Assembly (NCBI RefSeq): GCF_020623625.1
Contig: NC_060201.1
Span: 2,225,682 to 2,289,681 of the forward strand
Reading direction: 5' to 3'
DNA length: 64,000 nt
From: Saccharomycodes ludwigii
Lineage: Eukaryota > Ascomycota > Saccharomycetes > Saccharomycodales > Saccharomycodaceae
Shown: positions 1-64,000 of the stretch, piece by piece
How positions within the stretch are numbered: position 1 is the first letter of the stretch
Layout of the letters: every line of letters starts with the position of its first letter
The notes under the pieces: generated by a model
The model's database searches: none
Told to the model about the DNA's origin: nothing
The model's input: the letters and a program-made list of their open reading frames with translations, nothing else
Program-made: the position numbers and the translations under genes

Positions 1-59
1 TAAATAAGGAAAACTTTTAAGTAATAATAATATATATGTCTTCAAATTTGTGGGATTAT

Positions 60-1397
60 CTACGATTGTATACTACTATGGAATTTATATAAACTATAAT
101 AACCTTTGTACAAAGACTTTTCATCGGTCATATATCCAACATTAGTATGGTCTATTTGGGAATCTAGATCTTTCCAATTTCTTATTTTTCTCAATTTATC
201 GAAACTTTTACTATCCAATTGAACCATTGGTTTCGTGCCATATTTTAGTGGCCCCACATTAATCCAGTGAACTTTATTCAAACAATTTCTTTTAAAACTT
301 TCAATAGTATCTATATAGTCTATTATATTGCTTGCAGTGTCGATAAAGAATACTGTGATTACAACGATGTTATCATATTGAGCTGCATTTTCATTAGGAA
401 TGGTAAATTTGTTGAAATCGCCTAAATGAATTTTCAAATTAGCTGGCTTGACATAACCAGAGAGATTAATGTCAAACGTGGACAATTGATCATTCAAACT
501 AACATGATTGGAGAAGTATGTGAGATAAGGAGACAATTGAATTTTATCTTCATAAAGATAAATGAATTCATTGCACATATAAGCTAAATTAGAAAATTCA
601 ATGGAATGTATATCAATATTTGAATATTTCAAACTGATTTCATAAGGAATCCTACCTAAACCACTTCCAGGCATAATAATCAATGTTCTCTTATTATTCG
701 AAGTATCAATTTTCTTTAACTGATCTTCAATATATGATAGTAAAGGCTCACGTTCCTTATCAAAAGAAGTGTGCCAATCACGGATAATATGACTCAAGGC
801 TTCGGTAATTCTATAATTTGGACAACTTTCAAAAGTTTTGTACGTCTTTTTTTCAAAAACTGCTTTTAAATCCGATAATATACCAGTACTATCATTAGTT
901 TTATCCAAGCTATTTAAAATGGTGGCAGAGATTTTCTCGACGGTTTTACAATTAACATTAATTACACCATTTTTAACCTTATCGATATTATCTAAATATC
1001 CAATTTTCTTTAAATCTCGTTGATTTTTCTTGGTCAACATAGCATATCTTTGTAACATAACAGTGTCTATATTTCTTAGACAATTACCTTTATAGTCATG
1101 CAAATGACATAATCCATTATAAATATTAGCCAAAGAAGCTGAAGATGCGGAGGTTGCATAGTATTCATTTTGTTTGCCATTACATAATTGTAAATCATGT
1201 GATAGTGGAGTATCTTGGCAGTTATAATACAACGTATCAACTACGCTACTGCCAGTTATGCCACTTTTAGCGATTATTCTCTCTATTTTTTTTAAAAGCC
1301 ATTGTTTAAATGGATCATAGGTTCTTAACATTGTAAATAAAATAGTAAATAACACAATTAAAATGTTTGCTATAGTTGGTGACATTATATTTGCCAT
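60..1397 (-). CDS. N2227/carnosine N-methyltransferase-like SAM-dependent methyltransferase (YMR209C-like)
   Basis: The 445-residue product has one hydrophobic segment near the N-terminus (about residues 9-24), then a soluble domain. The motif LIIMPGSGLGRIPYEIS looks like the glycine-rich SAM-binding loop. Near the C-terminus the segments VFFIDTASNIIDYIDTI and HWINVGPLKYG match the conserved core of the N2227 (carnosine N-methyltransferase) family. The likely reaction is SAM-dependent N-methylation of a histidine-containing peptide or protein, but the yeast substrate is not known to me. The next genes are TPO4-like and DML1, which places this gene where S. cerevisiae has YMR209C. The paralogue YNL092W is the other possible counterpart. 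The start was chosen as the first Met before the hydrophobic segment. The family call is firm; the exact orthologue is inference. Confidence 0.8.
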   Translation of the reverse strand: MANIMSPTIANILIVLFTILFTMLRTYDPFKQWLLKKIERIIAKSGITGSSVVDTLYYNCQDTPLSHDLQLCNGKQNEYYATSASSASLANIYNGLCHLHDYKGNCLRNIDTVMLQRYAMLTKKNQRDLKKIGYLDNIDKVKNGVINVNCKTVEKISATILNSLDKTNDSTGILSDLKAVFEKKTYKTFESCPNYRITEALSHIIRDWHTSFDKEREPLLSYIEDQLKKIDTSNNKRTLIIMPGSGLGRIPYEISLKYSNIDIHSIEFSNLAYMCNEFIYLYEDKIQLSPYLTYFSNHVSLNDQLSTFDINLSGYVKPANLKIHLGDFNKFTIPNENAAQYDNIVVITVFFIDTASNIIDYIDTIESFKRNCLNKVHWINVGPLKYGTKPMVQLDSKSFDKLRKIRNWKDLDSQIDHTNVGYMTDEKSLYKGYYSLYKFHSSIQS

Positions 1398-1493
1398 TTT
1401 CCTATTTACTTTTTTTTCTTTTTTGAAAATATATCACAGATATTGTTTGTTATTTAGATAAAATATTAATTTCCTTTATATAAGTTAAAAATG

Positions 1494-1528
<35 letters not shown>

Positions 1529-1949
1529 AATTATACTTTCATTTTTATTGATATCAGAATAGAAAAAATTGAAAAAAACCTGTAACCTTTTATGTACTAA
1601 ATAATATATATATATATATTTTTTTTCTTTTCTTTTTTTATAAAAAAAAAAAAAAAAGGGAATGCATCTCACCTTCTTAAGAATATATATATATATATAT
1701 ATATTGTTGTTCGTTGAAGTAAAAATGTATAAAACTTCGTCATCTTAATACCAATTGAATATGTATAAAAAGATACAGTTACATAGGTATAATACTGAAT
1801 TACCGTATCCATAGTATAATAAGCATGATAAAAGCTGTATAATATATATATATGTATAAATGGAAAAAAAAAAAAAAAAAAAAAGAAAAACTAAGGGGTA
1901 TCATTTAGTGTTAATAATAGTGTTGAATTTATAACCTTAAAGATGTATA
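1398..1949. other. Intergenic region between two minus-strand genes
   Basis: This stretch carries the promoter of the methyltransferase gene and the 3' flank of the TPO4-like gene. It contains a poly-A run of about 35 bases near 1493-1526, several (TA)n tracts and another A-run near 1863-1884. I see no RNA gene or credible small coding frame. Confidence 0.6.
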
Positions 1950-3947
1950 TCAAACTTGCTCAGAAGGCTTCTTATTCTTATTCTTATTCTTATCATGAAA
2001 ATTTGAACTATGATCGTCTGTAAAGGCAGCAATACTAGCTTCAGTATAGGTTCTAGTCAAAGTTAATTCAGCAACATTTTCATCATCATCATCCGTTCCT
2101 TTTTCCATTGCAGCAAACCCAAATTGTGACCTATGTCTTAATTTAGGCCCGTAAATTTCAAATAACCAGGGAACTGGAATCATAGCAATACAAACAAATC
2201 CGAAAAAAGAACTAGCCCAATAAACATGCATTTTTTCATACATTTGAATAGTGAAAAGTGGGAAAACACAACTAGTAACATATCTTAACAAATTATTTGC
2301 GGCTAAAGCGGAAGCCACATATAAAGGAGGATAAGATGTACTAAAATACATCATAACAGAAAAGAAAATCAAAATCAATCCAAAACCAAAGGGAACACCG
2401 GCTGCAATAGGCGCCATCCATTGAACAGATTTTCTTGCAGTCCACCCTTGCCAAAATAATGCAATGGGTAAAGCTATCGATCCTATTTTAGTAACAACCA
2501 AAAATGTCTCCGGTTTCAATGGTAATAATTCGCCAGTTTCAGGATTTCTATGACCTCTATATGGCATAGTTCTTGCAGTAGGGGAATTTACTAATAAGGG
2601 AGTTCCACTTGGCGCCTTGGGGAAAAAGAACTTACGATCATACCATAGATAAAAAAAGGAACCCATCCATAGACCAATACCAATACCTAAAAATGGTAAA
2701 CTTGAATTTCCATCATCCATTAAATATATACCACGATAAATAACTGCAAATGCTTCAAAGAACCCAAACAAAACAGCAAAAATAAATGCAACGTAGATAC
2801 TAAAAACTAACACAATTGGTTCAACAAACAACATCTTTAGTGGTCTAAAAATAGTAATGGTCATTGTTAATTTTAAAAATGTTTTCAACTCCTCCTTTGT
2901 TGGTTTTTTCAAATTAACCCCCCTCTTTTGTGCTCTTTTTTTCAATACGATGACTTTATGCGTTTCTGGCATTAATATTAAGAAGGGGGTGATTATCCCG
3001 CCTGCAAATAATTGAATATAGGCGCTCCATCTAAAATTTTTCATTGAGGCACAAGCGTAGGATCCCATTATAGGGGCTATAACTGGACCTAGAAATGGAG
3101 CCAAACAGAAATAAGTCATTGCAGGACTTAATAAATCAACATCCCACATATCGACTAAAGTACCAGAAGCAATACTTAAAGCTGGAGAAGCGAAAAACCC
3201 AGAGAGAAACCTGCATGGCAAAATAATTCTCATATGGCCATTAGATAAACAAACCCCCATAGTAAATAACATTGAAAGTGGAATTGATGTTACATATATA
3301 GGTTTTCTACCAAAGACTTCACTTAAAGGAGCTCCAATGATAGAGGACAATCCCAATAGATAAAAAGTTAATCCTGAAAGAGATAAAGTTTGGGAAATAT
3401 GGTAACGCACCATTAACTCAGGTACACCAGAAACGTACAAGGAAGACCCCATTGTGACTACTAAACAGGTACAAGCGGCAACCATGGTTGCAGCCCATTT
3501 TTTAGCTGGTTTCCAATTATGGGGGTTATCCGGATCTTCAGGATTATCCCATTCCAAATCTCTAGGGTCTACAGGTGTATCATCATCATTATCATCCTCC
3601 TTATTGTTCTCTTTATCGTTTTGATTTGTATCTTTAGTATTATTAGCGTTTTTATTGCTATCTGTAGTAGGGATTTTTGTGACATTATTTTTCGGTGTCA
3701 ATTGGTTATTACCTGTATAATCGCTATAATAGGAATGAACAGAATTGTCATCTCCCGACAGTTCCCCTCCTTGTTGTACTTCCTTGTTGTTGTTACTTAT
3801 GGTGTTATAACTGTTAATAGTAGAAGAATTGCTACCTGTACTTACATTATGATCCACATTAGTGTTTGATATATTATTTTTCTCTTCATTAGATACAGTT
3901 GTGTCATTATTAATAACAATATTATCTTGTGATATGTGGTTATTCAT
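1950..3947 (-). CDS. TPO4: Plasma-membrane polyamine/drug:H+ antiporter of the DHA1 MFS family (TPO4-like)
   Basis: The 665-residue protein has a long hydrophilic N-terminus rich in Asn, Asp, Ser and Thr (about residues 1-145). A run of about twelve hydrophobic segments follows. The segment DLEWDNPEDPDNPHNW just before the first membrane helix is typical of fungal DHA1 transporters. The loop after the second helix pair carries GAPLSEVFGRKP, the MFS signature. Proteins of this family export polyamines and various drugs using the proton gradient. The length is close to S. cerevisiae Tpo4 (about 659 residues). The gene lies near MOD5 and RIM20 as in the YOR273C-YOR275C block. The family is certain; TPO4 rather than another TPO or DHA1 member rests mainly on position. 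The hydrophilic N-terminus may carry kinase sites, as in Tpo1, but I cannot show that. Confidence 0.78.
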   Translation of the reverse strand: MNNHISQDNIVINNDTTVSNEEKNNISNTNVDHNVSTGSNSSTINSYNTISNNNKEVQQGGELSGDDNSVHSYYSDYTGNNQLTPKNNVTKIPTTDSNKNANNTKDTNQNDKENNKEDDNDDDTPVDPRDLEWDNPEDPDNPHNWKPAKKWAATMVAACTCLVVTMGSSLYVSGVPELMVRYHISQTLSLSGLTFYLLGLSSIIGAPLSEVFGRKPIYVTSIPLSMLFTMGVCLSNGHMRIILPCRFLSGFFASPALSIASGTLVDMWDVDLLSPAMTYFCLAPFLGPVIAPIMGSYACASMKNFRWSAYIQLFAGGIITPFLILMPETHKVIVLKKRAQKRGVNLKKPTKEELKTFLKLTMTITIFRPLKMLFVEPIVLVFSIYVAFIFAVLFGFFEAFAVIYRGIYLMDDGNSSLPFLGIGIGLWMGSFFYLWYDRKFFFPKAPSGTPLLVNSPTARTMPYRGHRNPETGELLPLKPETFLVVTKIGSIALPIALFWQGWTARKSVQWMAPIAAGVPFGFGLILIFFSVMMYFSTSYPPLYVASALAANNLLRYVTSCVFPLFTIQMYEKMHVYWASSFFGFVCIAMIPVPWLFEIYGPKLRHRSQFGFAAMEKGTDDDDENVAELTLTRTYTEASIAAFTDDHSSNFHDKNKNKNKKPSEQV

Positions 3948-4603
3948 TTTGTATTTTTCCTTGTCACGTTATTGTTGTTAGTATTTATAATTCTATCCAA
4001 TTATTTATTTTTATTCTTATACTAATCTTTCTAGCTTTTAATCTTCTCCTTATTTTTTTTTTATTTTTATTTTTATTTTTTTTTCCTTTCTTTTTAACCA
4101 TTTATTTTCAAGTCAATTCGTGATATATATATATATATATATATATTGATATGAAATATAAACACCCTTTAAAGATTGAGCATCAAAAGTGATTGAATCA
4201 TTAATGAAAAATGAATTAAATTAAACAAATAAACAAATAAATATGTAATTGTAGGCATAAACAACGCAGGACGGGGTTTAAGTACTATAATTCTTTACAC
4301 GGCATTTGTACACATAAAAATAAATAAGTAAACAAAAATTGCTTAAACCACGCCGGACGGGAATAAACGTTGCCATCCGTTGCCAATTTTTTTGTTTTTG
4401 TTTTTTTGAATTTCCAAACAAAAACAAAAACAAAAACAAAAACAAAAACAAAAAAATTATCCCTTTAAAGTCCGACAATAGATAATTATATCTTGCAGTC
4501 CGAAAAAAATTAGAAAATATAAAAATTAGAAAATATAAAAATAAGAAAATATAAAATTAACTGAAAAAGATTTATCCAACAACCAGCAAAGAACCAACAA
4601 TAA
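3948..4603. promoter_or_regulatory. Divergent promoter TPO4-like / DML1
   Basis: This 656-base region separates the start codons of a minus-strand and a plus-strand gene, so it should hold both promoters. It contains a (TA)n tract near 4121-4146 and a short inverted repeat GGTTTAAG/CTTAAACC (about 4275 and 4343). It also has GTCCGA near 4464 and 4495, an A/T-rich hairpin with (CAAAAA)n, and a 14-16-base tandem repeat ending at about 4556. No specific factor site can be assigned with confidence. Confidence 0.5.
4387..4456. repeat. (CAAAAA)n microsatellite with an upstream complementary T-rich arm
   Basis: The right part, about 4415-4456, is six or seven copies of CAAAAA. The left part, about 4387-4408, is T-rich with G at similar spacing. 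The two could pair into an imperfect hairpin with a short loop around AATTTCC. This is most likely slippage-generated. It lies about 150 bases upstream of the DML1 start. Confidence 0.7.
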
Positions 4604-6091
4604 ATGCAGGAAATATTAAATTTATCCTTATCTCACAGATCAAATCATTTAATCACCCAGTTTTATAATATACAGGAAAGTTTATTACAATTAAATACTG
4701 GCCTTGTAGGGAGCAAAAAATCTTTGAAGAATGACCCTAAAGTCTTTTTAAATTGCGATATCATTGGTGGCCCTACAAAATATTTAAATTATACTCCTAG
4801 GTGTATATTGTGGGATGCTAAATACGGTAATGGTTCATTAAGTAAATATGAATACACAGAGAAAAATAATCATCAAACTGATGATAACGTTCAGGTTATT
4901 TACACCAGCAGTGAAATTAAAAAATCAGAATATATGGAGAAATTAGACCTAGGCGTTAGCACAGAAAAAGTGCCTATAGATCAATCACACAATACCAAAT
5001 ATTGGACTGATTATAATAAATTGATTTACTCACCCAATTCTTTTGTTTTTTTAAAAAACTGGTATCATAACGATGACGGTAGTACTAATGCTATTCCAAT
5101 TAGAAAAAATGAACTGATTGGAAATGAAAAAAATAATTCCCAACAATTTAACAATCCACAATTTGGAACTACAGAATATGATTTAAATAAAGAAGAGTTG
5201 TGGGATAATTCTCTACACTATTTTCTAGAGAGTAGTGATAATTTACAAGGCATCAATTTGATATCTGATGTAAGTACGGGATGGGGCGGTATATTAACAA
5301 GTTTATATCCAGATTTAAAGGATGAATTGCCTAAAATTAATATTTTCACATGGACTAATCAATCTATACATAATACCAACGTCTACAATGAGATTGAAAA
5401 TTATTTAGACGTTATAGAATATTCAAATCTAGTTTTCCCATTATATTATAACAACAATACTAACATTTGGAAAAGTTCTAGTTCACAAGCATTGATTTTT
5501 CAAACTATTAATAGCCTATTTGATGATAAGTCAAATGCGATATCTTGTCAGGATTTACTATATTCTTTAAATGACGGAATATATGATAAAAGAAATTTGG
5601 TAAGTTCCATCAAGTGTAATGTTGATAATGTTCAAAATAAAAGCAATGTTAAAGATTATTCTTATGTTTCCTATATTAGTAATAACAGTACTATCGATAA
5701 TGCCAAAATATTCAATGAAGTTGCTATTATTAGGGATGACTCTAGCGACAGTAACGTAGATACGAATTATACACCTGATCGTCATAAACACGTTTATAAA
5801 ACCTACCAATTAGACTATAATAATTTAGATACTATAGATAACTCTGCGGATATTACCAAAATAAACTCTTTGACTTTACAAATTGATAATAAGCCAAAAA
5901 AAATATTCAAAAATTGGTATAAAATTATAGACAAAACCAATACTAAAATACTTCAGCTTCATATTGGTTCCAATAATGGCTCTAAAGATGATTTCAAAAA
6001 TGATATTGCTAATCTAATCGAAGCTTACCAATCTACTGGTTATTATGATATCCATAGTGATGATAGTGATTATGATAGTGATTATTATTAA
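4604..6091 (+). CDS. DML1: Misato/DML1 homologue, tubulin-like mitochondrial inheritance protein
   Basis: The 495-residue product begins MQEILNLSLSHRSNHLITQF, matching the start of the Misato/Dml1 family, whose N-terminal domain is related to tubulin and FtsZ. Further conserved pieces are QIDNKPKKIFKNWYKII near the C-terminus and the aromatic-rich segment with YWTDYNKLIYSPNSFVFLKNW (split here by position, residues about 128-148). In S. cerevisiae Dml1 is essential and affects mitochondrial DNA inheritance and morphology. The length is close to the usual 475. The C-terminus is an Asp/Ser/Tyr-rich tail ending in repeated D-Y-D-S units. The position next to TPO4-like and MOD5 fits the merged YMR211W/YOR274W order. 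The tubulin fold is known for the family, not visible to me in this sequence. Confidence 0.88.
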   Translation: MQEILNLSLSHRSNHLITQFYNIQESLLQLNTGLVGSKKSLKNDPKVFLNCDIIGGPTKYLNYTPRCILWDAKYGNGSLSKYEYTEKNNHQTDDNVQVIYTSSEIKKSEYMEKLDLGVSTEKVPIDQSHNTKYWTDYNKLIYSPNSFVFLKNWYHNDDGSTNAIPIRKNELIGNEKNNSQQFNNPQFGTTEYDLNKEELWDNSLHYFLESSDNLQGINLISDVSTGWGGILTSLYPDLKDELPKINIFTWTNQSIHNTNVYNEIENYLDVIEYSNLVFPLYYNNNTNIWKSSSSQALIFQTINSLFDDKSNAISCQDLLYSLNDGIYDKRNLVSSIKCNVDNVQNKSNVKDYSYVSYISNNSTIDNAKIFNEVAIIRDDSSDSNVDTNYTPDRHKHVYKTYQLDYNNLDTIDNSADITKINSLTLQIDNKPKKIFKNWYKIIDKTNTKILQLHIGSNNGSKDDFKNDIANLIEAYQSTGYYDIHSDDSDYDSDYY

Positions 6092-6126
6092 AATAACGTG
6101 TACATTATATTATATTTTAATATTAC

Positions 6127-6149
6127 TTGTCCGACAAAATATCGGACAA
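6127..6149. promoter_or_regulatory. Inverted repeat TTGTCCGA-N7-TCGGACAA between DML1 and MOD5
   Basis: Two perfect 8-base arms are separated by 7 A/T-rich bases, giving CCG-N9-CGG. This is the kind of site bound by zinc-cluster (Zn2Cys6) dimers. It lies 36 bases after the DML1 stop and about 180 bases before the MOD5 start, so it could belong to the MOD5 promoter or to the DML1 3' end. The half-site recurs elsewhere in the window. The factor is unknown. Confidence 0.45.
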
Positions 6150-6231
6150 AAAGTGCTATAAAAAAATGGCGTCAGAATTACTTAGATATAATTTCTATGT
6201 ACTTTTTATTTTAGAGCTTCGCTTTCGTTTT

Positions 6232-6262
<31 letters not shown>

Positions 6263-6292
6263 CTATTTCGTATATTCATAAAACGTCCAAAT

Positions 6293-6323
<31 letters not shown>

Positions 6324-6327
6324 ATAA

Positions 6328-7692
6328 ATGAAATCGTTCCTGAATAAAACAATGACAAGTATCAAACTAACCGATACCATTACTAGTCCAAAAAGGCTCA
6401 TTGTAATTGCAGGTACCACCGGTGTTGGGAAATCACAATTATCTATTGAATTAGCCTCTAAATATAATGGTGAAATTATAAACTCAGATTCTATGCAAAT
6501 GTACCAAGATATACCTATAATTACCAATAAACATCCAATAAATGAAAGAAATGGTATTCCACATCATATAATAAATCATGTTCCATGGAATAAAGAATAC
6601 GATATGCATATTTTTGAAAAAGAATGTTTAAGCAAAATATATGACATTCTGCAGCGGGGTAAAACTCCAATAATTGTTGGTGGAACACATTACTATTTGC
6701 AAGTTTTATTTAATAATAAGAAAATCAACAACGCAATCTATTTTGGACATACTAATGATACTTTTACGGAGGATCCAAACGCTGAGGACGATCCTAAAGA
6801 ATTGTATTCTAAATTATTGGAAATAGATCCTCTAATCGCATCAAAATATCATCCGAACGATACGAGAAGAGTCAAACGAATGTTGGAAATATACCACCAG
6901 AGTAATGGAATTAAGCCAAGTGAAATTTTTCAAAAACAACAGATTTCTTTGAAATTTGAAAATACCCTATTTTTCTGGTTATACAGCGATCCAACCGAAC
7001 TAAATAAAAGATTGGATGATAGAGTAGATCAGATGATATCTAACGGCGCATACTCGGAAATCCAACAGCTGTATAAATATTATTGCGAAAACAACAAGCC
7101 ATGCTTAGAAAGTGGTATATGGCAAGTTATTGGCTTTAAAGAATTCTTACCATGGTTGTTATCGCAAGATACAACTAATGCTGATGATAACACAATTTTA
7201 TATAAAGAATGTGTGGAGAAAATGAAGTTACGGACACGACAATATGCTAAAAGACAAATCAAGTGGATTAAAAAAATGCTGATTTCTGATATCCGAGCAG
7301 CAGATAAATTATCCAATTTTTATGTATTAAATGCTACTGATCTAAATAAATGGGACCAACTAGTTAAAGATAGAGCCAATTTAATATGCGATGGGTTTTT
7401 CTTTTCAAAAAATGGTGTTGATCAATGCGTAGAACATGTTCCTAAAGGTTTAGAAAATATCGTCTTAACAGAAGAGTGCGCCACAGCTTCCGCCACTAAT
7501 ACAAACAATAATGCCAAATTTTTTGATAAATTTACTTGCTCCACATGTAAGGATAAAAATGATGAAAACCTAATACTTATAGGCAAGGAGGTTTGGGGAA
7601 AGCATTTAAAAAGCAGAAGACATAAATCCAATTTGAACAGAGGCAAAAAGAAAAAAGAATATGAAGAATGGAAGCTGAAAAATACTACATAA
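6328..7692 (+). CDS. MOD5: tRNA dimethylallyltransferase (isopentenyl-A37), Mod5
   Basis: The enzyme transfers an isopentenyl group from dimethylallyl diphosphate to A37 of tRNAs that read UNN codons. The P-loop GTTGVGKS is at residues 29-36, followed by INSDSMQMY, HPINERNGIPHHI and GGTHYYLQ, all hallmarks of MiaA/Mod5. The block RMKLRTRQYAKRQIKWIKK (in the sequence EKMKLRTRQYAKRQ) marks the tRNA-binding end of the catalytic part. A C-terminal zinc finger, C404-X2-C407-X18-H426-X5-H432, is typical of eukaryotic members. The protein has 454 residues against about 428 in S. cerevisiae. There are two Met codons ahead of the P-loop, residue 1 (MKSFLNKT) and residue 9. This matches the S. cerevisiae arrangement, in which the first start gives a mitochondrial form and the second a cytosolic/nuclear form. 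Its tail is convergent with RIM20 (21 bases between). Confidence 0.95.
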   Translation: MKSFLNKTMTSIKLTDTITSPKRLIVIAGTTGVGKSQLSIELASKYNGEIINSDSMQMYQDIPIITNKHPINERNGIPHHIINHVPWNKEYDMHIFEKECLSKIYDILQRGKTPIIVGGTHYYLQVLFNNKKINNAIYFGHTNDTFTEDPNAEDDPKELYSKLLEIDPLIASKYHPNDTRRVKRMLEIYHQSNGIKPSEIFQKQQISLKFENTLFFWLYSDPTELNKRLDDRVDQMISNGAYSEIQQLYKYYCENNKPCLESGIWQVIGFKEFLPWLLSQDTTNADDNTILYKECVEKMKLRTRQYAKRQIKWIKKMLISDIRAADKLSNFYVLNATDLNKWDQLVKDRANLICDGFFFSKNGVDQCVEHVPKGLENIVLTEECATASATNTNNNAKFFDKFTCSTCKDKNDENLILIGKEVWGKHLKSRRHKSNLNRGKKKKEYEEWKLKNTT

Positions 7693-7713
7693 ACATACTG
7701 TTGGATATAAACA

Positions 7714-9717
7714 TTATGATAAACTCTTTACCAAAGCGTTTGTTTTTATTTTGTAATCGTCAATAGCATCAATAGTCATTTGTTTTAACATTTCTGCGTT
7801 ATTTCTCAAATCATCATAAAATTTTAAACCCCGTTCTATTTTTAATTCTACTTGTTTAAACAGTTCATATGAATGCTTATAGTCTTCGATAAATATATTT
7901 CTAGGATCTTGTATCCTCGAGTTTTCCTCATTATCATCAACAACAATCGCATTCGCATCAATCTTTTCGATCAAGTGATCGTTAATTTTTTTTTGATTAG
8001 AAACGTATCGGAAATCCAAATTATAAAAGTTAAGATAGTCTGAATAAACGTTTTCTATACCATTTAGATTGTGTTTTTTTTTATACAAAGCTAATATTTC
8101 TGGCAAAATGCTATGTTTCTCAAATTTTAACAAAATTTCTTTCATCTTTAATCTTCGTTCGCTTATTATTTGATTCATTTCAACGAACAATGGATGTGTG
8201 CTTTCTGGTAATAATAATGGATTACATAATAAATTTTGGTCGATCACTTCGAAAGTTTCCAATGTTATTCTGTCCACAAGCTCAGCTTGTTCGTTATATT
8301 TTTTAAAATTAGCTAAATTTTCGAATATTTTAGGATTTAGTTCTTTAAAAGGGATCAAGTTCCAAACTTTTGGACCATATCTAGATCTATATTTATTTTC
8401 TGTTAAGTCAACTATGTCGTCGCTCATTTGAGAAACCTCCTTTAATATATTGTCAACTTCCTTTCTGGATATCGGGAAAGTCGATTGTAAAATGTCTTTA
8501 ATTTTAAAAAAGGTTCTTTTGGGAAGCGGCTCTTTGAAATTAACTGGAATATCTGAATGTAATGTTGAAGTGTCATATCTATCATTTAAAAGTTTAGATA
8601 ATTGTTCAATCACATTAATCAAACTATTTTCTACATATTCCCTCTCCCTTTTTTTGAAGGCAGTAGCAGTTTCTAAAACAGATACTGGAAGTAAATCTTG
8701 TAAAATATGGTTACTCTTCGTAATCCCAGATATATTGTTTATCGGTTTAACCATACTCATTGGTATTATTAGATTAGAATCCAAAGCATCCGGTATATTT
8801 TGCAAATATATCAAGTCGTTGTCACGTTCAAAAGTTTTCAATACTTTGTTAACAATAGTTACAAAATTCTCCACTTCTAATTGATCCGGCAATTTAATTG
8901 TTTCAGTTAAAGCCTGACAATGCCTCAAACATTTGATCTTTAAACCATAATTGGTGCTTGAAGATAGGTCGTGTTCCAAATATAAGGCATAGCGATAATA
9001 AGCTATGGCTTCAAAATAATTCATTTTAGATTTCAAATTTACTTGCCAATCTCTTTGAATAATTTTTGTAGAAGACCTATTGATAAAATTCAAAGATGAT
9101 AGATAATATCGAGATACTTGAAATGCAAGTTTAGCAACTGTCAAATCCTTCAACTTACCATCTATAACACTTTTCAACCAAACCATTTCTTGTGCCTGAG
9201 CTAGCATTATATACACAAGTCCTTGGATAGTTTCCTTATCATCATCAACGCTATCATTTGTTGTACAATTTTCAAAAAACCCTGCTGATAATTGAAAAAA
9301 ATGACAGCATTTTTTAAGACTTTCTGAGTTTGTTTTCTGAAAAACTTGTACGCCTAAACTGGAATACATGCATGCAATATTGTACAAAACATTTTCGAAT
9401 TCAAAAGAAAAGCTTGTCGATTTATAAGTAATAGGTTTGGGATTTAAAAATTCAGTCCATTCAAAAGTAAGATTGGGATTTTCTGGGAAATAATCGATCA
9501 ATCTTAATATAATGCTGGAATATTTTTGTAAAATGCCTAGGTCTTGTTCTGAAACATTTAATTGTGAAATTTTTGATCTGGTATCGTTGATTTGAATTAA
9601 GTCATTTTTGAACATTGAAGAGGATTGGTAAAAGGATTGGTCTATGATGGTTGATAATATTTGTACAAGATCCAATGGCAATGGTTTTCTAAATGGGATA
9701 CATAATAAATCAGGCAT
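7714..9717 (-). CDS. RIM20: Rim20, BRO1-domain scaffold of the alkaline-pH (Rim101) pathway
   Basis: Length (667 residues, about 661 in S. cerevisiae), N-terminal BRO1-type start MPDLLCIPFRKPLPLDL and the position beside MOD5 all identify Rim20, the yeast PalA/Alix relative. The BRO1 domain spans roughly residues 3-370 and contains the family pattern with the helix LYNIACMYSSLG. The remainder is helical with charged stretches, as in the V-shaped domain that binds YPXL motifs of Rim101. Known role: Rim20 binds ESCRT-III Snf7 on endosomes and brings Rim101 to the protease Rim13. The gene is convergent with MOD5, the same arrangement as YOR274W/YOR275C. No breaks are seen. Confidence 0.92.
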   Translation of the reverse strand: MPDLLCIPFRKPLPLDLVQILSTIIDQSFYQSSSMFKNDLIQINDTRSKISQLNVSEQDLGILQKYSSIILRLIDYFPENPNLTFEWTEFLNPKPITYKSTSFSFEFENVLYNIACMYSSLGVQVFQKTNSESLKKCCHFFQLSAGFFENCTTNDSVDDDKETIQGLVYIMLAQAQEMVWLKSVIDGKLKDLTVAKLAFQVSRYYLSSLNFINRSSTKIIQRDWQVNLKSKMNYFEAIAYYRYALYLEHDLSSSTNYGLKIKCLRHCQALTETIKLPDQLEVENFVTIVNKVLKTFERDNDLIYLQNIPDALDSNLIIPMSMVKPINNISGITKSNHILQDLLPVSVLETATAFKKREREYVENSLINVIEQLSKLLNDRYDTSTLHSDIPVNFKEPLPKRTFFKIKDILQSTFPISRKEVDNILKEVSQMSDDIVDLTENKYRSRYGPKVWNLIPFKELNPKIFENLANFKKYNEQAELVDRITLETFEVIDQNLLCNPLLLPESTHPLFVEMNQIISERRLKMKEILLKFEKHSILPEILALYKKKHNLNGIENVYSDYLNFYNLDFRYVSNQKKINDHLIEKIDANAIVVDDNEENSRIQDPRNIFIEDYKHSYELFKQVELKIERGLKFYDDLRNNAEMLKQMTIDAIDDYKIKTNALVKSLS

Positions 9718-9882
9718 ACTTTGGTCAAAGCTTTTTTAATACTTTTCTTTTTTTATTGCAAAGAATTAAAAAAAAAAGAAAAAAAATAGCATTGAAATAA
9801 AAAGAGAACAATATTAAACTGAAACTATTATAAAATACACTATTTATAATTACTAAATTATGGAAAAAAAAAGGAAAAAAAG

Positions 9883-9919
<37 letters not shown>

Positions 9920-10043
9920 AAAAAAAAAAAAGATATATATATATATATATATGTACATATATATTTCTATTAATTATTAAAAAATTATAATGCATTTTAA
10001 TAAAGATTTCCATTTTTTGGTATGTTAATCTCTTGTAGTACTA
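9718..10043. other. Intergenic region RIM20 / EFR3
   Basis: A 326-base gap between two minus-strand genes. It is mostly T- and A-tracts on the plus strand, with an interrupted A-run near 9885-9932 and a (TA)n tract near 9933-9952. It holds the RIM20 promoter and the EFR3 3' end. Nothing else is visible. Confidence 0.55.
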
Positions 10044-12425
10044 TTATTCGAAAATCTTACCTCTGTTTGCAACATCTATTTTGGCTGACGCAGAAGCATC
10101 CCTAAAGGTAGCTGTTTCCCCATTACTAAGCGTATTATTGTCGATACTGTTATCGTTATTGTTTATGCTTGTAATGTCACCCTTTATAGAAAGGGGTTTC
10201 ACTTGCGATTTCAAATTGCTCAAATCGTATTGGTCAATTATATTTATATGCGAGAAATCATCATTAGAAGGATTATTATGGCTATTATTATCGTCATTGT
10301 TGTTATTGTTTGGTTCAACTCTATGCATGTCTTTTAAATCATCTTGTAAATCTGATAACAGAAAAGTGATATTTGTGATTCTTGATTTTAATGATTGTGA
10401 TGCATCATTCGTCCTTGGAGAACCATTTAATGATACTTTACTACCACTAGTAATCCTTGTATTACTATGCTTTAAAGTTTTCCGCAATTCTTTAACTGTT
10501 GGTTTATGATATTTTAACGATCCAAATGATTTGGACTCAGAATTATTAAAATTATTGGTTCTTATGTTATTTCTTGAAAATGTTGAACTACCGTTATCTA
10601 CGGGTGTTAGCAGCGTGGTGCTTGAGGAATTTTTTAACCTATCTAGCATTAAGTCACTATTATTTTGATCTTCCTCATTATAATTACCGTCGTTTCCGCT
10701 GTTATTAGCAGCCAAAATTCTAGTACCCTTAGATGCATATTTATTAGCACCAGAATCGGAATAATAATTTAATAAATCTGAGTCGTGGAAAACATCGTTA
10801 TTTGTCATTTTGTTTTTAGATTGCACTTCATAATCATGAATGGAAAGAAATTTAGCAGCCTCTATATGATATTTATAATACGCATAATACGGTTTACAAT
10901 AGCTTGGTTTTTGATAAAAAAGCAATCCCACCAATAGTGCAATGGACCCATATAATCTGAAAATAGTATTCATTAAATAGTCAATTATTTTTTCATCATT
11001 TAACGAGGACAACCACTTGAAAAATTTTGTCATTGAGCCTGGAGTTACTGCTTTTTGATTAACCAATCGCAATAAACTTAGCATATCACAATCTGGGAAG
11101 GTTAACTTGGCTATATCTGTAAATAAATCCAACGAAATACAAGGAGTTGATACTAATGCAACCAAATAGTCTATATCAGTTATTAAAATCTTTTGGACCA
11201 AAGATTCACGATCAGCGTTTTTTATTGATTTCAATCTAGAATATATATCCTGTAAAATATCTGAGGTTTGGTCTTTATAAAATAGTCGGGTATTTAAGTC
11301 TGCAATAGTAATTTTGCATTGTTCGATAGTTTGCAATGATAACTTATTTTGAGTTTGATAATTCAATAGCTTACGAACTGTGTCTAAAACACTTAAGCCA
11401 ACGATGCTGACCTCTGTGTAAACTAAACTTGAGATCAGTTGTAGTATGATTATAACTTCTTTTTCCTTCTTGTTACTCAATTCGCTAATAAAGATAATAA
11501 TTACAATGTATCGTAATTGAACAGGTATCCCATTGGTAATAAATTCCAGTAATTCTTTATTTGGTGTTTTTAACAAAACTTTTAATAAAGCGCGTACAGA
11601 TATGGGTAATTTTTCTGCTTCCAATGTATTATAATAATGTTTTAAGGAGATAATTGATAGATCTGAATCGTCTCGAATGTCATCTAAACCAAACTGTCTG
11701 GTTATGGTTCTTGTCAAAGAAATTTTTTTATTGATTACATCCTCACTTTTTTTGCGCTCATTATAATTATTTCTTTTTTGAGACACAGATATATCTGCAG
11801 TTTGGTAATTCTTGTGCCTTGATTGGAAAATCAAAAGTGTTTTATAGATAGCCTCAGATATAAGATTTTTTAACTTTGGATTGCTAGCCAAACCTTTAAC
11901 GAGTGAAATTGCGATACAACCCTTCAAAGTTAAATCATCTTTACTAAAAGCTTGCCCTTTTAAATCTGTAGAACATATTTGGAAAAATAAGTTGGTGAAA
12001 ACTTCAAATTGATGCAAATCGTTATTGTTAATGACAGAGATATCTAAATTGTCACAAATTGCATGATAATCCCCAGCCAAACATTCGACAATAGTGGCAT
12101 CATTATTCATGGAAGTATTAGATCCCACTTGAACCATGATGGTTAAAAAATCATAAAGAAAAACGTTTAGATTTTCTTTACAACTTGTAATAATACGTGC
12201 TAATATTTGTAGAGTGACTGCAATGTTACCAATTCTTCTATGGGTTAAATCTCTAGCAGTTTTTTTGAGTAAATAATTGGAAACTTTTTCTAATTTTGTT
12301 CTTCTGCTATTGACATAATACAATAAATAGGAGGTTTCAGAAGATTTGGGTTTTTTTTCAGGAGTTTTACCAGTTGGATAGCATTGATTGACCAATCTCT
12401 GGTGTTTTGGTGTAAACAAATTCAT
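10044..12425 (-). CDS. EFR3: Efr3, plasma-membrane anchor for the Stt4 PI4-kinase complex
   Basis: The N-terminus MNLFTPKHQRLVNQCYPTGK and the following Lys-rich stretch (PEKKPKSSETSYLLYYVNSRR) match fungal Efr3. Its basic patch and helical repeats bind the plasma membrane and dock Ypp1-Stt4. The protein has 793 residues (about 782 in S. cerevisiae). Residues to about 545 are helical, ARM/HEAT-like. The remainder is Asn/Ser/Asp-rich and probably disordered. Its order between RIM20 and CEF1 corresponds to YMR212C. It is divergently oriented from CEF1 over 946 bases. There is an interesting cysteine at position 15 (NQCYP); animal relatives use N-terminal Cys palmitoylation, but whether this Cys is modified is unknown. 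Confidence 0.9.
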   Translation of the reverse strand: MNLFTPKHQRLVNQCYPTGKTPEKKPKSSETSYLLYYVNSRRTKLEKVSNYLLKKTARDLTHRRIGNIAVTLQILARIITSCKENLNVFLYDFLTIMVQVGSNTSMNNDATIVECLAGDYHAICDNLDISVINNNDLHQFEVFTNLFFQICSTDLKGQAFSKDDLTLKGCIAISLVKGLASNPKLKNLISEAIYKTLLIFQSRHKNYQTADISVSQKRNNYNERKKSEDVINKKISLTRTITRQFGLDDIRDDSDLSIISLKHYYNTLEAEKLPISVRALLKVLLKTPNKELLEFITNGIPVQLRYIVIIIFISELSNKKEKEVIIILQLISSLVYTEVSIVGLSVLDTVRKLLNYQTQNKLSLQTIEQCKITIADLNTRLFYKDQTSDILQDIYSRLKSIKNADRESLVQKILITDIDYLVALVSTPCISLDLFTDIAKLTFPDCDMLSLLRLVNQKAVTPGSMTKFFKWLSSLNDEKIIDYLMNTIFRLYGSIALLVGLLFYQKPSYCKPYYAYYKYHIEAAKFLSIHDYEVQSKNKMTNNDVFHDSDLLNYYSDSGANKYASKGTRILAANNSGNDGNYNEEDQNNSDLMLDRLKNSSSTTLLTPVDNGSSTFSRNNIRTNNFNNSESKSFGSLKYHKPTVKELRKTLKHSNTRITSGSKVSLNGSPRTNDASQSLKSRITNITFLLSDLQDDLKDMHRVEPNNNNNDDNNSHNNPSNDDFSHINIIDQYDLSNLKSQVKPLSIKGDITSINNNDNSIDNNTLSNGETATFRDASASAKIDVANRGKIFE

Positions 12426-13161
12426 GTTTTGGGTAAAATAAGTGGAGATTTGATGAAGGAGGGAGCAAAAAAATTTTTGTGTTTAATTATTTGATAACCT
12501 TTCATAAAATAAAATTAAAAAAAAGTCCCTTTACTAAATGTACATTCAACTTTAGTTTCTTTTTATTTTATATATATTTTTTTTTTCAAGTAGTTATTGT
12601 CTTACGGATATATATAGTACGAGCAAGTAACACAATCTTAACAAGTTAAACTTTAAAAGGAGTTTTACCTTTCAGCGATAAAAGGTGACGAATTGCAGCA
12701 AGAAGATAGTTGTTAATAGAATTAATGGGTTAGAATTGAAATAGAGTATGATTAAGTGACAATTATGAAATAAGATTGAGGACATAAAAGAAGGAAGATA
12801 ATAAAAATAAGAACAGAAATCAAAATAAGAACAGAAATAAAAATAAGAACAAAAATAAAAATAAAAATAAAAATAAAAATAAAAATAAAAACAACAATAA
12901 AAAAGAAAAGACATAAAATAAAACAAAATAAATCTAATTCTTAGTGGAAAGTGACCAGAATTTTATTTATTTTGTTTATTTAATTCAATTTATATAAGTA
13001 ATAATGTTAATCTCCGCGCATATACCACATTATAATTTATTTCAGTTTTTTCATTTTAAAAAAAATTTAAACAAAATAAAATATTTATTTATTTATTTAT
13101 TTATATATTCCACCCCGAAGCTTTGTTATTCGGACATTCGGTACTATCAATAACATCTCTT

Positions 13162-13193
<32 letters not shown>

Positions 13194-13371
13194 ATTTCTA
13201 TCCTCAATTAATTAATTAATCAATCATTTCTATTTAATCTTAACTAATATCTACATATACATATATAACCAATAATAAAATACCTTATTTTTTAAGAAAA
13301 AGAAGAAAGAAAAATATATATACATAATCAAACAAATATTAGATATATCAAACTAAGTAACTTTTCGTATC
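12426..13371. promoter_or_regulatory. Divergent promoter EFR3 / CEF1
   Basis: This 946-base region lies between divergent start codons. It contains an imperfect repeat of AAAATAAGAACAG units grading into AAAATA (about 12798-12900), a (TTTA)n tract near 13083-13107, TTCGGACATTCGG at 13129-13141, and a CT-rich microsatellite near 13160-13194. The CT tract and the TCGGACA motif lie about 180-240 bases upstream of the CEF1 start. No RNA gene is seen. Confidence 0.5.
13160..13194. repeat. CT microsatellite upstream of CEF1
   Basis: A nearly pure CT run with a few interruptions lies in the CEF1 5' flank. Such tracts often fall in nucleosome-poor promoters. Similar short CT runs occur at 49757-49772 before MOG1 and near 18702-18714 before GAS3. 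Confidence 0.75.
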
Positions 13372-14973
13372 ATGGGTGCAGTTCCTATTATAGTCAAGGG
13401 TGGTGCATGGACCCAAACTGAAGATCAGATTTTAAAAGCTGGTGTTTCTAAATATGGTTTACATAAGTGGAACAAAATCGCATCTTTATTAACCAAAAAA
13501 ACAGGCTTACAATGTAAGAATAGGTGGGAACAATATTTAAATCCACAACTAAATTTCCAAAACTTTACTCCCGAAGAAGATTCTAGATTATTAGATTTGA
13601 TAAGGAGTTTACCCAATCAATGGCAAACCATTGGCGATATCATGAAAAGGCCAGTACAATCATGTATTGATAGGTATCAATTGTTATTGGATAAAAATAA
13701 TACTACTGATGGTAAACATACTTCCGTACAAGTTGGAGATTATAATATTAATGCCGAGTCACTACCTGCAAAAAGGAAATTAGATGATGATGATAATGCC
13801 AATAAAGAAGGCATAGAAGAAGGTGAAAGAGAAATGATTGCAGAAGCTAAGGCAAGAATATTAGGTTCTCAAGGTAAGAAAGCCAGTAGAAAGTCCAGAG
13901 AAAGGATGCTAGAAGAATCCAAAAGAGTTGCCCTATTACAGAAAAGAAGAGAGTTGAAACAGGCGGGCATCAATACAACTTTAAAAAAACCTAAAAAAAA
14001 ATATGACACAGAATTAGACTATAATGCAGAGATACCATATGAACATAAACCGTTGGCAGGAAGATATAATACTACTTTAGAGGATGAGAAAGATATTTTA
14101 AACAAAGTTAAGTTTGAAAAAAACGTAAATAGGTTTGGTTTAAAAGAGGATGATGAAGATGAGTTCATTAATACAAAACAAGATATTAATACGAAGGATA
14201 ATCATAGTACTGGTAACAGGAGCGCAAGCCATAAGCAAAGTGCTAATGTGAAACAAATACAAGGTCTAGATAAAGCGTTTAACGAGTACAAAAAACCGAA
14301 ATTGGATTTACCCAAACCTGGAGAACCAAGTGATATTTATGAGCAAATCAAGCAAAATCGTGAACTATTATTGAGTAAATTAGGTAAGTCATCAGTATGG
14401 GATATCAATGGAGAAGTAGCTAGTAACGATAAGGTTTCTAATATTCACACAATTAGCAGTTCCATTAAACAAAACTTGACAATTTTACGGAAAAAAATCA
14501 ATATACTTTTTCAAGGCTTACCAAAACCCGAAAACGATTTCCAAATAGTGGCAGAACCTGATATAAACGTATCGAAAAATGATTTACCTGATTTGAAATG
14601 TATATATAACGAAGACGAGAAGACATTTAATATACAATACTATGAAAATCTTTGTAAAAAATTAATTGAAAAAGAGATAGAAGCAGGTAGCAATAACAAT
14701 TATAATAATAGTGATGATGATGATGATGAAAAACAAGTGATATACGACAAGAAAGTAATTAGACAGTTTAATGAAGAGTTAAAACTTAGGGTTGATTATT
14801 TGCAAAAAATTTGTTTTGAAATGGGTAGATTATTCAAAGAGCAAGAAAAAGATACAGCTGTACTTAGAGATAATTTAGAAACCAAATATTATAATGAATA
14901 CTTTAAATACCAAAGTGAACGTCACTCCATAGAGAATAGAATTGATTATTATAAAAAGTTACTAGGTAAATGA
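13372..14973 (+). CDS. CEF1: Cef1, Myb-domain core subunit of the NineTeen (Prp19) splicing complex
   Basis: Two Myb/SANT repeats open the protein, starting GGAWTQTEDQILKAGV (about residue 10) and FTPEEDSRLLDLIRSLPNQW (about residue 64), with the regularly spaced Trp residues of the Cdc5/Cef1 family. A conserved segment follows: AEAKARILGSQGKKASRKSR and RKSRERMLEESKRVALLQKR, the Cdc5 signature that contacts spliceosomal RNA. The C-terminus is Glu/Lys-rich and helical. Cef1 joins the spliceosome with Prp19 at activation and is essential. It has 533 residues against about 590 in S. cerevisiae, the difference being in the linker. It is followed on the same strand by CAF20. A short Asp-rich run from GATGAT repeats lies near residues 449-455. 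Confidence 0.95.
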   Translation: MGAVPIIVKGGAWTQTEDQILKAGVSKYGLHKWNKIASLLTKKTGLQCKNRWEQYLNPQLNFQNFTPEEDSRLLDLIRSLPNQWQTIGDIMKRPVQSCIDRYQLLLDKNNTTDGKHTSVQVGDYNINAESLPAKRKLDDDDNANKEGIEEGEREMIAEAKARILGSQGKKASRKSRERMLEESKRVALLQKRRELKQAGINTTLKKPKKKYDTELDYNAEIPYEHKPLAGRYNTTLEDEKDILNKVKFEKNVNRFGLKEDDEDEFINTKQDINTKDNHSTGNRSASHKQSANVKQIQGLDKAFNEYKKPKLDLPKPGEPSDIYEQIKQNRELLLSKLGKSSVWDINGEVASNDKVSNIHTISSSIKQNLTILRKKINILFQGLPKPENDFQIVAEPDINVSKNDLPDLKCIYNEDEKTFNIQYYENLCKKLIEKEIEAGSNNNYNNSDDDDDEKQVIYDKKVIRQFNEELKLRVDYLQKICFEMGRLFKEQEKDTAVLRDNLETKYYNEYFKYQSERHSIENRIDYYKKLLGK

Positions 14974-15508
14974 GTGTTACAATCGGACATTGTTAATTTT
15001 TAAAGGGTTTACCGGATTTATTTTGTTGTCGGACATCTGATATGGAAACAGATATAAAAATGAAATGAAATGAAATGAAATAAATTTTTTTTTTTTTATT
15101 TTACTGGTGAACAACGCTGTTGGAGACAGTTTGTTTTTTTTTTGTCTGCTACGTATGTTTATGAGGAGGTTGGGTACGTATATGTAGAAAGAGAAAGAAT
15201 TTGAAAATTGTTATTATTATTTAGGAAGAAAGAAAAAGAAAAAAGAAAAAAGAAAAAAGAAAAAAAAAAAAAAAAAAAATTTTTTTTTATTTTAATTTAT
15301 TCTATTCTATTTTATTTTCACATGATTTATAGTGCGAATGTATATATGTTGTAATTTCGTTTCTTGATAATGTATCATTGTGTATGACCTTGGATATATC
15401 CAAAAACTAATAATAATAGTTGTTATTTTTCAGGCAAAGTTAGATATAAAGTTAAATTGAGTATCAAATAAAAAGAAAAAAAAAAAAAAAAATTGAAAAT
15501 TAAAGGCA
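14974..15508. other. Intergenic region CEF1 / CAF20
   Basis: A 535-base gap. Two copies of TCGGACA lie right after the CEF1 stop (14983-14989 and 15029-15035). There is an AATGA-type tandem repeat near 15059-15081, G(A)n repeats near 15230-15277, and an A-run just before the CAF20 start. It carries the CAF20 promoter. No RNA gene is visible. Confidence 0.5.
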
Positions 15509-15994
15509 ATGTCTATTATAAGATATACTGAAGAAGAATTATTAACATTGAAACCATCAGCCGTTATTCCAACTGGATTTGATCACCAAGAATTTAGTCG
15601 ACTAGTTGCCAAAGTTACTGAAATTTTAGCTTTAAGAGCAGAAGAATATGAAAGACAACATCCTAACGGTTCCTTTAACAGAAGAAGATCTTCTCACCAT
15701 CATGTCCGTCCAAAGATTCATAAGAATAAACCAAAGATTTTAACTGATTCTGATGGTTGGTCTACTTTAGAAAATAATGTTGGTGGGGAAAGAAGAAAAA
15801 GTAGTATTGTTGCTGATGATGTAGTTAAATCAAAAGTCAGAGAAAATATTGTTAATGAAACCGTTAAGATTAAGCCAAATAATAAAAATATTGGCTCTTC
15901 CAGACCTGCTGATACTAGAGATATTATTGCTGACAAACAAACTATTACTTTTAACGCTTTTTCTGCCTTAGAAAGTGATGATGAGGAGGATTGA
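15509..15994 (+). CDS. CAF20: Caf20 (p20), eIF4E-binding translational regulator
   Basis: The 161-residue product is the same length as S. cerevisiae Caf20. It begins with the eIF4E-binding motif YTEEELL (residues 6-12; Y6, L11, L12 fit the YxxxxL-hydrophobic rule). Further conserved blocks are RRRSSHHHVRPKIHKNKPK, TDSDGWSTLE, VKIKPNNKN, SRPADTRDIIADK and FNAFSALESDDEED. Caf20 competes with eIF4G for the cap-binding protein Cdc33 and represses a subset of mRNAs. The RRRSS site is a likely phosphorylation site. It lies between CEF1 and SCJ1, where a chromosome XV gene (YOR276W) interleaves with chromosome XIII genes. Confidence 0.97.
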   Translation: MSIIRYTEEELLTLKPSAVIPTGFDHQEFSRLVAKVTEILALRAEEYERQHPNGSFNRRRSSHHHVRPKIHKNKPKILTDSDGWSTLENNVGGERRKSSIVADDVVKSKVRENIVNETVKIKPNNKNIGSSRPADTRDIIADKQTITFNAFSALESDDEED

Positions 15995-16520
15995 AAAAAA
16001 AAAAAAATAAATAAATAAATGAATAAATAAATTAGTTGAAAAAAAAAAAAAAAAAAAAAAAAGTTTAATAAAATATTTTGTATACGTATTGATTTGTATT
16101 TTTCGTTTTTATTAAACTTGTGAGTAAATATATATATATATATATATATATATCTTATTATCATTTTTTTTAATTCTTTTGCTTTAAGGCAATAAAACTG
16201 TTCAGGTTTTGGTATTTTAATGTTTGATTTTGATTTCTCTTTTTTTTTTTTCTTTTTTGCTTATAAATTTATTACTGTTATTCACAGCACTTACTTAATA
16301 ATAATAATAATATATATATATTTTTTTTTCTTTTTTTTTTTTCTTTTTTTTTTTCGTTTTGGTTAAAAAAAAAAAAAAAAAAAAATTTATTATTCAACAT
16401 TTACAAACTAATTATAATAAAAAAGACAGAAAGAGAGAAATAGAAAATAACTAAAATAAAAGCATTTCCATCAAATTCATCCATTGGCATTTTTCTTTTT
16501 AATTCACCTATTCGTTACTA
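15995..16520. other. Intergenic region CAF20 / SCJ1
   Basis: A 526-base gap with an (AAAT)n run just after the CAF20 stop, A-runs near 16040-16062, a (TA)n tract near 16130-16152 and paired T- and A-runs near 16320-16385. It carries the CAF20 terminator and SCJ1 promoter. No gene is seen. Confidence 0.55.
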
Positions 16521-17585
16521 ATGAAATTATCGTTGATATTATTATCTATATTTTTATTTTTTTCCATTCCATTAACCTTTGCTGATCAAATAGACTATTA
16601 TGAAGTCTTGGGAATATCTAAAACAGCATCAGATAAAGATATAAAGTCTGCATACAGAAAATTATCCAAACAATATCATCCAGACAAGAACTCGGGTGAT
16701 GAAGAGGCACATCATAAATTTATTGAAATAGGTGAAGCATATGAAATCTTAATTGATTCAGAGAAAAGACAATTATATGATCAATACGGTTCCGACGCCT
16801 TGAAAAACGGCGGTGGGCCAAGTAATGCCAATCCATTTGGTCGTGTCAGACGTGGTCAAGATAGTGCGGTTGATCTTGACTTGACTTTGAAACAATACTA
16901 CAACGGTGACTCTCTTACAGTTCCATTAGATCTAAGAGATATATGTGACTTATGTCATGGTCAAGGTGGTGAAAGAGAACATTGTTCTACTTGTCAAGGT
17001 AGAGGCGTAATCACTCAAATCTTCCAGCAAGGTCCGTTCAGACAACAAATACAGACTACGTGCCCATCATGCCATGGTCAAGGATCTCAATTAAAAAAGA
17101 AGTGTAAAAAATGTCAAGGAGAACAAGTTATTGTTAAAAATAAGTCGTTCAATATAGAAATACCAGCTGGTGTGCCACGTGATTATAAATATGTTGTACG
17201 TGGAAAGGCGGAAAGAATGCCAGGGACTGAACCTGGGGATCTATACTTTCTTTTCCATGAAAAACCGCAAGGAAATATGGGATACAGAAGAAGAGGTGAT
17301 AATTTGTTTAGAACAGAATATGTTAGCTTAAGAGAATCGTTAAAAGGGAATTGGTCCAGATCTCTAGCGTTTTTCGATGAAGATGATAATATTTTGACAA
17401 TAGGTAGAGAAACCGGTGTTACGATATTTGAAGGTGAGGTGGAAATCATAAATGGGAAGGGCATGCCTAAACAAGATGGTGGGTATGGTGATTTATACAT
17501 AGATTACCATGTTATTATACCAAACAAGCCTTCATCATTGTTCAAGGATAAGGAGTTATCATCCATGTTCCTAGACGAGTTGTAA
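16521..17585 (+). CDS. SCJ1: Scj1, ER-lumenal DnaJ (Hsp40) co-chaperone
   Basis: A signal peptide occupies about residues 1-21 (MKLSLILLSIFLFFSIPLTF). The J domain starts at DYYEVLGISK and carries HPD at residues 53-55. Four Cys-rich zinc motifs follow: CDLCHGQG, CSTCQGRG, CPSCHGQG and CKKCQGEQ. The fourth lacks the final Gly of CxxCxGxG. A typical DnaJ substrate-binding C-terminal domain ends in FLDEL, an HDEL/KDEL-like ER retrieval signal. Scj1 stimulates the Hsp70 Kar2 in folding and in ER-associated degradation. The Gly/Phe linker is short (GGGPSNANPFG). Length is 354 residues against about 377 in S. cerevisiae. Its order before GAS3 matches YMR214W-YMR215W. Confidence 0.95.
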   Translation: MKLSLILLSIFLFFSIPLTFADQIDYYEVLGISKTASDKDIKSAYRKLSKQYHPDKNSGDEEAHHKFIEIGEAYEILIDSEKRQLYDQYGSDALKNGGGPSNANPFGRVRRGQDSAVDLDLTLKQYYNGDSLTVPLDLRDICDLCHGQGGEREHCSTCQGRGVITQIFQQGPFRQQIQTTCPSCHGQGSQLKKKCKKCQGEQVIVKNKSFNIEIPAGVPRDYKYVVRGKAERMPGTEPGDLYFLFHEKPQGNMGYRRRGDNLFRTEYVSLRESLKGNWSRSLAFFDEDDNILTIGRETGVTIFEGEVEIINGKGMPKQDGGYGDLYIDYHVIIPNKPSSLFKDKELSSMFLDEL

Positions 17586-17589
17586 GACT

Positions 17590-17623
<34 letters not shown>

Positions 17624-18841
17624 TTTTATCTTTTGTTAAATAAGATTATTTAATAAACATCAAATAATGTTGTTTTCGTATTTAAAACTTCACTTCTCTT
17701 TTTCTTGGAAAGCTGTTTTTAATTAATTATAGCTCTTGACTGCTAATTAAATTTTGCTTAATACTAAGAGAAAAGGCGAATATAAAAAAAAAAAAAAAAA
17801 AAATGTTAAAAGCATTATGACCAACTATATCATCTTTTTTTTATATGCCTAGCACTCAATAGCTGGAGATACAGCTTTTAAATTAATAATTCATTCTCCC
17901 ATATACTTCTTGAAATAAAAAGCAGAAAGAGAAAAATAAGAAAGTTAAACTTTTTATCTTCTCTTTCCATCCAAAGACATCGAAAAAAACTTTAAATATG
18001 GACAATAAATATAAATTCAAAGTGACGTCCTTGGAGCATATGGTTATACAAAGTTATTTTTTTTAGATTTTTATACAAATGGAAAGAAGAGGAAGAGGAA
18101 CAAAAAAAGAAGAAATTTTATAGAATACTATTAAATAGTATCACAAAGCTCAGAAAATATAAAAGTTATTTTCTTTTTTTTTTTTTATGATTATTGTTTT
18201 GTGATTCTTTCAGATTATGGAAAATGACGGAGGGGGGGGGGGAGACTTACTTCGTTAATTACTAACATAATTTTTTATATCTATTTTTCAAATTTTCCCT
18301 TTATAGGGCTTTTTTTTTTTGGTTTTTTTTTGGTTTTTTTAAAGTACGAACACTGTACTGTCCCTATGTACCGAATTTCCCTCGTATTTGTCAGTCATAT
18401 TTATTTTACAAACACCTCTAACAAAATTATAAGCTTTATAAACACATAAAATATGAATCAAAGGAAATCTATTTGTATACATATTTTCGTATTGGATCTT
18501 GTCACCAAATCTAATTTTTTTTTTTTTTTTTTCTTTCCCGTTACGTCACTTTTTAATGCCATTTTTGTGTTTGACACTGTAAATATTATTCTTTTTAATA
18601 ATAAACAAAATAAATTACATAAATATAAATCAATGAGCATTGAAACTATCAAATACCCTTCACATCACACCTCTATATATCTTTTCATAAAAACTTTATT
18701 CTCTCTCTCTCTTTTTTTTTGTTAACATAGGATAGTTCTATCTTTATTTCCCTTTTAAAATGCCTAGATAAATAGATCAAACTAAAACCAAAAAAAAAAA
18801 ATCATAAATCTATATAACAAAGATACAATTTTTTAAATACA
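17586..18841. other. Long intergenic region SCJ1 / GAS3
   Basis: A 1256-base gap on the same strand. Poly-T of about 29 bases follows the SCJ1 stop, with A-runs near 17785-17803, an 11-base G run at 18232-18242 and many T-runs. A TACTAAC sequence at 18260-18266 followed by TTTATAG near 18305 looks like the 3' part of an intron, but I find no matching GTATGT donor upstream and no coding frame downstream. An open frame near 18453-18725 is low-complexity and unlike a protein. I cannot name an RNA gene here. Confidence 0.45.
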
Positions 18842-20446
18842 ATGCACCAATTATTACCGTCAAATATAATCGCTTTTATGTTATTATTTTCAATTTGCTT
18901 TTTCCAACCTTCAAATGCCGCGATGCCTATTCATGTTAATGGTTCAAGGTTTATTCAGCCTGCAGATTCAATAAATGACCCCGCTACCAATAAAGTATTC
19001 TTCATCAAGGGTATTGATTATCAACCAGGTGGCTCTTCAGGTTATAATAGTAAATCCAACTCCGATGCTTTGTCAAATGTTGATATATGTTTAAGAGACA
19101 CATTTGCCTTTCAACAGTTGGGTATTAATACTATTAGGGTCTATGCTTTAAATCCAGATCTAAATCATGATGAATGTATGAGTGTTTTGAATAAAGCAGG
19201 TATTTATTTAATTCTTGATGTTAATGGGCCAAACTATGGGGAAAATTTAAATAGGGCTGACCCAAGCAACACCTATAATGCTGCTTATTTAACTCGCATT
19301 TTTAAATTCATTGAAGCTTTTAAAAATTACCCAAATGTTTTGGGGTTTTTTTCTGGTAATGAGGTTATTAATGATGAAAGTAATTATGCTTCTGTTGACC
19401 CTGCATATATAAGAGCTATTCAAAGAGATATGAAACAATACATTGCAAAGCATAGTAATAGATCTATACCAGTAGGTTATTCAGCTGCTGATAATACAAA
19501 CTTAAGATTAGCCACATATGCATATTTACAATGTAATTCTATCGATGGCAAGCTGCTCAATAGAGTACTACAAGAAAGTAGTTCCGATTTTTTTGGCCTA
19601 AACAGTTACCAATGGTGTTCCGGTGGTGGGTCTGCTTCCTGGCAATCTTCCGGTTATGCCATTCTAAATTCTAGTTTTTCTTCCCTTTTGCATAGCCCAA
19701 TTTTATTCTCTGAATACGGTTGCAATTCTAATCCACCAAGAACTTTTACTGAGGTTTCCCAGGGTGTTTACAATGGCTTGATTAACACCTTTTCTGGTGG
19801 CTTGGTGTATGAATACTCAGAGGAGAATAATAATTATGGAATGGTGAAAATAAACCCAAATGATAATAGTATTATGTACAAACAAGATTTTATTAATTTA
19901 AAAAATCAATTCGCTAAAGTATCCTTACCGGTAATTTATGAATCTTCGATCAATAATAAAAATGATAATGTGATAAAATGTGATGCATCACTTATAAAAT
20001 CTAAATATGATGAATTCGGTGTGAATGATTTTGTTATCGTTGACCAACCTTCTAATATCGCATCATTAATTAAAAATGGTGTAAAGCCTAGCAATGTAGG
20101 AACCATAAAAAAAGATTACATTCCTGCTTCTACTTTTAGTTATGATGTTATTGATGTTACTGGAAATACCCTAACCCCTACTATCACTTACCATACTGAA
20201 AATCAAAGTGATTATCCGTCATCCTCGTTTGTTACTAACACTTCTTCTCTCTCTAAAATTATAAACTCACAAAAGTTAATCACATCTTTTGCAACTTCTA
20301 ATGGTAATGCTACTAGTGTAAGTCATATTATTGTATCCTCATTTTCCTCAATGAAAACATTAAAAAATAAAGATAGAGCAATAAAGTTAACTACGGATTT
20401 TGGTTTGTTTGGGCTATTAGCTGGAGTTTTTTTGGCTTTTTTATGA
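18842..20446 (+). CDS. GAS3: Gas3, GPI-anchored GH72 beta-1,3-glucanosyltransferase family protein
   Basis: A signal peptide spans about residues 1-26. The GH72 domain follows with KGIDYQPGG, IRVYALNP and LGFFSGNEV (E174, the expected acid/base) and LFSEYGCNSNPPRTF (E291, the expected nucleophile). The product has no Cys-rich CBM43 module. A Ser/Thr-rich stretch is followed by a C-terminal hydrophobic tail (FGLFGLLAGVFLAFL), the pattern for GPI anchoring. The family elongates cell-wall beta-1,3-glucan. In S. cerevisiae the Gas3 enzyme is reported to be weak or inactive, so this protein may be a minor or regulatory member even though both Glu residues are present. It has 534 residues (about 524 in S. 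cerevisiae), and its place after SCJ1 matches YMR215W. Confidence 0.93.
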   Translation: MHQLLPSNIIAFMLLFSICFFQPSNAAMPIHVNGSRFIQPADSINDPATNKVFFIKGIDYQPGGSSGYNSKSNSDALSNVDICLRDTFAFQQLGINTIRVYALNPDLNHDECMSVLNKAGIYLILDVNGPNYGENLNRADPSNTYNAAYLTRIFKFIEAFKNYPNVLGFFSGNEVINDESNYASVDPAYIRAIQRDMKQYIAKHSNRSIPVGYSAADNTNLRLATYAYLQCNSIDGKLLNRVLQESSSDFFGLNSYQWCSGGGSASWQSSGYAILNSSFSSLLHSPILFSEYGCNSNPPRTFTEVSQGVYNGLINTFSGGLVYEYSEENNNYGMVKINPNDNSIMYKQDFINLKNQFAKVSLPVIYESSINNKNDNVIKCDASLIKSKYDEFGVNDFVIVDQPSNIASLIKNGVKPSNVGTIKKDYIPASTFSYDVIDVTGNTLTPTITYHTENQSDYPSSSFVTNTSSLSKIINSQKLITSFATSNGNATSVSHIIVSSFSSMKTLKNKDRAIKLTTDFGLFGLLAGVFLAFL

Positions 20447-21085
20447 ATGGGAAGAGGGAGGGGGAAGGGTTATAGAGGAATGATAATCATTATTATTAGT
20501 AGCCAATAAGGAATGGAGGAAAAATAGAATATCTTGCGGTTACTTGAAAAAGATTATAGTATCGGACTAGTAGCAGACCAAACACGAGTCTTTCAAGCTG
20601 AAGGCAATTAATGCTGAATGTTAAGGTCACAATAGTTTGAAACATATAACAAATGCTTAAGATAAGTGAAACTATACAAGCAAACATCGTCACTTAAAGG
20701 AAAAACTTTAATCCACACAAAACGTATAAGATTCAAAAAAAACAAAACTCGGAATAACCCGCATTATGCGGACAAACTAAATTAGACATATATTTGTGTT
20801 CTACGTATTTTATATATCCAGCCACGTGCTGTACTCCAAACGAGTAACATACGTTATTTTGTAAATTTATAAAATCTTTTCATGTATATAAAAAAAAAAA
20901 AAAAAAAAAAAGCATTTTGATTAAACAGCAGAAAATTTGCACCAGGCATAACCCCCAAACCATTTAAAAACCTTCAACTATTGCATAAAAAACAGCTGCG
21001 CCAAGCACAACTTTAAGTGGCTAAAAAAATATAAAAAAAAAAAAAAAAATTTAAACCTAACTGCACCAATGAAAACTAAAAAAAC
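20447..21085. other. Intergenic region after GAS3
   Basis: A 639-base gap between convergent genes (GAS3 and the microprotein gene). It contains ATCGGACTAG at 20561-20570, the 13-base palindrome CCGCATTATGCGG at 20759-20771, a CACGTG at 20823-20828 and A-runs near 20889-20911 and 21033-21049. An open frame at 20496-20693 (-) has no protein-like conservation that I can recognise. Confidence 0.45.
20759..20771. promoter_or_regulatory. 13-base palindrome CCGCATTATGCGG
   Basis: This is a perfect inverted repeat of CCGCAT around one T, equivalent to CCG-N7-CGG, in otherwise AT-rich DNA. That geometry suits a zinc-cluster dimer. It lies 313 bases past the GAS3 stop and more than 300 bases beyond the 3' end of the microprotein gene, so no target promoter is obvious. 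It could be chance. Confidence 0.3.
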
Positions 21086-21229
21086 CTAATAATTTAAGTT
21101 GACGTGTGATTTCTTGGCAACCATGTACTTTTCATTTTTAGCTTGCTCAGATTTGTTAAACAAATAGATCAAACCAATACCGCCAATAACAGCTTTTGGG
21201 GAAAAGGACATCTTTAAAGTTTGAATCAT
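21086..21229 (-). CDS. 47-residue single-pass membrane microprotein, unknown family
   Basis: I do not recognise this gene. The frame encodes 47 residues: a short amphipathic start MIQTLKMSFSPK, one hydrophobic segment AVIGGIGLIYLF (about residues 13-24), then a basic hydrophilic tail ending in VNLNY. Support for its being real: the codons are those favoured in well-expressed yeast genes (GGT, ATT, TTG, AAG, GTC, CAC, TAC, AAC). The 60 bases before the ATG are also unusually rich in CAA/ACA and lack T-runs, like a leader of an abundant mRNA. The size and layout (basic amphipathic start, one helix, charged tail) resemble small subunits of the mitochondrial inner membrane, but I cannot match it to any known subunit. 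A second in-frame Met at residue 7 is an alternative start. Confidence 0.65.
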   Translation of the reverse strand: MIQTLKMSFSPKAVIGGIGLIYLFNKSEQAKNEKYMVAKKSHVNLNY

Positions 21230-22560
21230 TTTTATTTTAATTTGGTTGATTGTAGTTTGTTAGTTGTTGTTTCTATTTAAATCGTATGATATATTACTAT
21301 CTAGAGCTTAGAAAGACTTTGTTTTGGTTAGTGTATCTTTTGATAATAAACATAAGAGGATAGAATTAGATGAGAGAAAAAAGAAAAAGTTGATAAAGTA
21401 ATTTGTAATTAAGTCGACTTTTAATAATTTTATGTCCCATTTATATACTTTTTTAATTTGCTATTACCATTCTCTTGTTTTCAGTTATTTTCATTTCAGA
21501 CAACTTCTTTTTTTTTTTTTTTTTCTTTTCTTTTTACTAAACCATTTGTGTTCTAGTCGTTTACTAAAGAAAAAAAAGAAAAGAAAAAAGGAAAAATGAA
21601 TAAAAGATTATCAGCATGTAGTTACTATAAAAGAAAAAAAAAAAAAAAAAAAATATCACTTGATTTAAAAGTGGAAGAACAAGGTCAAGCAGAATATTAA
21701 TATTCTGAAACAAAAAAAAACACAAATATAACCATACGAAAGGTATATAATAGAATAAAAAGGAAATATTACCTACAATCGCACTAATTAAAATATAAAT
21801 GTCAGTACTAAACGAATTATGTGAATTTACATTTGCTTTTATCAGTACACTCTTGTTGAGAAAATATTCCGTTTTTAATTCTTTTTCTCTGGCGTCGTTT
21901 AATGACAGCGTATAAAATTATTCGTACAAAAAATATTATTTTTAATATATTCCACTATTTTTTTTTTTAAGTATCAATAATAATAAATTCAACAAAAAGA
22001 AAAAAAAAAAAAAAAACTAATAAATAGGTACAGAAATAGAAATGAGAAGGAGTTAAGCATTTTAAAAAAAAAAAAAACATATATTGACGTTTGTAATGAA
22101 AGAATTTGATACCCCTTTGAAGATTTAAAATCTAGACCGGAGAAACCCAGCTTTGTATATAGTATAACAAGAAATTCATCGTCGTTTATCTTTACTATAG
22201 AAAAACTTATCTATACAATAACCATTATTATTTCTTAAAGTTTCCTATTTTCCATTTCTTTAGTTATAAACGCATATAATGGGATTAAAAAAAAAAAAGA
22301 AAAAAAGAAAAGATAGCGATAAAAAAAAAAAAAAAAATTATATAGCCAACGTACACTCAGACTTTGAAGAACAGATAATCTTAGTAACTAGAAAATAAAT
22401 TTTAAAAAAAACATATGATAAAAGGTAGAAAAAAAATAAGACCAGAAATAAATTTAAAACTAAAACTAAAATCAAAACTAAAACTAAAAATAGAAAGAAA
22501 AAAGAAAAGAAAAGAAAGGGGGGGGGAATATATATATATATATATATATAGAAGCGTCGT
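21230..22560. other. Long intergenic region microprotein gene / SKY1
   Basis: A 1331-base gap. The first 250 bases should be the microprotein promoter (a TATATAA-like element on the minus strand near 21433-21440). The remainder is A/T-rich with many A- and T-runs, an imperfect AAACTA repeat near 22455-22488, a G run at 22518-22526 and (TA)n at 22529-22550. It includes the SKY1 3' flank. No tRNA or snoRNA features were found. Confidence 0.45.
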
Positions 22561-25278
22561 TTAAAACTTGTTGCATTGACAAGCCCAGCCTGGAATATCT
22601 TCTCCGGTGCCATACAAGTTTCTATCCTTCAAAATACTATTTTCCATTCCCAACGCATCTTTTAACCATGGATGGTTAACCATACCGCCAGCATCAGCCC
22701 TTAGTTTTGGATCAATAATTAACATTGGGTTTAAAAAATCGCTGATTTCTTTAGCTTCCCTTTCGCTGTAATGATACTTTTCAATAAAAACGTTATAAAG
22801 AGGCCAAAAATTAAGTTTTTCAATATGCCTTAGCGATCCATCTCTGGTGAAAATGCTCTTCGAATATTTACCGTTTTTCCTCATGTCCTCGGGGAAATCA
22901 CCAATTAGTTCCATGATTTGGGCAACATGATCATCATCTTTCCTATAATTGGCCCCTGATAAAGGTTCGAAAAGTAAATCGCCGGTTAATAGTTCAAAAA
23001 TCATACAGGCAACAGACCACACGTCGCAAGCACACCCCCATTGGTAACCGATGATGGCTTCTGGTGACCTGTATTCTCTTGTTTGGATTGAATTGGTGAA
23101 GTGTTGATCAACCCAACATCCATTACCCATGTCTGCAATTTTAACACTGATCAAATGGCTATTGTTCAATTCGGAAACGCTATTATCGTTCCTTGTTTTT
23201 TGTCTAGCCATATTGCCAATCTTGTTTAAAGGGTCAGGTGTACCGTTCAAATCAACACTAGAGAGTGATTCAACCAAGTCATTTTGTTGTTGTGAATTTT
23301 TTTCTTTGGTTATCTCGTTATTATTCTTACTGGTAACATCAACCTTGTTAGTTCTCTCACAGAAAGTGTTGTAAGTGACATTTCTATTGTTACAATTGTT
23401 GGTAGATTGTGTATTATTACTAGTAGCGGAAGCAGCAGCCATATTACTGTTAATACTGTCCTTAGTGGTGCTAGTATCACCATTTTTTGTATTAAAAATA
23501 TCATTACGGCTGGTGCTATCCTGGTTACCCCTATTACTATTATGATTGTTACTAATAGTAGTAGTAGTAGCATTCAGAATATAGTTCGTATTATTGTCAT
23601 TATCCTCATTAGTGCCCTGGTTACAATGATTAACACTACTGATACTATTATTATTATTGTTATTATTACTATTATCCAGTAGTGATGAGGATGTTGATGG
23701 CTTAACGGAACCTAAAAACTTTTGTTTCATTTCCTGAAAGTTTGCACTGGACAAAGGTGATGGTAGAGGTTGCGAGCTTGTTAAAATAGTTTTCCTTCTT
23801 GGCCTTCTACCGATGGGAATCATTTGTTGGGGTTTTTTTAATGATGACGAATGTTCATGATTAATATTGTTATTTTCTACATCTTTCACTGCACAACTAT
23901 TAATATCTGAAATAATTGGATGCTTGTTGGCTCGTCTCTGCTGTTTCCTTTCTTTATCTTGCAATTCAACCATCCTAACAATCTCTTCTACATCGCCAAT
24001 TTCCATTAACACGTTTTCTGGTTTTATATCGGTGTGAATAATGCCACATTCTCTATGCAAATAATCCAAAGCTAACAATAATTGTTTGGCTATTTGTTTA
24101 ACATAAATAATAGGAATACCATTGTGCTTATATTTCTTAATTAATGATAAAAGATTCTCCCCCAACACTTCAAAAACCATACAGATATGTTCGCCATTTA
24201 TACCACTATGTGTAAAAGAGTCTAGTAGGCACATGACATGCTTGGCTCCAGGATGCGATTTACCATCCATTTTAATAATTTCCAAATTAGTTTCTGCAAC
24301 AGATTTTAATAAATCAATTTCATCTGCAGCAGCTTCACTGAATAAATTATTGCTACGGACAATTTTCATTGCCACGTGTGTATTTTTAAAGGTATCTTTA
24401 GCTAACCAAACTGTGCTGAAATGGCCCCAACCCAACTTACGTTCCAAAATGTAGCGATTTTTCTTATAATATTCTCCGATAAAAGCTGGGTGATAGCCAC
24501 CTGGTTTATATTCTTTGATATTCTCTTCAGTTTTTTCATCAACAGGTTCTAGGTCTTCTTCTTCTTCTTCTTCTTCTTCATCATCATCTCCTTCTTCCTC
24601 TTTTTTTTCTTTTTCTTGTTTAGCATCATTATTTCTATTTTCATAACTATAATTTTTATTTGCAGTGATATCATAACGGTGTTTTGAATTATTTTTTATG
24701 TTATTAACATTAGAATGGCTTTCTTGCATAGATTGAATATTTTGATTTACAGGAACCAATCTATCAGTGCTACTGGATTTTAAACGAGCTTGAAAATTAT
24801 TAAAATTTTCATCGCCACTTAATTCATCCGATTCAGATTCACTGTTGTATTGAATTTGCGATAATTTTACCTTTTTTTCATTATCCAATAAAGTACTGGT
24901 AATAATACTTTTTGTACTAGTTAAAATATCAGAATTTGATGTTTCAATTGAAGATAATTGACTTTGTTTCTTTTTTAACGCTTGAGATAATTTTGATGAT
25001 TTTGGTGGTGACTTCCGTTTAGCCATGTTTTCTCTGGTAAACAATACATTTCTAGAGTTCCCTAAATCACAGATACACTTGTTTGAATCAGATAAAGACG
25101 TTTTTTTTTTCAATGCCGATTTTGGCCGGATAATTGGTTGTTGTGGTGATGGTGATGGTGGCGTACTTTTCGTATTAGCGGGAGGAGTAATGTATGTCTC
25201 GTTAGTGTTTGAACTAGTGGCAGAAGTAGAGTTACTGCTATGTGGTGGATTTAGATTTATGAAAAAGGAAGAATTCAT
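22561..25278 (-). CDS. SKY1: Sky1, SR-protein kinase (SRPK family)
   Basis: The 905-residue kinase has the split layout of SRPKs. An N-terminal acidic region contains a run of Asp/Glu (about residues 230-247). The first lobe then starts at LERKLGWGHFSTVWLAKD (about residues 277-294), with catalytic IIHTDIKPENVL (D417). A long Asn/Ser/Thr-rich spacer covers about residues 440-690. The second part has ADMGNGCW in place of DFG and the activation segment SIQTREYRSPEAIIG, typical of SRPK. It closes with LDPKLRADAGGMVNHPWLKD (here IDPKLRADAGG). Sky1 phosphorylates RS/SR dipeptides, for example in Npl3, controlling nuclear import. It is larger than S. cerevisiae Sky1 (about 742) because of the N-terminus and spacer. 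The SR-like protein gene lies 615 bases upstream on the same strand. Confidence 0.96.
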   Translation of the reverse strand: MNSSFFINLNPPHSSNSTSATSSNTNETYITPPANTKSTPPSPSPQQPIIRPKSALKKKTSLSDSNKCICDLGNSRNVLFTRENMAKRKSPPKSSKLSQALKKKQSQLSSIETSNSDILTSTKSIITSTLLDNEKKVKLSQIQYNSESESDELSGDENFNNFQARLKSSSTDRLVPVNQNIQSMQESHSNVNNIKNNSKHRYDITANKNYSYENRNNDAKQEKEKKEEEGDDDEEEEEEEEDLEPVDEKTEENIKEYKPGGYHPAFIGEYYKKNRYILERKLGWGHFSTVWLAKDTFKNTHVAMKIVRSNNLFSEAAADEIDLLKSVAETNLEIIKMDGKSHPGAKHVMCLLDSFTHSGINGEHICMVFEVLGENLLSLIKKYKHNGIPIIYVKQIAKQLLLALDYLHRECGIIHTDIKPENVLMEIGDVEEIVRMVELQDKERKQQRRANKHPIISDINSCAVKDVENNNINHEHSSSLKKPQQMIPIGRRPRRKTILTSSQPLPSPLSSANFQEMKQKFLGSVKPSTSSSLLDNSNNNNNNNSISSVNHCNQGTNEDNDNNTNYILNATTTTISNNHNSNRGNQDSTSRNDIFNTKNGDTSTTKDSINSNMAAASATSNNTQSTNNCNNRNVTYNTFCERTNKVDVTSKNNNEITKEKNSQQQNDLVESLSSVDLNGTPDPLNKIGNMARQKTRNDNSVSELNNSHLISVKIADMGNGCWVDQHFTNSIQTREYRSPEAIIGYQWGCACDVWSVACMIFELLTGDLLFEPLSGANYRKDDDHVAQIMELIGDFPEDMRKNGKYSKSIFTRDGSLRHIEKLNFWPLYNVFIEKYHYSEREAKEISDFLNPMLIIDPKLRADAGGMVNHPWLKDALGMENSILKDRNLYGTGEDIPGWACQCNKF

Positions 25279-25893
25279 CTAGTAGTTTTCTTTTTCTTTT
25301 TCTTCTTTTGTTTTTCTTCTTTCGTTTTTGGTTCTTAGTTTTTGTTTCTAGTTTTCTCCCTCTTTCTTTTTAATTTTAACTTTATTGAAAGTCAGCTTTA
25401 TATTGCGTGAAAAGGGGATAATAAATGCGATAGTAATAAAATTATAGAAAGAAAAAAAAAAAAAAATATTGGAGCAAATTATAAAAAAAATAAAAATAAA
25501 AAATTGGCAATGGTGGTGGTGATATATTGAAACGGAGAATGTTTTGGTTTCTTATAGCAAATCGGGCACAATGACGTTAAGTCATATTATTTCCACTACA
25601 AGCACACGCACACGCACACGCACACGCACGTGACATCTACCTTTGGCCTGTTTTGGTTTTGAAATCCATAAAACTTCCCGGGAATTAACGGATGTTTTCG
25701 CTTTATTCCTTTTTTCCTGTCTTTTCCTCTAATTCATTTCTCAAACAACTTTCTGTACAAATAAACAATAATAATAAAAAAAAAAAAAATATATATACAA
25801 AAACATACATATCTACATACAAAAAATTAAAAATACAATTTGTCTTTGATACACACATATTTATATAACATTTCTTGTTTCTTTACACCCCAC
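25279..25893. other. Intergenic region SKY1 / SR-like gene
   Basis: A 615-base gap that holds the SKY1 promoter and the 3' flank of the SR-like gene. It contains a (CACACG)n microsatellite at about 25600-25630 running into CACGTGAC (25627-25634), a site type bound by Cbf1 or other bHLH factors, about 350 bases upstream of SKY1. An A-run and ATATATA lie near 25778-25796. Confidence 0.55.
25600..25634. promoter_or_regulatory. (CACACG)n repeat ending in a CACGTGAC E-box
   Basis: Several CACACG units are followed by GCACGTGAC. GTCACGTG on the other strand is the full Cbf1 consensus. The location in the SKY1 promoter is clear; the factor is inferred from motif identity only. Confidence 0.45.
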
Positions 25894-27225
25894 TCATTCG
25901 TATGGTTGGACTGGCGCCGGTTGTTCTTCTTGTAGTTCATATTCAGAATCTCTAGCAGGTGGCATTTCTTCATTATAATCACCACCATAATTTCTCGATG
26001 AAGAATAAGATCCATTAATATTAGAAGACGCATGTGCAGGGGGTGGAATAGCAGAAGAGGATGAAGCGGTATTATAATAGTATGGTTCTTGTTGGTAGTA
26101 TTCGTTTCCCCTATAATTTTCATTACTATAAGGATAACTACCACCACGACTATTGCTGTAACCACCACCTCTACTACTATAACCACCACTTCTAGCACCT
26201 CTGGATTGTGGGCCATAAGCATTAAAACGATATCCATTACCCCTAGCACCGTAACTTCCACCTCTGCTGATACCGTTATGATATCCACCACGATAACTAC
26301 CGCCGCGGAATCCACCTCTTGATCCACCTCCTCTGCCACGATATCCATAACTACCGCCCCTTTGTGAATAGCCCCCTGGGAAACGTGAATGTTGTTGTGG
26401 CATTGAACGGAATGATGGCATTACCATACCAGGTTGTCTTGGTTCAGATTTTGCCCATTCAACACTCAATAAAAAGGCTGGGTCATATTCAAATGGATTT
26501 CTGTCTAATTCATTTAGAGCTTTTTCTGCATCTTCATAGTGTTCAAATTGAACGAAGGCATATGGTCTGGAATAAATACTTCTTGGAGGCGGAATATCAA
26601 TTCTTAAGATTTTACCGAATTTTTCAAAAATAGGAGCCAACTCTCTTGCACGAATTTCTCTTGGAAAACCGGCAACATATAAGCAGTTCTTGGGTGACAA
26701 TTGTTCATTAGCGTTTGCTAATGGTTGAATAGTATGGGCCTGGTCTTGATGGTGTTCATGTTCTGATTCTGAAATATGTTGTTCTCTTTGTTGTATTTGT
26801 TCTGTGTGGCCATATTCCTGTTGTTCTTGTTGTTCTTGTTGCTGTTGTTGTTGTTCTTGTTGCTGTTCTTGTTGTTGTTCTTGTTGTTGTTGTTGTTGTT
26901 CTTGTTGCTGTTGTTCTTGTGGTGGCTGTTCTGGTTGCTGTTGTTTTTCTTCTTGTGGTGGTTGTTCTGGTTCTTGTGGCGGTTGTTCTTGCTGTTCTTG
27001 TTCTTGTGGTGGTTGTTCTGTTTGCTGTTGTTCTGTTTGCTGTTGTTCTGGTTGCTGTTGTTCTGGTTGCTGTTGTTCTTGTGCTTGTTCTTCTTGTGCT
27101 TGTTCTTCTTCTGCTTGTTCTTCTTGTTGTTGCTGAGGTTCCCTAACTGTACTCATTTCGGTTGAACCTTCTGTGGCTGCTGCTGGTGGTGGTGGTGGCA
27201 CCTTTTGATTTAATTCTTCACTCAT
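25894..27225 (-). CDS. SR/RGG-type RNA-binding protein with one RRM, Srp1-like
   Basis: 443 residues in three parts. Residues about 25-145 are almost pure Gln/Glu/Pro (QEEQ, PPQEQ repeats, encoded by CAA/CAG-rich DNA). One RRM covers about residues 178-262, with RNP2 LYVAGF and RNP1 RPYAFVQF. From about residue 285 a Gly/Arg/Ser/Tyr region contains SRGG, RGG and GSYR units. The RRM pieces IRARELAPIFEKFGKI, IDIPPPRS, YSRPYAFVQFE and LSVEWAK resemble, from memory, the RRM of S. pombe Srp1 and RRM1 of animal SRSF proteins more than any S. cerevisiae RRM. The overall layout (Q/E-rich start, RRM, SRGG tail) also recalls Npl3, but the second RRM of Npl3 is absent. It is likely a nuclear mRNA-binding, splicing or export factor. 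S. cerevisiae has no gene between SKY1 and GUA1. The neighbour SKY1 encodes the kinase that phosphorylates such tails. Confidence 0.85.
   Translation of the reverse strand: MSEELNQKVPPPPPAAATEGSTEMSTVREPQQQQEEQAEEEQAQEEQAQEQQQPEQQQPEQQQTEQQQTEQPPQEQEQQEQPPQEPEQPPQEEKQQQPEQPPQEQQQQEQQQQQQEQQQEQQQEQQQQQQEQQEQQEYGHTEQIQQREQHISESEHEHHQDQAHTIQPLANANEQLSPKNCLYVAGFPREIRARELAPIFEKFGKILRIDIPPPRSIYSRPYAFVQFEHYEDAEKALNELDRNPFEYDPAFLLSVEWAKSEPRQPGMVMPSFRSMPQQHSRFPGGYSQRGGSYGYRGRGGGSRGGFRGGSYRGGYHNGISRGGSYGARGNGYRFNAYGPQSRGARSGGYSSRGGGYSNSRGGSYPYSNENYRGNEYYQQEPYYYNTASSSSAIPPPAHASSNINGSYSSSRNYGGDYNEEMPPARDSEYELQEEQPAPVQPYE
26810..27140 (-). repeat. Gln/Glu/Pro-coding CAA/CAG-CCA-GAA low-complexity repeat
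   Basis: This stretch of the SR-like gene is an imperfect trinucleotide repeat that reads as TTG/CTG-rich DNA on the plus strand. It encodes long Gln runs broken by Glu and Pro. The opposite strand has long open frames of Leu, Cys or Val with no biological look. The tract length is likely to vary between strains. Confidence 0.85.
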
Positions 27226-27459
27226 ACTGAACAGTCTTAAAAGCCAATGAAACTACTGTTTTATGATTTTTAATTTGTTTTTAAATAAAAATGTTAGATT
27301 TCTATTATTTTGAGTGATTATTAATTAATAAAAGGAAAAGAAAAAAAAATAAAATAATTATATAACCAAAACTTTCCAATAATCTTCATGTGAATAACAA
27401 AAAAAACAGAAAACCCATCCCTTTCGCTGGGGGGGGGGGGAAAAAAAGTGTTTATTCTA

Positions 27460-27616
27460 TGTTAGGGCATATTCCCGTCGTACAAAATGCAAATTTGCTA
27501 CAAGACCATTTTATATATAAGATTAGCGACCGCATAATACAAAAGTTCCGGTAAAAGAAAAATAACAGTCCGATACCGGGTAATAACCCACACAACAAAT
27601 TATTTCAACGCAGTTT
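27460..27616 (+). repeat. 157-bp dispersed repeat, copy A
   Basis: From TGTTAGGGCATAT to CGCAGTTT this is nearly identical to 35120-35276 in the same orientation. Positions 27478-27616 (139 bases) match copy B without a difference, and the only mismatches form a 5-base cluster at 27473-27477. Inside are a TATA-like TATATATAA and a Reb1-type site CCGGGTAA. There is no coding frame and no tRNA A/B box. It starts TG, but I find no matching CA end or target-site duplication. Both copies sit between divergent genes. It could be a small mobile-element relic or a copied promoter module; the family is unknown. Confidence 0.85.
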
Positions 27617-27838
27617 TTAAACATTGTTCAATTTCACATTTTAGCACTTTGCACAAAAATATAATTACTGATAACTATTAATAGATAATGAGCTAATGAA
27701 TTCTAATATAAAATGTCCCTTTGCAGACAGATAAAAAACCAAATAAAGATAGCCAAAATTATTCAAGATATACCCTCATTTAATTCTTACAAAAATAATG
27801 ATAGCGATAGTGATAATAGTAAAGGAGTCACCTCCGTT

Positions 27839-27846
27839 CCGGGTAA
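27839..27846 (-). promoter_or_regulatory. Reb1-type site (TTACCCGG) upstream of GUA1
   Basis: CCGGGTAA on the plus strand equals TTACCCGG, the general regulatory factor Reb1 consensus. It is about 470 bases upstream of GUA1 and outside the dispersed repeat, so this promoter has two such sites. Confidence 0.5.
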
Positions 27847-28317
27847 TGCCGTTCAGCAAAATGGAAACTTTTAACGGCATTTCCGAAACAAAAAAAGAAA
27901 AAAAAAAAAAAGAAAAAAAAAAAAAAAACTGGAAAATTGAATAAAAATACATCACTCGATACGATATCACATTCAATCAAATCGTTTCTTTTTTTTTTTA
28001 TTTTTTTTTTTTTTTTTTTTCAAATTAAAATTAAAAGTTCGAAATCTCTAACCCAGTTAGTATAAATGTATATTAAATCAAATTGAAAAAAGATAAGAAA
28101 AAAACAAAAAAAAAAAAAAAAAAAAAAAAAAATTTATAATATATATATTGAAATAAAAAATTGTTTTTCTGATGATACAACCTGTATTTGTAAATTTTAC
28201 CTTATGCTCTATTTTCAATTCTTTAGTCTCAATTCATTACCTCAAATAGATTAAATTCTATAGTCTATTTCACAAAAATAACAAGAAACAAACAACTGAA
28301 ATAAAAACCGACCCATA

Positions 28318-29919
28318 ATGAGTGAAAACAAAGCAGCCTCAAGCACCTCCGTTGCTGAAGTTTCCAAAGTTTTTGATACAATTTTAGTCTTAGATTTTGG
28401 TTCCCAGTATTCTCATCTAATCACCAGGAGATTAAGAGAATTTAATGTCTACGCTGAGATGTTACCATGTACCCAAAAAATCTCCGAACTAACATGGAAA
28501 CCAAAGGGTGTCATCCTTTCTGGTGGCCCATATTCCGTCTATGCAGAAGGTGCACCACACGTGGACCACGATGTTTTCAAATTAGATGTTCCAATATTGG
28601 GGATTTGTTACGGTATGCAAGAGTTAGCCTGGATTAACGGCAAGAATGTTGCTCGTGGTGAAAAGAGAGAATATGGTCCAGCTACTTTACATGTTGTCGA
28701 TAAATCTTCCCCATTGTTTGAAGGTGTTGATAATTCCATTGTTTGGATGTCACACGGTGATAAATTGAATGGTTTACCAACAGGTTTCAAGACCATTGCT
28801 ACTTCTAATAACTCTCCATATTGTGGTATTGCTTCTGAGACTAAACCCATCTATGGCATTCAATTTCATCCAGAAGTCACACATAGTGCAAAAGGTAAAA
28901 TCTTACTAAAAAATTTTGCTATCAACATTTGTAAAGCTAGTCAAAACTGGACTATGGAAAACTTTATTGATACTGAAATTAATAGAATTAGAACTATTGT
29001 TGGACCAACTGCTGAAGTTATTGGTGCAGTTTCTGGCGGTGTTGATTCTACCGTTGCAGCTAAACTAATGAAGGAAGCCATTGGCAACAGATTCCATGCT
29101 ATTATGGTTGATAACGGTGTTTTGAGAATGAATGAGGCTGAAAATGTTAAAAAAAACTTGGGTGAAGGTTTAGGTATTAATTTAACAGTTATTGATGCTT
29201 CTGAAGAATTCTTGACCAAACTAAAGGGTGTTACTGATCCAGAAAAAAAAAGAAAGATTATTGGAAACACTTTTATCCATGTTTTTGAAAGAGAAGCTGA
29301 AAGAATTAAACCAAAGGATGGCGATGAAATCGAATTTCTATTACAAGGTACCTTATATCCTGATGTTATTGAATCTATTTCCTTCAAGGGACCATCTCAA
29401 ACTATCAAGACACATCACAACGTTGGCGGTTTGTTAGATAACATGAAATTGAAATTAATTGAACCATTAAGAGAATTATTTAAAGACGAAGTTAGACATT
29501 TGGGTGAATTGCTGGGGATTCCTCATGATTTGGTCTGGAGACATCCTTTTCCAGGTCCAGGTATTGCAATTCGTGTTTTAGGTGAGGTTACTAAGGAACA
29601 AGTTGCTATTGCCAGAAAGGCAGATTACATCTACATTGAAGAAATCGTTAATGCCGGTTTGTACGATAAAATTTCCCAAGCATTTGCTTGTTTATTACCA
29701 GTTAAATCCGTGGGTGTCATGGGTGACCAAAGAACTTATGAGCAAGTTATTGCTTTAAGAGCTATTGAAACCACTGATTTCATGACTGCTGATTGGTTCC
29801 CCTTCGAACATGGCTTTTTAAAAAAGGTTGCTTCTAGAATTGTGAATGAAGTTGACGGTGTTGCTAGAGTTACATATGATATTACTTCTAAACCACCAGC
29901 TACCGTTGAATGGGAATAA
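28318..29919 (+). CDS. GUA1: GMP synthase (glutamine-hydrolysing)
   Basis: Final step of guanine nucleotide synthesis: XMP + ATP + glutamine to GMP. The class I glutamine amidotransferase domain (about residues 18-210) has the nucleophile in GICYGMQE (C97) and the His-Glu pair in IQFHPEVTH. The ATP pyrophosphatase domain has the PP-loop SGGVDS at residues 239-244. The C-terminal dimerisation domain contains [17 protein letters not shown] and ends PPATVEWE, the canonical terminus. The length of 533 agrees with the family (about 525). Codon usage is biased to the preferred yeast set (GGT, GTT, ACC, AAG), as expected for an abundant enzyme. It follows the SKY1 region as YMR217W does. Confidence 0.98.
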
Positions 29920-30166
29920 GCAGTTTTACATATATATATATATATATATTTCCCTCTTTCTTTTTGTCCTTATATATACGCATGTGTGTGTAGTTATATA
30001 TATATGTGTATGTTTATCTTTTTTTAAAAATAGTATTCCTTACTTTTGGGCAGGAACATTTTGATAAATTAAGTTTCATTTTATAAACGTATATAATTGT
30101 TATATTTATACCCAAAACAGTGTCTATCCATAATATTTTGTGTTATACATATATTTGTTTTTTTCT

Positions 30167-30216
<50 letters not shown>

Positions 30217-30348
30217 TTTTTTTTTTTTGGAAAATTTCCTTAATACAAAAAACATATACGTGTTATATATGAATGTGCATACATGCAATTTGCTTGTAAA
30301 CCTCGGAGAAAAACAATAAGCTACTCAAGGTTATAAACCAAATCATAA
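29920..30348. other. Intergenic region GUA1 / HEM4
   Basis: A 429-base gap with (TA)n at 29932-29950, TGTG/TATA mixtures near 29980-30010 and a very long T run (about 46 bases, 30168-30213) followed by more T. It is the GUA1 terminator and HEM4 promoter. No gene was seen. Confidence 0.55.
30168..30213. repeat. Poly-T run of about 46 bases upstream of HEM4
   Basis: This is the longest uninterrupted homopolymer I noticed in the window. It lies about 135 bases before the HEM4 start. Such runs repel nucleosomes and are prone to sequencing and length error. Confidence 0.85.
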
Positions 30349-31119
30349 ATGCATGAAAGGGTTATATTGTTGAAGAATAAAACACGACCTAAAGACGCAT
30401 ATTGTAATTATCTGAATGAATACAATTATGAACCAGTCTTCGTCCCTTTGATTAAGCATTCGTATATTCCATCAGAAGCTATAACGTTGTTGACAGATGA
30501 CAATTATTTTAATCAAGTAGATTCTTTAATTTTGACCTCGCAAAGAGCTGTTGAGTGTTTAGAAGAATCTATTATACCATCATTGTCACAAATTCAAAAA
30601 AAAAAATTGTTAAAAAAAACAGTGTATACAGTAGGACCTGCAACAGAAGATTTCATTAAAAGAGTTGGATTTACCAATGTTAAAGGCGGTATCAATGCTG
30701 GAAATGGTTCAGTTTTAGCAGACATTATTATAAATGATTTAAAAACATTAAAAAGTGGTAAATTTTCAAACTTTTTGTTCTTTGTAGGGGAAGTTAGAAA
30801 AGATATTATACCTAAAAAATTGGCATTGCATAAAGATTTGATTCAATTGAAGGAGCTTATTATTTATAAAACAGAAGAGCTGGATGGTGTCCTAGAAAAT
30901 TTCGAACGAGAAATATATGATTCAAAATATGTAGTTTTTTTTAGCCCTCAAGGTACAAAAAAACTATTACCCTTTGTCAAGGAAAATCATGGAGCGTTTA
31001 AAGTTATTACTATTGGACCAACGACAAAGGACTATTTAATATCAAATGGCATAAATGTTGACATGGTTTGTGAGAAGCCTGAAGCCTCTTCTTTGGTGAA
31101 AAGTGTGCAGAAACTATAG
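30349..31119 (+). CDS. HEM4: Uroporphyrinogen-III synthase
   Basis: Converts hydroxymethylbilane to uroporphyrinogen III in heme synthesis. The 256-residue product (about 275 in S. cerevisiae) starts MHERVILLKNKTRPKDAY. It shows the family pattern of two Rossmann-like lobes, with LILTSQRAVECLEE and YTVGPATEDF in the first half and VVFFSPQGTKKLLPF and VITIGPTTKDYLISNG in the second. SQRAVE and TIGPTT correspond to the conserved active-site cleft residues. It lies between GUA1 (a YMR217W orthologue) and TRS130 (YMR218C), while its own S. cerevisiae copy is YOR278W, one of the clear interleavings. The family is poorly conserved in sequence, but the combination of motifs and position is strong. 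Confidence 0.92.
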   Translation: MHERVILLKNKTRPKDAYCNYLNEYNYEPVFVPLIKHSYIPSEAITLLTDDNYFNQVDSLILTSQRAVECLEESIIPSLSQIQKKKLLKKTVYTVGPATEDFIKRVGFTNVKGGINAGNGSVLADIIINDLKTLKSGKFSNFLFFVGEVRKDIIPKKLALHKDLIQLKELIIYKTEELDGVLENFEREIYDSKYVVFFSPQGTKKLLPFVKENHGAFKVITIGPTTKDYLISNGINVDMVCEKPEASSLVKSVQKL

Positions 31120-31126
31120 GCTTTGC

Positions 31127-31129
31127 TAT

Positions 31130-31188
<59 letters not shown>

Positions 31189-31225
31189 TTTGTTTGTTTA
31201 TTTATTTGTTTATTTGTTTATTTAT
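31127..31225. repeat. (TTTA)n microsatellite at the HEM4 3' end
   Basis: About 100 bases of TTTA repeats begin just after the HEM4 stop, with a few TTTG units at the right end. They fill most of the 135-base gap between the convergent genes HEM4 and TRS130. This is a likely hypervariable locus. Confidence 0.9.
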
Positions 31226-31254
31226 ACATTCATACATTCACATGATGGGCCCTG

Positions 31255-34200
31255 TTATACAACAATGATATACTCAAAAGCGTTTAAAAAATCTACAGTA
31301 GCAGGTATTATCCCAGCATGTCTGTTATTTGGAATAGTAGTGATTTCTAAACGAGGATATCTTAAATAACCTCTTTTAACCGGAATTAATTCAACAGATA
31401 CAAAAGACTCCCTTTTGGTAACAGCAAATCTCTTACAGCCCGTAATTAACCAATCATTATTGATAGCGTTATTATTATTATTATTTGATATAATAAATTC
31501 AAATATGTAACTATCCATGGAGTTATTTTGTAATGACCAAACCTCAGACTTGTTAACTATGTGTATATCATATTTATAGGATTTACCCAAGCACAAACTA
31601 TTCAGCCTTTTTTTAGGTAACATTTCCACCAAAAATATGTCAGATCTTGGTTCTAAGATGGTAACAGGCACAGATAATTTATTCAATTCAATCGTCTTAA
31701 GATATGAATCAAAATTGACAATCGTAACCCCTTCAAATAACTTCTGATACACATTTAAAATACTGGTTTTTCTTTCCTTGTTTGATACTAAATTATTTAA
31801 AAACTCCATAAAATACTCCAGATTATAATTGCTCAACTTTATTGTATTGCTACAAAGCAATTGGGTCTTATTGTATTGAAATTTAGGTAAAATTTGATTA
31901 ACCCATAAATTCTTCCACATAGATAACTCAGGATTTTCAATCAAATTGAAAAATTTTTCTGTAACAATCTTATCCAAAACATCCTTTAAGGTGTTATAAC
32001 TTAATTCTAACAAAAACTCGTCATTGGAATCAAACTTTGCCACTCCATCTTTTAATTTTATCCTATAAAAATTGTTGCAGTCTTCATCCTTTGGATCTAG
32101 TAATAATGGTGTTTCTAAGTTCAAGTTACCAATAATATCATATTTGGAATAATCGCCCTTTAGTATACTCTTGTGTAGGTAAATTGGATCATCTGAAGAG
32201 TTTATCAAAAAGTTAAAATAAAATAAATCATTTTTATAAATATCTTCAACCGATACTACTAAATCGAGTTTATTGTTTATTAAAATCACATTTTTCTCGC
32301 TGTAACTTTCCCCATTTTTTGTAAATCTCACTTCTTTTAATAATTTTAAAATTACCCTATTATTTCCACCATTATATTCCACAAATTTTATAGACGAATC
32401 GTTGTTGATCTCTAAAAATGAATTACCATTAGCAAACACAAAATTACTGGGTGACAATACAGTTAGTTTTAAGTGAAAATCGGAAATTCCCTTATTTTCA
32501 TTGAAATAATCCATACCTAAAGAACTAAACCCTAGATGTGTTATTGATGGTGAGGTAATTGATATGTCAAAATTTTCCTCATTGTACAATGGCTGAAAAA
32601 TTACAGATTTGAATGAAAATTCTTTGTTTAAAATCGTATTTCCCAAACAAAATTCTAATGAAACAAAATCAAATTTACCAAATATAATGTCTTTTGTCTC
32701 CAAAACATACTTGTTTGACCCAGAATGAAAAGTGGTTTCTTTTCCAAACAAAAATTTTAAATACTCATCTTTAGAATTTTTAAAAAGAAGTTTTATGGAT
32801 GACACATTTGCCTCTTTAAAAACTTTATCGTTAAAAACAGTTAAATCGAAGGCATAAACATTGGGTTTAGATAAATAATAGTCATTATCAACAGACACAG
32901 CGAATAACTCATCGATAGAATAGACTAGTTGTGAATCATCCTTTTCATTCAAACTCAAAAACTTTACCCACCATAATTCCCTATCTAAGCTTCTACTCAC
33001 CAAATTCAAATAGCCATTAGTTAAAACAGATGGTATTGGAATATCTTCACCTTCTATTGTAATGGTTTTCTCCGAGTCCTTCAAGTGTTCCAGACTAGTT
33101 GCATATTTTTCTAAAACACTAACAGCTAAGAAATACCAATCTTTACTTAAATAATATTCATAAGATGATTTCAAAATCTCTACAGCTTTTTTATACTCTT
33201 TATTCTGATAATATAAAAATCCAATCTGGATGGATAATATGTCCACTAATCTTTCTCTCCTGTTTTTATATGCAGATAAAATATCTGTAGTGTGCATAAT
33301 AAAATTTTTGGTAAAAACTTTATGGGTGGAAAAAGTAGACAATAAGTGCTTGGAAGTTTGTTGTTTTAATACCTGCTGTGCGTCAAATTGAATGAAAAAT
33401 AATCTAATATCTGAATTATCATAGACCATCCGTAACCACGCATCCCTTTTGATCATTAATAAATCCCCCTTTATTTCGTTAAGCATACATTGTATTTGTT
33501 GTAGGTTTTCATCCGCAGTATCAAGTTGGAAAAAATGGAAATTTAAAATTTTCTCACATGCCTCATATAAAAACAAAGATAAATCTTCGGAATCGCCATA
33601 GTTGTCTTTAATATTAGTTATAAATACTTTGATAGTTAAATTTAAAGTTATCATTTTTTCAACCTGTAAATAAGAACTGCAATCCAAAAGAGCCAATTGG
33701 TTTAATAGCTCAATTTTGCTTAACTGAAACCTTGTTAAGCACCCGGTTTTATAAAGCTTTGTTAATGGTAATCCTATAACATCTTCTTTGCTAAAAAACT
33801 TCATGTCTAGGTCACCCAAAGTGATATTTGTAGATTTTTCCAACTGAGTAACCGTTGCTTTTAAATGATTCAAATTTGATTGCGCTTCAGTAGTAATGTG
33901 AAATTTCTTATACAACTTAAACAATGTCTCGTAACACAATAATTTTGTCCCAGGATCAGTATCCAATCTGATTTGTTCGGTTAAAACGTCCAATCTTTCT
34001 TCAAATACTTTTAATAGCATTTGTTTTAAACCTTTCGTAAAATTTATCCAATAATTGTATTTATCAGTTTCTGATCTGTAAACTGTGTGTATTTCATAGG
34101 TCGTTGTATTAGGAAAATCCTTTGTAAACTTTTCCATTAATGAAACACTTTTAAACAATTTAGAATCATGAATTGCTTCTGTTGATTTAAGAAGTAAAAT

Positions 34201-34734
34201 CGATCTTATAATAGGTATTTTAATCCTTTTTTTTTTGTCTTTAAGAGCCAGCTGCTCATTAATAATGGTTTTTGTGGTTGTTTCAAGCACATTATCATCT
34301 TTGAAACGAATCTCCACTTCATTATCTTCAATTGAAGAAAGCCATTGTTTAACTAAAGGTCTTATTTTAGAACGATATTCATCAATGGAAGAACAATTAA
34401 TAACTATATAACTAACAAAAGGCTTGTCTAACAAGAATGAATCTTTATTTAGTGATTGAACTTTATCTGTGGTGGTATTCAAAACATCAATCTCTGGTAA
34501 TAACTGAACATTTAATTCATTGATTGTAGTTATATTTGTTGTATTTCTTGGCTTCCAATGCAAATTTTTCAAGGGTAAGTTGTTGCTAATTTCTTGTTTA
34601 ACACCATCAAAAATAGATAAAGGATCAAAATAGCTGATTATTACACCATTTCCATAGGTGAACATATTTTTCATGTCAGGAGTCACATTAGACTCGTTTA
34701 TTATGGAAACATCTTTACCTTGGGAAATGGACAT
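31255..34734 (-). CDS. TRS130: Trs130, TRAPP II complex subunit
   Basis: A 1159-residue protein with no obvious motif. It is assigned from position (between HEM4 and ESC1-like, as YMR218C before YMR219W), length (about 1102 in S. cerevisiae) and general features. The start MSISQGKDVSIINESNVTP leads to GNGVIISYFDPLSIFDGVK, which resembles the start of TRAPPC10/Trs130. A helical, TPR-like central section (for example YYQNKEYKKAVEILKSSYEY) and a beta-rich C-terminal half follow, as known for the family. Trs130 is essential in TRAPP II, the Rab-exchange factor for Ypt31/32 at the Golgi. No frame breaks are visible across 3.5 kb, so the gene is intact. The C-terminus contains an Asn run (NNNNNN). 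Confidence 0.85.
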   Translation of the reverse strand: MSISQGKDVSIINESNVTPDMKNMFTYGNGVIISYFDPLSIFDGVKQEISNNLPLKNLHWKPRNTTNITTINELNVQLLPEIDVLNTTTDKVQSLNKDSFLLDKPFVSYIVINCSSIDEYRSKIRPLVKQWLSSIEDNEVEIRFKDDNVLETTTKTIINEQLALKDKKKRIKIPIIRSILLLKSTEAIHDSKLFKSVSLMEKFTKDFPNTTTYEIHTVYRSETDKYNYWINFTKGLKQMLLKVFEERLDVLTEQIRLDTDPGTKLLCYETLFKLYKKFHITTEAQSNLNHLKATVTQLEKSTNITLGDLDMKFFSKEDVIGLPLTKLYKTGCLTRFQLSKIELLNQLALLDCSSYLQVEKMITLNLTIKVFITNIKDNYGDSEDLSLFLYEACEKILNFHFFQLDTADENLQQIQCMLNEIKGDLLMIKRDAWLRMVYDNSDIRLFFIQFDAQQVLKQQTSKHLLSTFSTHKVFTKNFIMHTTDILSAYKNRRERLVDILSIQIGFLYYQNKEYKKAVEILKSSYEYYLSKDWYFLAVSVLEKYATSLEHLKDSEKTITIEGEDIPIPSVLTNGYLNLVSRSLDRELWWVKFLSLNEKDDSQLVYSIDELFAVSVDNDYYLSKPNVYAFDLTVFNDKVFKEANVSSIKLLFKNSKDEYLKFLFGKETTFHSGSNKYVLETKDIIFGKFDFVSLEFCLGNTILNKEFSFKSVIFQPLYNEENFDISITSPSITHLGFSSLGMDYFNENKGISDFHLKLTVLSPSNFVFANGNSFLEINNDSSIKFVEYNGGNNRVILKLLKEVRFTKNGESYSEKNVILINNKLDLVVSVEDIYKNDLFYFNFLINSSDDPIYLHKSILKGDYSKYDIIGNLNLETPLLLDPKDEDCNNFYRIKLKDGVAKFDSNDEFLLELSYNTLKDVLDKIVTEKFFNLIENPELSMWKNLWVNQILPKFQYNKTQLLCSNTIKLSNYNLEYFMEFLNNLVSNKERKTSILNVYQKLFEGVTIVNFDSYLKTIELNKLSVPVTILEPRSDIFLVEMLPKKRLNSLCLGKSYKYDIHIVNKSEVWSLQNNSMDSYIFEFIISNNNNNNAINNDWLITGCKRFAVTKRESFVSVELIPVKRGYLRYPRLEITTIPNNRHAGIIPATVDFLNAFEYIIVV

Positions 34735-35489
34735 AATTTTTTTTTTTTTTTTTTTTTTTATAAACCTTTATAAAGATTTCGTATACCCAAAGTTTTTTAG
34801 AATTTTTGTTTCTTTATGGATGTAACATAAAATTGCTTAGAATTAGTGTTAAAACAAGGCGTATTACGCCAAACGGATAATATTATTATCGAATCAAAGA
34901 AGCTTGGTGCACTGATGTGTAATTATATTGTAACTATCAAGATAATTTTTTTTTTTTTTTTTTTTCTTAGAATTAAAAATTAGATTTTTTTTTGCTAGAT
35001 TTTTTATAATTAGTCCGGGTTATCGTATGAATGACACATCACTTTTTATGTAAGTCGTAGTAATAATTGAATTAAGGGTAACTTTTTCTCTTTTTGTTAA
35101 TATTTAACGCTTTTCGGCTTGTTAGGGCATATGTTTTTCGTACAAAATGCAAATTTGCTACAAGACCATTTTATATATAAGATTAGCGACCGCATAATAC
35201 AAAAGTTCCGGTAAAAGAAAAATAACAGTCCGATACCGGGTAATAACCCACACAACAAATTATTTCAACGCAGTTTAAATATTTTTTTTATTACCAAACG
35301 AAACTTTTAAGGTCAACAATATATACTGGAACTCAGTAAATAAACTTAATTTGATAAAAGCGGAAATTGTTATTAAAAAGAAAAACAATAATCACAAAGA
35401 ACATTAAATTATCAACAAACCATATATAGTCTTTTAATTTACGGTACCATATATAATACAGTCCTACTGAAAAATTAGCCACTTATAAA
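34735..35489. promoter_or_regulatory. Divergent promoter TRS130 / ESC1-like
   Basis: A 755-base region between divergent starts. A T-run of about 20 bases directly upstream of TRS130, another T-run near 34948-34965, copy B of the dispersed repeat (35120-35276) and its Reb1-type site are the visible content. No RNA gene was found. Confidence 0.55.
35120..35276 (+). repeat. 157-bp dispersed repeat, copy B
   Basis: The partner of 27460-27616, same orientation, with 139 uninterrupted identical bases at 35138-35276. It ends about 213 bases upstream of the ESC1-like start. The internal TATATATAA and CCGGGTAA (35236-35243) are preserved. High identity implies a recent copying event or ongoing gene conversion. 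Confidence 0.85.
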
Positions 35490-38400
35490 ATGAAGCAAGA
35501 AAATGGAAAAAAAAACAACAAAAAAAATGAGAAAAACAATAATGATGGCAGTCATTTAACTCTTAGTGTTGAGGGGAAAAATTTTAAAAGGTATAATTCC
35601 CCCTTTGAAAGTAATAAAAATGGAGCAGCTGATATTTTGTTAAAAAATGTCAAGCTTATTCCCGATTTTAAAATTGGGAAAAAAACAACTTCCTTTAAGG
35701 CCAATAGCAAATCAAATATTCCAGAATCTCAATTAGGCAGATTGGGAGATGAAGTATGTTCCAGAAATGGTATTTTAACCTCAAAAGATTCTAGCACTGC
35801 TTTAAATTGGGTAACTTCTGTAATTTTAAGAGGTAAAAAAATATTGCAAAATATACAAGAAGAGAATGAAATCAACAGAGCAGAAATTCAAGATATTAAA
35901 GATTCTCGTAGATTAGAAAGTGTAAATGTAGAAAACATTTTAACTAAATCCGCTAAAGATTATTATTGTTTCAATGAAAACCAGGGGCAGAGGGATAATG
36001 ATGATAATTTAGTGAAAGAAGGAGGGGCAGCACAGCTTCTTGAAAATGCTTCAGAAAATACTTCAGAAAATAATTTAGAAAATAATTCCATTGATGACCT
36101 TTTTGAACGTTCGTCTCATGCCACACCGATTTCAAATACATTTTATCATGGATATCATAATAAGGGATTGGGAAATGACGAAGAAATGCTCGATAATAGA
36201 GCGATAGGAACTGATACAAATCAAGAGCTAAAAGAAAAGGAAAAAGAAAAAGATGAATCCCTTGTCATTCTTTCTAGTACTGAAGAAGAAGAAGAAAATG
36301 AAAATGAAAATGAAGATGAAAATGAAAATGAAAATGAAAATGAAAATGAAGATGAAACAGAAAAAGAAAATAAACAGTTTCAAATACAAACGTGTCGTGA
36401 TAATAATGAAAACTCGGAAAATAGTGTCAGCGGAAGTTCATATAGTTATTCAAGTGAGGAAAGTTCTGGATTTGTGTCAGACAATTTCAGCATGAAAGTT
36501 GATCAAAAGCAAAAAAATCCTAGGCGACACAGTGTAATAAGTTCTGAGCATGAACAACTAGATTCTTATCATAAATTTGATGAACAAAAAGATTTAACAC
36601 ATGAACAAGATTATAAACACACTTTCGAAGATTCGAAGGACAAATTTATGGATTGGAAACATCGGGAACAGTCAAGTATTAATCATAACAAGGATGAATC
36701 TTATGAAACTACATTTAAAATAGCACACGCAGCCCTCAATGAGTATAATGCATTTGAGCTTAATTCATTTTCTAAGGAGCCTTCCGATGATGGAGAATAT
36801 AATTCTGATGAATCTCCACAACCTGTTGATAACACTGTAGAACGTAGCCAATTTAATATACATGGTGAAAGAGGACAAGCCGATTATGAAAGGTTACAGT
36901 TGGAAGAAAAAGAATTTGGAAGTGACGAATCCGTTCAAAATATTGATTCTGGCTCTTTTTCAAATGAAATAAGTGAAGGAAAATACGATTATAATAAGGA
37001 AGACACTGCTGAAAATGATGAAGAGTGCAAATCTGAGTCTCGGACACCACCTTTCAATTATTCTTCTAAATCGCCTTCTCATATGTTTCAACAGCAACAG
37101 TCTGGATTACGCCCTGAAAGAGATGAAAGTGAAGCTTCCATGGTTTCGGATAGAGAAACTACATTAGATTCAGAGGAAAAAATAACGCTATCTGACGAAA
37201 ACATTATCAACAATAGACAAATAGGAGAAAACAAAATAAATAATGAGAGCAACCAGTCATCTTCTACTTTTAATGAAGTGTATGAAATTGCAGATAACAG
37301 CAGCGAATCAAACGAACCTAGTATTCACGAAAATATTAATACAGACAATAATGCATTGAATGAAATTATTCATAAAGGTCCCGAATTTAAGAAAATGCTA
37401 GAAAGTGACATAGGTTCTCATTACGAAGATGAAAAAAATTCATATACAGAATCATCTGCAGGTAGTGAATCTGAAGAAAATGAAGAACGGAAACAACATT
37501 TATCAAATGAGCTATCCCATTTTCCGGAAGATAATACTTGTAGTACTAATAATGAAGATGATAATAACGAAAACATTGATGATAGAGATAGCGGTGAAGA
37601 ACCTTCTGTGAGCCATACACCTGAGGACATTATTAGCAATAAAGAAAATTTTGAAAAAGGTAATTTATACTCTAAAGCAGAAAGGCTTGCATCTAATGTT
37701 TTATTGAACATGAAATTGCCTATTTTCAGAAATTTTCAAGATTTCGTTAATCACCAAAGTCAAGTAGGTGATCAGGACCAAGTCAAAAATTTCGAAGAAA
37801 TTGAATATGGAAACGAAACCCAAGAGGCAAAGAAAAAGGATATGCAACAAAATCAAGAACTGATAGAAGAAAAACATAGTCTAGAACCAGAATATCACAC
37901 TGCTTATCAGGAACAACAAACGCAACCAGGAAAGGAAAGCGGTTATGATGGTCCTCGGAACCGTGAATGTCACGAACATACACTTAAAGAAAAAGGACAT
38001 AATAATGAAGACGAGGGAAACGAAAATGAAAATTATTCAAAACCAGAACAATACGAACAATTAATGACTCATCCAACAAATGGAAAATCAAAAAATCATA
38101 GTAATTCCTCTTATGTGGAACAAAACATGACTTTTACGGAGCATAAGGAAAATGTAGTGGTGGGAGATGATATTTTCCGAAACTTGGCATTCAAAGAAGG
38201 GACAGATAATGCAGAACAAAAAGTATCAGATCTAAATGATATTGCTTCCCACAATAAAAGGCATTTTAATTCGATTGAGTTAAGTGATTCTTCTGATGAG
38301 GAATTTCTTCATACTGCTCAAATATCTTTTGATAAAACGACCGAAGGTATTGGTCCAAATCAGGAAAATCAGCCTATTGATGAAAGTTTAAGTGGGGACA

Positions 38401-41400
38401 CTTCCATAGTAGTAAATAGAAACCCAACTAACAACACTAGTAAAGCATGTATTAATGAGAATTTTGTGGAAAACAATAAGATTAATGACAAAATCATGTA
38501 TTCCAGCAAACCAGCCAGTTATGGTGAAGACTCAGCTGACATTTCCAAAATTAAAGATAACACTGAATACTTTTCTTTTATTCAAAATAAACCAAAATTT
38601 AATTTAGTATATGGGTCAGAATATAGTAGTGTATCAGATGAAGGAGAACAAAAAAAAGATATAAACGCGCAAGACTCCAATTCCAACTTGGATAAATATG
38701 TTTCTCCTTTTCAAGCAAACCCTTTTACTTTCAAAACAGAGATTAAATTAGACCCTGACTATGTGTCTCCTTTCCTTACAGATCCATTTAATAACGCCAA
38801 ATTAATGAGCGGGCCCGAAAAACGATTAATGGCAGTTTTAGACAAAATACACAAAGAGAAGCGTGTCAAGCCACAGAATGAAAAACAGAAAAGTGGAGCA
38901 TGTCTGAATAATAATAATAATAATAATGATATAGATGCTATTTATTCAAATAATTCCAAGCCTATTCTTACTAACAGTTTAACTTTAACCAACAAAAAGG
39001 AAGAATCCATACAGAATCCCAACAATCATTTTGTAGAACCTAACTTGAAGGAAAGTTTAAAAGCTTCTGGGACAAAAAATACCACAGCAAGGAATATAAT
39101 TGGTGTTAATAAAGAAATAACTTTATTTGGCAACAGTTCAAAGGCCCCTATGGACCATGATACTGAAATTGGTGAGGGGGATGCCTTTGATTTATCTGCA
39201 AATTCGGAACCAGAACATATTTTAATGGCCAAAGACACCAAGAAACGGGACAGTAGCCACATTATAAGTGGGAATAATAATAGCGACAATAGTCTTTCCA
39301 ATGCTTCGATTGTTAACCTTGATGAAAAAAACTGTGAGTGTGAATCGCATCATGTTACTATTCCTGGAACTGAAAAAATATTAGTTAAAGATGAAATTGT
39401 GAACCCAGTTGAAAAGGTGCCGGTAACTTTGGTTTATGGTAATGATGATAAAAAAGACGAACCTGAAGATAAATCATTGAGGGAACTTCAAAGTAAAGAT
39501 ACTTCAAGGGATTTGGCCTTGTGTTCAGCAGATGAATCTTACCAAGCTGGAAATAAAATTGAACAGCCAATAGAAAACAGAATATTGAACAATTATGATG
39601 CTAGAGAAATATCAGCTATACCTGAATCCGAAAAAAAGAATGAGGGTAACTGTGCATTCCAAATCCAAGATCAACAACTTTCCAGTAATACAGACAATAC
39701 CTTCAATCCTCATAATAAGGATTTCGCCGCTCAAACACAAAAAAAAGGAGTATTTCCTAATAATATGGATATAGAGAAATCCAATGTGGAAAAAATTACT
39801 TTAAAATCACAACAGACAACTAATGACAATGATGTCGACCCTTATTTAAATAATGAGGCAAGGGAAAAAGCTCTTTTTACCTCAAAATTGTCAAATATTG
39901 CTGATGAAAGAACAAAAGTTTCGCCCGGTAAAAATAAAAACTTGCTATCTGAAGATGTCAAAGCATTTTGTTTGAAATCCGATCTACCCGCAATAACTAA
40001 AAGTTTGTCTACTGTGGTGAATTTAACTGATAGTGATATTGAAATGGAAGATATCTCAAATGCTCCTACTCCGGTGCTAAAGGATGATTCATTGGAATTA
40101 CCGAAAGTTGCGCTGCAGAACATAAATTTTGGTGGAAACTTTACTGTTAACTCTGGACTAGAATCTTCTGTTTCTCTTGACAAATATACTACACCATTAG
40201 AAAGCTTAAATGGGAACGAAGTATATGGAAAGAATTGGCGCAACGATAACAGGAGTTCGGTAGATTTGGATCCTAAGTTGTTTGTTGATTCCAATAAAAT
40301 GGAAGTTAATGAACTGCCTGTAAAAGGCGCGTTTGAAACAAATGATAATGAACTAAGACCCATTATAGAAGCTGACAATGGGGGTAGTGTTCTCCCCGAA
40401 AATGGCCATTTGGGAAAACATGATTTAGCTATTGACAACGAAAACGCAATTAATTCTTTTGAAAAAATTCAGCTGCAAGATTCTTTCCGCAACCCAGCTA
40501 TTTCCCGCAAGGATGAACATAAGAGGGAAAGTATGAAAAATACTACTTTACCACTAAACGAGGGGAGGAAAGATAGTGAAGAATATCAATCAATGAATGT
40601 TTATAAACAGGAGTTTAATGAAGTTGCTAAAAAATCTTCTTCTCCTAACAAAAAATTAAGCTTATTAAAAAACATTATATCTTCCCCGGTAAAATTCGCT
40701 AAAGAAAAGTTGAATAACTTACGAGCTTTAGGCTCGACAGCTAATGAATTTGTTAATTTATTGGATAGTGGAGATGGTACTAGCAGAGAAGATACCCCAA
40801 TTCCTTTTACTGGAACTGTTCATAATAAAGGGGATCATCCAACGCCCAATGTCAAGATGGATTTTACTGAGAAAAATGAAAGGAATTGGACGTCTGATTT
40901 GTCGAGTAGCGAGGAGGAAATTCATTTGAATAGAATTGCTAAGGAATTAAAGGGTAAAAATAAACCACCTAATGTAAGAAAAAATAATTTTAGTGATTAT
41001 AATATAGCTGATAACAAATATTCAAGTACAAAACACATTAATAAAACTAATGAATTGGATGCGGGTATGTACGCTGAAATAAATAAGGAAGGTGCTAAAA
41101 ATGTAAACAAAAACAATGCAGCTATTGCTTTTGGAAAAACTAGTAATGAATACATCAAATTTGACGGAACAAACTCAGATGTATCGGATAGCTTGGACCA
41201 GGATATATCTTTTCATAGCACACAGTGTGAACCAAACAAAGAAGAATTGAATAATGAAAATAAAGAAGAGGGAATTGTACAAGTTCCAAATTTCTATGAA
41301 TTGCCTTTTTTATCTGAGCATTCTGTATTATCTTCTATTGTGGACGAGAGCAAAAAAGACCTAGTAATTAACGGTTTCGATGGAGACTTGGTTAATAGTC

Positions 41401-42641
41401 AAAATCAGGTCACTAAAAATATGCCAATGTCCATTTATAACGAAATAAAAAATGCTTTTAATAGTGATTCTCTAAAAGAGGGACAACAATTAGCGAATGA
41501 GCGTGCATTAGAGCTAGAAGAAAACAAAGAAGGGACAAGAGAGACAGAAGAATATTTAGAGGGGCATAAAACAGAAATTAAAAACCCTGAAGAGCATATA
41601 GACCAGAATGAAGAGCGTAATACTAATGTGGTTGACATAAATGAAAGTGAAAGACACTTGGAAAACACAGAAGAATTATATATTGTTGAGAATACTCCGG
41701 TTGAAAACGAAAATAGTCTGGGTGAAACTGAAAAACAATTGGAGGATAAACAAGACATTAGTGGAATTGAAGAGCATATAGACCAGAATGAAGAGCGTAA
41801 TACTAAAGTGGTTGACATAAATGAAAGTGAAAAACACTTGGAAAACACAGAAGAACCATATATTGTTGAGAACACTCCGGTTGAAAACGAAAACAGTCTG
41901 GGTGAAACTGAAAAACAATTGGAGGATGAACAAGATATCAGTGGAATTGAAGAGCATATAGACCAGAATGAAGAGCCTAATACTAATGTGGTTGACATAA
42001 ATGAAAGTGAAAAACACTTGGAAAACACAGAAGAATTATATATTGTTGAGAATACTCCGGTTGAAAACGAAAATAGTCTGGGTGAAACTGAAAAACAATT
42101 GGAGGATGAACAAGATATCAGTGGAATTGAAAAAGACTTTAAAAATCAAAGTAACTCTAAAAGAATAAAATTTGATACGAACACATTCAAGAGAAAATTA
42201 AGTAAAAGCCCCAATGAACCTGTTGCTACTAAAAAAATTGATGATGAACACAAAGGCATCAAAATACCTGTTACAGATGAAAATGAAGCAGTATGTGTGA
42301 AACCAGAAACTATATCAGTAAAAGTGACTGACTTGAAGGAGGCAGATAATTATAATGGTAGAGATATTGGTGTCCCAAAAACAGAAAAAAGAATGAAAGT
42401 GAGTCGTGGAGGTAAAAAGAAGAGAAGGGGTAAAATGAATAGCAACAAAATAAATGGCGATAATGATAGAAATATAGCCAACTCTGTCGCTAATATCAAT
42501 CCTAATAAGACATCCAATCCAACTAAAAAGACAAAAAAAGTTGGTCTTTCGCGCAAAAGAAAAAACCCAAAAAATACTGATGCACCAATTGCTAAAAGAT
42601 TGAGGAAAAGTACCTTATCCAAAAAAAATAAAAAAAAATAA
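35490..42641 (+). CDS. ESC1: Very long acidic nuclear-periphery protein, ESC1-like
   Basis: 2383 residues, dominated by Glu, Asp, Asn, Ser and Lys, with no globular domain that I can see. It is likely almost wholly disordered. A Glu/Asn repeat occupies about residues 262-295. A short motif Y-N/V-SPF recurs (YNSPF near 38, YVSPFQANPF near 1070 and YVSPFLTDPF near 1091). Three 60-residue tandem repeats lie at 2034-2213. The last 80 residues are strongly basic (RGGKKKRRGK, SRKRKNPK, KRLRKSTLSKK), a likely nuclear targeting or DNA/RNA-binding end. Its place between TRS130 and ERG8 equals YMR219W, ESC1, which in S. cerevisiae (about 1658 residues) sits at the inner nuclear membrane and tethers Sir4-bound telomeres. 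The call rests on synteny, size and acidity; sequence identity cannot be judged without alignment. Confidence 0.65.
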   Translation: MKQENGKKNNKKNEKNNNDGSHLTLSVEGKNFKRYNSPFESNKNGAADILLKNVKLIPDFKIGKKTTSFKANSKSNIPESQLGRLGDEVCSRNGILTSKDSSTALNWVTSVILRGKKILQNIQEENEINRAEIQDIKDSRRLESVNVENILTKSAKDYYCFNENQGQRDNDDNLVKEGGAAQLLENASENTSENNLENNSIDDLFERSSHATPISNTFYHGYHNKGLGNDEEMLDNRAIGTDTNQELKEKEKEKDESLVILSSTEEEEENENENEDENENENENENEDETEKENKQFQIQTCRDNNENSENSVSGSSYSYSSEESSGFVSDNFSMKVDQKQKNPRRHSVISSEHEQLDSYHKFDEQKDLTHEQDYKHTFEDSKDKFMDWKHREQSSINHNKDESYETTFKIAHAALNEYNAFELNSFSKEPSDDGEYNSDESPQPVDNTVERSQFNIHGERGQADYERLQLEEKEFGSDESVQNIDSGSFSNEISEGKYDYNKEDTAENDEECKSESRTPPFNYSSKSPSHMFQQQQSGLRPERDESEASMVSDRETTLDSEEKITLSDENIINNRQIGENKINNESNQSSSTFNEVYEIADNSSESNEPSIHENINTDNNALNEIIHKGPEFKKMLESDIGSHYEDEKNSYTESSAGSESEENEERKQHLSNELSHFPEDNTCSTNNEDDNNENIDDRDSGEEPSVSHTPEDIISNKENFEKGNLYSKAERLASNVLLNMKLPIFRNFQDFVNHQSQVGDQDQVKNFEEIEYGNETQEAKKKDMQQNQELIEEKHSLEPEYHTAYQEQQTQPGKESGYDGPRNRECHEHTLKEKGHNNEDEGNENENYSKPEQYEQLMTHPTNGKSKNHSNSSYVEQNMTFTEHKENVVVGDDIFRNLAFKEGTDNAEQKVSDLNDIASHNKRHFNSIELSDSSDEEFLHTAQISFDKTTEGIGPNQENQPIDESLSGDTSIVVNRNPTNNTSKACINENFVENNKINDKIMYSSKPASYGEDSADISKIKDNTEYFSFIQNKPKFNLVYGSEYSSVSDEGEQKKDINAQDSNSNLDKYVSPFQANPFTFKTEIKLDPDYVSPFLTDPFNNAKLMSGPEKRLMAVLDKIHKEKRVKPQNEKQKSGACLNNNNNNNDIDAIYSNNSKPILTNSLTLTNKKEESIQNPNNHFVEPNLKESLKASGTKNTTARNIIGVNKEITLFGNSSKAPMDHDTEIGEGDAFDLSANSEPEHILMAKDTKKRDSSHIISGNNNSDNSLSNASIVNLDEKNCECESHHVTIPGTEKILVKDEIVNPVEKVPVTLVYGNDDKKDEPEDKSLRELQSKDTSRDLALCSADESYQAGNKIEQPIENRILNNYDAREISAIPESEKKNEGNCAFQIQDQQLSSNTDNTFNPHNKDFAAQTQKKGVFPNNMDIEKSNVEKITLKSQQTTNDNDVDPYLNNEAREKALFTSKLSNIADERTKVSPGKNKNLLSEDVKAFCLKSDLPAITKSLSTVVNLTDSDIEMEDISNAPTPVLKDDSLELPKVALQNINFGGNFTVNSGLESSVSLDKYTTPLESLNGNEVYGKNWRNDNRSSVDLDPKLFVDSNKMEVNELPVKGAFETNDNELRPIIEADNGGSVLPENGHLGKHDLAIDNENAINSFEKIQLQDSFRNPAISRKDEHKRESMKNTTLPLNEGRKDSEEYQSMNVYKQEFNEVAKKSSSPNKKLSLLKNIISSPVKFAKEKLNNLRALGSTANEFVNLLDSGDGTSREDTPIPFTGTVHNKGDHPTPNVKMDFTEKNERNWTSDLSSSEEEIHLNRIAKELKGKNKPPNVRKNNFSDYNIADNKYSSTKHINKTNELDAGMYAEINKEGAKNVNKNNAAIAFGKTSNEYIKFDGTNSDVSDSLDQDISFHSTQCEPNKEELNNENKEEGIVQVPNFYELPFLSEHSVLSSIVDESKKDLVINGFDGDLVNSQNQVTKNMPMSIYNEIKNAFNSDSLKEGQQLANERALELEENKEGTRETEEYLEGHKTEIKNPEEHIDQNEERNTNVVDINESERHLENTEELYIVENTPVENENSLGETEKQLEDKQDISGIEEHIDQNEERNTKVVDINESEKHLENTEEPYIVENTPVENENSLGETEKQLEDEQDISGIEEHIDQNEEPNTNVVDINESEKHLENTEELYIVENTPVENENSLGETEKQLEDEQDISGIEKDFKNQSNSKRIKFDTNTFKRKLSKSPNEPVATKKIDDEHKGIKIPVTDENEAVCVKPETISVKVTDLKEADNYNGRDIGVPKTEKRMKVSRGGKKKRRGKMNSNKINGDNDRNIANSVANINPNKTSNPTKKTKKVGLSRKRKNPKNTDAPIAKRLRKSTLSKKNKKK
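41589..42128 (+). repeat. Three 180-bp in-frame tandem repeats inside ESC1-like
   Basis: Copies at 41589-41768, 41769-41948 and 41949-42128 differ at only a handful of bases. Each unit encodes 60 residues starting EEHIDQNEE and ending QDISGI, with the internal piece YIVENTPVENENSLGETEKQ. The near-identity at DNA level, including silent positions, shows recent duplication or gene conversion. Confidence 0.95.
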
Positions 42642-43360
42642 TGATAATTTTTAAGGGTCAATATGTTGTGTAAGCATATCTAATCTATAAGTAGTATAAT
42701 TTATTCGTAATACGAAAAAAAAAAAATTGTATTTGTCTTCAAAAAACCATTGAAAAGAATTTTAAAATAATTATATTGTTAATTTTCATATATAAATGGG
42801 TGGTTTGCAAGTATTACTTGCTAATTTGAAAGATTCTAGTGCTCAGTGAGTTTGACACTACAATATTGAAGTTTATTCTCTATTCTTTAGTGTTTAATTT
42901 TTGTAATTGTTTACTTTTTTTTTTTACTATGTTTATTTATGTTTAGGTTTTTATATTTCATTCTGCTAGATATTACAACGTTTTTAGAGAATGAAAAATA
43001 TTGTTTATTGAAAAATAAACATAATGCGAGTTGTAGAAGCTAGATTTTTTCACGCTTTTCCACTACATAAATAACTAATGGCTTATGAAAGACCTAGGTA
43101 GAATGAAAACGCAATTAATAACTAAATTCTTAATTATAGGCAAATGTATGTAAATAAAGAAATAAGAATAAGATTAAAAACAATTGAGAAAAGTATAAAA
43201 AGGATATCCAGAAAGATACTTTTCATGATTGATTTATAGTTTTAAATAATCTTTATTATATGTGAAACCTAAGTAAAACAACAAATTAATTACCAGAGAT
43301 CCGAACCCGTGATTACTACGAGTAGTACTAAGTAACGCTTGTATCACCGTCAGGTTTTTG
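42642..43360. other. Intergenic region ESC1-like / tRNA-Ser
   Basis: A 719-base gap. A 17-codon frame at 42796-42849 (MGGLQVLLANLKDSSAQ) is followed by GTGAGT, which could be read as a tiny first exon, but no convincing acceptor or second exon was found. The 43 bases upstream of the tRNA read GTACTAAGTAACGC. There is no other gene visible. It carries the ESC1-like terminator. Confidence 0.45.
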
Positions 43361-43489
43361 GGCAACTTGGCCGAGTGGTTAAGGCGAAAGATTAGAATTA
43401 TTTCCCTTGTGGAGTCATTTTGAGACGTTATGGAGGATCTAAATATCTTTTGGGCTCTGCCCGCGCAGGTTCGAGTCCTGCAGTTGTCG
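43361..43489 (+). tRNA. tRNA-Ser(AGA) with a 47-base intron
   Basis: The acceptor stem GGCAACT (43361-43367) pairs with AGTTGTC (43482-43488), with discriminator G at 43489. The spliced 82-base product differs by about one base from S. cerevisiae tRNA-Ser(AGA). It has the long serine variable arm (TGGGCTCTGCCC) and T loop GGTTCGAGTCC. The anticodon AGA is at 43394-43396, and A37 at 43397 is followed by the intron 43398-43444. The intron contains TCTAA (43438-43442), which can pair with TTAGA of the anticodon loop, the standard pre-tRNA fold recognised by tRNA endonuclease. A T5 terminator for RNA polymerase III follows at about 43493. A34 should be edited to inosine to read UCU, UCC and UCA. 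The intron is unusual, because S. cerevisiae copies of this isoacceptor have none. Confidence 0.96.
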
Positions 43490-43713
43490 CATATTTTTAA
43501 TATGCATCCAGAGGATGTTAATTTTTTTATATTTTTCATATTTTACTTTTAATTTTAATTTAATTATTAGTATGATTTATAAAGGATTCGTTTAACTTTT
43601 TATATTTGAAAAAATATAAAAGCAAAAATTGAAGAAATTTAAGAAAAAAAAAGAAAAAAAAAGAAAAAAAAAAAAAAAAGAAAAGAAAAAGACAAAGACA
43701 AAGACAAAAAAAA

Positions 43714-45054
43714 ATGGTTGTTAAGAGAGCTTTCAGTGCACCAGGTAAGGCTTTATTAGCAGGTGGTTATTTGGTGTTGGATTCAAAATATGAAGCATAT
43801 GTCGTGGCATTATCTTCACGAATGCATTCAGTAGTTTCTTTTGAAGAAACCACAGATCCAAATACTTCTACAATGATAAACGTAAAAAGTGTTCAATTTA
43901 ATAATGATCAATGGGCTTTTAAAGTGGACAAAAATGAACACAATAACTACACAATTAAAGAAATTAATGGATTACAAAACCCTTTCATTGAAAAAACATT
44001 ATTTAATGTTTTGAATTATTTTGGTGTTAACAAAAGTTATAAAATTTCTATTGAAATATTTTCTGATTCAGGGTATCATTCCCAAGAAAAAAGCGTTTTG
44101 AAAATGAATTCCTATAAACAATTTCATTACCATTCCGAAACTGTTACCAAAGTTCCCAAAACCGGATTAGGTTCTTCTGCTGGCTTAGTTACTGTTTTAA
44201 CTACCGCCTTGGTTTCATGCTTTATTGAGCAATTCCAATTAGAACCTTTTTTGAAAATTATTCATAATTTATCCCAGGTATCTCATTGTCAAGCGCAAGG
44301 TAAGGTGGGTAGTGGATTTGATGTTGCTGCTGCCACATTTGGTTCTATTATTTACAGAAGGTTTCAGCCAGAACTTATCAATGATTTACCAAAGTATGAT
44401 TCATTAGAATATAAAAGAAAATTGCAAAAATTAATCGACAGCAAATATTGGGGCTATAAAAGTGAAAATGTCAAGTTACCTAAAGGATTAAGGTTGATAA
44501 TGGGTGATGTAAATAATGGTTCTGAAACTGTGAAGTTAGTTTCTCGAGTTAAGCAATGGTATAACAAAAATTTGCCAGAGAGTTTGGAGATTTATACCAA
44601 AATAAACGAGGGTAATATGGCGTTTATTAAGAGTTTGGAAGATTTGAATGAATTGGCTGCAATAAATCCAGACAAATATGATAAAATCCTTGCTGCATTG
44701 GACAATAAAGAGGCTATTACTTCCCTTGATAGTTCTTTACTATCCGTACAAAAAGCAGTCAACCAAATACGTTCAAACTTCAAGTACATAACAAAAAAAA
44801 GCGGTGCTGATATAGAACCAGATGTCCAAACTACATTGTTGGATAATTCCATTGCTTTAAACGGTGTTTTAACGGGGTTGGTTCCAGGGGCTGGGGGTTA
44901 CGATGCTATTGCGTTAATAACTACTGAAAAGTGTGATATTCAAGAAGAAACCAAAAATAACAAAAAATTTGAAAGAGTTTCATGGTTAGATTTACACCAA
45001 GAAGATTATGGTATTGTTGAAGAGTGTCCTACTCACTATATAAATTTTAACTAA
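43714..45054 (+). CDS. ERG8: Phosphomevalonate kinase
   Basis: A GHMP kinase that makes mevalonate diphosphate in the isoprenoid/sterol pathway. The start FSAPGKALLAGGYLVLD is the family N-terminal signature, and the glycine-rich ATP motif is PKTGLGSSAGLVT (about residues 148-160). Further matches are SHCQAQGKVGSGFDVAAA, GSETVKLV, KKSGADIEPDVQT and VPGAGGYDAIAL. The length of 446 agrees with about 451. The start ATG follows a purine-rich leader (AAGACAAAGACAAAG). It comes after ESC1-like as YMR220W does; here a tRNA gene intervenes. The gene is complete. Confidence 0.97.
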   Translation: MVVKRAFSAPGKALLAGGYLVLDSKYEAYVVALSSRMHSVVSFEETTDPNTSTMINVKSVQFNNDQWAFKVDKNEHNNYTIKEINGLQNPFIEKTLFNVLNYFGVNKSYKISIEIFSDSGYHSQEKSVLKMNSYKQFHYHSETVTKVPKTGLGSSAGLVTVLTTALVSCFIEQFQLEPFLKIIHNLSQVSHCQAQGKVGSGFDVAAATFGSIIYRRFQPELINDLPKYDSLEYKRKLQKLIDSKYWGYKSENVKLPKGLRLIMGDVNNGSETVKLVSRVKQWYNKNLPESLEIYTKINEGNMAFIKSLEDLNELAAINPDKYDKILAALDNKEAITSLDSSLLSVQKAVNQIRSNFKYITKKSGADIEPDVQTTLLDNSIALNGVLTGLVPGAGGYDAIALITTEKCDIQEETKNNKKFERVSWLDLHQEDYGIVEECPTHYINFN

Positions 45055-45148
45055 ATAGATTAAAAGCGGGAGAACACACAGCCATACCCACATATATATG
45101 TATATATACAATTATTTATAAAGTATATTGTTGGTTCTTGATTACTTT

Positions 45149-45874
45149 TCAGTTTTTTTTGTACTTTTTAAGTATGTTTTGTATCTTAGGGTTTGATGTC
45201 AACTGATATATTTTCACCAAATTGTCGTTTTTAGGTTTAATAGGTGTATTTTTTTCTGGAACGTATTTATTTTTAGGACTTAATACCCAATCAGAACGTC
45301 TCGAGGGTGTGGGTATTTTTTCCACCAAAGCTTCCAATAAATCACAAATAACTATTTTATTATCGATATCATCGGTTTTCTTATTGGTTGAGCTTTGTGG
45401 GATAGGCTTTCCTACCTTGGCTGACTTAAATTTTTTATTATTTAGATTCTTATTATCGCTTGTCCGTTTTAGAATTTCCTTTTCTTTCTCTTTTTTTGAG
45501 AGTCTAGATGATCTCCTAATAGTAACGGGTTTAGACAGTGATTTCGAGTTATTTTTATTTGACGAAGAGCCTTGGTAACTGCCACCAAAATTACGAGTGT
45601 TCTCCGATGTGTCATTTTCATCTTCAATGTTGTTCATCTGAATTTTTTGATAATAAATACCGTGGTCTCTTCTTTTAAGTTCTTCAGCATCGACGCATCC
45701 ACTTTTACTAAATCCTTTTTGAAAAGTGTTTATTAAAAAATACTCATAATAAGATTCAAATTCTAAAGAATGTAAGTTATCTTGAATATCTTTCATTTCT
45801 TTGTAAATTTTTTTTTTTTTAGACACATTTTGGTCTACTTTTAGTTGGATGGTTTCCAAGTTTAGTTGCGTCAT
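45149..45874 (-). CDS. RFM1: Small basic nuclear protein, probable RFM1
   Basis: 241 residues. An N-terminal helical and coiled-coil-like start (LETIQLKVDQNVSKKKKIYK, residues about 6-25) is followed by FESYYEYFLINTFQKGFSKSG. Then comes a long Lys/Ser/Asn-rich middle, with RRSSRLSKKEKEKEILKR as a likely nuclear signal. A conserved-looking C-terminal block contains ICDLLEALVEKIPTPSRRSD and KIYQLTSNPKIQNILKKY. I do not recognise the family from sequence. It lies convergent to ERG8 where the interleaved order predicts the YOR279C orthologue RFM1, the protein that links the repressor Sum1 to the deacetylase Hst1. RFM1 is about 310 residues in S. cerevisiae. The assignment is by synteny and is moderate only. 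Confidence 0.5.
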   Translation of the reverse strand: MTQLNLETIQLKVDQNVSKKKKIYKEMKDIQDNLHSLEFESYYEYFLINTFQKGFSKSGCVDAEELKRRDHGIYYQKIQMNNIEDENDTSENTRNFGGSYQGSSSNKNNSKSLSKPVTIRRSSRLSKKEKEKEILKRTSDNKNLNNKKFKSAKVGKPIPQSSTNKKTDDIDNKIVICDLLEALVEKIPTPSRRSDWVLSPKNKYVPEKNTPIKPKNDNLVKIYQLTSNPKIQNILKKYKKN

Positions 45875-46082
45875 TTTGGGGTAATCTAGTTAAGAAGTTT
45901 TTTTTTTTTTTTTTTTTTTTTTTTTCTTTGTTTAATTCATCATACATACCTGTAAAAGAACTAATGAACTATCATTTATGTGGACAAATGACTGCTTTTA
46001 TACCCCATTGCAAAGTATACTAAAAAGGGAAAAAAAAAAAAAAGGATAAGCTTAACGTTATTTCAAAAAGTTTTTTTTTTTT

Positions 46083-46115
<33 letters not shown>

Positions 46116-46276
46116 CTTTCCTTCTTTTTTCTGTCACACAGAAAAGAACTGTACATAAATGGATTGAAACATTTAAAACCAAGAAAGGAAAAAAAAAAAA
46201 AGGAAAAAAAAAATAATAATAATAATAATAATAAGATAAAAAAGAAACTTTAGTTGATACAAGTTAAACAATATGA
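45875..46276. other. Intergenic region RFM1 / UBA1, junction of two ancestral blocks
   Basis: A 402-base gap that separates genes of the YMR/YOR pair from genes of the YKL/YJR pair. It is repeat-rich: a T-run at 45899-45925, interrupted T-runs at 46071-46118, an A-run near 46188-46212 and an AAT tract at 46213-46233. It also carries the RFM1 promoter and the UBA1 3' end. Confidence 0.6.
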
Positions 46277-49200
46277 CTATAAATGAACTGTAATATATGG
46301 AACTTCTACGTCCTCACCCTTTTTATCATCACAACAAATTTCTAGTAGCATAGTCCTTGTATGCGAAGGAACTTCTTTTTTGGTAACTAACTTAACTACT
46401 TGAGTTATAGGTAAATTCATTCTATCTTTCAATTTCTTGGGTGGGAAAAATGAAGCATACAATAAAGAAACACCATAGGATAACATACTAATAGTTAACC
46501 CGTGTTTTTCTTCAAAATAATCAAGAAGTTGCTTCAAAGTAACATCACCTTTAATATCAAATCTATCCCAAATTTTATCATATTCTGTATTGTTATACTT
46601 AGCCTTTGGTGACTTAATTGGCTCTGAAAACCCAAAAAATGGTAATGCCAAATTAACAAACCCATTTTTATAGCTTTCAATGTCAGTTCTTTGGTCGACA
46701 ATTTTGTATAATTCCAGAACAACTAGCCCAGCAACCAAAGCAGTTGTGGTAGCAATAGCTGGGATAATACGACCAGCTATAAACTTTGTCTTTTGACGAT
46801 CAGCAGTTTCAATATTGTAATTTAAAGCTCTGTCATTGGAGGCAGCGGTGATGAATTCAATATGATGATTTGTATCGTCGTCTTTTTCAAATTCAACTGG
46901 TGTCAATTTGAAACCTGATAAAGATTTTGGATCGGGCAATTGTTGTATTAGAACATCCAATTCATCTCTATCATCAGTATTGTTTTCAACTGGGTCATCA
47001 TCACTTGCTTGTATTTTAACATTTTTCTTTGGGGTAAAAGCAGGAATATCCAGTTTATCAATAACTGATTTATAAAACTCAACGTTCGGTAATCCACTGT
47101 CACCATTTAAGCCGTAGTTGAACGATCTTAAATTAGCACCAGCGACAATAAAATGAAAGTGATCAGGATTATTAATATCAAATATTAATGGAGTGGGTGC
47201 TCTCTTTGCACCAGACCAAAATGGAGCACCAGTTGATGTTTTAGCATCTTTAGGGAAATTATACAATAATTGTTGAATATCGTGATTAAACTTTTTTTCA
47301 AATTCTAATCTAGCCCATTTAATACAATCTTCGAAATTGTAAGGTCTATTACCCAAGGATTCAACAATAGATTCTAAAATGCCCTTTACATCGCCGGCTT
47401 GTCTTAATGTATTTTCAACAAAGTCAGGCTCAGATAAATACATATTAACATTTTCGGGTGCCTCAGTGAAATAGCCTTGAAATAATGATTTAGCCCAAGC
47501 AATTGTGTGATCAATTTTGTTTGGGAATGAACGCAAAGTACACAATGGAATAGATTTTTCCGGTGGATCTCTAGAGGAAGAGTACGATTCCGTTAAATTG
47601 GGAATAATAACTTGTGTGTTACCCTTAGTACCCAAAGTACCGGATTCTAGTAAAGGCTTCTTAAAAAAAACACACCTACGATCGACATATGAACGAGCCT
47701 CAACATTATCCAAGGCATTAGTAACAAAGTCTAAGTTTTGCCAGAAATCATCATCAAAAATATTTTCAGTGTCAGCACCAACTTTTTCTATGCTGGTTTG
47801 AATTTTACCCTTTAAATCTGGGTTCATAACGGAGACAGCATGAGAAGCGACTTCCGACTTATTTTTTCCAACATCCTTTGGTCTGAATAAAAATTGACGA
47901 TTCAAATTTGATTTTTCGATGGAGTCATTGTCAGTAATAAAGATACTACCATTTGGACCAGAACCTAAACCAATCAATGCCCAATTTTTCAGCATTTCAC
48001 ATCCAATGGCACCTGCACCGACTAAGAAAACTTTTAAGTTTGCAATAGCCCTTTGAAAATCAACACCAAAAACGGCAATTTGGTTGTCATAACGAGTGTT
48101 CAATGGTTTTGTAGTCTCCTCTGTTCTTGGATATTTTTCTTTCTGCTCGGGCAAAGATTCCAAAGAGTCGAAATACATGAATTGTTTGATTGGCGTAAAC
48201 TTGCCAGAACAGGCCTTTAGAACTTCTTGAGCAACTAACCCACCAATAAAAGCGTTAACACTTGGAATGTCACCTCTAGCTTGATAAGATAGTTCCTTGA
48301 TCAGTTTTTCATTTATTTCTTCGTCTGGGTTCAATTTCGAAACAATTTCTAACACTTTTTTAGCATCTTCATCATTCATTGGTCTTGGTAATTCACCATT
48401 TATGTGGTTAGTCTTAAAAATATCCAAGGCTTGAAACCCCAAATGTAATTGTGAAGGCGTAGCAAACTTGGAAAAATCTGAATATACAAACTCTGGTTCT
48501 TTTAAAGCTTCTTTCAATGGTTTAAATGATAATTTAGTTGGCATTTTAACCTGAGTAAAAATACCACCACTAACATAAGTTCCATCCAGTTTCACATCGA
48601 CTAATTTAAATGCAAATGGGCCCAATACTTGGATTTTATAAATTGTGTTACTGGTTTGGTCATAATTGAAATGATTTAAACCTTCAACTTCAGAAAATTT
48701 AACGTAGTCGCCATCTTCTAAATTATGTCTGGAACCATCTAAAGTGGTTACAACGCCATCTTTTTCAATATCGCTGATCATGCCAACTTGGGGTTCTTCG
48801 CCATTAACGTCAAATACAGTAAATTCTTTACCAAAGTCTATGAAAACGCTACCGAATAACCCTTTAGTTTCTGTTGATATAAAGTTAATATTGTGCAAAT
48901 GACAGAAATCATCAAGAGCCACTTTTTCATCCAAAGACAACAAATCAGTAACCACAATAACTTGATACTTGGCTAAATTTTCAAAATCAGAAATATTACA
49001 TTCGATTTTGACTGGAACATAAGAGTTTAATTCAGCTAATTTGCTACTAGTTGCAACATCTCTTCTTTCACCCAAGTCATTTTGATGTAAAAAAAACTGA
49101 CTAGACAAGTCTTGCAAAGTACATTTTTCAGGATCATACAAAGATAAAGACTTGACCCCAGCTAAAGCTACATTCTTTGCAATTTCAACGCCTAATCCTT

Positions 49201-49324
49201 TTAAACCAATGATCAAAACATTTGAATTTTGCATTTTTAACATAGCTTCTTTACCCAATACGTAAAGTTGACGGGAGTATAAACTTTCATCGATCTCCTC
49301 TTTCTTGTTACTAGTAGAGCTCAT
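46277..49324 (-). CDS. UBA1: Ubiquitin-activating enzyme E1
   Basis: 1015 residues. The start was set at the Met of [20 protein letters not shown], which aligns with S. cerevisiae Uba1 (about 1024). An upstream in-frame Met 55 codons earlier would add a basic, Asn-rich stretch with no match. The inactive adenylation half begins [14 protein letters not shown] with [12 protein letters not shown]. The active adenylation half has [19 protein letters not shown] and [17 protein letters not shown]. The catalytic Cys is in [13 protein letters not shown] (C595). [17 protein letters not shown] marks the C-terminal part of the adenylation fold, and the ubiquitin-fold domain ends in EVPYITVHL. It activates ubiquitin with ATP and passes it to E2 enzymes. 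It is essential. It is divergent from MOG1. Confidence 0.98.
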
Positions 49325-49860
49325 GGTTTGCTTGTGTATGGTATTATTATTGTTATTTACTATTATTTGTTTATAATACGATTTCCTTCTTTCTTTTTTG
49401 ATTATCAGAATTGTTATTACTGAGCGTAAATTATTGAAAATTTGTAATAAGAGCCGCTGTGTTGTATAATCAAATAAACAAATAAACAAAACAGGAAAAA
49501 GGAGGAAGGGGTTTATAAGGGGGGAAAAAAAAAAATTTTTTTTTTCTTTTTTAAATGGTTACAAAAATAAATTGTTAGGAGGGGTGTGCTGTGGCCACTT
49601 TAATTTTTATAATTAGTAGCAGTAATTATTAATAACAATTGCCGCGTACAAAAAAAAAAAAAAAAAAAGGTGTTAATTTAAAGATGTACGTATACGTAAA
49701 CCCATATGTTACCCGGTCATGTAATATTAAACTTTTGCACTGGGTAATTATAGCATCTCTCTCTCTCTCTCTCCCCTTTAATGTTTACAATAATAAATAC
49801 CTAAGCAACTATATGAAATAAATCATATTTGCACATATAAGTATAAGTTCACCGAGACAA
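49325..49860. promoter_or_regulatory. Divergent promoter UBA1 / MOG1
   Basis: A 536-base region between divergent starts. It contains a Reb1-type site TTACCCGG (49709-49716), a CT run at 49757-49772, an A-run at 49650-49668 and a short GGGG/AAAA/TTTT cluster near 49520-49550. In-frame upstream codons before the UBA1 start are open for 55 codons but look non-coding. Confidence 0.5.
49709..49716 (+). promoter_or_regulatory. Reb1-type site TTACCCGG between UBA1 and MOG1
   Basis: A full 8-base match to the Reb1 consensus, 145 bases upstream of MOG1 and about 385 upstream of UBA1, within a divergent promoter. It could set a nucleosome-free region for both genes. Confidence 0.5.
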
Positions 49861-50427
49861 ATGAGTGCAAATTTAGTAAGTACAGATCTATATGGTGGCG
49901 CTATAAAGATTGATTTGCCACCTGGCTTTATGGATGTTTCAATGCTAAGGGAAATACCAGATAATCAAGAAGTTTATGTAAATAGTAGAACAGAACAAGA
50001 GATTAAAGACAACAAATATTGCGACGGATTAGGAAGCCAAGAAAGTATCATAATAGATTTGTTACAAAGGGTAAAAGCCGATTCTGATTTTGAAGCTTTG
50101 AAAATTCATTTAAATGAAATAAGTGAAATCAATCAAACTGTTGGTGGTTATGAAATTATTAAAACTGATGAAATAGAATCCAACACTGATGATAAATGTA
50201 AAGCGTTTTCAGCTATTATAAGAGAAACCAGTTTGAAATGGGGTAAGAAATCAGAAGCACATTTATTGAATATATGTGTAGGTATAATCCGATTAAGTGC
50301 ATACGATACGGATGTTTTAATATCTATTAATGTGCCTGAACTGCAATACACTGATTCAGCATATGATATATTAACCAATAAGATCATCAAATCATTCCAA
50401 TTAGTTGACCCATCTCTTTTTGCATAA
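49861..50427 (+). CDS. MOG1: Mog1, Ran (Gsp1) regulator in nuclear transport
   Basis: 188 residues. Key matches to S. cerevisiae Mog1 are LYGGAIKIDLPPGFMDVS, LREIPDNQEVYVNSRTEQE, ESIIIDLLQRV, KWGKKSEAHL and the close SFQLVDPSLFA. Mog1 binds the Ran GTPase Gsp1 and promotes guanine nucleotide release, and so supports nuclear protein import. It lacks the roughly 30-residue N-terminal extension that the S. cerevisiae protein (about 218 residues) shows. There is no good upstream in-frame Met, and the sequence before the ATG is CT/A-rich, so the shorter start is likely right. HOC1 follows on the same strand, as YJR074W-YJR075W. Confidence 0.95.
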   Translation: MSANLVSTDLYGGAIKIDLPPGFMDVSMLREIPDNQEVYVNSRTEQEIKDNKYCDGLGSQESIIIDLLQRVKADSDFEALKIHLNEISEINQTVGGYEIIKTDEIESNTDDKCKAFSAIIRETSLKWGKKSEAHLLNICVGIIRLSAYDTDVLISINVPELQYTDSAYDILTNKIIKSFQLVDPSLFA

Positions 50428-50661
50428 GTTCGTGAAAAGTGACATTTTCTATTTATATTTCTATGAAAAGTTCGTTTTATCGAACGTTTTTTTTTTTTTT
50501 TTTTTTTTTTTTTTCTTTTTATTTTTCGTGTAGTTTATTTTCCTTCACATACGATATATATACATATATTTTTTCTTTTTTTACGCTTTGAATATTTTTT
50601 TTTTTTCATATTTCAGTTAAGAATTAAAAGAAGAAAGAAGAAAAAAGGATAACCAACGAGC

Positions 50662-51936
50662 ATGGGAATTAAAGGTCATCGTACTACTCATATCACTACA
50701 TCATCTTCCTCCCCTACTAGCTCTTCACGCAATAATTTGGTTAGAGTTAGTAAAAGAGGGTTTAATGTTAGAAAATTTGCTATATTCATCATCCTACCAT
50801 TAGTAATTTTTTTATTTTTAATATTCCGTTACGCAACGTCTGGTACACCAACGGATTTGCAAACTCTTTTACAAAATTTACCAAAAGAAATAGCACAAAC
50901 CATAAATACAGCTGCCTCAAAGCAAGAACAAGATCAGGAACTTTTACAACAGTTTGAAAAGCTAACTCAAGAATTAAAACGGAAAAATGACGAACAAATG
51001 AAGCATTTTGATAGACAAAGAACAATTTTAGAAAAAAAAATACATGATTTAAAACAGCCACCTGCGACTGCCAGTATTAGAGAAAAATTAAGTTGGGTTT
51101 ATGATTACGAATCCACCCAAAAATTTCCCGCTTTTATTTGGCAAACTTGGCCTTATTCTGATGCAGATGAAAGGCTAGATGAAAATTTAAGAGCATATGA
51201 AAGATCATGGGGTGATAAGAATCCCGGGTTCGTCCATGAGATTATCAACGATGATACTGCTACAGCGTTAGTTCAATATTTTTATAATTCTATTCCGGAA
51301 GTCGTAGATACTTATAACTCTTTACCCTCGCCCATGTTAAAGGCTGATTTTTTTAAATTTTTGATTTTATTCGTTCGTGGTGGTGTTTTTGCTGATATGG
51401 ATTCTAATCCAATACAACCTGTTCCTAACTGGATCCCAGAGAATGTTTCCCCGCGTGAGGTTGGTTTGGTTGTGGGTATTGAAATGGATGCTTTAAAACC
51501 AGATTGGAAAAATAAATACTTGAGAAGGTTGCAGTTTGGATCATATGTAATTCAATGTAAACCGAAGCATCCGATTATAAGAGAAGTTATTGTTAAAATT
51601 GTAGAAATCACAACAAGCCGTAAAAAAGAAGGTGATTTGAAAGTCAATTTAAGGAACGATTTGAATATTATGAGTTGGACAGGCTCTGGTTTATTTACTG
51701 ATGTCATTATGACATATTTCAATGATTATGTTCAAAGTGATATTTTTTACAAAGTTACCTGGAAGGATTTCCACAAATTAAAGGTACCTAAGTTAATTGG
51801 TGATGTTCTAGTTTTTCCTCAATTCTCTTTCAACGCACCTGAAATTGTCGATGTAGAGGATCCAAACAAAGCATTATACTTTGTCCAACATGACGGAATG
51901 AAATCCTGGAAAGCAGCGCCAAGAGTCCAGGGATAG
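50662..51936 (+). CDS. HOC1: Hoc1-type alpha-1,6-mannosyltransferase of M-Pol II
   Basis: A type II Golgi membrane protein of 424 residues. A short basic cytosolic tail leads to one membrane segment at about residues 39-55 (FAIFIILPLVIFLFLIF). A helical stem follows (Gln/Glu/Lys-rich, about residues 75-125), then a GT32 catalytic domain. The acceptor/metal motif is in GGVFADMDSNP (D245 and D247), and PAFIWQTWPYSD opens the domain, both as in Och1/Hoc1. Hoc1 is a subunit of mannan polymerase II with Anp1, Mnn9, Mnn10 and Mnn11. Och1 is a close paralogue. The position between MOG1 and CDC11 (YJR074W, YJR075W, YJR076C) favours HOC1. The protein is somewhat longer than the S. cerevisiae version (about 396) in the cytosolic tail and stem. 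Confidence 0.93.
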   Translation: MGIKGHRTTHITTSSSSPTSSSRNNLVRVSKRGFNVRKFAIFIILPLVIFLFLIFRYATSGTPTDLQTLLQNLPKEIAQTINTAASKQEQDQELLQQFEKLTQELKRKNDEQMKHFDRQRTILEKKIHDLKQPPATASIREKLSWVYDYESTQKFPAFIWQTWPYSDADERLDENLRAYERSWGDKNPGFVHEIINDDTATALVQYFYNSIPEVVDTYNSLPSPMLKADFFKFLILFVRGGVFADMDSNPIQPVPNWIPENVSPREVGLVVGIEMDALKPDWKNKYLRRLQFGSYVIQCKPKHPIIREVIVKIVEITTSRKKEGDLKVNLRNDLNIMSWTGSGLFTDVIMTYFNDYVQSDIFYKVTWKDFHKLKVPKLIGDVLVFPQFSFNAPEIVDVEDPNKALYFVQHDGMKSWKAAPRVQG

Positions 51937-52158
51937 TTTATCTCTTCTACTGAAAGAATAAGAAAAAAAAAAAAGTTTACCAACAATCAAAATTAGAAAT
52001 AACATTAAGGTCAGATAAGTGCCAAAAGCTCTACTAAAACTTGGCAAAGATAGATCTCTTCAAATAGATATATATATATATATATATATATTATGTATAC
52101 TATCAGTTGTCCCTATCTATAATAAAATCATCATTTTAACTTATCCTAAATTTTGATT

Positions 52159-52192
<34 letters not shown>

Positions 52193-52824
52193 CTTTTTTT
52201 AAGTTTATTTAGAAAGAGAATGAGACAGAAAAAAAATTACATCAATTTTAGAATTTATTCGACAGAATAAAATATTCTTAATTTGGGTTTCCTCTCTGTC
52301 TCCATTCTTTGTTGTGTTTTCATTTTGTTTAGTGTACATTTATCTTAACTAATTATTGTCATGTTTTGAAAATGTTAACTATTTCAATACGATATTCAGT
52401 AAAGATTCACACCAAAAGGACTAAAAGAGAAAGAAGAAGAATAATTTTTTTTTGTTGTTATAAACTTTAAGTTTACAATTTTTATATTTCGAGACAAGTG
52501 TAAATTTTGGAATTTAAAAAAAAAAAAAAAAAAAAAATTTGAACTCGATAAAAAACATAATATACACAAATTTTTTACGTGATTAATTCAAAACTGTTAG
52601 ATTAGGGCTTTTTCTTTATTATTATTACTATCTTTTTTTTTTTTCCCCTTTTCAATAACTTTTTAGCTATCAAAATTAAACCAAATTGACAATATAGTTG
52701 CCCAACTCTTAAGTAATATTTTTGAGAACACAAAGAAAAGAGAGATTGCAATAGTGCTTTGTAATAGATATTTAAAATAATTAATAATATATAAAAAGTA
52801 ATCAAATAATATAAGGGGGGAAAT
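51937..52824. other. Intergenic region between convergent HOC1 and CDC11
   Basis: An 888-base gap between two gene ends, longer than needed for terminators. It is full of T- and A-runs (for example 52161-52189 T, 52516-52538 A) and a (TA)n tract near 52070-52090. I looked for tRNA boxes, snoRNA C/D and H/ACA features, and intron signals, and found none. An open frame at 52602-52805 (-) ends in Lys/Ile repeats and is judged spurious. Confidence 0.5.
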
Positions 52825-54066
52825 TCAATGATCCTGTTTTACCGAGGATTCATTTTCTAACCTTTCTTCTATTTCTCTCAATTCTTGTTCTCTTTGCAAC
52901 AATTCCTTTCTTTTTAATTTCAATTCCTGTTGAACTCTTTCTTCAAAGGCTTTTAGTCTTTCTTCTTCTAACTTAATTTGTTCTTCTCTGGCCAAATATG
53001 TTTCATTTTTCCCATTACTAGTTTTACGGGTGGCTGATTCACCTTCTATTCCCACAGATTTACTAGTATTATTACCTAAAGTCTTAATATCCTCGACATT
53101 TGTTACACTAGCATCATCATTATGTAATTTATTATCCGATGTTGATGGATTACGATGATTACCATTAGAATTACCACCCGATAAAGTTTCTGTTCTATAT
53201 CTTTCATATAAAATTTCATGGGTATATTCCTTCAAATCATTTAAGTGGGAAATAAGTAAAGTGTTTCTCAATATAACAAAATCAGATATATTAGGATCTT
53301 CTACATCTAACATCCCCCAAGGATATTTTCTCCCACGAATTATAGTTTTATTGTCTAATTCATAAACATCATTTGACCCTATAACGGAAAATGGTAGTAA
53401 GGAACGTAAATATGTATTGGTCTGATAATCTTCATCACTAATATCATCTTCTTCGAATGGAAAATTATAGATAGGCAAAGCGTAATAATTGATATCATCC
53501 ATTATTAATTTTTTGTTGAATTTCAGTTCTTCGACGGTTAAAGAATCAGCTTTACAAATAACAGGTATAATGTTGACTAATGGCCCCATTTGTTTCATAA
53601 ATTCAACATCAATTTCCTTTAAGCCATGCCCAGAGGGCTGAATAAAATATAAACAACAATGAATTCTACCATCTTTGAAACGAGGATTTCTTCTAACACG
53701 ACTTTCTTCTAATAAAATCTCATCATACTGATGACAAATGTAATCTTTTATAATATCAAAGTTACTAGAATTATCCAGAGAATCACCAAATCCTGGTGTA
53801 TCAATAATATTTAATTGTATTTTCACACCATCGTCATCCTCAAGTTCCACCATTTCATGCCTTAATTGTAAATCAATGGCGGTTGAGTTATCATTAGGCC
53901 TTAATACACTAGTAGAGGTATCAACCACTTGTTGGCCGCATAACGTATTAATGAAGGTGGATCTACCCGAGCCAGATTGGCCGACTACCATTATAGTGAA
54001 GTTAATACCTCTTTTTAAATGTTTTCTTTTTCTTAAAGCAGCTGAAGCCTCTATAATACTTGACAT
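52825..54066 (-). CDS. CDC11: Septin Cdc11
   Basis: 413 residues (about 415 in S. cerevisiae). The start MSSIIEASAALRKRKHLKRG is the polybasic lipid-binding region. The GTPase domain carries G1 as GQSGSGRS (residues 29-36), where the usual P-loop Lys is Arg (R35), also seen in S. cerevisiae Cdc11, a septin thought not to bind GTP stably. G3 is in NIIDTPGFGDSL, and G4 is CKAD in VICKADSLT. The septin unique element follows, with GRKYPWGMLDVEDPNISDF. A Glu/Arg-rich coiled coil ends the protein (about residues 355-410). Cdc11 caps the septin octamer at the bud neck. It matches YJR076C next to HOC1 and is convergent with it. Confidence 0.98.
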   Translation of the reverse strand: MSSIIEASAALRKRKHLKRGINFTIMVVGQSGSGRSTFINTLCGQQVVDTSTSVLRPNDNSTAIDLQLRHEMVELEDDDGVKIQLNIIDTPGFGDSLDNSSNFDIIKDYICHQYDEILLEESRVRRNPRFKDGRIHCCLYFIQPSGHGLKEIDVEFMKQMGPLVNIIPVICKADSLTVEELKFNKKLIMDDINYYALPIYNFPFEEDDISDEDYQTNTYLRSLLPFSVIGSNDVYELDNKTIIRGRKYPWGMLDVEDPNISDFVILRNTLLISHLNDLKEYTHEILYERYRTETLSGGNSNGNHRNPSTSDNKLHNDDASVTNVEDIKTLGNNTSKSVGIEGESATRKTSNGKNETYLAREEQIKLEEERLKAFEERVQQELKLKRKELLQREQELREIEERLENESSVKQDH

Positions 54067-54658
54067 GTTGTTTTAAATGTGCCGTGAAAAGGAATTTATA
54101 GTCACCGCAGGTGATTTTTATTCTAATTTTTATTCTATTTATTTAAAGAAATGTATGTGTCTTTTTATGTTAAACTTGTTTAAAAGAATAATATAATTAG
54201 ATTTAAAATATGAAAAGGGGAAGGAGGATTTTACGAGTTAGGCTTGATTAAATCAATAAAACACGGTAAACAAACTTCATGTGGTTAATTATTTTGAGTG
54301 TTTTTTATTTTTTTATTTTTTTTTTCTTTTGGTCTTTTTAAAGTTCAAATCCACATATATATATATATATATACCTAGCCCTATGTCCGACGTTAAAATA
54401 GTTTTAGCGGTTAATTCGGATAACATAAGCTGAATGTTATTATAATCTCATTTTGGATGAAATTTATTGAAAGCAACGAACGTTAAAAGGTACGGTTGCT
54501 TGTTTTTTATGACTCAATATTTTCACTTTTTCATTTTTTTTTTTTTTTTATATTTTTTTTTTCAGTTGCTGATATTTCCTTAACAAGATTATTTTCAGTC
54601 CTCTTTTACTTAAAAAAAAAAAAAAAAAAAATACAAAAACAATAATCAACAAATAAAA
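54067..54658. promoter_or_regulatory. Divergent promoter CDC11 / TRP3
   Basis: A 592-base region between divergent starts. It holds TGTCCGACG at 54384-54392, a Gcn4-type TGACTCA at 54510-54516, a (TA)n tract near 54355-54371 and an A-run near 54613-54630. It contains no gene. Confidence 0.55.
54510..54516 (+). promoter_or_regulatory. Gcn4 site TGACTCA upstream of TRP3
   Basis: TGACTCA is the exact half-palindromic core bound by Gcn4, the general amino-acid control activator. It lies 142 bases upstream of the TRP3 start codon, a typical distance, and TRP3 is a known Gcn4 target in S. cerevisiae. Confidence 0.75.
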
Positions 54659-56146
54659 ATGTCCACTCATAAGCGTGTCCTTTTGATTGATAATTATGAT
54701 TCCTTTACCTGGAATATTTATGAATACTTATGCCAGGAAGGTGCTGATGTCTCAGTTTTTCGTAACGATAAAATCACAATAGAGGAAATAAGAAGGTCAA
54801 ATTATGATATTATCTTAATTTCTCCTGGTCCTGGCCATCCCATAACCGATTCAGGGATTTCATGTGACGTTATAAAAGAATTAATGGGGGAAATCCCAAT
54901 TTTCGGTGTGTGCATGGGCCAAGAATGCATGATCCAAACATTAGGTGGTAGTATTGGGTTCGCAGGTGAAATTGTTCATGGAAAAACTTCTTCAATTACT
55001 CATGATGGTAAAGGTTTTTTTAAAAATGTTCCACAAGGTGTTGCAGTAACAAGATACCACTCATTAGCAGCTGATAAACCAAGTTTACCCGATTGTTTTG
55101 AGATTACGGCGACAACAGACAATGGTGTTGTAATGGGTGTAAGGCATAAGAAGTATATTCTCGAAGGTGTCCAATTTCACCCTGAATCTATTTTAACAGA
55201 GGAAGGTCATTTGATGATTAGAAATATATTGGAAATTTCAGGAAAGACTTGGGAGGAATATTATCAAAATATTGCTAATGGTGCAGAAAACTCTAAGAAT
55301 TCGAATATATCTCAAAAGCCTTCTATATTAAATGAAATATATAATAAGCGGAAAGAGGATGTGAAACAATTGTCAGAAACACCTGGATTTACAATGAAAG
55401 ATTTAGAATTTAATTTTAATTTGGGATTAGCTTCATCAGTTCAGAATTTCTACACAAAATTGTCGACTCCACCAAATGGAAAAAGGGCATCTGTCTTGGC
55501 TGAAGTAAAACGTGCCTCCCCTTCAAAGGGTAATATTGACATAAAGGCTATTTCATCCGAGCAAGCTTTGAAATATGCTCGTGCTGGTGCTTCTGCCATA
55601 TCTGTTTTAACAGAACCACATTGGTTTAAAGGTAGTTTACAAGATTTAGTGAATGTGAGAAGAGCCTTGGATCTCGAATATGTTAGAAACAAAAATGACA
55701 GACCTTGTATATTGAGAAAAGAATTTATTTTTAGCAAGTATCAGATTTTGGAAGCCCGTTTGGCTGGTGCTGATTCAGTTTTGTTAATTGTTAAAATGTT
55801 AACTGAGCAAGAGTTGAAAGAACTTTATGATTATTCTAAAAAATTGGAAATGGAACCATTAGTAGAAGTCAATTCTAAAACCGAATTGCAACTAGCAATC
55901 AAAATTGGATCAAAAGTCATTGGTGTGAACAATAGAGATTTACATTCCTTCCACGTTGATTTGAATACAACAAGTTCTCTAGTTCAAGATGTTCCATCTG
56001 GGACTATTTTGGTTGCATTATCAGGTATTACAGTTCCAGAAGATACTAATAAATATAAAAAAGAGGGTGTTAAAGGCTTTTTAGTTGGTGAAGCTTTAAT
56101 GAAAGCGCCCGATGTTTCAAGCTTTATTGAAAAATTAACCTGTTGA
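54659..56146 (+). CDS. TRP3: Trp3, anthranilate synthase glutaminase / indole-3-glycerol-phosphate synthase
   Basis: A bifunctional enzyme of tryptophan synthesis (495 residues, about 484 in S. cerevisiae). The N-terminal class I amidotransferase has C85 in [10 protein letters not shown] and the His/Glu site in [14 protein letters not shown]. It partners with Trp2. A linker (about residues 205-265) leads to the IGPS barrel with [55 protein letters not shown] and [15 protein letters not shown]. The Gcn4-type site upstream fits amino-acid control. The order UBA1, TRP3, SAC1, DOA1, YRA2 corresponds to YKL210W-YKL214C, here read in reverse orientation and interrupted by YJR genes. Confidence 0.98.
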
Positions 56147-56352
56147 TGAATTAATCCATTGACGAATTTGTCGTAATTTTTTTTTTTTTTTTTTCTGATA
56201 CTATAAATATATATATATATATATGTCTACTTATATATCTCTACTCTAACAATAAAAAAAACTTTAAAAAAAACTTTAAAAAAAAAAAAAATGAAAGGCA
56301 AAAAATGAAAGGCAAAAAATGAAAGGCAAAAAATGAAAAACAAAAATAAAAA
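56147..56352. other. Short intergenic region TRP3 / SAC1 with tandem repeats
   Basis: A 206-base gap between convergent gene ends. It has a T-run, (TA)n at 56207-56223, and a 14-base tandem repeat described separately. It probably carries both terminators. Confidence 0.6.
56291..56346. repeat. 14-base tandem repeat, four units, at the SAC1 3' end
   Basis: Three exact units ATGAAAGGCAAAAA and one variant ATGAAAAACAAAAA lie head to tail and stop 6 bases before the SAC1 stop codon (56353). It is a minisatellite likely to vary in copy number. Confidence 0.9.
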
Positions 56353-58242
56353 TCAATCTTTTTTACTAACATTTTTCAAAAATTTAGATGAAACTTCAAA
56401 ATGAACACCAGTAAATTGACCATTAGAATCAGCCGTTTCAATTGCCGTTAAGAATCCAAGGTCACACAGTTTTGGCCAATTAACATATTGGATGCCATTT
56501 TTCGTAATGTATCTAAAAGAAGCTAGCAATGTTAAAACAGAGCCTACAAAGAACCCTAAATTTCTAGTAGAAGTAAAATTTTGATCTTTAGGAAAGAAAA
56601 CAGTTGCAACTAAAACAATAAAAGAACAGTAAATAACTGTTGGTAATGATTGAATTAAAGTTGGTCTTCTATCGGCGAAAGGTGTAACTGTACTATCTTC
56701 ATATGGTTTGAAGTTACCTAAAAACAAATCATAACTGTCTTGTCTTGGGCCATCAGTTAAGTTATTTTGGTAATAACGTGAGATTGAATTGACCAAGTCA
56801 TTAAAAGCACCCAGATATGTACGCTTACCGGTTCTCGTAAAATCAGTTTTCAAGGCACCAGTTCCCGAATATGCACAACTAACTGCATCAGCATTGTCAG
56901 CCCAAAAGTTTTGGAATTCAAACAATAAATCCTTACTTTCAGATTCCCATGGATTACCCTTTTCAACAACACCAGCAGTTTCAAATTCGTTTTGCAAAAC
57001 CCAATGAGCTAATACACTTTGAACAACGTTAGTTCTATCCAAGCAATCCATGCAATTAGTTCTAACAATTGCATTTTGTGTTTGTACAACTTTAGAAGAC
57101 TGACCATCACAGATTTTGTGGAAATAGTTGTTATTTGTTAGGCCTAATTTTTTCAAATGATCAATTAATAACTTAACTCTGTGCCATTGCATTTTACGGC
57201 ATTCATGATGAAAATCAAAGTAAACATAATGAATTTTTGGATCATTCAATTGGTCAACTATGTTTTCATAGGCTTGTTTGACTGGTAATTCATACCCCTT
57301 TTGATTGACTAAATTAACCAAGTAGTTTTCGCCATACAATTTTTCTTGTTGATCAAAGTGCTTTTTAGTTGCTTCCAAAGAACTCTGCTCGCTCACAAAT
57401 AACTTGGGCTTATACTTCAAATTATTGACTTCGGCCCAATACACTGGTACCGATCCTCTCGTTTGTAAAAAGGAATAATAGTCATAAGCTCTGTTTGACT
57501 TGTTTACAACTAAAATTTGCTCTGTTTCATTAAAATTACCCACGTTGCCATGCTCATCAATACCACGGCGAAAGTATCTAGTACCTGCTCTGTAGATACT
57601 TCTCCTAGTGATTAACCCTAAAGAGATATCGTGGTTATTAAAAGTAGACTCTACTATCTTAGCATAACCATAAATCATTGGAATAACAAACTTGTTAAAC
57701 TGAGGATTTTCCTCTTTTGCAACTAAATTACGCAAACCGTCGGTAGCATAGTAATTCCAAAAAAATCTTTTGTCAGCAGTTTTCCAAGTTAATCCATTTG
57801 AATTTTCTAATAATTCATTATTTCTTTGCGAAGAATTAGTCAAATCGTAAGTGTAAGAAAAAAATAATGTTGCATTGTTCAAATGTTGATTTAATAACTT
57901 TAAGTATTCACGTTCCTCTTTAATTGGTTTGATATCTCTGTTAATAGGGATAATATCACTTTCAACTACTTTGAATATTTTATGACCGTTCAAAACACCA
58001 GTGAGATCAACTCTTTTGGCAATGATTACATATGTGTTAATCTTCAAGGTAATACTACCAATAATACCTGCAATTTTTTGAATATTACCAAATTCTGGAA
58101 AATCATCAACGATAGACATGGAGGTTTCATTATGGAATTTTTCTGAAAAACATAAAATTGGAGAGGTATCTTTTTCACTAGCGGTAGCCAGTTTGAAGTA
58201 AAGTCTATCCTTTGTTTTGGCTAAAATTAAAGGCGAGGACAT
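56353..58242 (-). CDS. SAC1: Sac1 phosphoinositide phosphatase
   Basis: 629 residues (about 623 in S. cerevisiae). The SAC domain has the catalytic CX5R in RTNCMDCLDRTNVVQ (C397, R403), with SRRSIYRAGTRYFRRGID (here TRRSIYRAGTRYFRRG) and RGSVPVYWAE as further hallmarks. Two C-terminal membrane segments (about residues 534-550 and 560-580) anchor it in the ER/Golgi. It dephosphorylates PI4P and other monophosphoinositides, counteracting Stt4, whose plasma-membrane anchor Efr3 is also encoded in this window. A short cytosolic tail ends KNVSKKD. It is divergent from DOA1. The gene is intact. Confidence 0.98.
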   Translation of the reverse strand: MSSPLILAKTKDRLYFKLATASEKDTSPILCFSEKFHNETSMSIVDDFPEFGNIQKIAGIIGSITLKINTYVIIAKRVDLTGVLNGHKIFKVVESDIIPINRDIKPIKEEREYLKLLNQHLNNATLFFSYTYDLTNSSQRNNELLENSNGLTWKTADKRFFWNYYATDGLRNLVAKEENPQFNKFVIPMIYGYAKIVESTFNNHDISLGLITRRSIYRAGTRYFRRGIDEHGNVGNFNETEQILVVNKSNRAYDYYSFLQTRGSVPVYWAEVNNLKYKPKLFVSEQSSLEATKKHFDQQEKLYGENYLVNLVNQKGYELPVKQAYENIVDQLNDPKIHYVYFDFHHECRKMQWHRVKLLIDHLKKLGLTNNNYFHKICDGQSSKVVQTQNAIVRTNCMDCLDRTNVVQSVLAHWVLQNEFETAGVVEKGNPWESESKDLLFEFQNFWADNADAVSCAYSGTGALKTDFTRTGKRTYLGAFNDLVNSISRYYQNNLTDGPRQDSYDLFLGNFKPYEDSTVTPFADRRPTLIQSLPTVIYCSFIVLVATVFFPKDQNFTSTRNLGFFVGSVLTLLASFRYITKNGIQYVNWPKLCDLGFLTAIETADSNGQFTGVHFEVSSKFLKNVSKKD

Positions 58243-58693
58243 ATTTTATATGGTCTCAAATGGGGTGTGTGTGTCTAAGGAAGAGAAATTATTAACTCTT
58301 TTGTTTTTGGATTCTTTTTTTTCTCTATTTTTATAATAAAATAGATATTTTACAAAATCTTTACGAATATCTTTTGGATAGTTATAAATAAGCCATTTAG
58401 TATAAGTTGCGCTCGAATACAATTATGATAATTTACTATTAACGACTTTTTTTTAACCGGAAAATTATTTTTTTTTTTTTTTTTTTTTTTTTTCTTTTTT
58501 TTATCTACGAGAATAAACAATTATTTATTTCCTTCGGGTAAAAAAAAAAATAAAAACAAGGGAGGTTTTATACAGCTGAAAATAATTGCCACTTATGCCT
58601 ATCTTTTTCTTTCTTCCTTTCATTATCACCTGTATAAACTACCTGTGACGCTGATAATAACTTATAGCAAAGTTATATAATAACACACACACA
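58243..58693. promoter_or_regulatory. Divergent promoter SAC1 / DOA1
   Basis: A 451-base region between divergent starts. It holds a Reb1-type core CGGGTAA (58535-58541, TTACCCG on the other strand), T-runs near 58468-58493 and TTGCCACTT at 58586-58594. The last is one or two bases from the proteasome-associated control element bound by Rpn4; I would not claim it as a real site. Confidence 0.5.
58535..58541 (-). promoter_or_regulatory. Reb1-type core (TTACCCG) between SAC1 and DOA1
   Basis: The seven-base core of the Reb1 consensus on the minus strand, roughly central in a divergent promoter, about 155 bases upstream of DOA1. Assigned by motif only. Confidence 0.4.
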
Positions 58694-60838
58694 ATGGCTT
58701 ACACACTATCTGCAACCTTGGAAGGTCACGACCAAGATGTTAGAAATTTAATTGCAATCGACGCCTCCACTTTTGCTTCATGTTCAAGAGATGGTTCTGT
58801 TAGAACTTGGATGCAAGACAATATAAATGGCGCTAGTAGCAACGAATGGAAATCTTTACTTGTTCATCATACTACCGCTTTTATCAATAGCTTATGTTTT
58901 CTCGATGGCATTTTATATTGTGGCGGCACTGAAGTCATTATTCAAGGCTTTCCTTATTTATCAAGTCAAGAAGAAAATAATAATGAGCCACTTTTCAGTT
59001 TAATTGGACACTCAAAAAATGTATGTGCTCTTTCTTCTTATAGTTCTGATGACGGAGATGATTACATAATTAGTGGTAGTTGGGATCAAACTGCGATTGT
59101 TTGGCAAAATGGAGAACCTTTGTACAGATTGGTTGGCCACGAGGCCTCTGTTTGGGATGCTAAATTTATCAACAAACATAAATTTATAACTTGTTCTGCT
59201 GACAAAACAGTCAAGATTTGGGAAAATGATAAATGTGTATCGACTTTTACACACTTGCACACTGATGTAATTAGGTCAATTGATGTACTTGGCGACCATT
59301 TTATAACAAGTTCCAATGATGGTACCATTAAATACTGCGATTTTGATGGGAAGATTTTGAAGGAATTTTTGGGTCATGAAAGCTTTGTATATCAAGCAAT
59401 TTTTGCTCAGGATAAAAAAATAATCAGTTGTGGGGAAGATAGGTCCATTCGTATATGGGATTTGGAAACAGGTAACATACTACAGGTCATTACGGTACCC
59501 TCGATTTCTGTTTGGTCCGTTGTCCAGTTAAACAATGGCGACATTGTAGCCGGAAGCAGTGATCACCTAATAAGAGTTTTTACCCAAGAAAAATCAAGGT
59601 TTGCTTCAGATTTAGAACTTGAAAAATTTAGATCATCCGTTGAAAACTCAGCAATAAATTCAAAGACATTAGGCATAGATGAAACAAAATTGTCACCGTA
59701 CGAAGTTTTACAATTTCCCGGAAAAAAAGAGGGGCAAGTAGTTGCAGTTAAAACACCCACCGGTGCAATTGAGGCACACCAATATTCAAGTGGAGTTTGG
59801 GGTAAGATTGGAGATGTTGTTGGGTCATCTGGAAACGAGTCAAAAGTTGAGTTTGAAGGTCAAACATATGATTATGTTTTTGATGTTGACGTTGAAGAGG
59901 GTAAACCGCCATTAAAGTTACCATGTAATGCGAATGATAATCCCTATGATGTTGCAGAACAATTTTTAGCAAAATATGATTTGCCAGCTTCTTTTAAAGA
60001 TCAAGTTGTTAGATTTATCATTAAAAACACTGGTGGTGTAGATTTAAGCACCAAAGAAAATAAGGTAAAAGTGAGTAATATTTTGCCATCGAAGGAAAAT
60101 TTTCTTTCCTTGGACAATTTTAATGTTGATAAACTGTATAGTGGTATTTGCAAATTAAATTCTAACGAGGAAAATAATTTTGAGGAACCAACTTTAAATG
60201 AATTGAGGATTGCATTGGAAAATCCCGCTACGAATGTTGACTTTTTATGGACTAACGCTGCCATTATTAGGGCTAATTGGAAGCAGAAGGTTCCTGCATA
60301 TGATATCCTGAGGATAATTGTACCTTATTTGCCCAGTCCTGATAATTTAACTGAATTCATCACTGAAGGTCTAACTAGTGAAAGTTTGGTAGTAAAAATG
60401 TTAACAGTAAGATCTTTAGTGAATATATTTCAAAATAGTGACTGGGGATTAGAGTTAATGTCTTCACCAAGTATTTACGAATCTATTTTTTCTGTTATTG
60501 ATTCTGAATACAGTGAAAATTTTAGACAAAAACCACAAATGGCTATAGCTATTTCTAGTTTAGTTTACAATTATACTGTTTTGATTTTAAGGGAGAACAA
60601 GTACGAATTAATTCCTACCATTGCTGACGTTTTAAATAATAAATATGGTAGTAGTCATTTAGTTTTAGATTCTGAGGAGGCGTCTTATAGATTATTGATT
60701 GCATTTGGTAACTTAGCCACGATAGAGCATTCTTTGCTACAATACTATTCCAGTATTAGTTGGATTAAAGACGTTAAAGCAAGATATGGTACCGAAAAGC
60801 GATTTTCATATGTATTTGATGATTTAAGTTCTATGTAA
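58694..60838 (+). CDS. DOA1: Doa1/Ufd3, ubiquitin- and Cdc48-binding WD40 protein
   Basis: 714 residues (about 715 in S. cerevisiae). Seven WD40 repeats fill residues 1 to about 300; visible units end in VRTWMQ, AIVWQN, VKIWEN, IKYCDF, IRIWDL and IRVFTQ. The PFU ubiquitin-binding domain follows around residues 345-450 (SPYEVLQFPGKKEGQV, YDYVFDVDVEEGKPPLKLPC). The PUL domain, the Cdc48 C-terminus-binding ARM fold, fills the rest and ends YVFDDLSSM. Doa1 maintains free ubiquitin levels and works with Cdc48 in degradation and mitochondrial quality control. The gene is intact, with YRA2 downstream on the same strand as in YKL213C-YKL214C. Confidence 0.97.
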   Translation: MAYTLSATLEGHDQDVRNLIAIDASTFASCSRDGSVRTWMQDNINGASSNEWKSLLVHHTTAFINSLCFLDGILYCGGTEVIIQGFPYLSSQEENNNEPLFSLIGHSKNVCALSSYSSDDGDDYIISGSWDQTAIVWQNGEPLYRLVGHEASVWDAKFINKHKFITCSADKTVKIWENDKCVSTFTHLHTDVIRSIDVLGDHFITSSNDGTIKYCDFDGKILKEFLGHESFVYQAIFAQDKKIISCGEDRSIRIWDLETGNILQVITVPSISVWSVVQLNNGDIVAGSSDHLIRVFTQEKSRFASDLELEKFRSSVENSAINSKTLGIDETKLSPYEVLQFPGKKEGQVVAVKTPTGAIEAHQYSSGVWGKIGDVVGSSGNESKVEFEGQTYDYVFDVDVEEGKPPLKLPCNANDNPYDVAEQFLAKYDLPASFKDQVVRFIIKNTGGVDLSTKENKVKVSNILPSKENFLSLDNFNVDKLYSGICKLNSNEENNFEEPTLNELRIALENPATNVDFLWTNAAIIRANWKQKVPAYDILRIIVPYLPSPDNLTEFITEGLTSESLVVKMLTVRSLVNIFQNSDWGLELMSSPSIYESIFSVIDSEYSENFRQKPQMAIAISSLVYNYTVLILRENKYELIPTIADVLNNKYGSSHLVLDSEEASYRLLIAFGNLATIEHSLLQYYSSISWIKDVKARYGTEKRFSYVFDDLSSM

Positions 60839-61142
60839 TATAAGTTTATTTGCGTATTTGTTTATGGGTATTAAACTTTTGTATTTTACAAGTATATATG
60901 TATGTATTTACGTTTTGTACTTTGTTTAAAGTTTCTATTTTTTTTTTTTTTTTTTTTTTTTGTTTGCGAAAGGGAAAAAAATAATATACATAAAAATTAA
61001 AAAAAACTTCCCAATTTGTAACTTTCACTCTTCTTTATTCCTTTATTCATTACTTTTTAACAAAAGAAAAAAAAAAAAAAAAAAAAAATGAAAACCAATA
61101 ATTTTAACAATATCAACAACAAGAACTAAAAATAACACCAAC
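60839..61142. other. Intergenic region DOA1 / YRA2
   Basis: A 304-base gap with a T-run near 60938-60961 and an A-run near 61066-61088 directly upstream of the YRA2 leader (CAACAACAAGAAC). It is the YRA2 promoter; no gene is visible. Confidence 0.55.
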
Positions 61143-62100
61143 ATGTCGGTTGAAGAATCTTTAGACCAGATTATCAATAGTACCAATCAAGAGCAACAAG
61201 AAAAAGAATATACTCAGGTATGTAATAACCAGTAACTGCGTTTTTTCTTTAACATCATATTCCTAATGCAAATATTTCCCTTCAATTTCAACTTACATAT
61301 CGATAATAAGATTAATATACAGTAAAATGTTACTAACAGACTTATACACAAATATTTATTATTTTTCGATACCTTTTTTTCTTTTTTTTTTTTTTTTTTT
61401 TTTTTTTCTTTTTTTAAGTTAAAATTCAAATGAAAAATTTTTAAAATGAAAAGACAAACAGAAAACAAAAAAAAAAAAAAGATCAATAATAATAGATTAT
61501 AATGTTATATCCAACATAAAGGAACCTGCACGCAAAGTTACGTATTATCGTCGCCGTGATTTGAGAGAGGGGCTAGGAAAGAGATTGGGCTTACCTGATA
61601 TGCACAGAGATGCGAGAGACTACGATCCTAATACATATAGATTAAGGGTAGGGGATAATAATGAAACTAAAGCAGCTAAAAAGAAGCTACGTATTAAAAA
61701 TATTCCATTATCTACATCTGATTTTTTAATTGAAGATTTAATAAAAGATATTGTGCCGGAGACGAAGTATCAAGCTTCATTTTTTGATCATAAGGATGAA
61801 AGAACTGCGATAATCACCTTTGATGATGAAAGTGTCATGCAAGAATTAGTAGATCGATTAAATGGTAAAGAATTGGAGGGTAAGGCTATTATTGTCGAAA
61901 TATTTGAAAAAGAAGCAAGAAGAACGGTTTCTAATCGTTTTTCCTCGTCTAGAGGTAGAATAAATAAAAGTTTTGGTCCAAGAGGACCTAGGGGAAGAGG
62001 CAATCGCAATTCACGTGGTCGTGGTTATAACACTAGTATCAACTCTAGGGCTAATCAGAACCAGTTAGATAGGGAATTGGATGAATATATGAATAGTTAA
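61143..62100 (+). CDS. YRA2: Yra2, REF/ALY-family mRNA export factor, two exons
   Basis: Exon 1 at 61143-61217 encodes 25 residues starting MSVEESLDQIINS, similar to the REF start of Yra1 and Yra2 that binds Mex67. The donor GTATGT is at 61218-61223, with a perfect branch site TACTAAC at 61331-61337. Two acceptors keep the frame: CAG ending at 61461 or AAG ending at 61521. The first is the better consensus and gives 237 residues, the second 217 (about 203 in S. cerevisiae). Exon 2 holds ARKVTYYRRRDLREGLG, a degenerate RRM (RIKNIPLS to AIIVEIFEKEARR), an RGG region and the C-terminal REF motif LDRELDEYMNS. It bridges mRNA and the export receptor Mex67. YRA2 in S. cerevisiae lacks an intron. 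The call is firm; the exact acceptor is not. Confidence 0.92.
61218..61461 (+). other. Spliceosomal intron of YRA2 (preferred 244-base model)
   Basis: GTATGT donor, TACTAAC branch site (61331-61337), a T-rich tract after it (61374-61415) and CAG acceptor at 61459-61461. The next in-phase acceptor is AAG at 61519-61521. Reading through the donor meets TAA after 5 codons, and the exon 2 frame is closed by TGA at 61447-61449, so splicing is required. Confidence 0.85.
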
Positions 62101-62784
62101 ATTGTACACCACATGAGGTTTTATGAATAAATAAGTATTTCGTATATATATGTATGTGTGTATAGAGATTATATTAAATATTTAAACGTTTTATTTTTAT
62201 TTTGACCGAACGCCCTCAAGAAACAACGTGGTTAACAAGCTGTGGTTTTGAAAGTGGCATATCATGCAGCATCTTTAATAAAATTTTATACCTAGGAATA
62301 AAATTATAACAGAAACTATTGAAAATCTATTATGAGCAAAAAAAAAAAAAAAAAAAATTACAATGCTTTAATGTTACCCTTAGAACTTCTACTAAAGTTC
62401 ATCCAAAAATACATGACACAATAATTGGACCTACTAAAATTCTAATATACATATAAATATAAAATACTTGATCTTTACCAAATCCATGCACATATCGACA
62501 AATTTCATTATAATTTACCATATTTACATAAAATAAAGGGGAAAAAAAATTTTCGAAGGAATAGTGGATATATAATGAATAAAAACAAATAACTAAATAA
62601 GAAAAAAAATTTACTTACAGATCAGAATATGAATTAATGTAGTACTAACACAAAAAGGGAGAAACAATTTTTTTTTTCTCTCAAATATACTGGAAAAACA
62701 AAAAACAAAATATAACATAATGCAAGTCTATTTCTCATTTTCTTCCCCCCTCCCTTGTCTTTCACTTTATTTTCTTTACTCTAT
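62101..62784. other. Intergenic region between convergent YRA2 and MIR1
   Basis: A 684-base gap between gene ends, with an A-run near 62339-62357, many short A/T runs and a pyrimidine-rich stretch (62741-62775) next to the MIR1 stop. There is no recognisable gene; it is longer than terminators need. Confidence 0.5.
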
Positions 62785-63711
62785 TTAATGACCCTTACCA
62801 GCAATTTCTACAGATGGTGCACAGCCGATGGCAGATTTAATAGACCCGTAGAGACCAAATTGTAAGGAGGTCAAGGTACCAACCATAACCAAACGAGCTG
62901 GCAAACCGGTAAAAGAGCCAAAGAAACCCAATTGCTTGGCCAAATGAACTAACAAACCCATGGTAGATTGACCTGGAGCTTTCTTAGTTTTGTTAACCTT
63001 GGATAATAATGTATCAGCAGGTTGAGAAACAACAGCAGCAGCAAAACCAGCAGTCAAACCAGAAGCCAAAGTCATTAAAGTATTAGTGACTTTAGACAAG
63101 TTTTCTTTTGGACCGGTAAAACCATAGTAAAATTCAGAAGCACGTTCAAAGACTAAAAACTTGGCAATGTTATATGGAATCTGCTTAAACAAGATAGGAG
63201 TGAAACCGGAATAGAAAGAGCCGACACCCTCTTCTTTCAATATTCTACTGAAACCGCCAACTAAACCATTAGCAAAAGTTGGTTGAGAAACTAATCTAAT
63301 TCTGGTAGCTTCCAATGGACACAAAGCAATATCAGCAATAAATTCAGCCATGGCAGCAGAACCAATGTAAATTGAGTTCTTATAGTTACAAGAGGTTTCA
63401 TAACCTAAATGGTCAATGAATAATTTTTTAAAGATTTCGTAACCACCAAATTTACAAGCACCTTGGATAGAGTAACCTAAAACAGTTGGACCAAAACCAG
63501 TTAACAAAGCACCAGCGCCCTCTTCAGCAACAATCTTCTTAACAGTGGCAACCATACCTTTGTTATAAACAGTTGGTTCCAATTGGATTCTAGTTTTGAC
63601 AACATCAACTGGAGTCAAAGCACCATGGGTGGAGCCTGTAGCGAAAACACCGGCCAAACAAAACTTGGCATAATCAGTGAATGTATATTCAGGAACTTTG
63701 TAATCGGACAT
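62785..63711 (-). CDS. MIR1: Mitochondrial phosphate carrier Mir1
   Basis: 308 residues (about 311 in S. cerevisiae). Three mitochondrial carrier repeats of about 100 residues each start their odd helices with the Px[D/E]xx[K/R] signatures [16 protein letters not shown] and PADTLLSK. The start [20 protein letters not shown] and the phosphate-carrier pieces [14 protein letters not shown] and [21 protein letters not shown] identify the Pi/H+ symporter of the inner membrane. Strong bias to preferred codons suggests high expression. The position after CDC11 and the YKL genes matches YJR077C. Confidence 0.97.
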
Positions 63712-64000
63712 TTTTTATTTTTATTTTTGTTGTTTTGAGGGTTAAACTAGGAATTAGCTGGGTTATATATCTTGAAACAAGCGGAGTAGAGTTTGTTTTG
63801 TTTTTTTTTTTTTTTTTTTTTTTATTATAACGATTACTTGTTTTAGAAGAAAAGGAAACTGTAACTATAAATTAATAAATCAAGAAGTGATAGAGTATAG
63901 AGAAATTAAATAACTGAGTAGCTCTCGCATGCATCTTCCAAGGAAGAAGAAAAGAAGAAATAATCAGAAATCAATTTGGGAAAAGAGTTACAAAATACTT
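63712..64000. promoter_or_regulatory. Upstream region of MIR1 at the window edge
   Basis: 289 bases to the end of the window, holding the MIR1 promoter. A T-run near 63802-63824 and the sequence GGTTATATATC near 63761 (a possible TATA element) are the only visible features. Confidence 0.45.

Follow-up and report, generated by a model that had tools for sequence, protein, structure and literature searches.

A single-RRM protein of the Srp1/Slr1 type encoded beside the SR-protein kinase gene SKY1 in Saccharomycodes ludwigii

Slr1 of Candida albicans already provides an example of an SR-like protein that joins a single RRM to an RGG tail. It is the C. albicans orthologue of Srp1 and was published as the third SR-like protein of that yeast; S. 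cerevisiae is stated to be without SR proteins (excerpted text of PMC9767378). The Slr1 proteins of C. albicans and the CUG clade (e.g., P0114 of Candida viswanathii, P0086 and P0110) combine an Srp1-type RRM carrying a DIPPPR block with an RGG tail; in those retrieved the RRM begins near residue 3, and the end reads RSRSPE(R/H)(Y/F) in five of the six full-length proteins compared and RSRSPSR in the sixth. Srp1 of S. pombe (P0002) likewise holds one Srp1-type RRM, followed by a tail rich in RS, whose 185 residues hold 18 SR+RS pairs (p 0.0002 by shuffling). Npl3 of S. cerevisiae, with a P/Q/E-rich start and an RGG tail, has a pair of RRMs of a different type and carries RERSP C-terminally. 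That an SRPK acts on Srp1-type proteins is also known, from Dsk1 of S. pombe.

Here we set beside these systems a locus of Saccharomycodes ludwigii, lying in a 64,000-nucleotide stretch of contig NC_060201.1 (the window), with these features:

18842..20446, plus strand: GAS3-like glucanosyltransferase gene (Pfam Glyco_hydro_72, 397.5 bits)
22561..25278, minus strand: SKY1, SR-protein kinase gene of 905 codons, the lobes parted by a long low-complexity spacer
25279..25893, no strand: intergenic gap of 615 bases between SKY1 and the Srp1-type gene
25894..27225, minus strand: SLR1/SRP1-type gene, an open reading frame of 443 codons with no intron needed, 615 bases upstream of SKY1
26689..27225, minus strand: its N-terminal P/Q/E-rich extension (by composition), residues 1-179
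26440..26688, minus strand: its Srp1-type RRM, residues 180-262 (Pfam, family profile, tree and predicted structure)
25897..26439, minus strand: its disordered G/S/Y/R tail, residues 263-443, with 8 RGG, 4 SRGG, no RSP or RSRS/SRSR, and an acidic end
28318..29919, plus strand: GUA1 (GMP synthase), divergent neighbour (Pfam GATase and GMP_synt_C)
30349..31119, plus strand: HEM4 (Pfam HEM4, 140.5 bits)
31255..34734, minus strand: TRS130 (Pfam NTS_TR130, 230 bits)

The two open reading frames are as a sequence-only reading had described them: SKY1 and the gene for a 443-residue RRM protein are adjacent on one strand, 615 bases apart, in tandem and without a shared divergent promoter. The order GAS3-SKY1-[Srp1-type gene]-GUA1-HEM4-TRS130 is consistent with the Pfam matches, GAS3 as the specific GAS gene being suggested by its place, and the genes flanking the pair are housekeeping genes unrelated in function. 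A literature search on the SKY1-GUA1-HEM4-TRS130-GAS3 gene order found no paper; in S. cerevisiae we take YMR216C (SKY1) and YMR217W (GUA1) to be direct neighbours with nothing between them. The best PDB matches of SKY1 were S. cerevisiae Sky1 (1q8y, E 2.4e-161; 1how, E 7.2e-161), and its split kinase domain aligns in both lobes to Sky1/SRPK1, which places it in the SRPK family. The genome gave no other SRPK-like match of full length: the protein scored 2035.8 bits against itself and the next of 22 matches 47.6 bits. SKY1 is here an intact, single-copy SR-protein kinase.

In the neighbouring protein, Pfam RRM_1 detected one RRM (54.2 bits, residues 182-242), and in the predicted structure the blocks of ten residues between 181 and 260 had pLDDT 92-97, vs below 50 across most of the tail. 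All four RRM motifs quoted earlier are present in the translation, LYVAGF and SRPYAFVQF being presumably the RNP2-like and RNP1-like elements; an NCBIfam scan gave five matches, all far under cut-off. Residues 1-177 are 40% Q, 22% E and 11% P, and among the matches listed the RRM started past residue 60 in only 3 of the 115 homologues of at least 150 aa. The window protein resembles the CUG-clade Slr1 proteins in RRM and RGG tail, but differs from them in its 179-residue extension and in lacking their RSRSP ends. The Q/E-rich start and SRGG tail, described earlier as an Npl3 layout with one RRM, are indeed seen; a P/Q/E-rich start and an RGG tail are shared with S. cerevisiae Npl3 and with this genome's own Npl3, both of which differ in having two RRMs not of the Srp1 type. 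The whole layout recurs in P0001 (344 aa, from a public assembly), which has a comparable N-terminal extension, no RSP/RSRS and 54% RRM identity over 90 residues with the window protein, although its extension and tail are shorter.

The family of the RRM was assessed with homologues gathered by a query that contained the window protein and an S. pombe RRM; S. pombe Srp1 was matched at E 3.6e-34, with 50% RRM identity. Against an Srp1-family RRM profile of 114 homologues, from which the window protein and P0001 were excluded, the window protein gave the best single-domain score among the 42 RRM proteins of the genome (92.3 bits, next 45.3), and it also led with a CUG-clade Slr1 profile (74.9 bits, next 22.3). 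Whole-protein scores were higher for the multi-RRM proteins L021 (138.1) and L026 (136.3) than for the window protein (94.0), because domain scores sum. In an RRM tree built from 30 homologues out of the 120 listed, together with 15 of this genome's 71 RRMs (72 places, with C4:1623210 left out), the window protein fell within a 31-row Srp1/Slr1 clade (support 99/99), not with Npl3 RRM1, and was adjoined by P0001 (98/86). The RRM is short, and AU tests did not reject its grouping with Npl3 RRM1 (p 0.109 and p 0.223) and gave p 0.183 on the CUG-clade proteins as its sisters. Profile and tree therefore support, at those AU values for the Npl3 grouping, the earlier view of an Srp1-like rather than Npl3 RRM1-like domain: a single RRM of the fungal Srp1/Slr1 family and that family's best match in the genome.

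The gene had been proposed as kept here and lost in the S. cerevisiae line, and its retention together with the absence from S. cerevisiae agrees with published statements (excerpted texts of PMC9767378 and PMC9605648). No protein with a Saccharomycetaceae name occurred among the 120 of 267 homologue matches that were listed, which is weak evidence for absence because the search needs shared five-residue words. Other protein searches matched only P0001 (one missed even S. pombe Srp1), and tblastn of viral_contigs and genome_contigs found no relatives of the Srp1-type gene. Literature on SR-protein loss in yeasts, including the excerpted text of PMC3173450, yielded nothing usable. A close and non-pathogenic relative of S. 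cerevisiae that carries an Srp1/Slr1 gene along with Npl3 and a Gbp2-like gene would make it possible to ask which tasks of Slr1 have passed to Npl3 and Gbp2. In C. albicans, linkage of SLR1 to a SKY gene, at which gene numbers had hinted, showed no sign when judged from gene numbers rather than chromosome positions (SLR1, orf19.1750; SKY2, orf19.35; SKY1, C1_06090C), and orf19.1754, taken for a kinase gene, is CMK2.

By the strict definition, an SR protein carries an RS domain that is 50 residues or longer and more than 40% RS/SR. Such a domain is absent from the window protein, where RS/SR pairs never make up more than 20% of a 50-residue stretch, vs up to 48% in S. pombe Srp1. The tail had been read as a Sky1-type substrate; its four SRGG units are present, but its nine SR+RS pairs compare with a mean of 5.6 in 10,000 composition shuffles (p 0.085), and the SR dipeptides were accordingly rejected as a special signal. 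Scanning of the whole protein found no RSP and no RSRS/SRSR, vs at least one such motif in 112 of the 115 homologues of at least 150 aa among the matches listed (5 of the 120 were shorter and left out); the exceptions were P0001, P0099 and P0107. The only RS sites of the tail are FRSMP and ARSGG, neither of them like RERSP of Npl3 or RSRSRSP of Gbp2. The disappearance of the RS patch from the window gene and from P0001, with SKY1 still single and intact, offers a natural test of how strongly the fate of an SR-like protein is tied to its kinase.

We regard it as probable that the gene is the Srp1/Slr1 orthologue of this yeast with a role in mRNPs, that its place beside SKY1 is inherited gene order, and that control by Sky1 has probably been lost or reduced. 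By analogy with C. albicans Slr1, S. pombe Srp1 and Npl3, the protein would be a nuclear or shuttling mRNA-binding protein acting via its one Srp1-type RRM, the RGG tail would be methylatable at arginines and provide a second RNA-binding route, and the protein may help to process, export or locally translate mRNAs beside Npl3 and the Gbp2/Hrb1-like protein. Sky1 control through the family's RS patch would be gone or down to isolated RS/SR sites. Since the window protein lacks the SR motif of its family, inherited order is likelier than a kinase-substrate unit; if the locus is ordinary in this way, a kinase and a substrate-like gene as neighbours are not evidence for regulation.

The earlier proposal of a functional kinase-substrate pair, in which Sky1 would phosphorylate serines of the SRGG units or of the tail's two RS sites, with linkage preserved so that the genes are inherited or regulated together, fares less well and now appears unlikely. 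The genes do adjoin on one strand, and chance adjacency of a pre-named pair would be ~2 in 5030 (5031 ORFs; excerpted text of PMC8567612), but this pair was picked post hoc. Excerpted texts also report Srp proteins of S. pombe as targets of Dsk1 and an interaction of Srk1 with FgSrp1; moreover Npl3 is phosphorylated at an isolated RS, and a single SR dipeptide may suffice for Sky1 (excerpted text of PMC6688984), so Sky1 could still act on the window protein. On the other hand, RSP and RSRS/SRSR are missing and SR pairs stand at composition level, the tandem genes with their 615-base gap have no common divergent promoter, and the known Sky1 targets of the genome retain their motifs (RERSP in Npl3, RSRSRSP in the Gbp2-like protein) yet are not beside SKY1. 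A variant, marginally less probable again, is that an ancestral budding-yeast gene order set an Slr1-type SR protein next to its kinase and that this lineage has retained the pair. The substrate would have dropped its RS patch and gained an Npl3-like P/Q/E-rich start, and Sky1 would now phosphorylate it, if anywhere, at isolated SRGG or RS sites, so that the linked kinase-substrate module is seen with its control being rewired.

Descent from Npl3 by duplication in this lineage, leaving a one-RRM derivative, is very improbable. The shared P/Q/E-rich start and RGG tail speak for it, as does the failure of the AU tests to reject that RRM grouping. However, the genome has a separate true Npl3 gene (L031:395-1399; PDB match 7qde, E 1.9e-83), to which S. 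cerevisiae Npl3 as query gave 281.5 bits, the window protein ranking only 15th (17.3 bits) and having one RRM where the Npl3 family has two of Npl3 type. With the Srp1 profile the Npl3 RRM reaches 28.1 bits vs 92.3 for the window protein, P0001 matches the window protein over its full length, and the tree places it in Srp1/Slr1; Npl3 identity or derivation was rejected on these grounds. The Npl3 and Gbp2/Hrb1-like genes both lie elsewhere in the genome, which makes the window protein a third SR-like protein. Decay into a functionless gene, to which the vanished RS motif and low-complexity N-terminal repeats might point, is the least credible reading of all, given that the 443 codons stay open, that the RRM is modelled with confidence and that RRM identity with P0001 is 54%.

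The 443-codon gene beside SKY1 is firmly assigned as an Srp1/Slr1 orthologue, a layout variant of its family, and the kinase gene next to it is an ordinary SKY1. The locus is arranged as follows (neighbours named via Pfam).

22561-25278, minus strand: SKY1, SR-protein kinase gene, intact
25894-27225, minus strand: 443-codon Srp1/Slr1-type gene, intact
Gene order: CAF20, DnaJ protein (SCJ1), GH72 glucanosyltransferase (GAS3), SKY1, 443-codon gene, GUA1, HEM4, TRS130
Farther left of CAF20: Misato-like, IPP-transferase, BRO1-domain, EFR3 and Myb-domain genes

The adjacency claimed in the sequence-only reading was confirmed: both genes are intact and on the same strand, with 615 bases between them. 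S. cerevisiae Sky1 could be aligned to the SKY1 product across both kinase lobes, and the genome search found no second full-length SKY1 copy.

The window protein carries a single RRM, which AlphaFold2 modelled with high confidence, with a start rich in P, Q and E on one side and a disordered tail on the other. Using an alignment of this protein, P0001 (a 344-aa protein from a public assembly) and the RRM of S. pombe Srp1 as query, we retrieved 267 fungal matches (120 listed), with P0001 at the top together with S. pombe Srp1 (E 3.6e-34 for the latter). An Srp1-family RRM profile was built from 114 of the listed matches, leaving out the window protein and P0001: by best domain, the window protein scored 92.3 bits versus 45.3 for the next among the 42 RRM-bearing ORFs of the genome, while by whole-protein score (94.0) it was below two multi-RRM proteins (138.1 and 136.3), because their domain scores sum. 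A CUG-clade Slr1 profile (six proteins) gave 74.9 for the window protein versus 22.3. Moreover, in a 47-row RRM tree the window protein paired with P0001 (98/86) within a 31-row Srp1/Slr1 clade (99/99), separate from the Npl3 and Gbp2-like RRMs; an earlier 74-row tree had grouped it with P0001 plus the S. pombe Srp1 RRM (100/94). Thus profile and tree both support the Srp1-like RRM first proposed from sequence. The RRM is short, and trees constrained to join it to Npl3 RRM1 (p 0.223 in the earlier tree set, 0.109 in the later) or to the CUG-clade proteins (p 0.183) were not rejected by the AU test. Judging from its relatives, the protein would bind mRNA. One homologue, P0091, named importin alpha / serine-rich RNA polymerase I suppressor in the database, is an Srp1-type RRM fragment, misnamed because the gene name SRP1 was transferred to the wrong family.

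The RRM starts within 20 residues of the N-terminus in 112 of 115 homologues (at least 150 aa, among the matches listed), and at residue 180 in the window protein and 144 in P0001. P0001 likewise has a P/Q/E-rich start and an RGG tail and lacks RSP/RSRS. The Npl3-like layout with one RRM was therefore correctly described, and it occurs in at least one other yeast-like sequence. The genome's own Npl3, a separate gene (L031:395-1399; E 1.9e-83 to S. cerevisiae Npl3), has a much shortened P/Q/E-rich start and a regular RGGFG tail.

Another RRM protein, L024, combines an SR-rich start with three RRMs, a layout from which we take it to be probably Gbp2/Hrb1-like. Together, Npl3, L024 and the 443-codon gene resemble the SR-like set of Candida albicans, whose Slr1 was reportedly studied for its modification by Ariyachet and others in 2017. 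PMC9767378 names C. albicans Slr1 as the orthologue of Srp1 and gives Srp1 plus Srp2 as usual in fungi except S. cerevisiae, which is without SR proteins; PMC9605648 gives S. cerevisiae no known typical SR protein and three SR-like ones.

The tail fared less well as the kind of substrate that Sky1 phosphorylates: its nine SR+RS pairs compare with a mean of 5.6 in shuffles of the same tail (p 0.085), and a motif count found neither RSP nor RSRS/SRSR. S. pombe Srp1 has 18 pairs versus 7.9 expected by shuffling (p 0.0002), and RS/SR coverage of the densest 50-residue stretch is 48% there versus at most 20% in the window protein, a maximum also of just 20% in P0001, the Gbp2-like protein and P0114 (Candida viswanathii Slr1). 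Among the matches listed (at least 150 aa), RSP was present in 111 of 115 and RSRS or SRSR in 86 of 115; only P0001, P0099 and P0107 (partial according to its database record) had neither. CUG-clade Slr1 proteins end in RSRSPE(R/H)(Y/F) (five of the six full-length proteins compared) or RSRSPSR (the sixth), whereas the window protein ends in an acidic stretch.

It is thus unlikely that SKY1 and the 443-codon gene form a kinase-substrate module. Chance adjacency would be ~0.0004 among 5031 ORFs for a pair named in advance, but this pair was spotted only after the whole window was read, and other genes bearing known Sky1-type motifs do not adjoin SKY1. Such motifs are retained in the genome's Npl3 (RERSP) and Gbp2-like protein (RSRSRSP), the C-terminal RERSP of Npl3 being the counterpart of S411, which Sky1 phosphorylates in S. 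cerevisiae Npl3 within YRTRDAPRERSPTR, with CK2 also involved (PMC2538588). PMC6688984 stresses that the confirmed Sky1 targets carry either one isolated RS or three RS, and proposes that single SR dipeptides may be targets as well; on that basis the tail's two RS and seven SR may yet serve Sky1 as sites. For C. albicans, a term count found no mention of Slr1 in two Sky1/Sky2 papers (PMC9121809 and PMC10111165). Lying in tandem, the two genes have no common promoter; the divergent upstream region of the 443-codon gene is shared with GUA1, and the listed neighbours include no other SR-related gene.

The assembly comprises 12,500,424 bases in 8 contigs, seven of which total 12,473,956; the published S. 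ludwigii genome is given as 12.5 Mb on seven chromosomes with 30.9% G+C (PMC8567612). G+C of the window is 30.6%. The S. cerevisiae counterparts of the neighbouring genes are split between chromosomes XIII (YMR211-YMR220) and XV, and at 6328-31119 those of XIII (DML1, EFR3, CEF1, SCJ1, GAS3, SKY1, GUA1) are interspersed with those of XV (MOD5, RIM20, CAF20, HEM4), the pattern that a genome lacking the whole-genome duplication should show. A 2383-codon ORF (35490-42641, plus strand) presumably occupies the place of S. cerevisiae ESP1. The second RRM protein of the window (61600-62100, plus strand; 166 aa; Pfam RRM_1, 28.6 bits) ends in LDRELDEYMNS, reminiscent of the C-terminus of the mRNA-export adaptor Yra1/REF.
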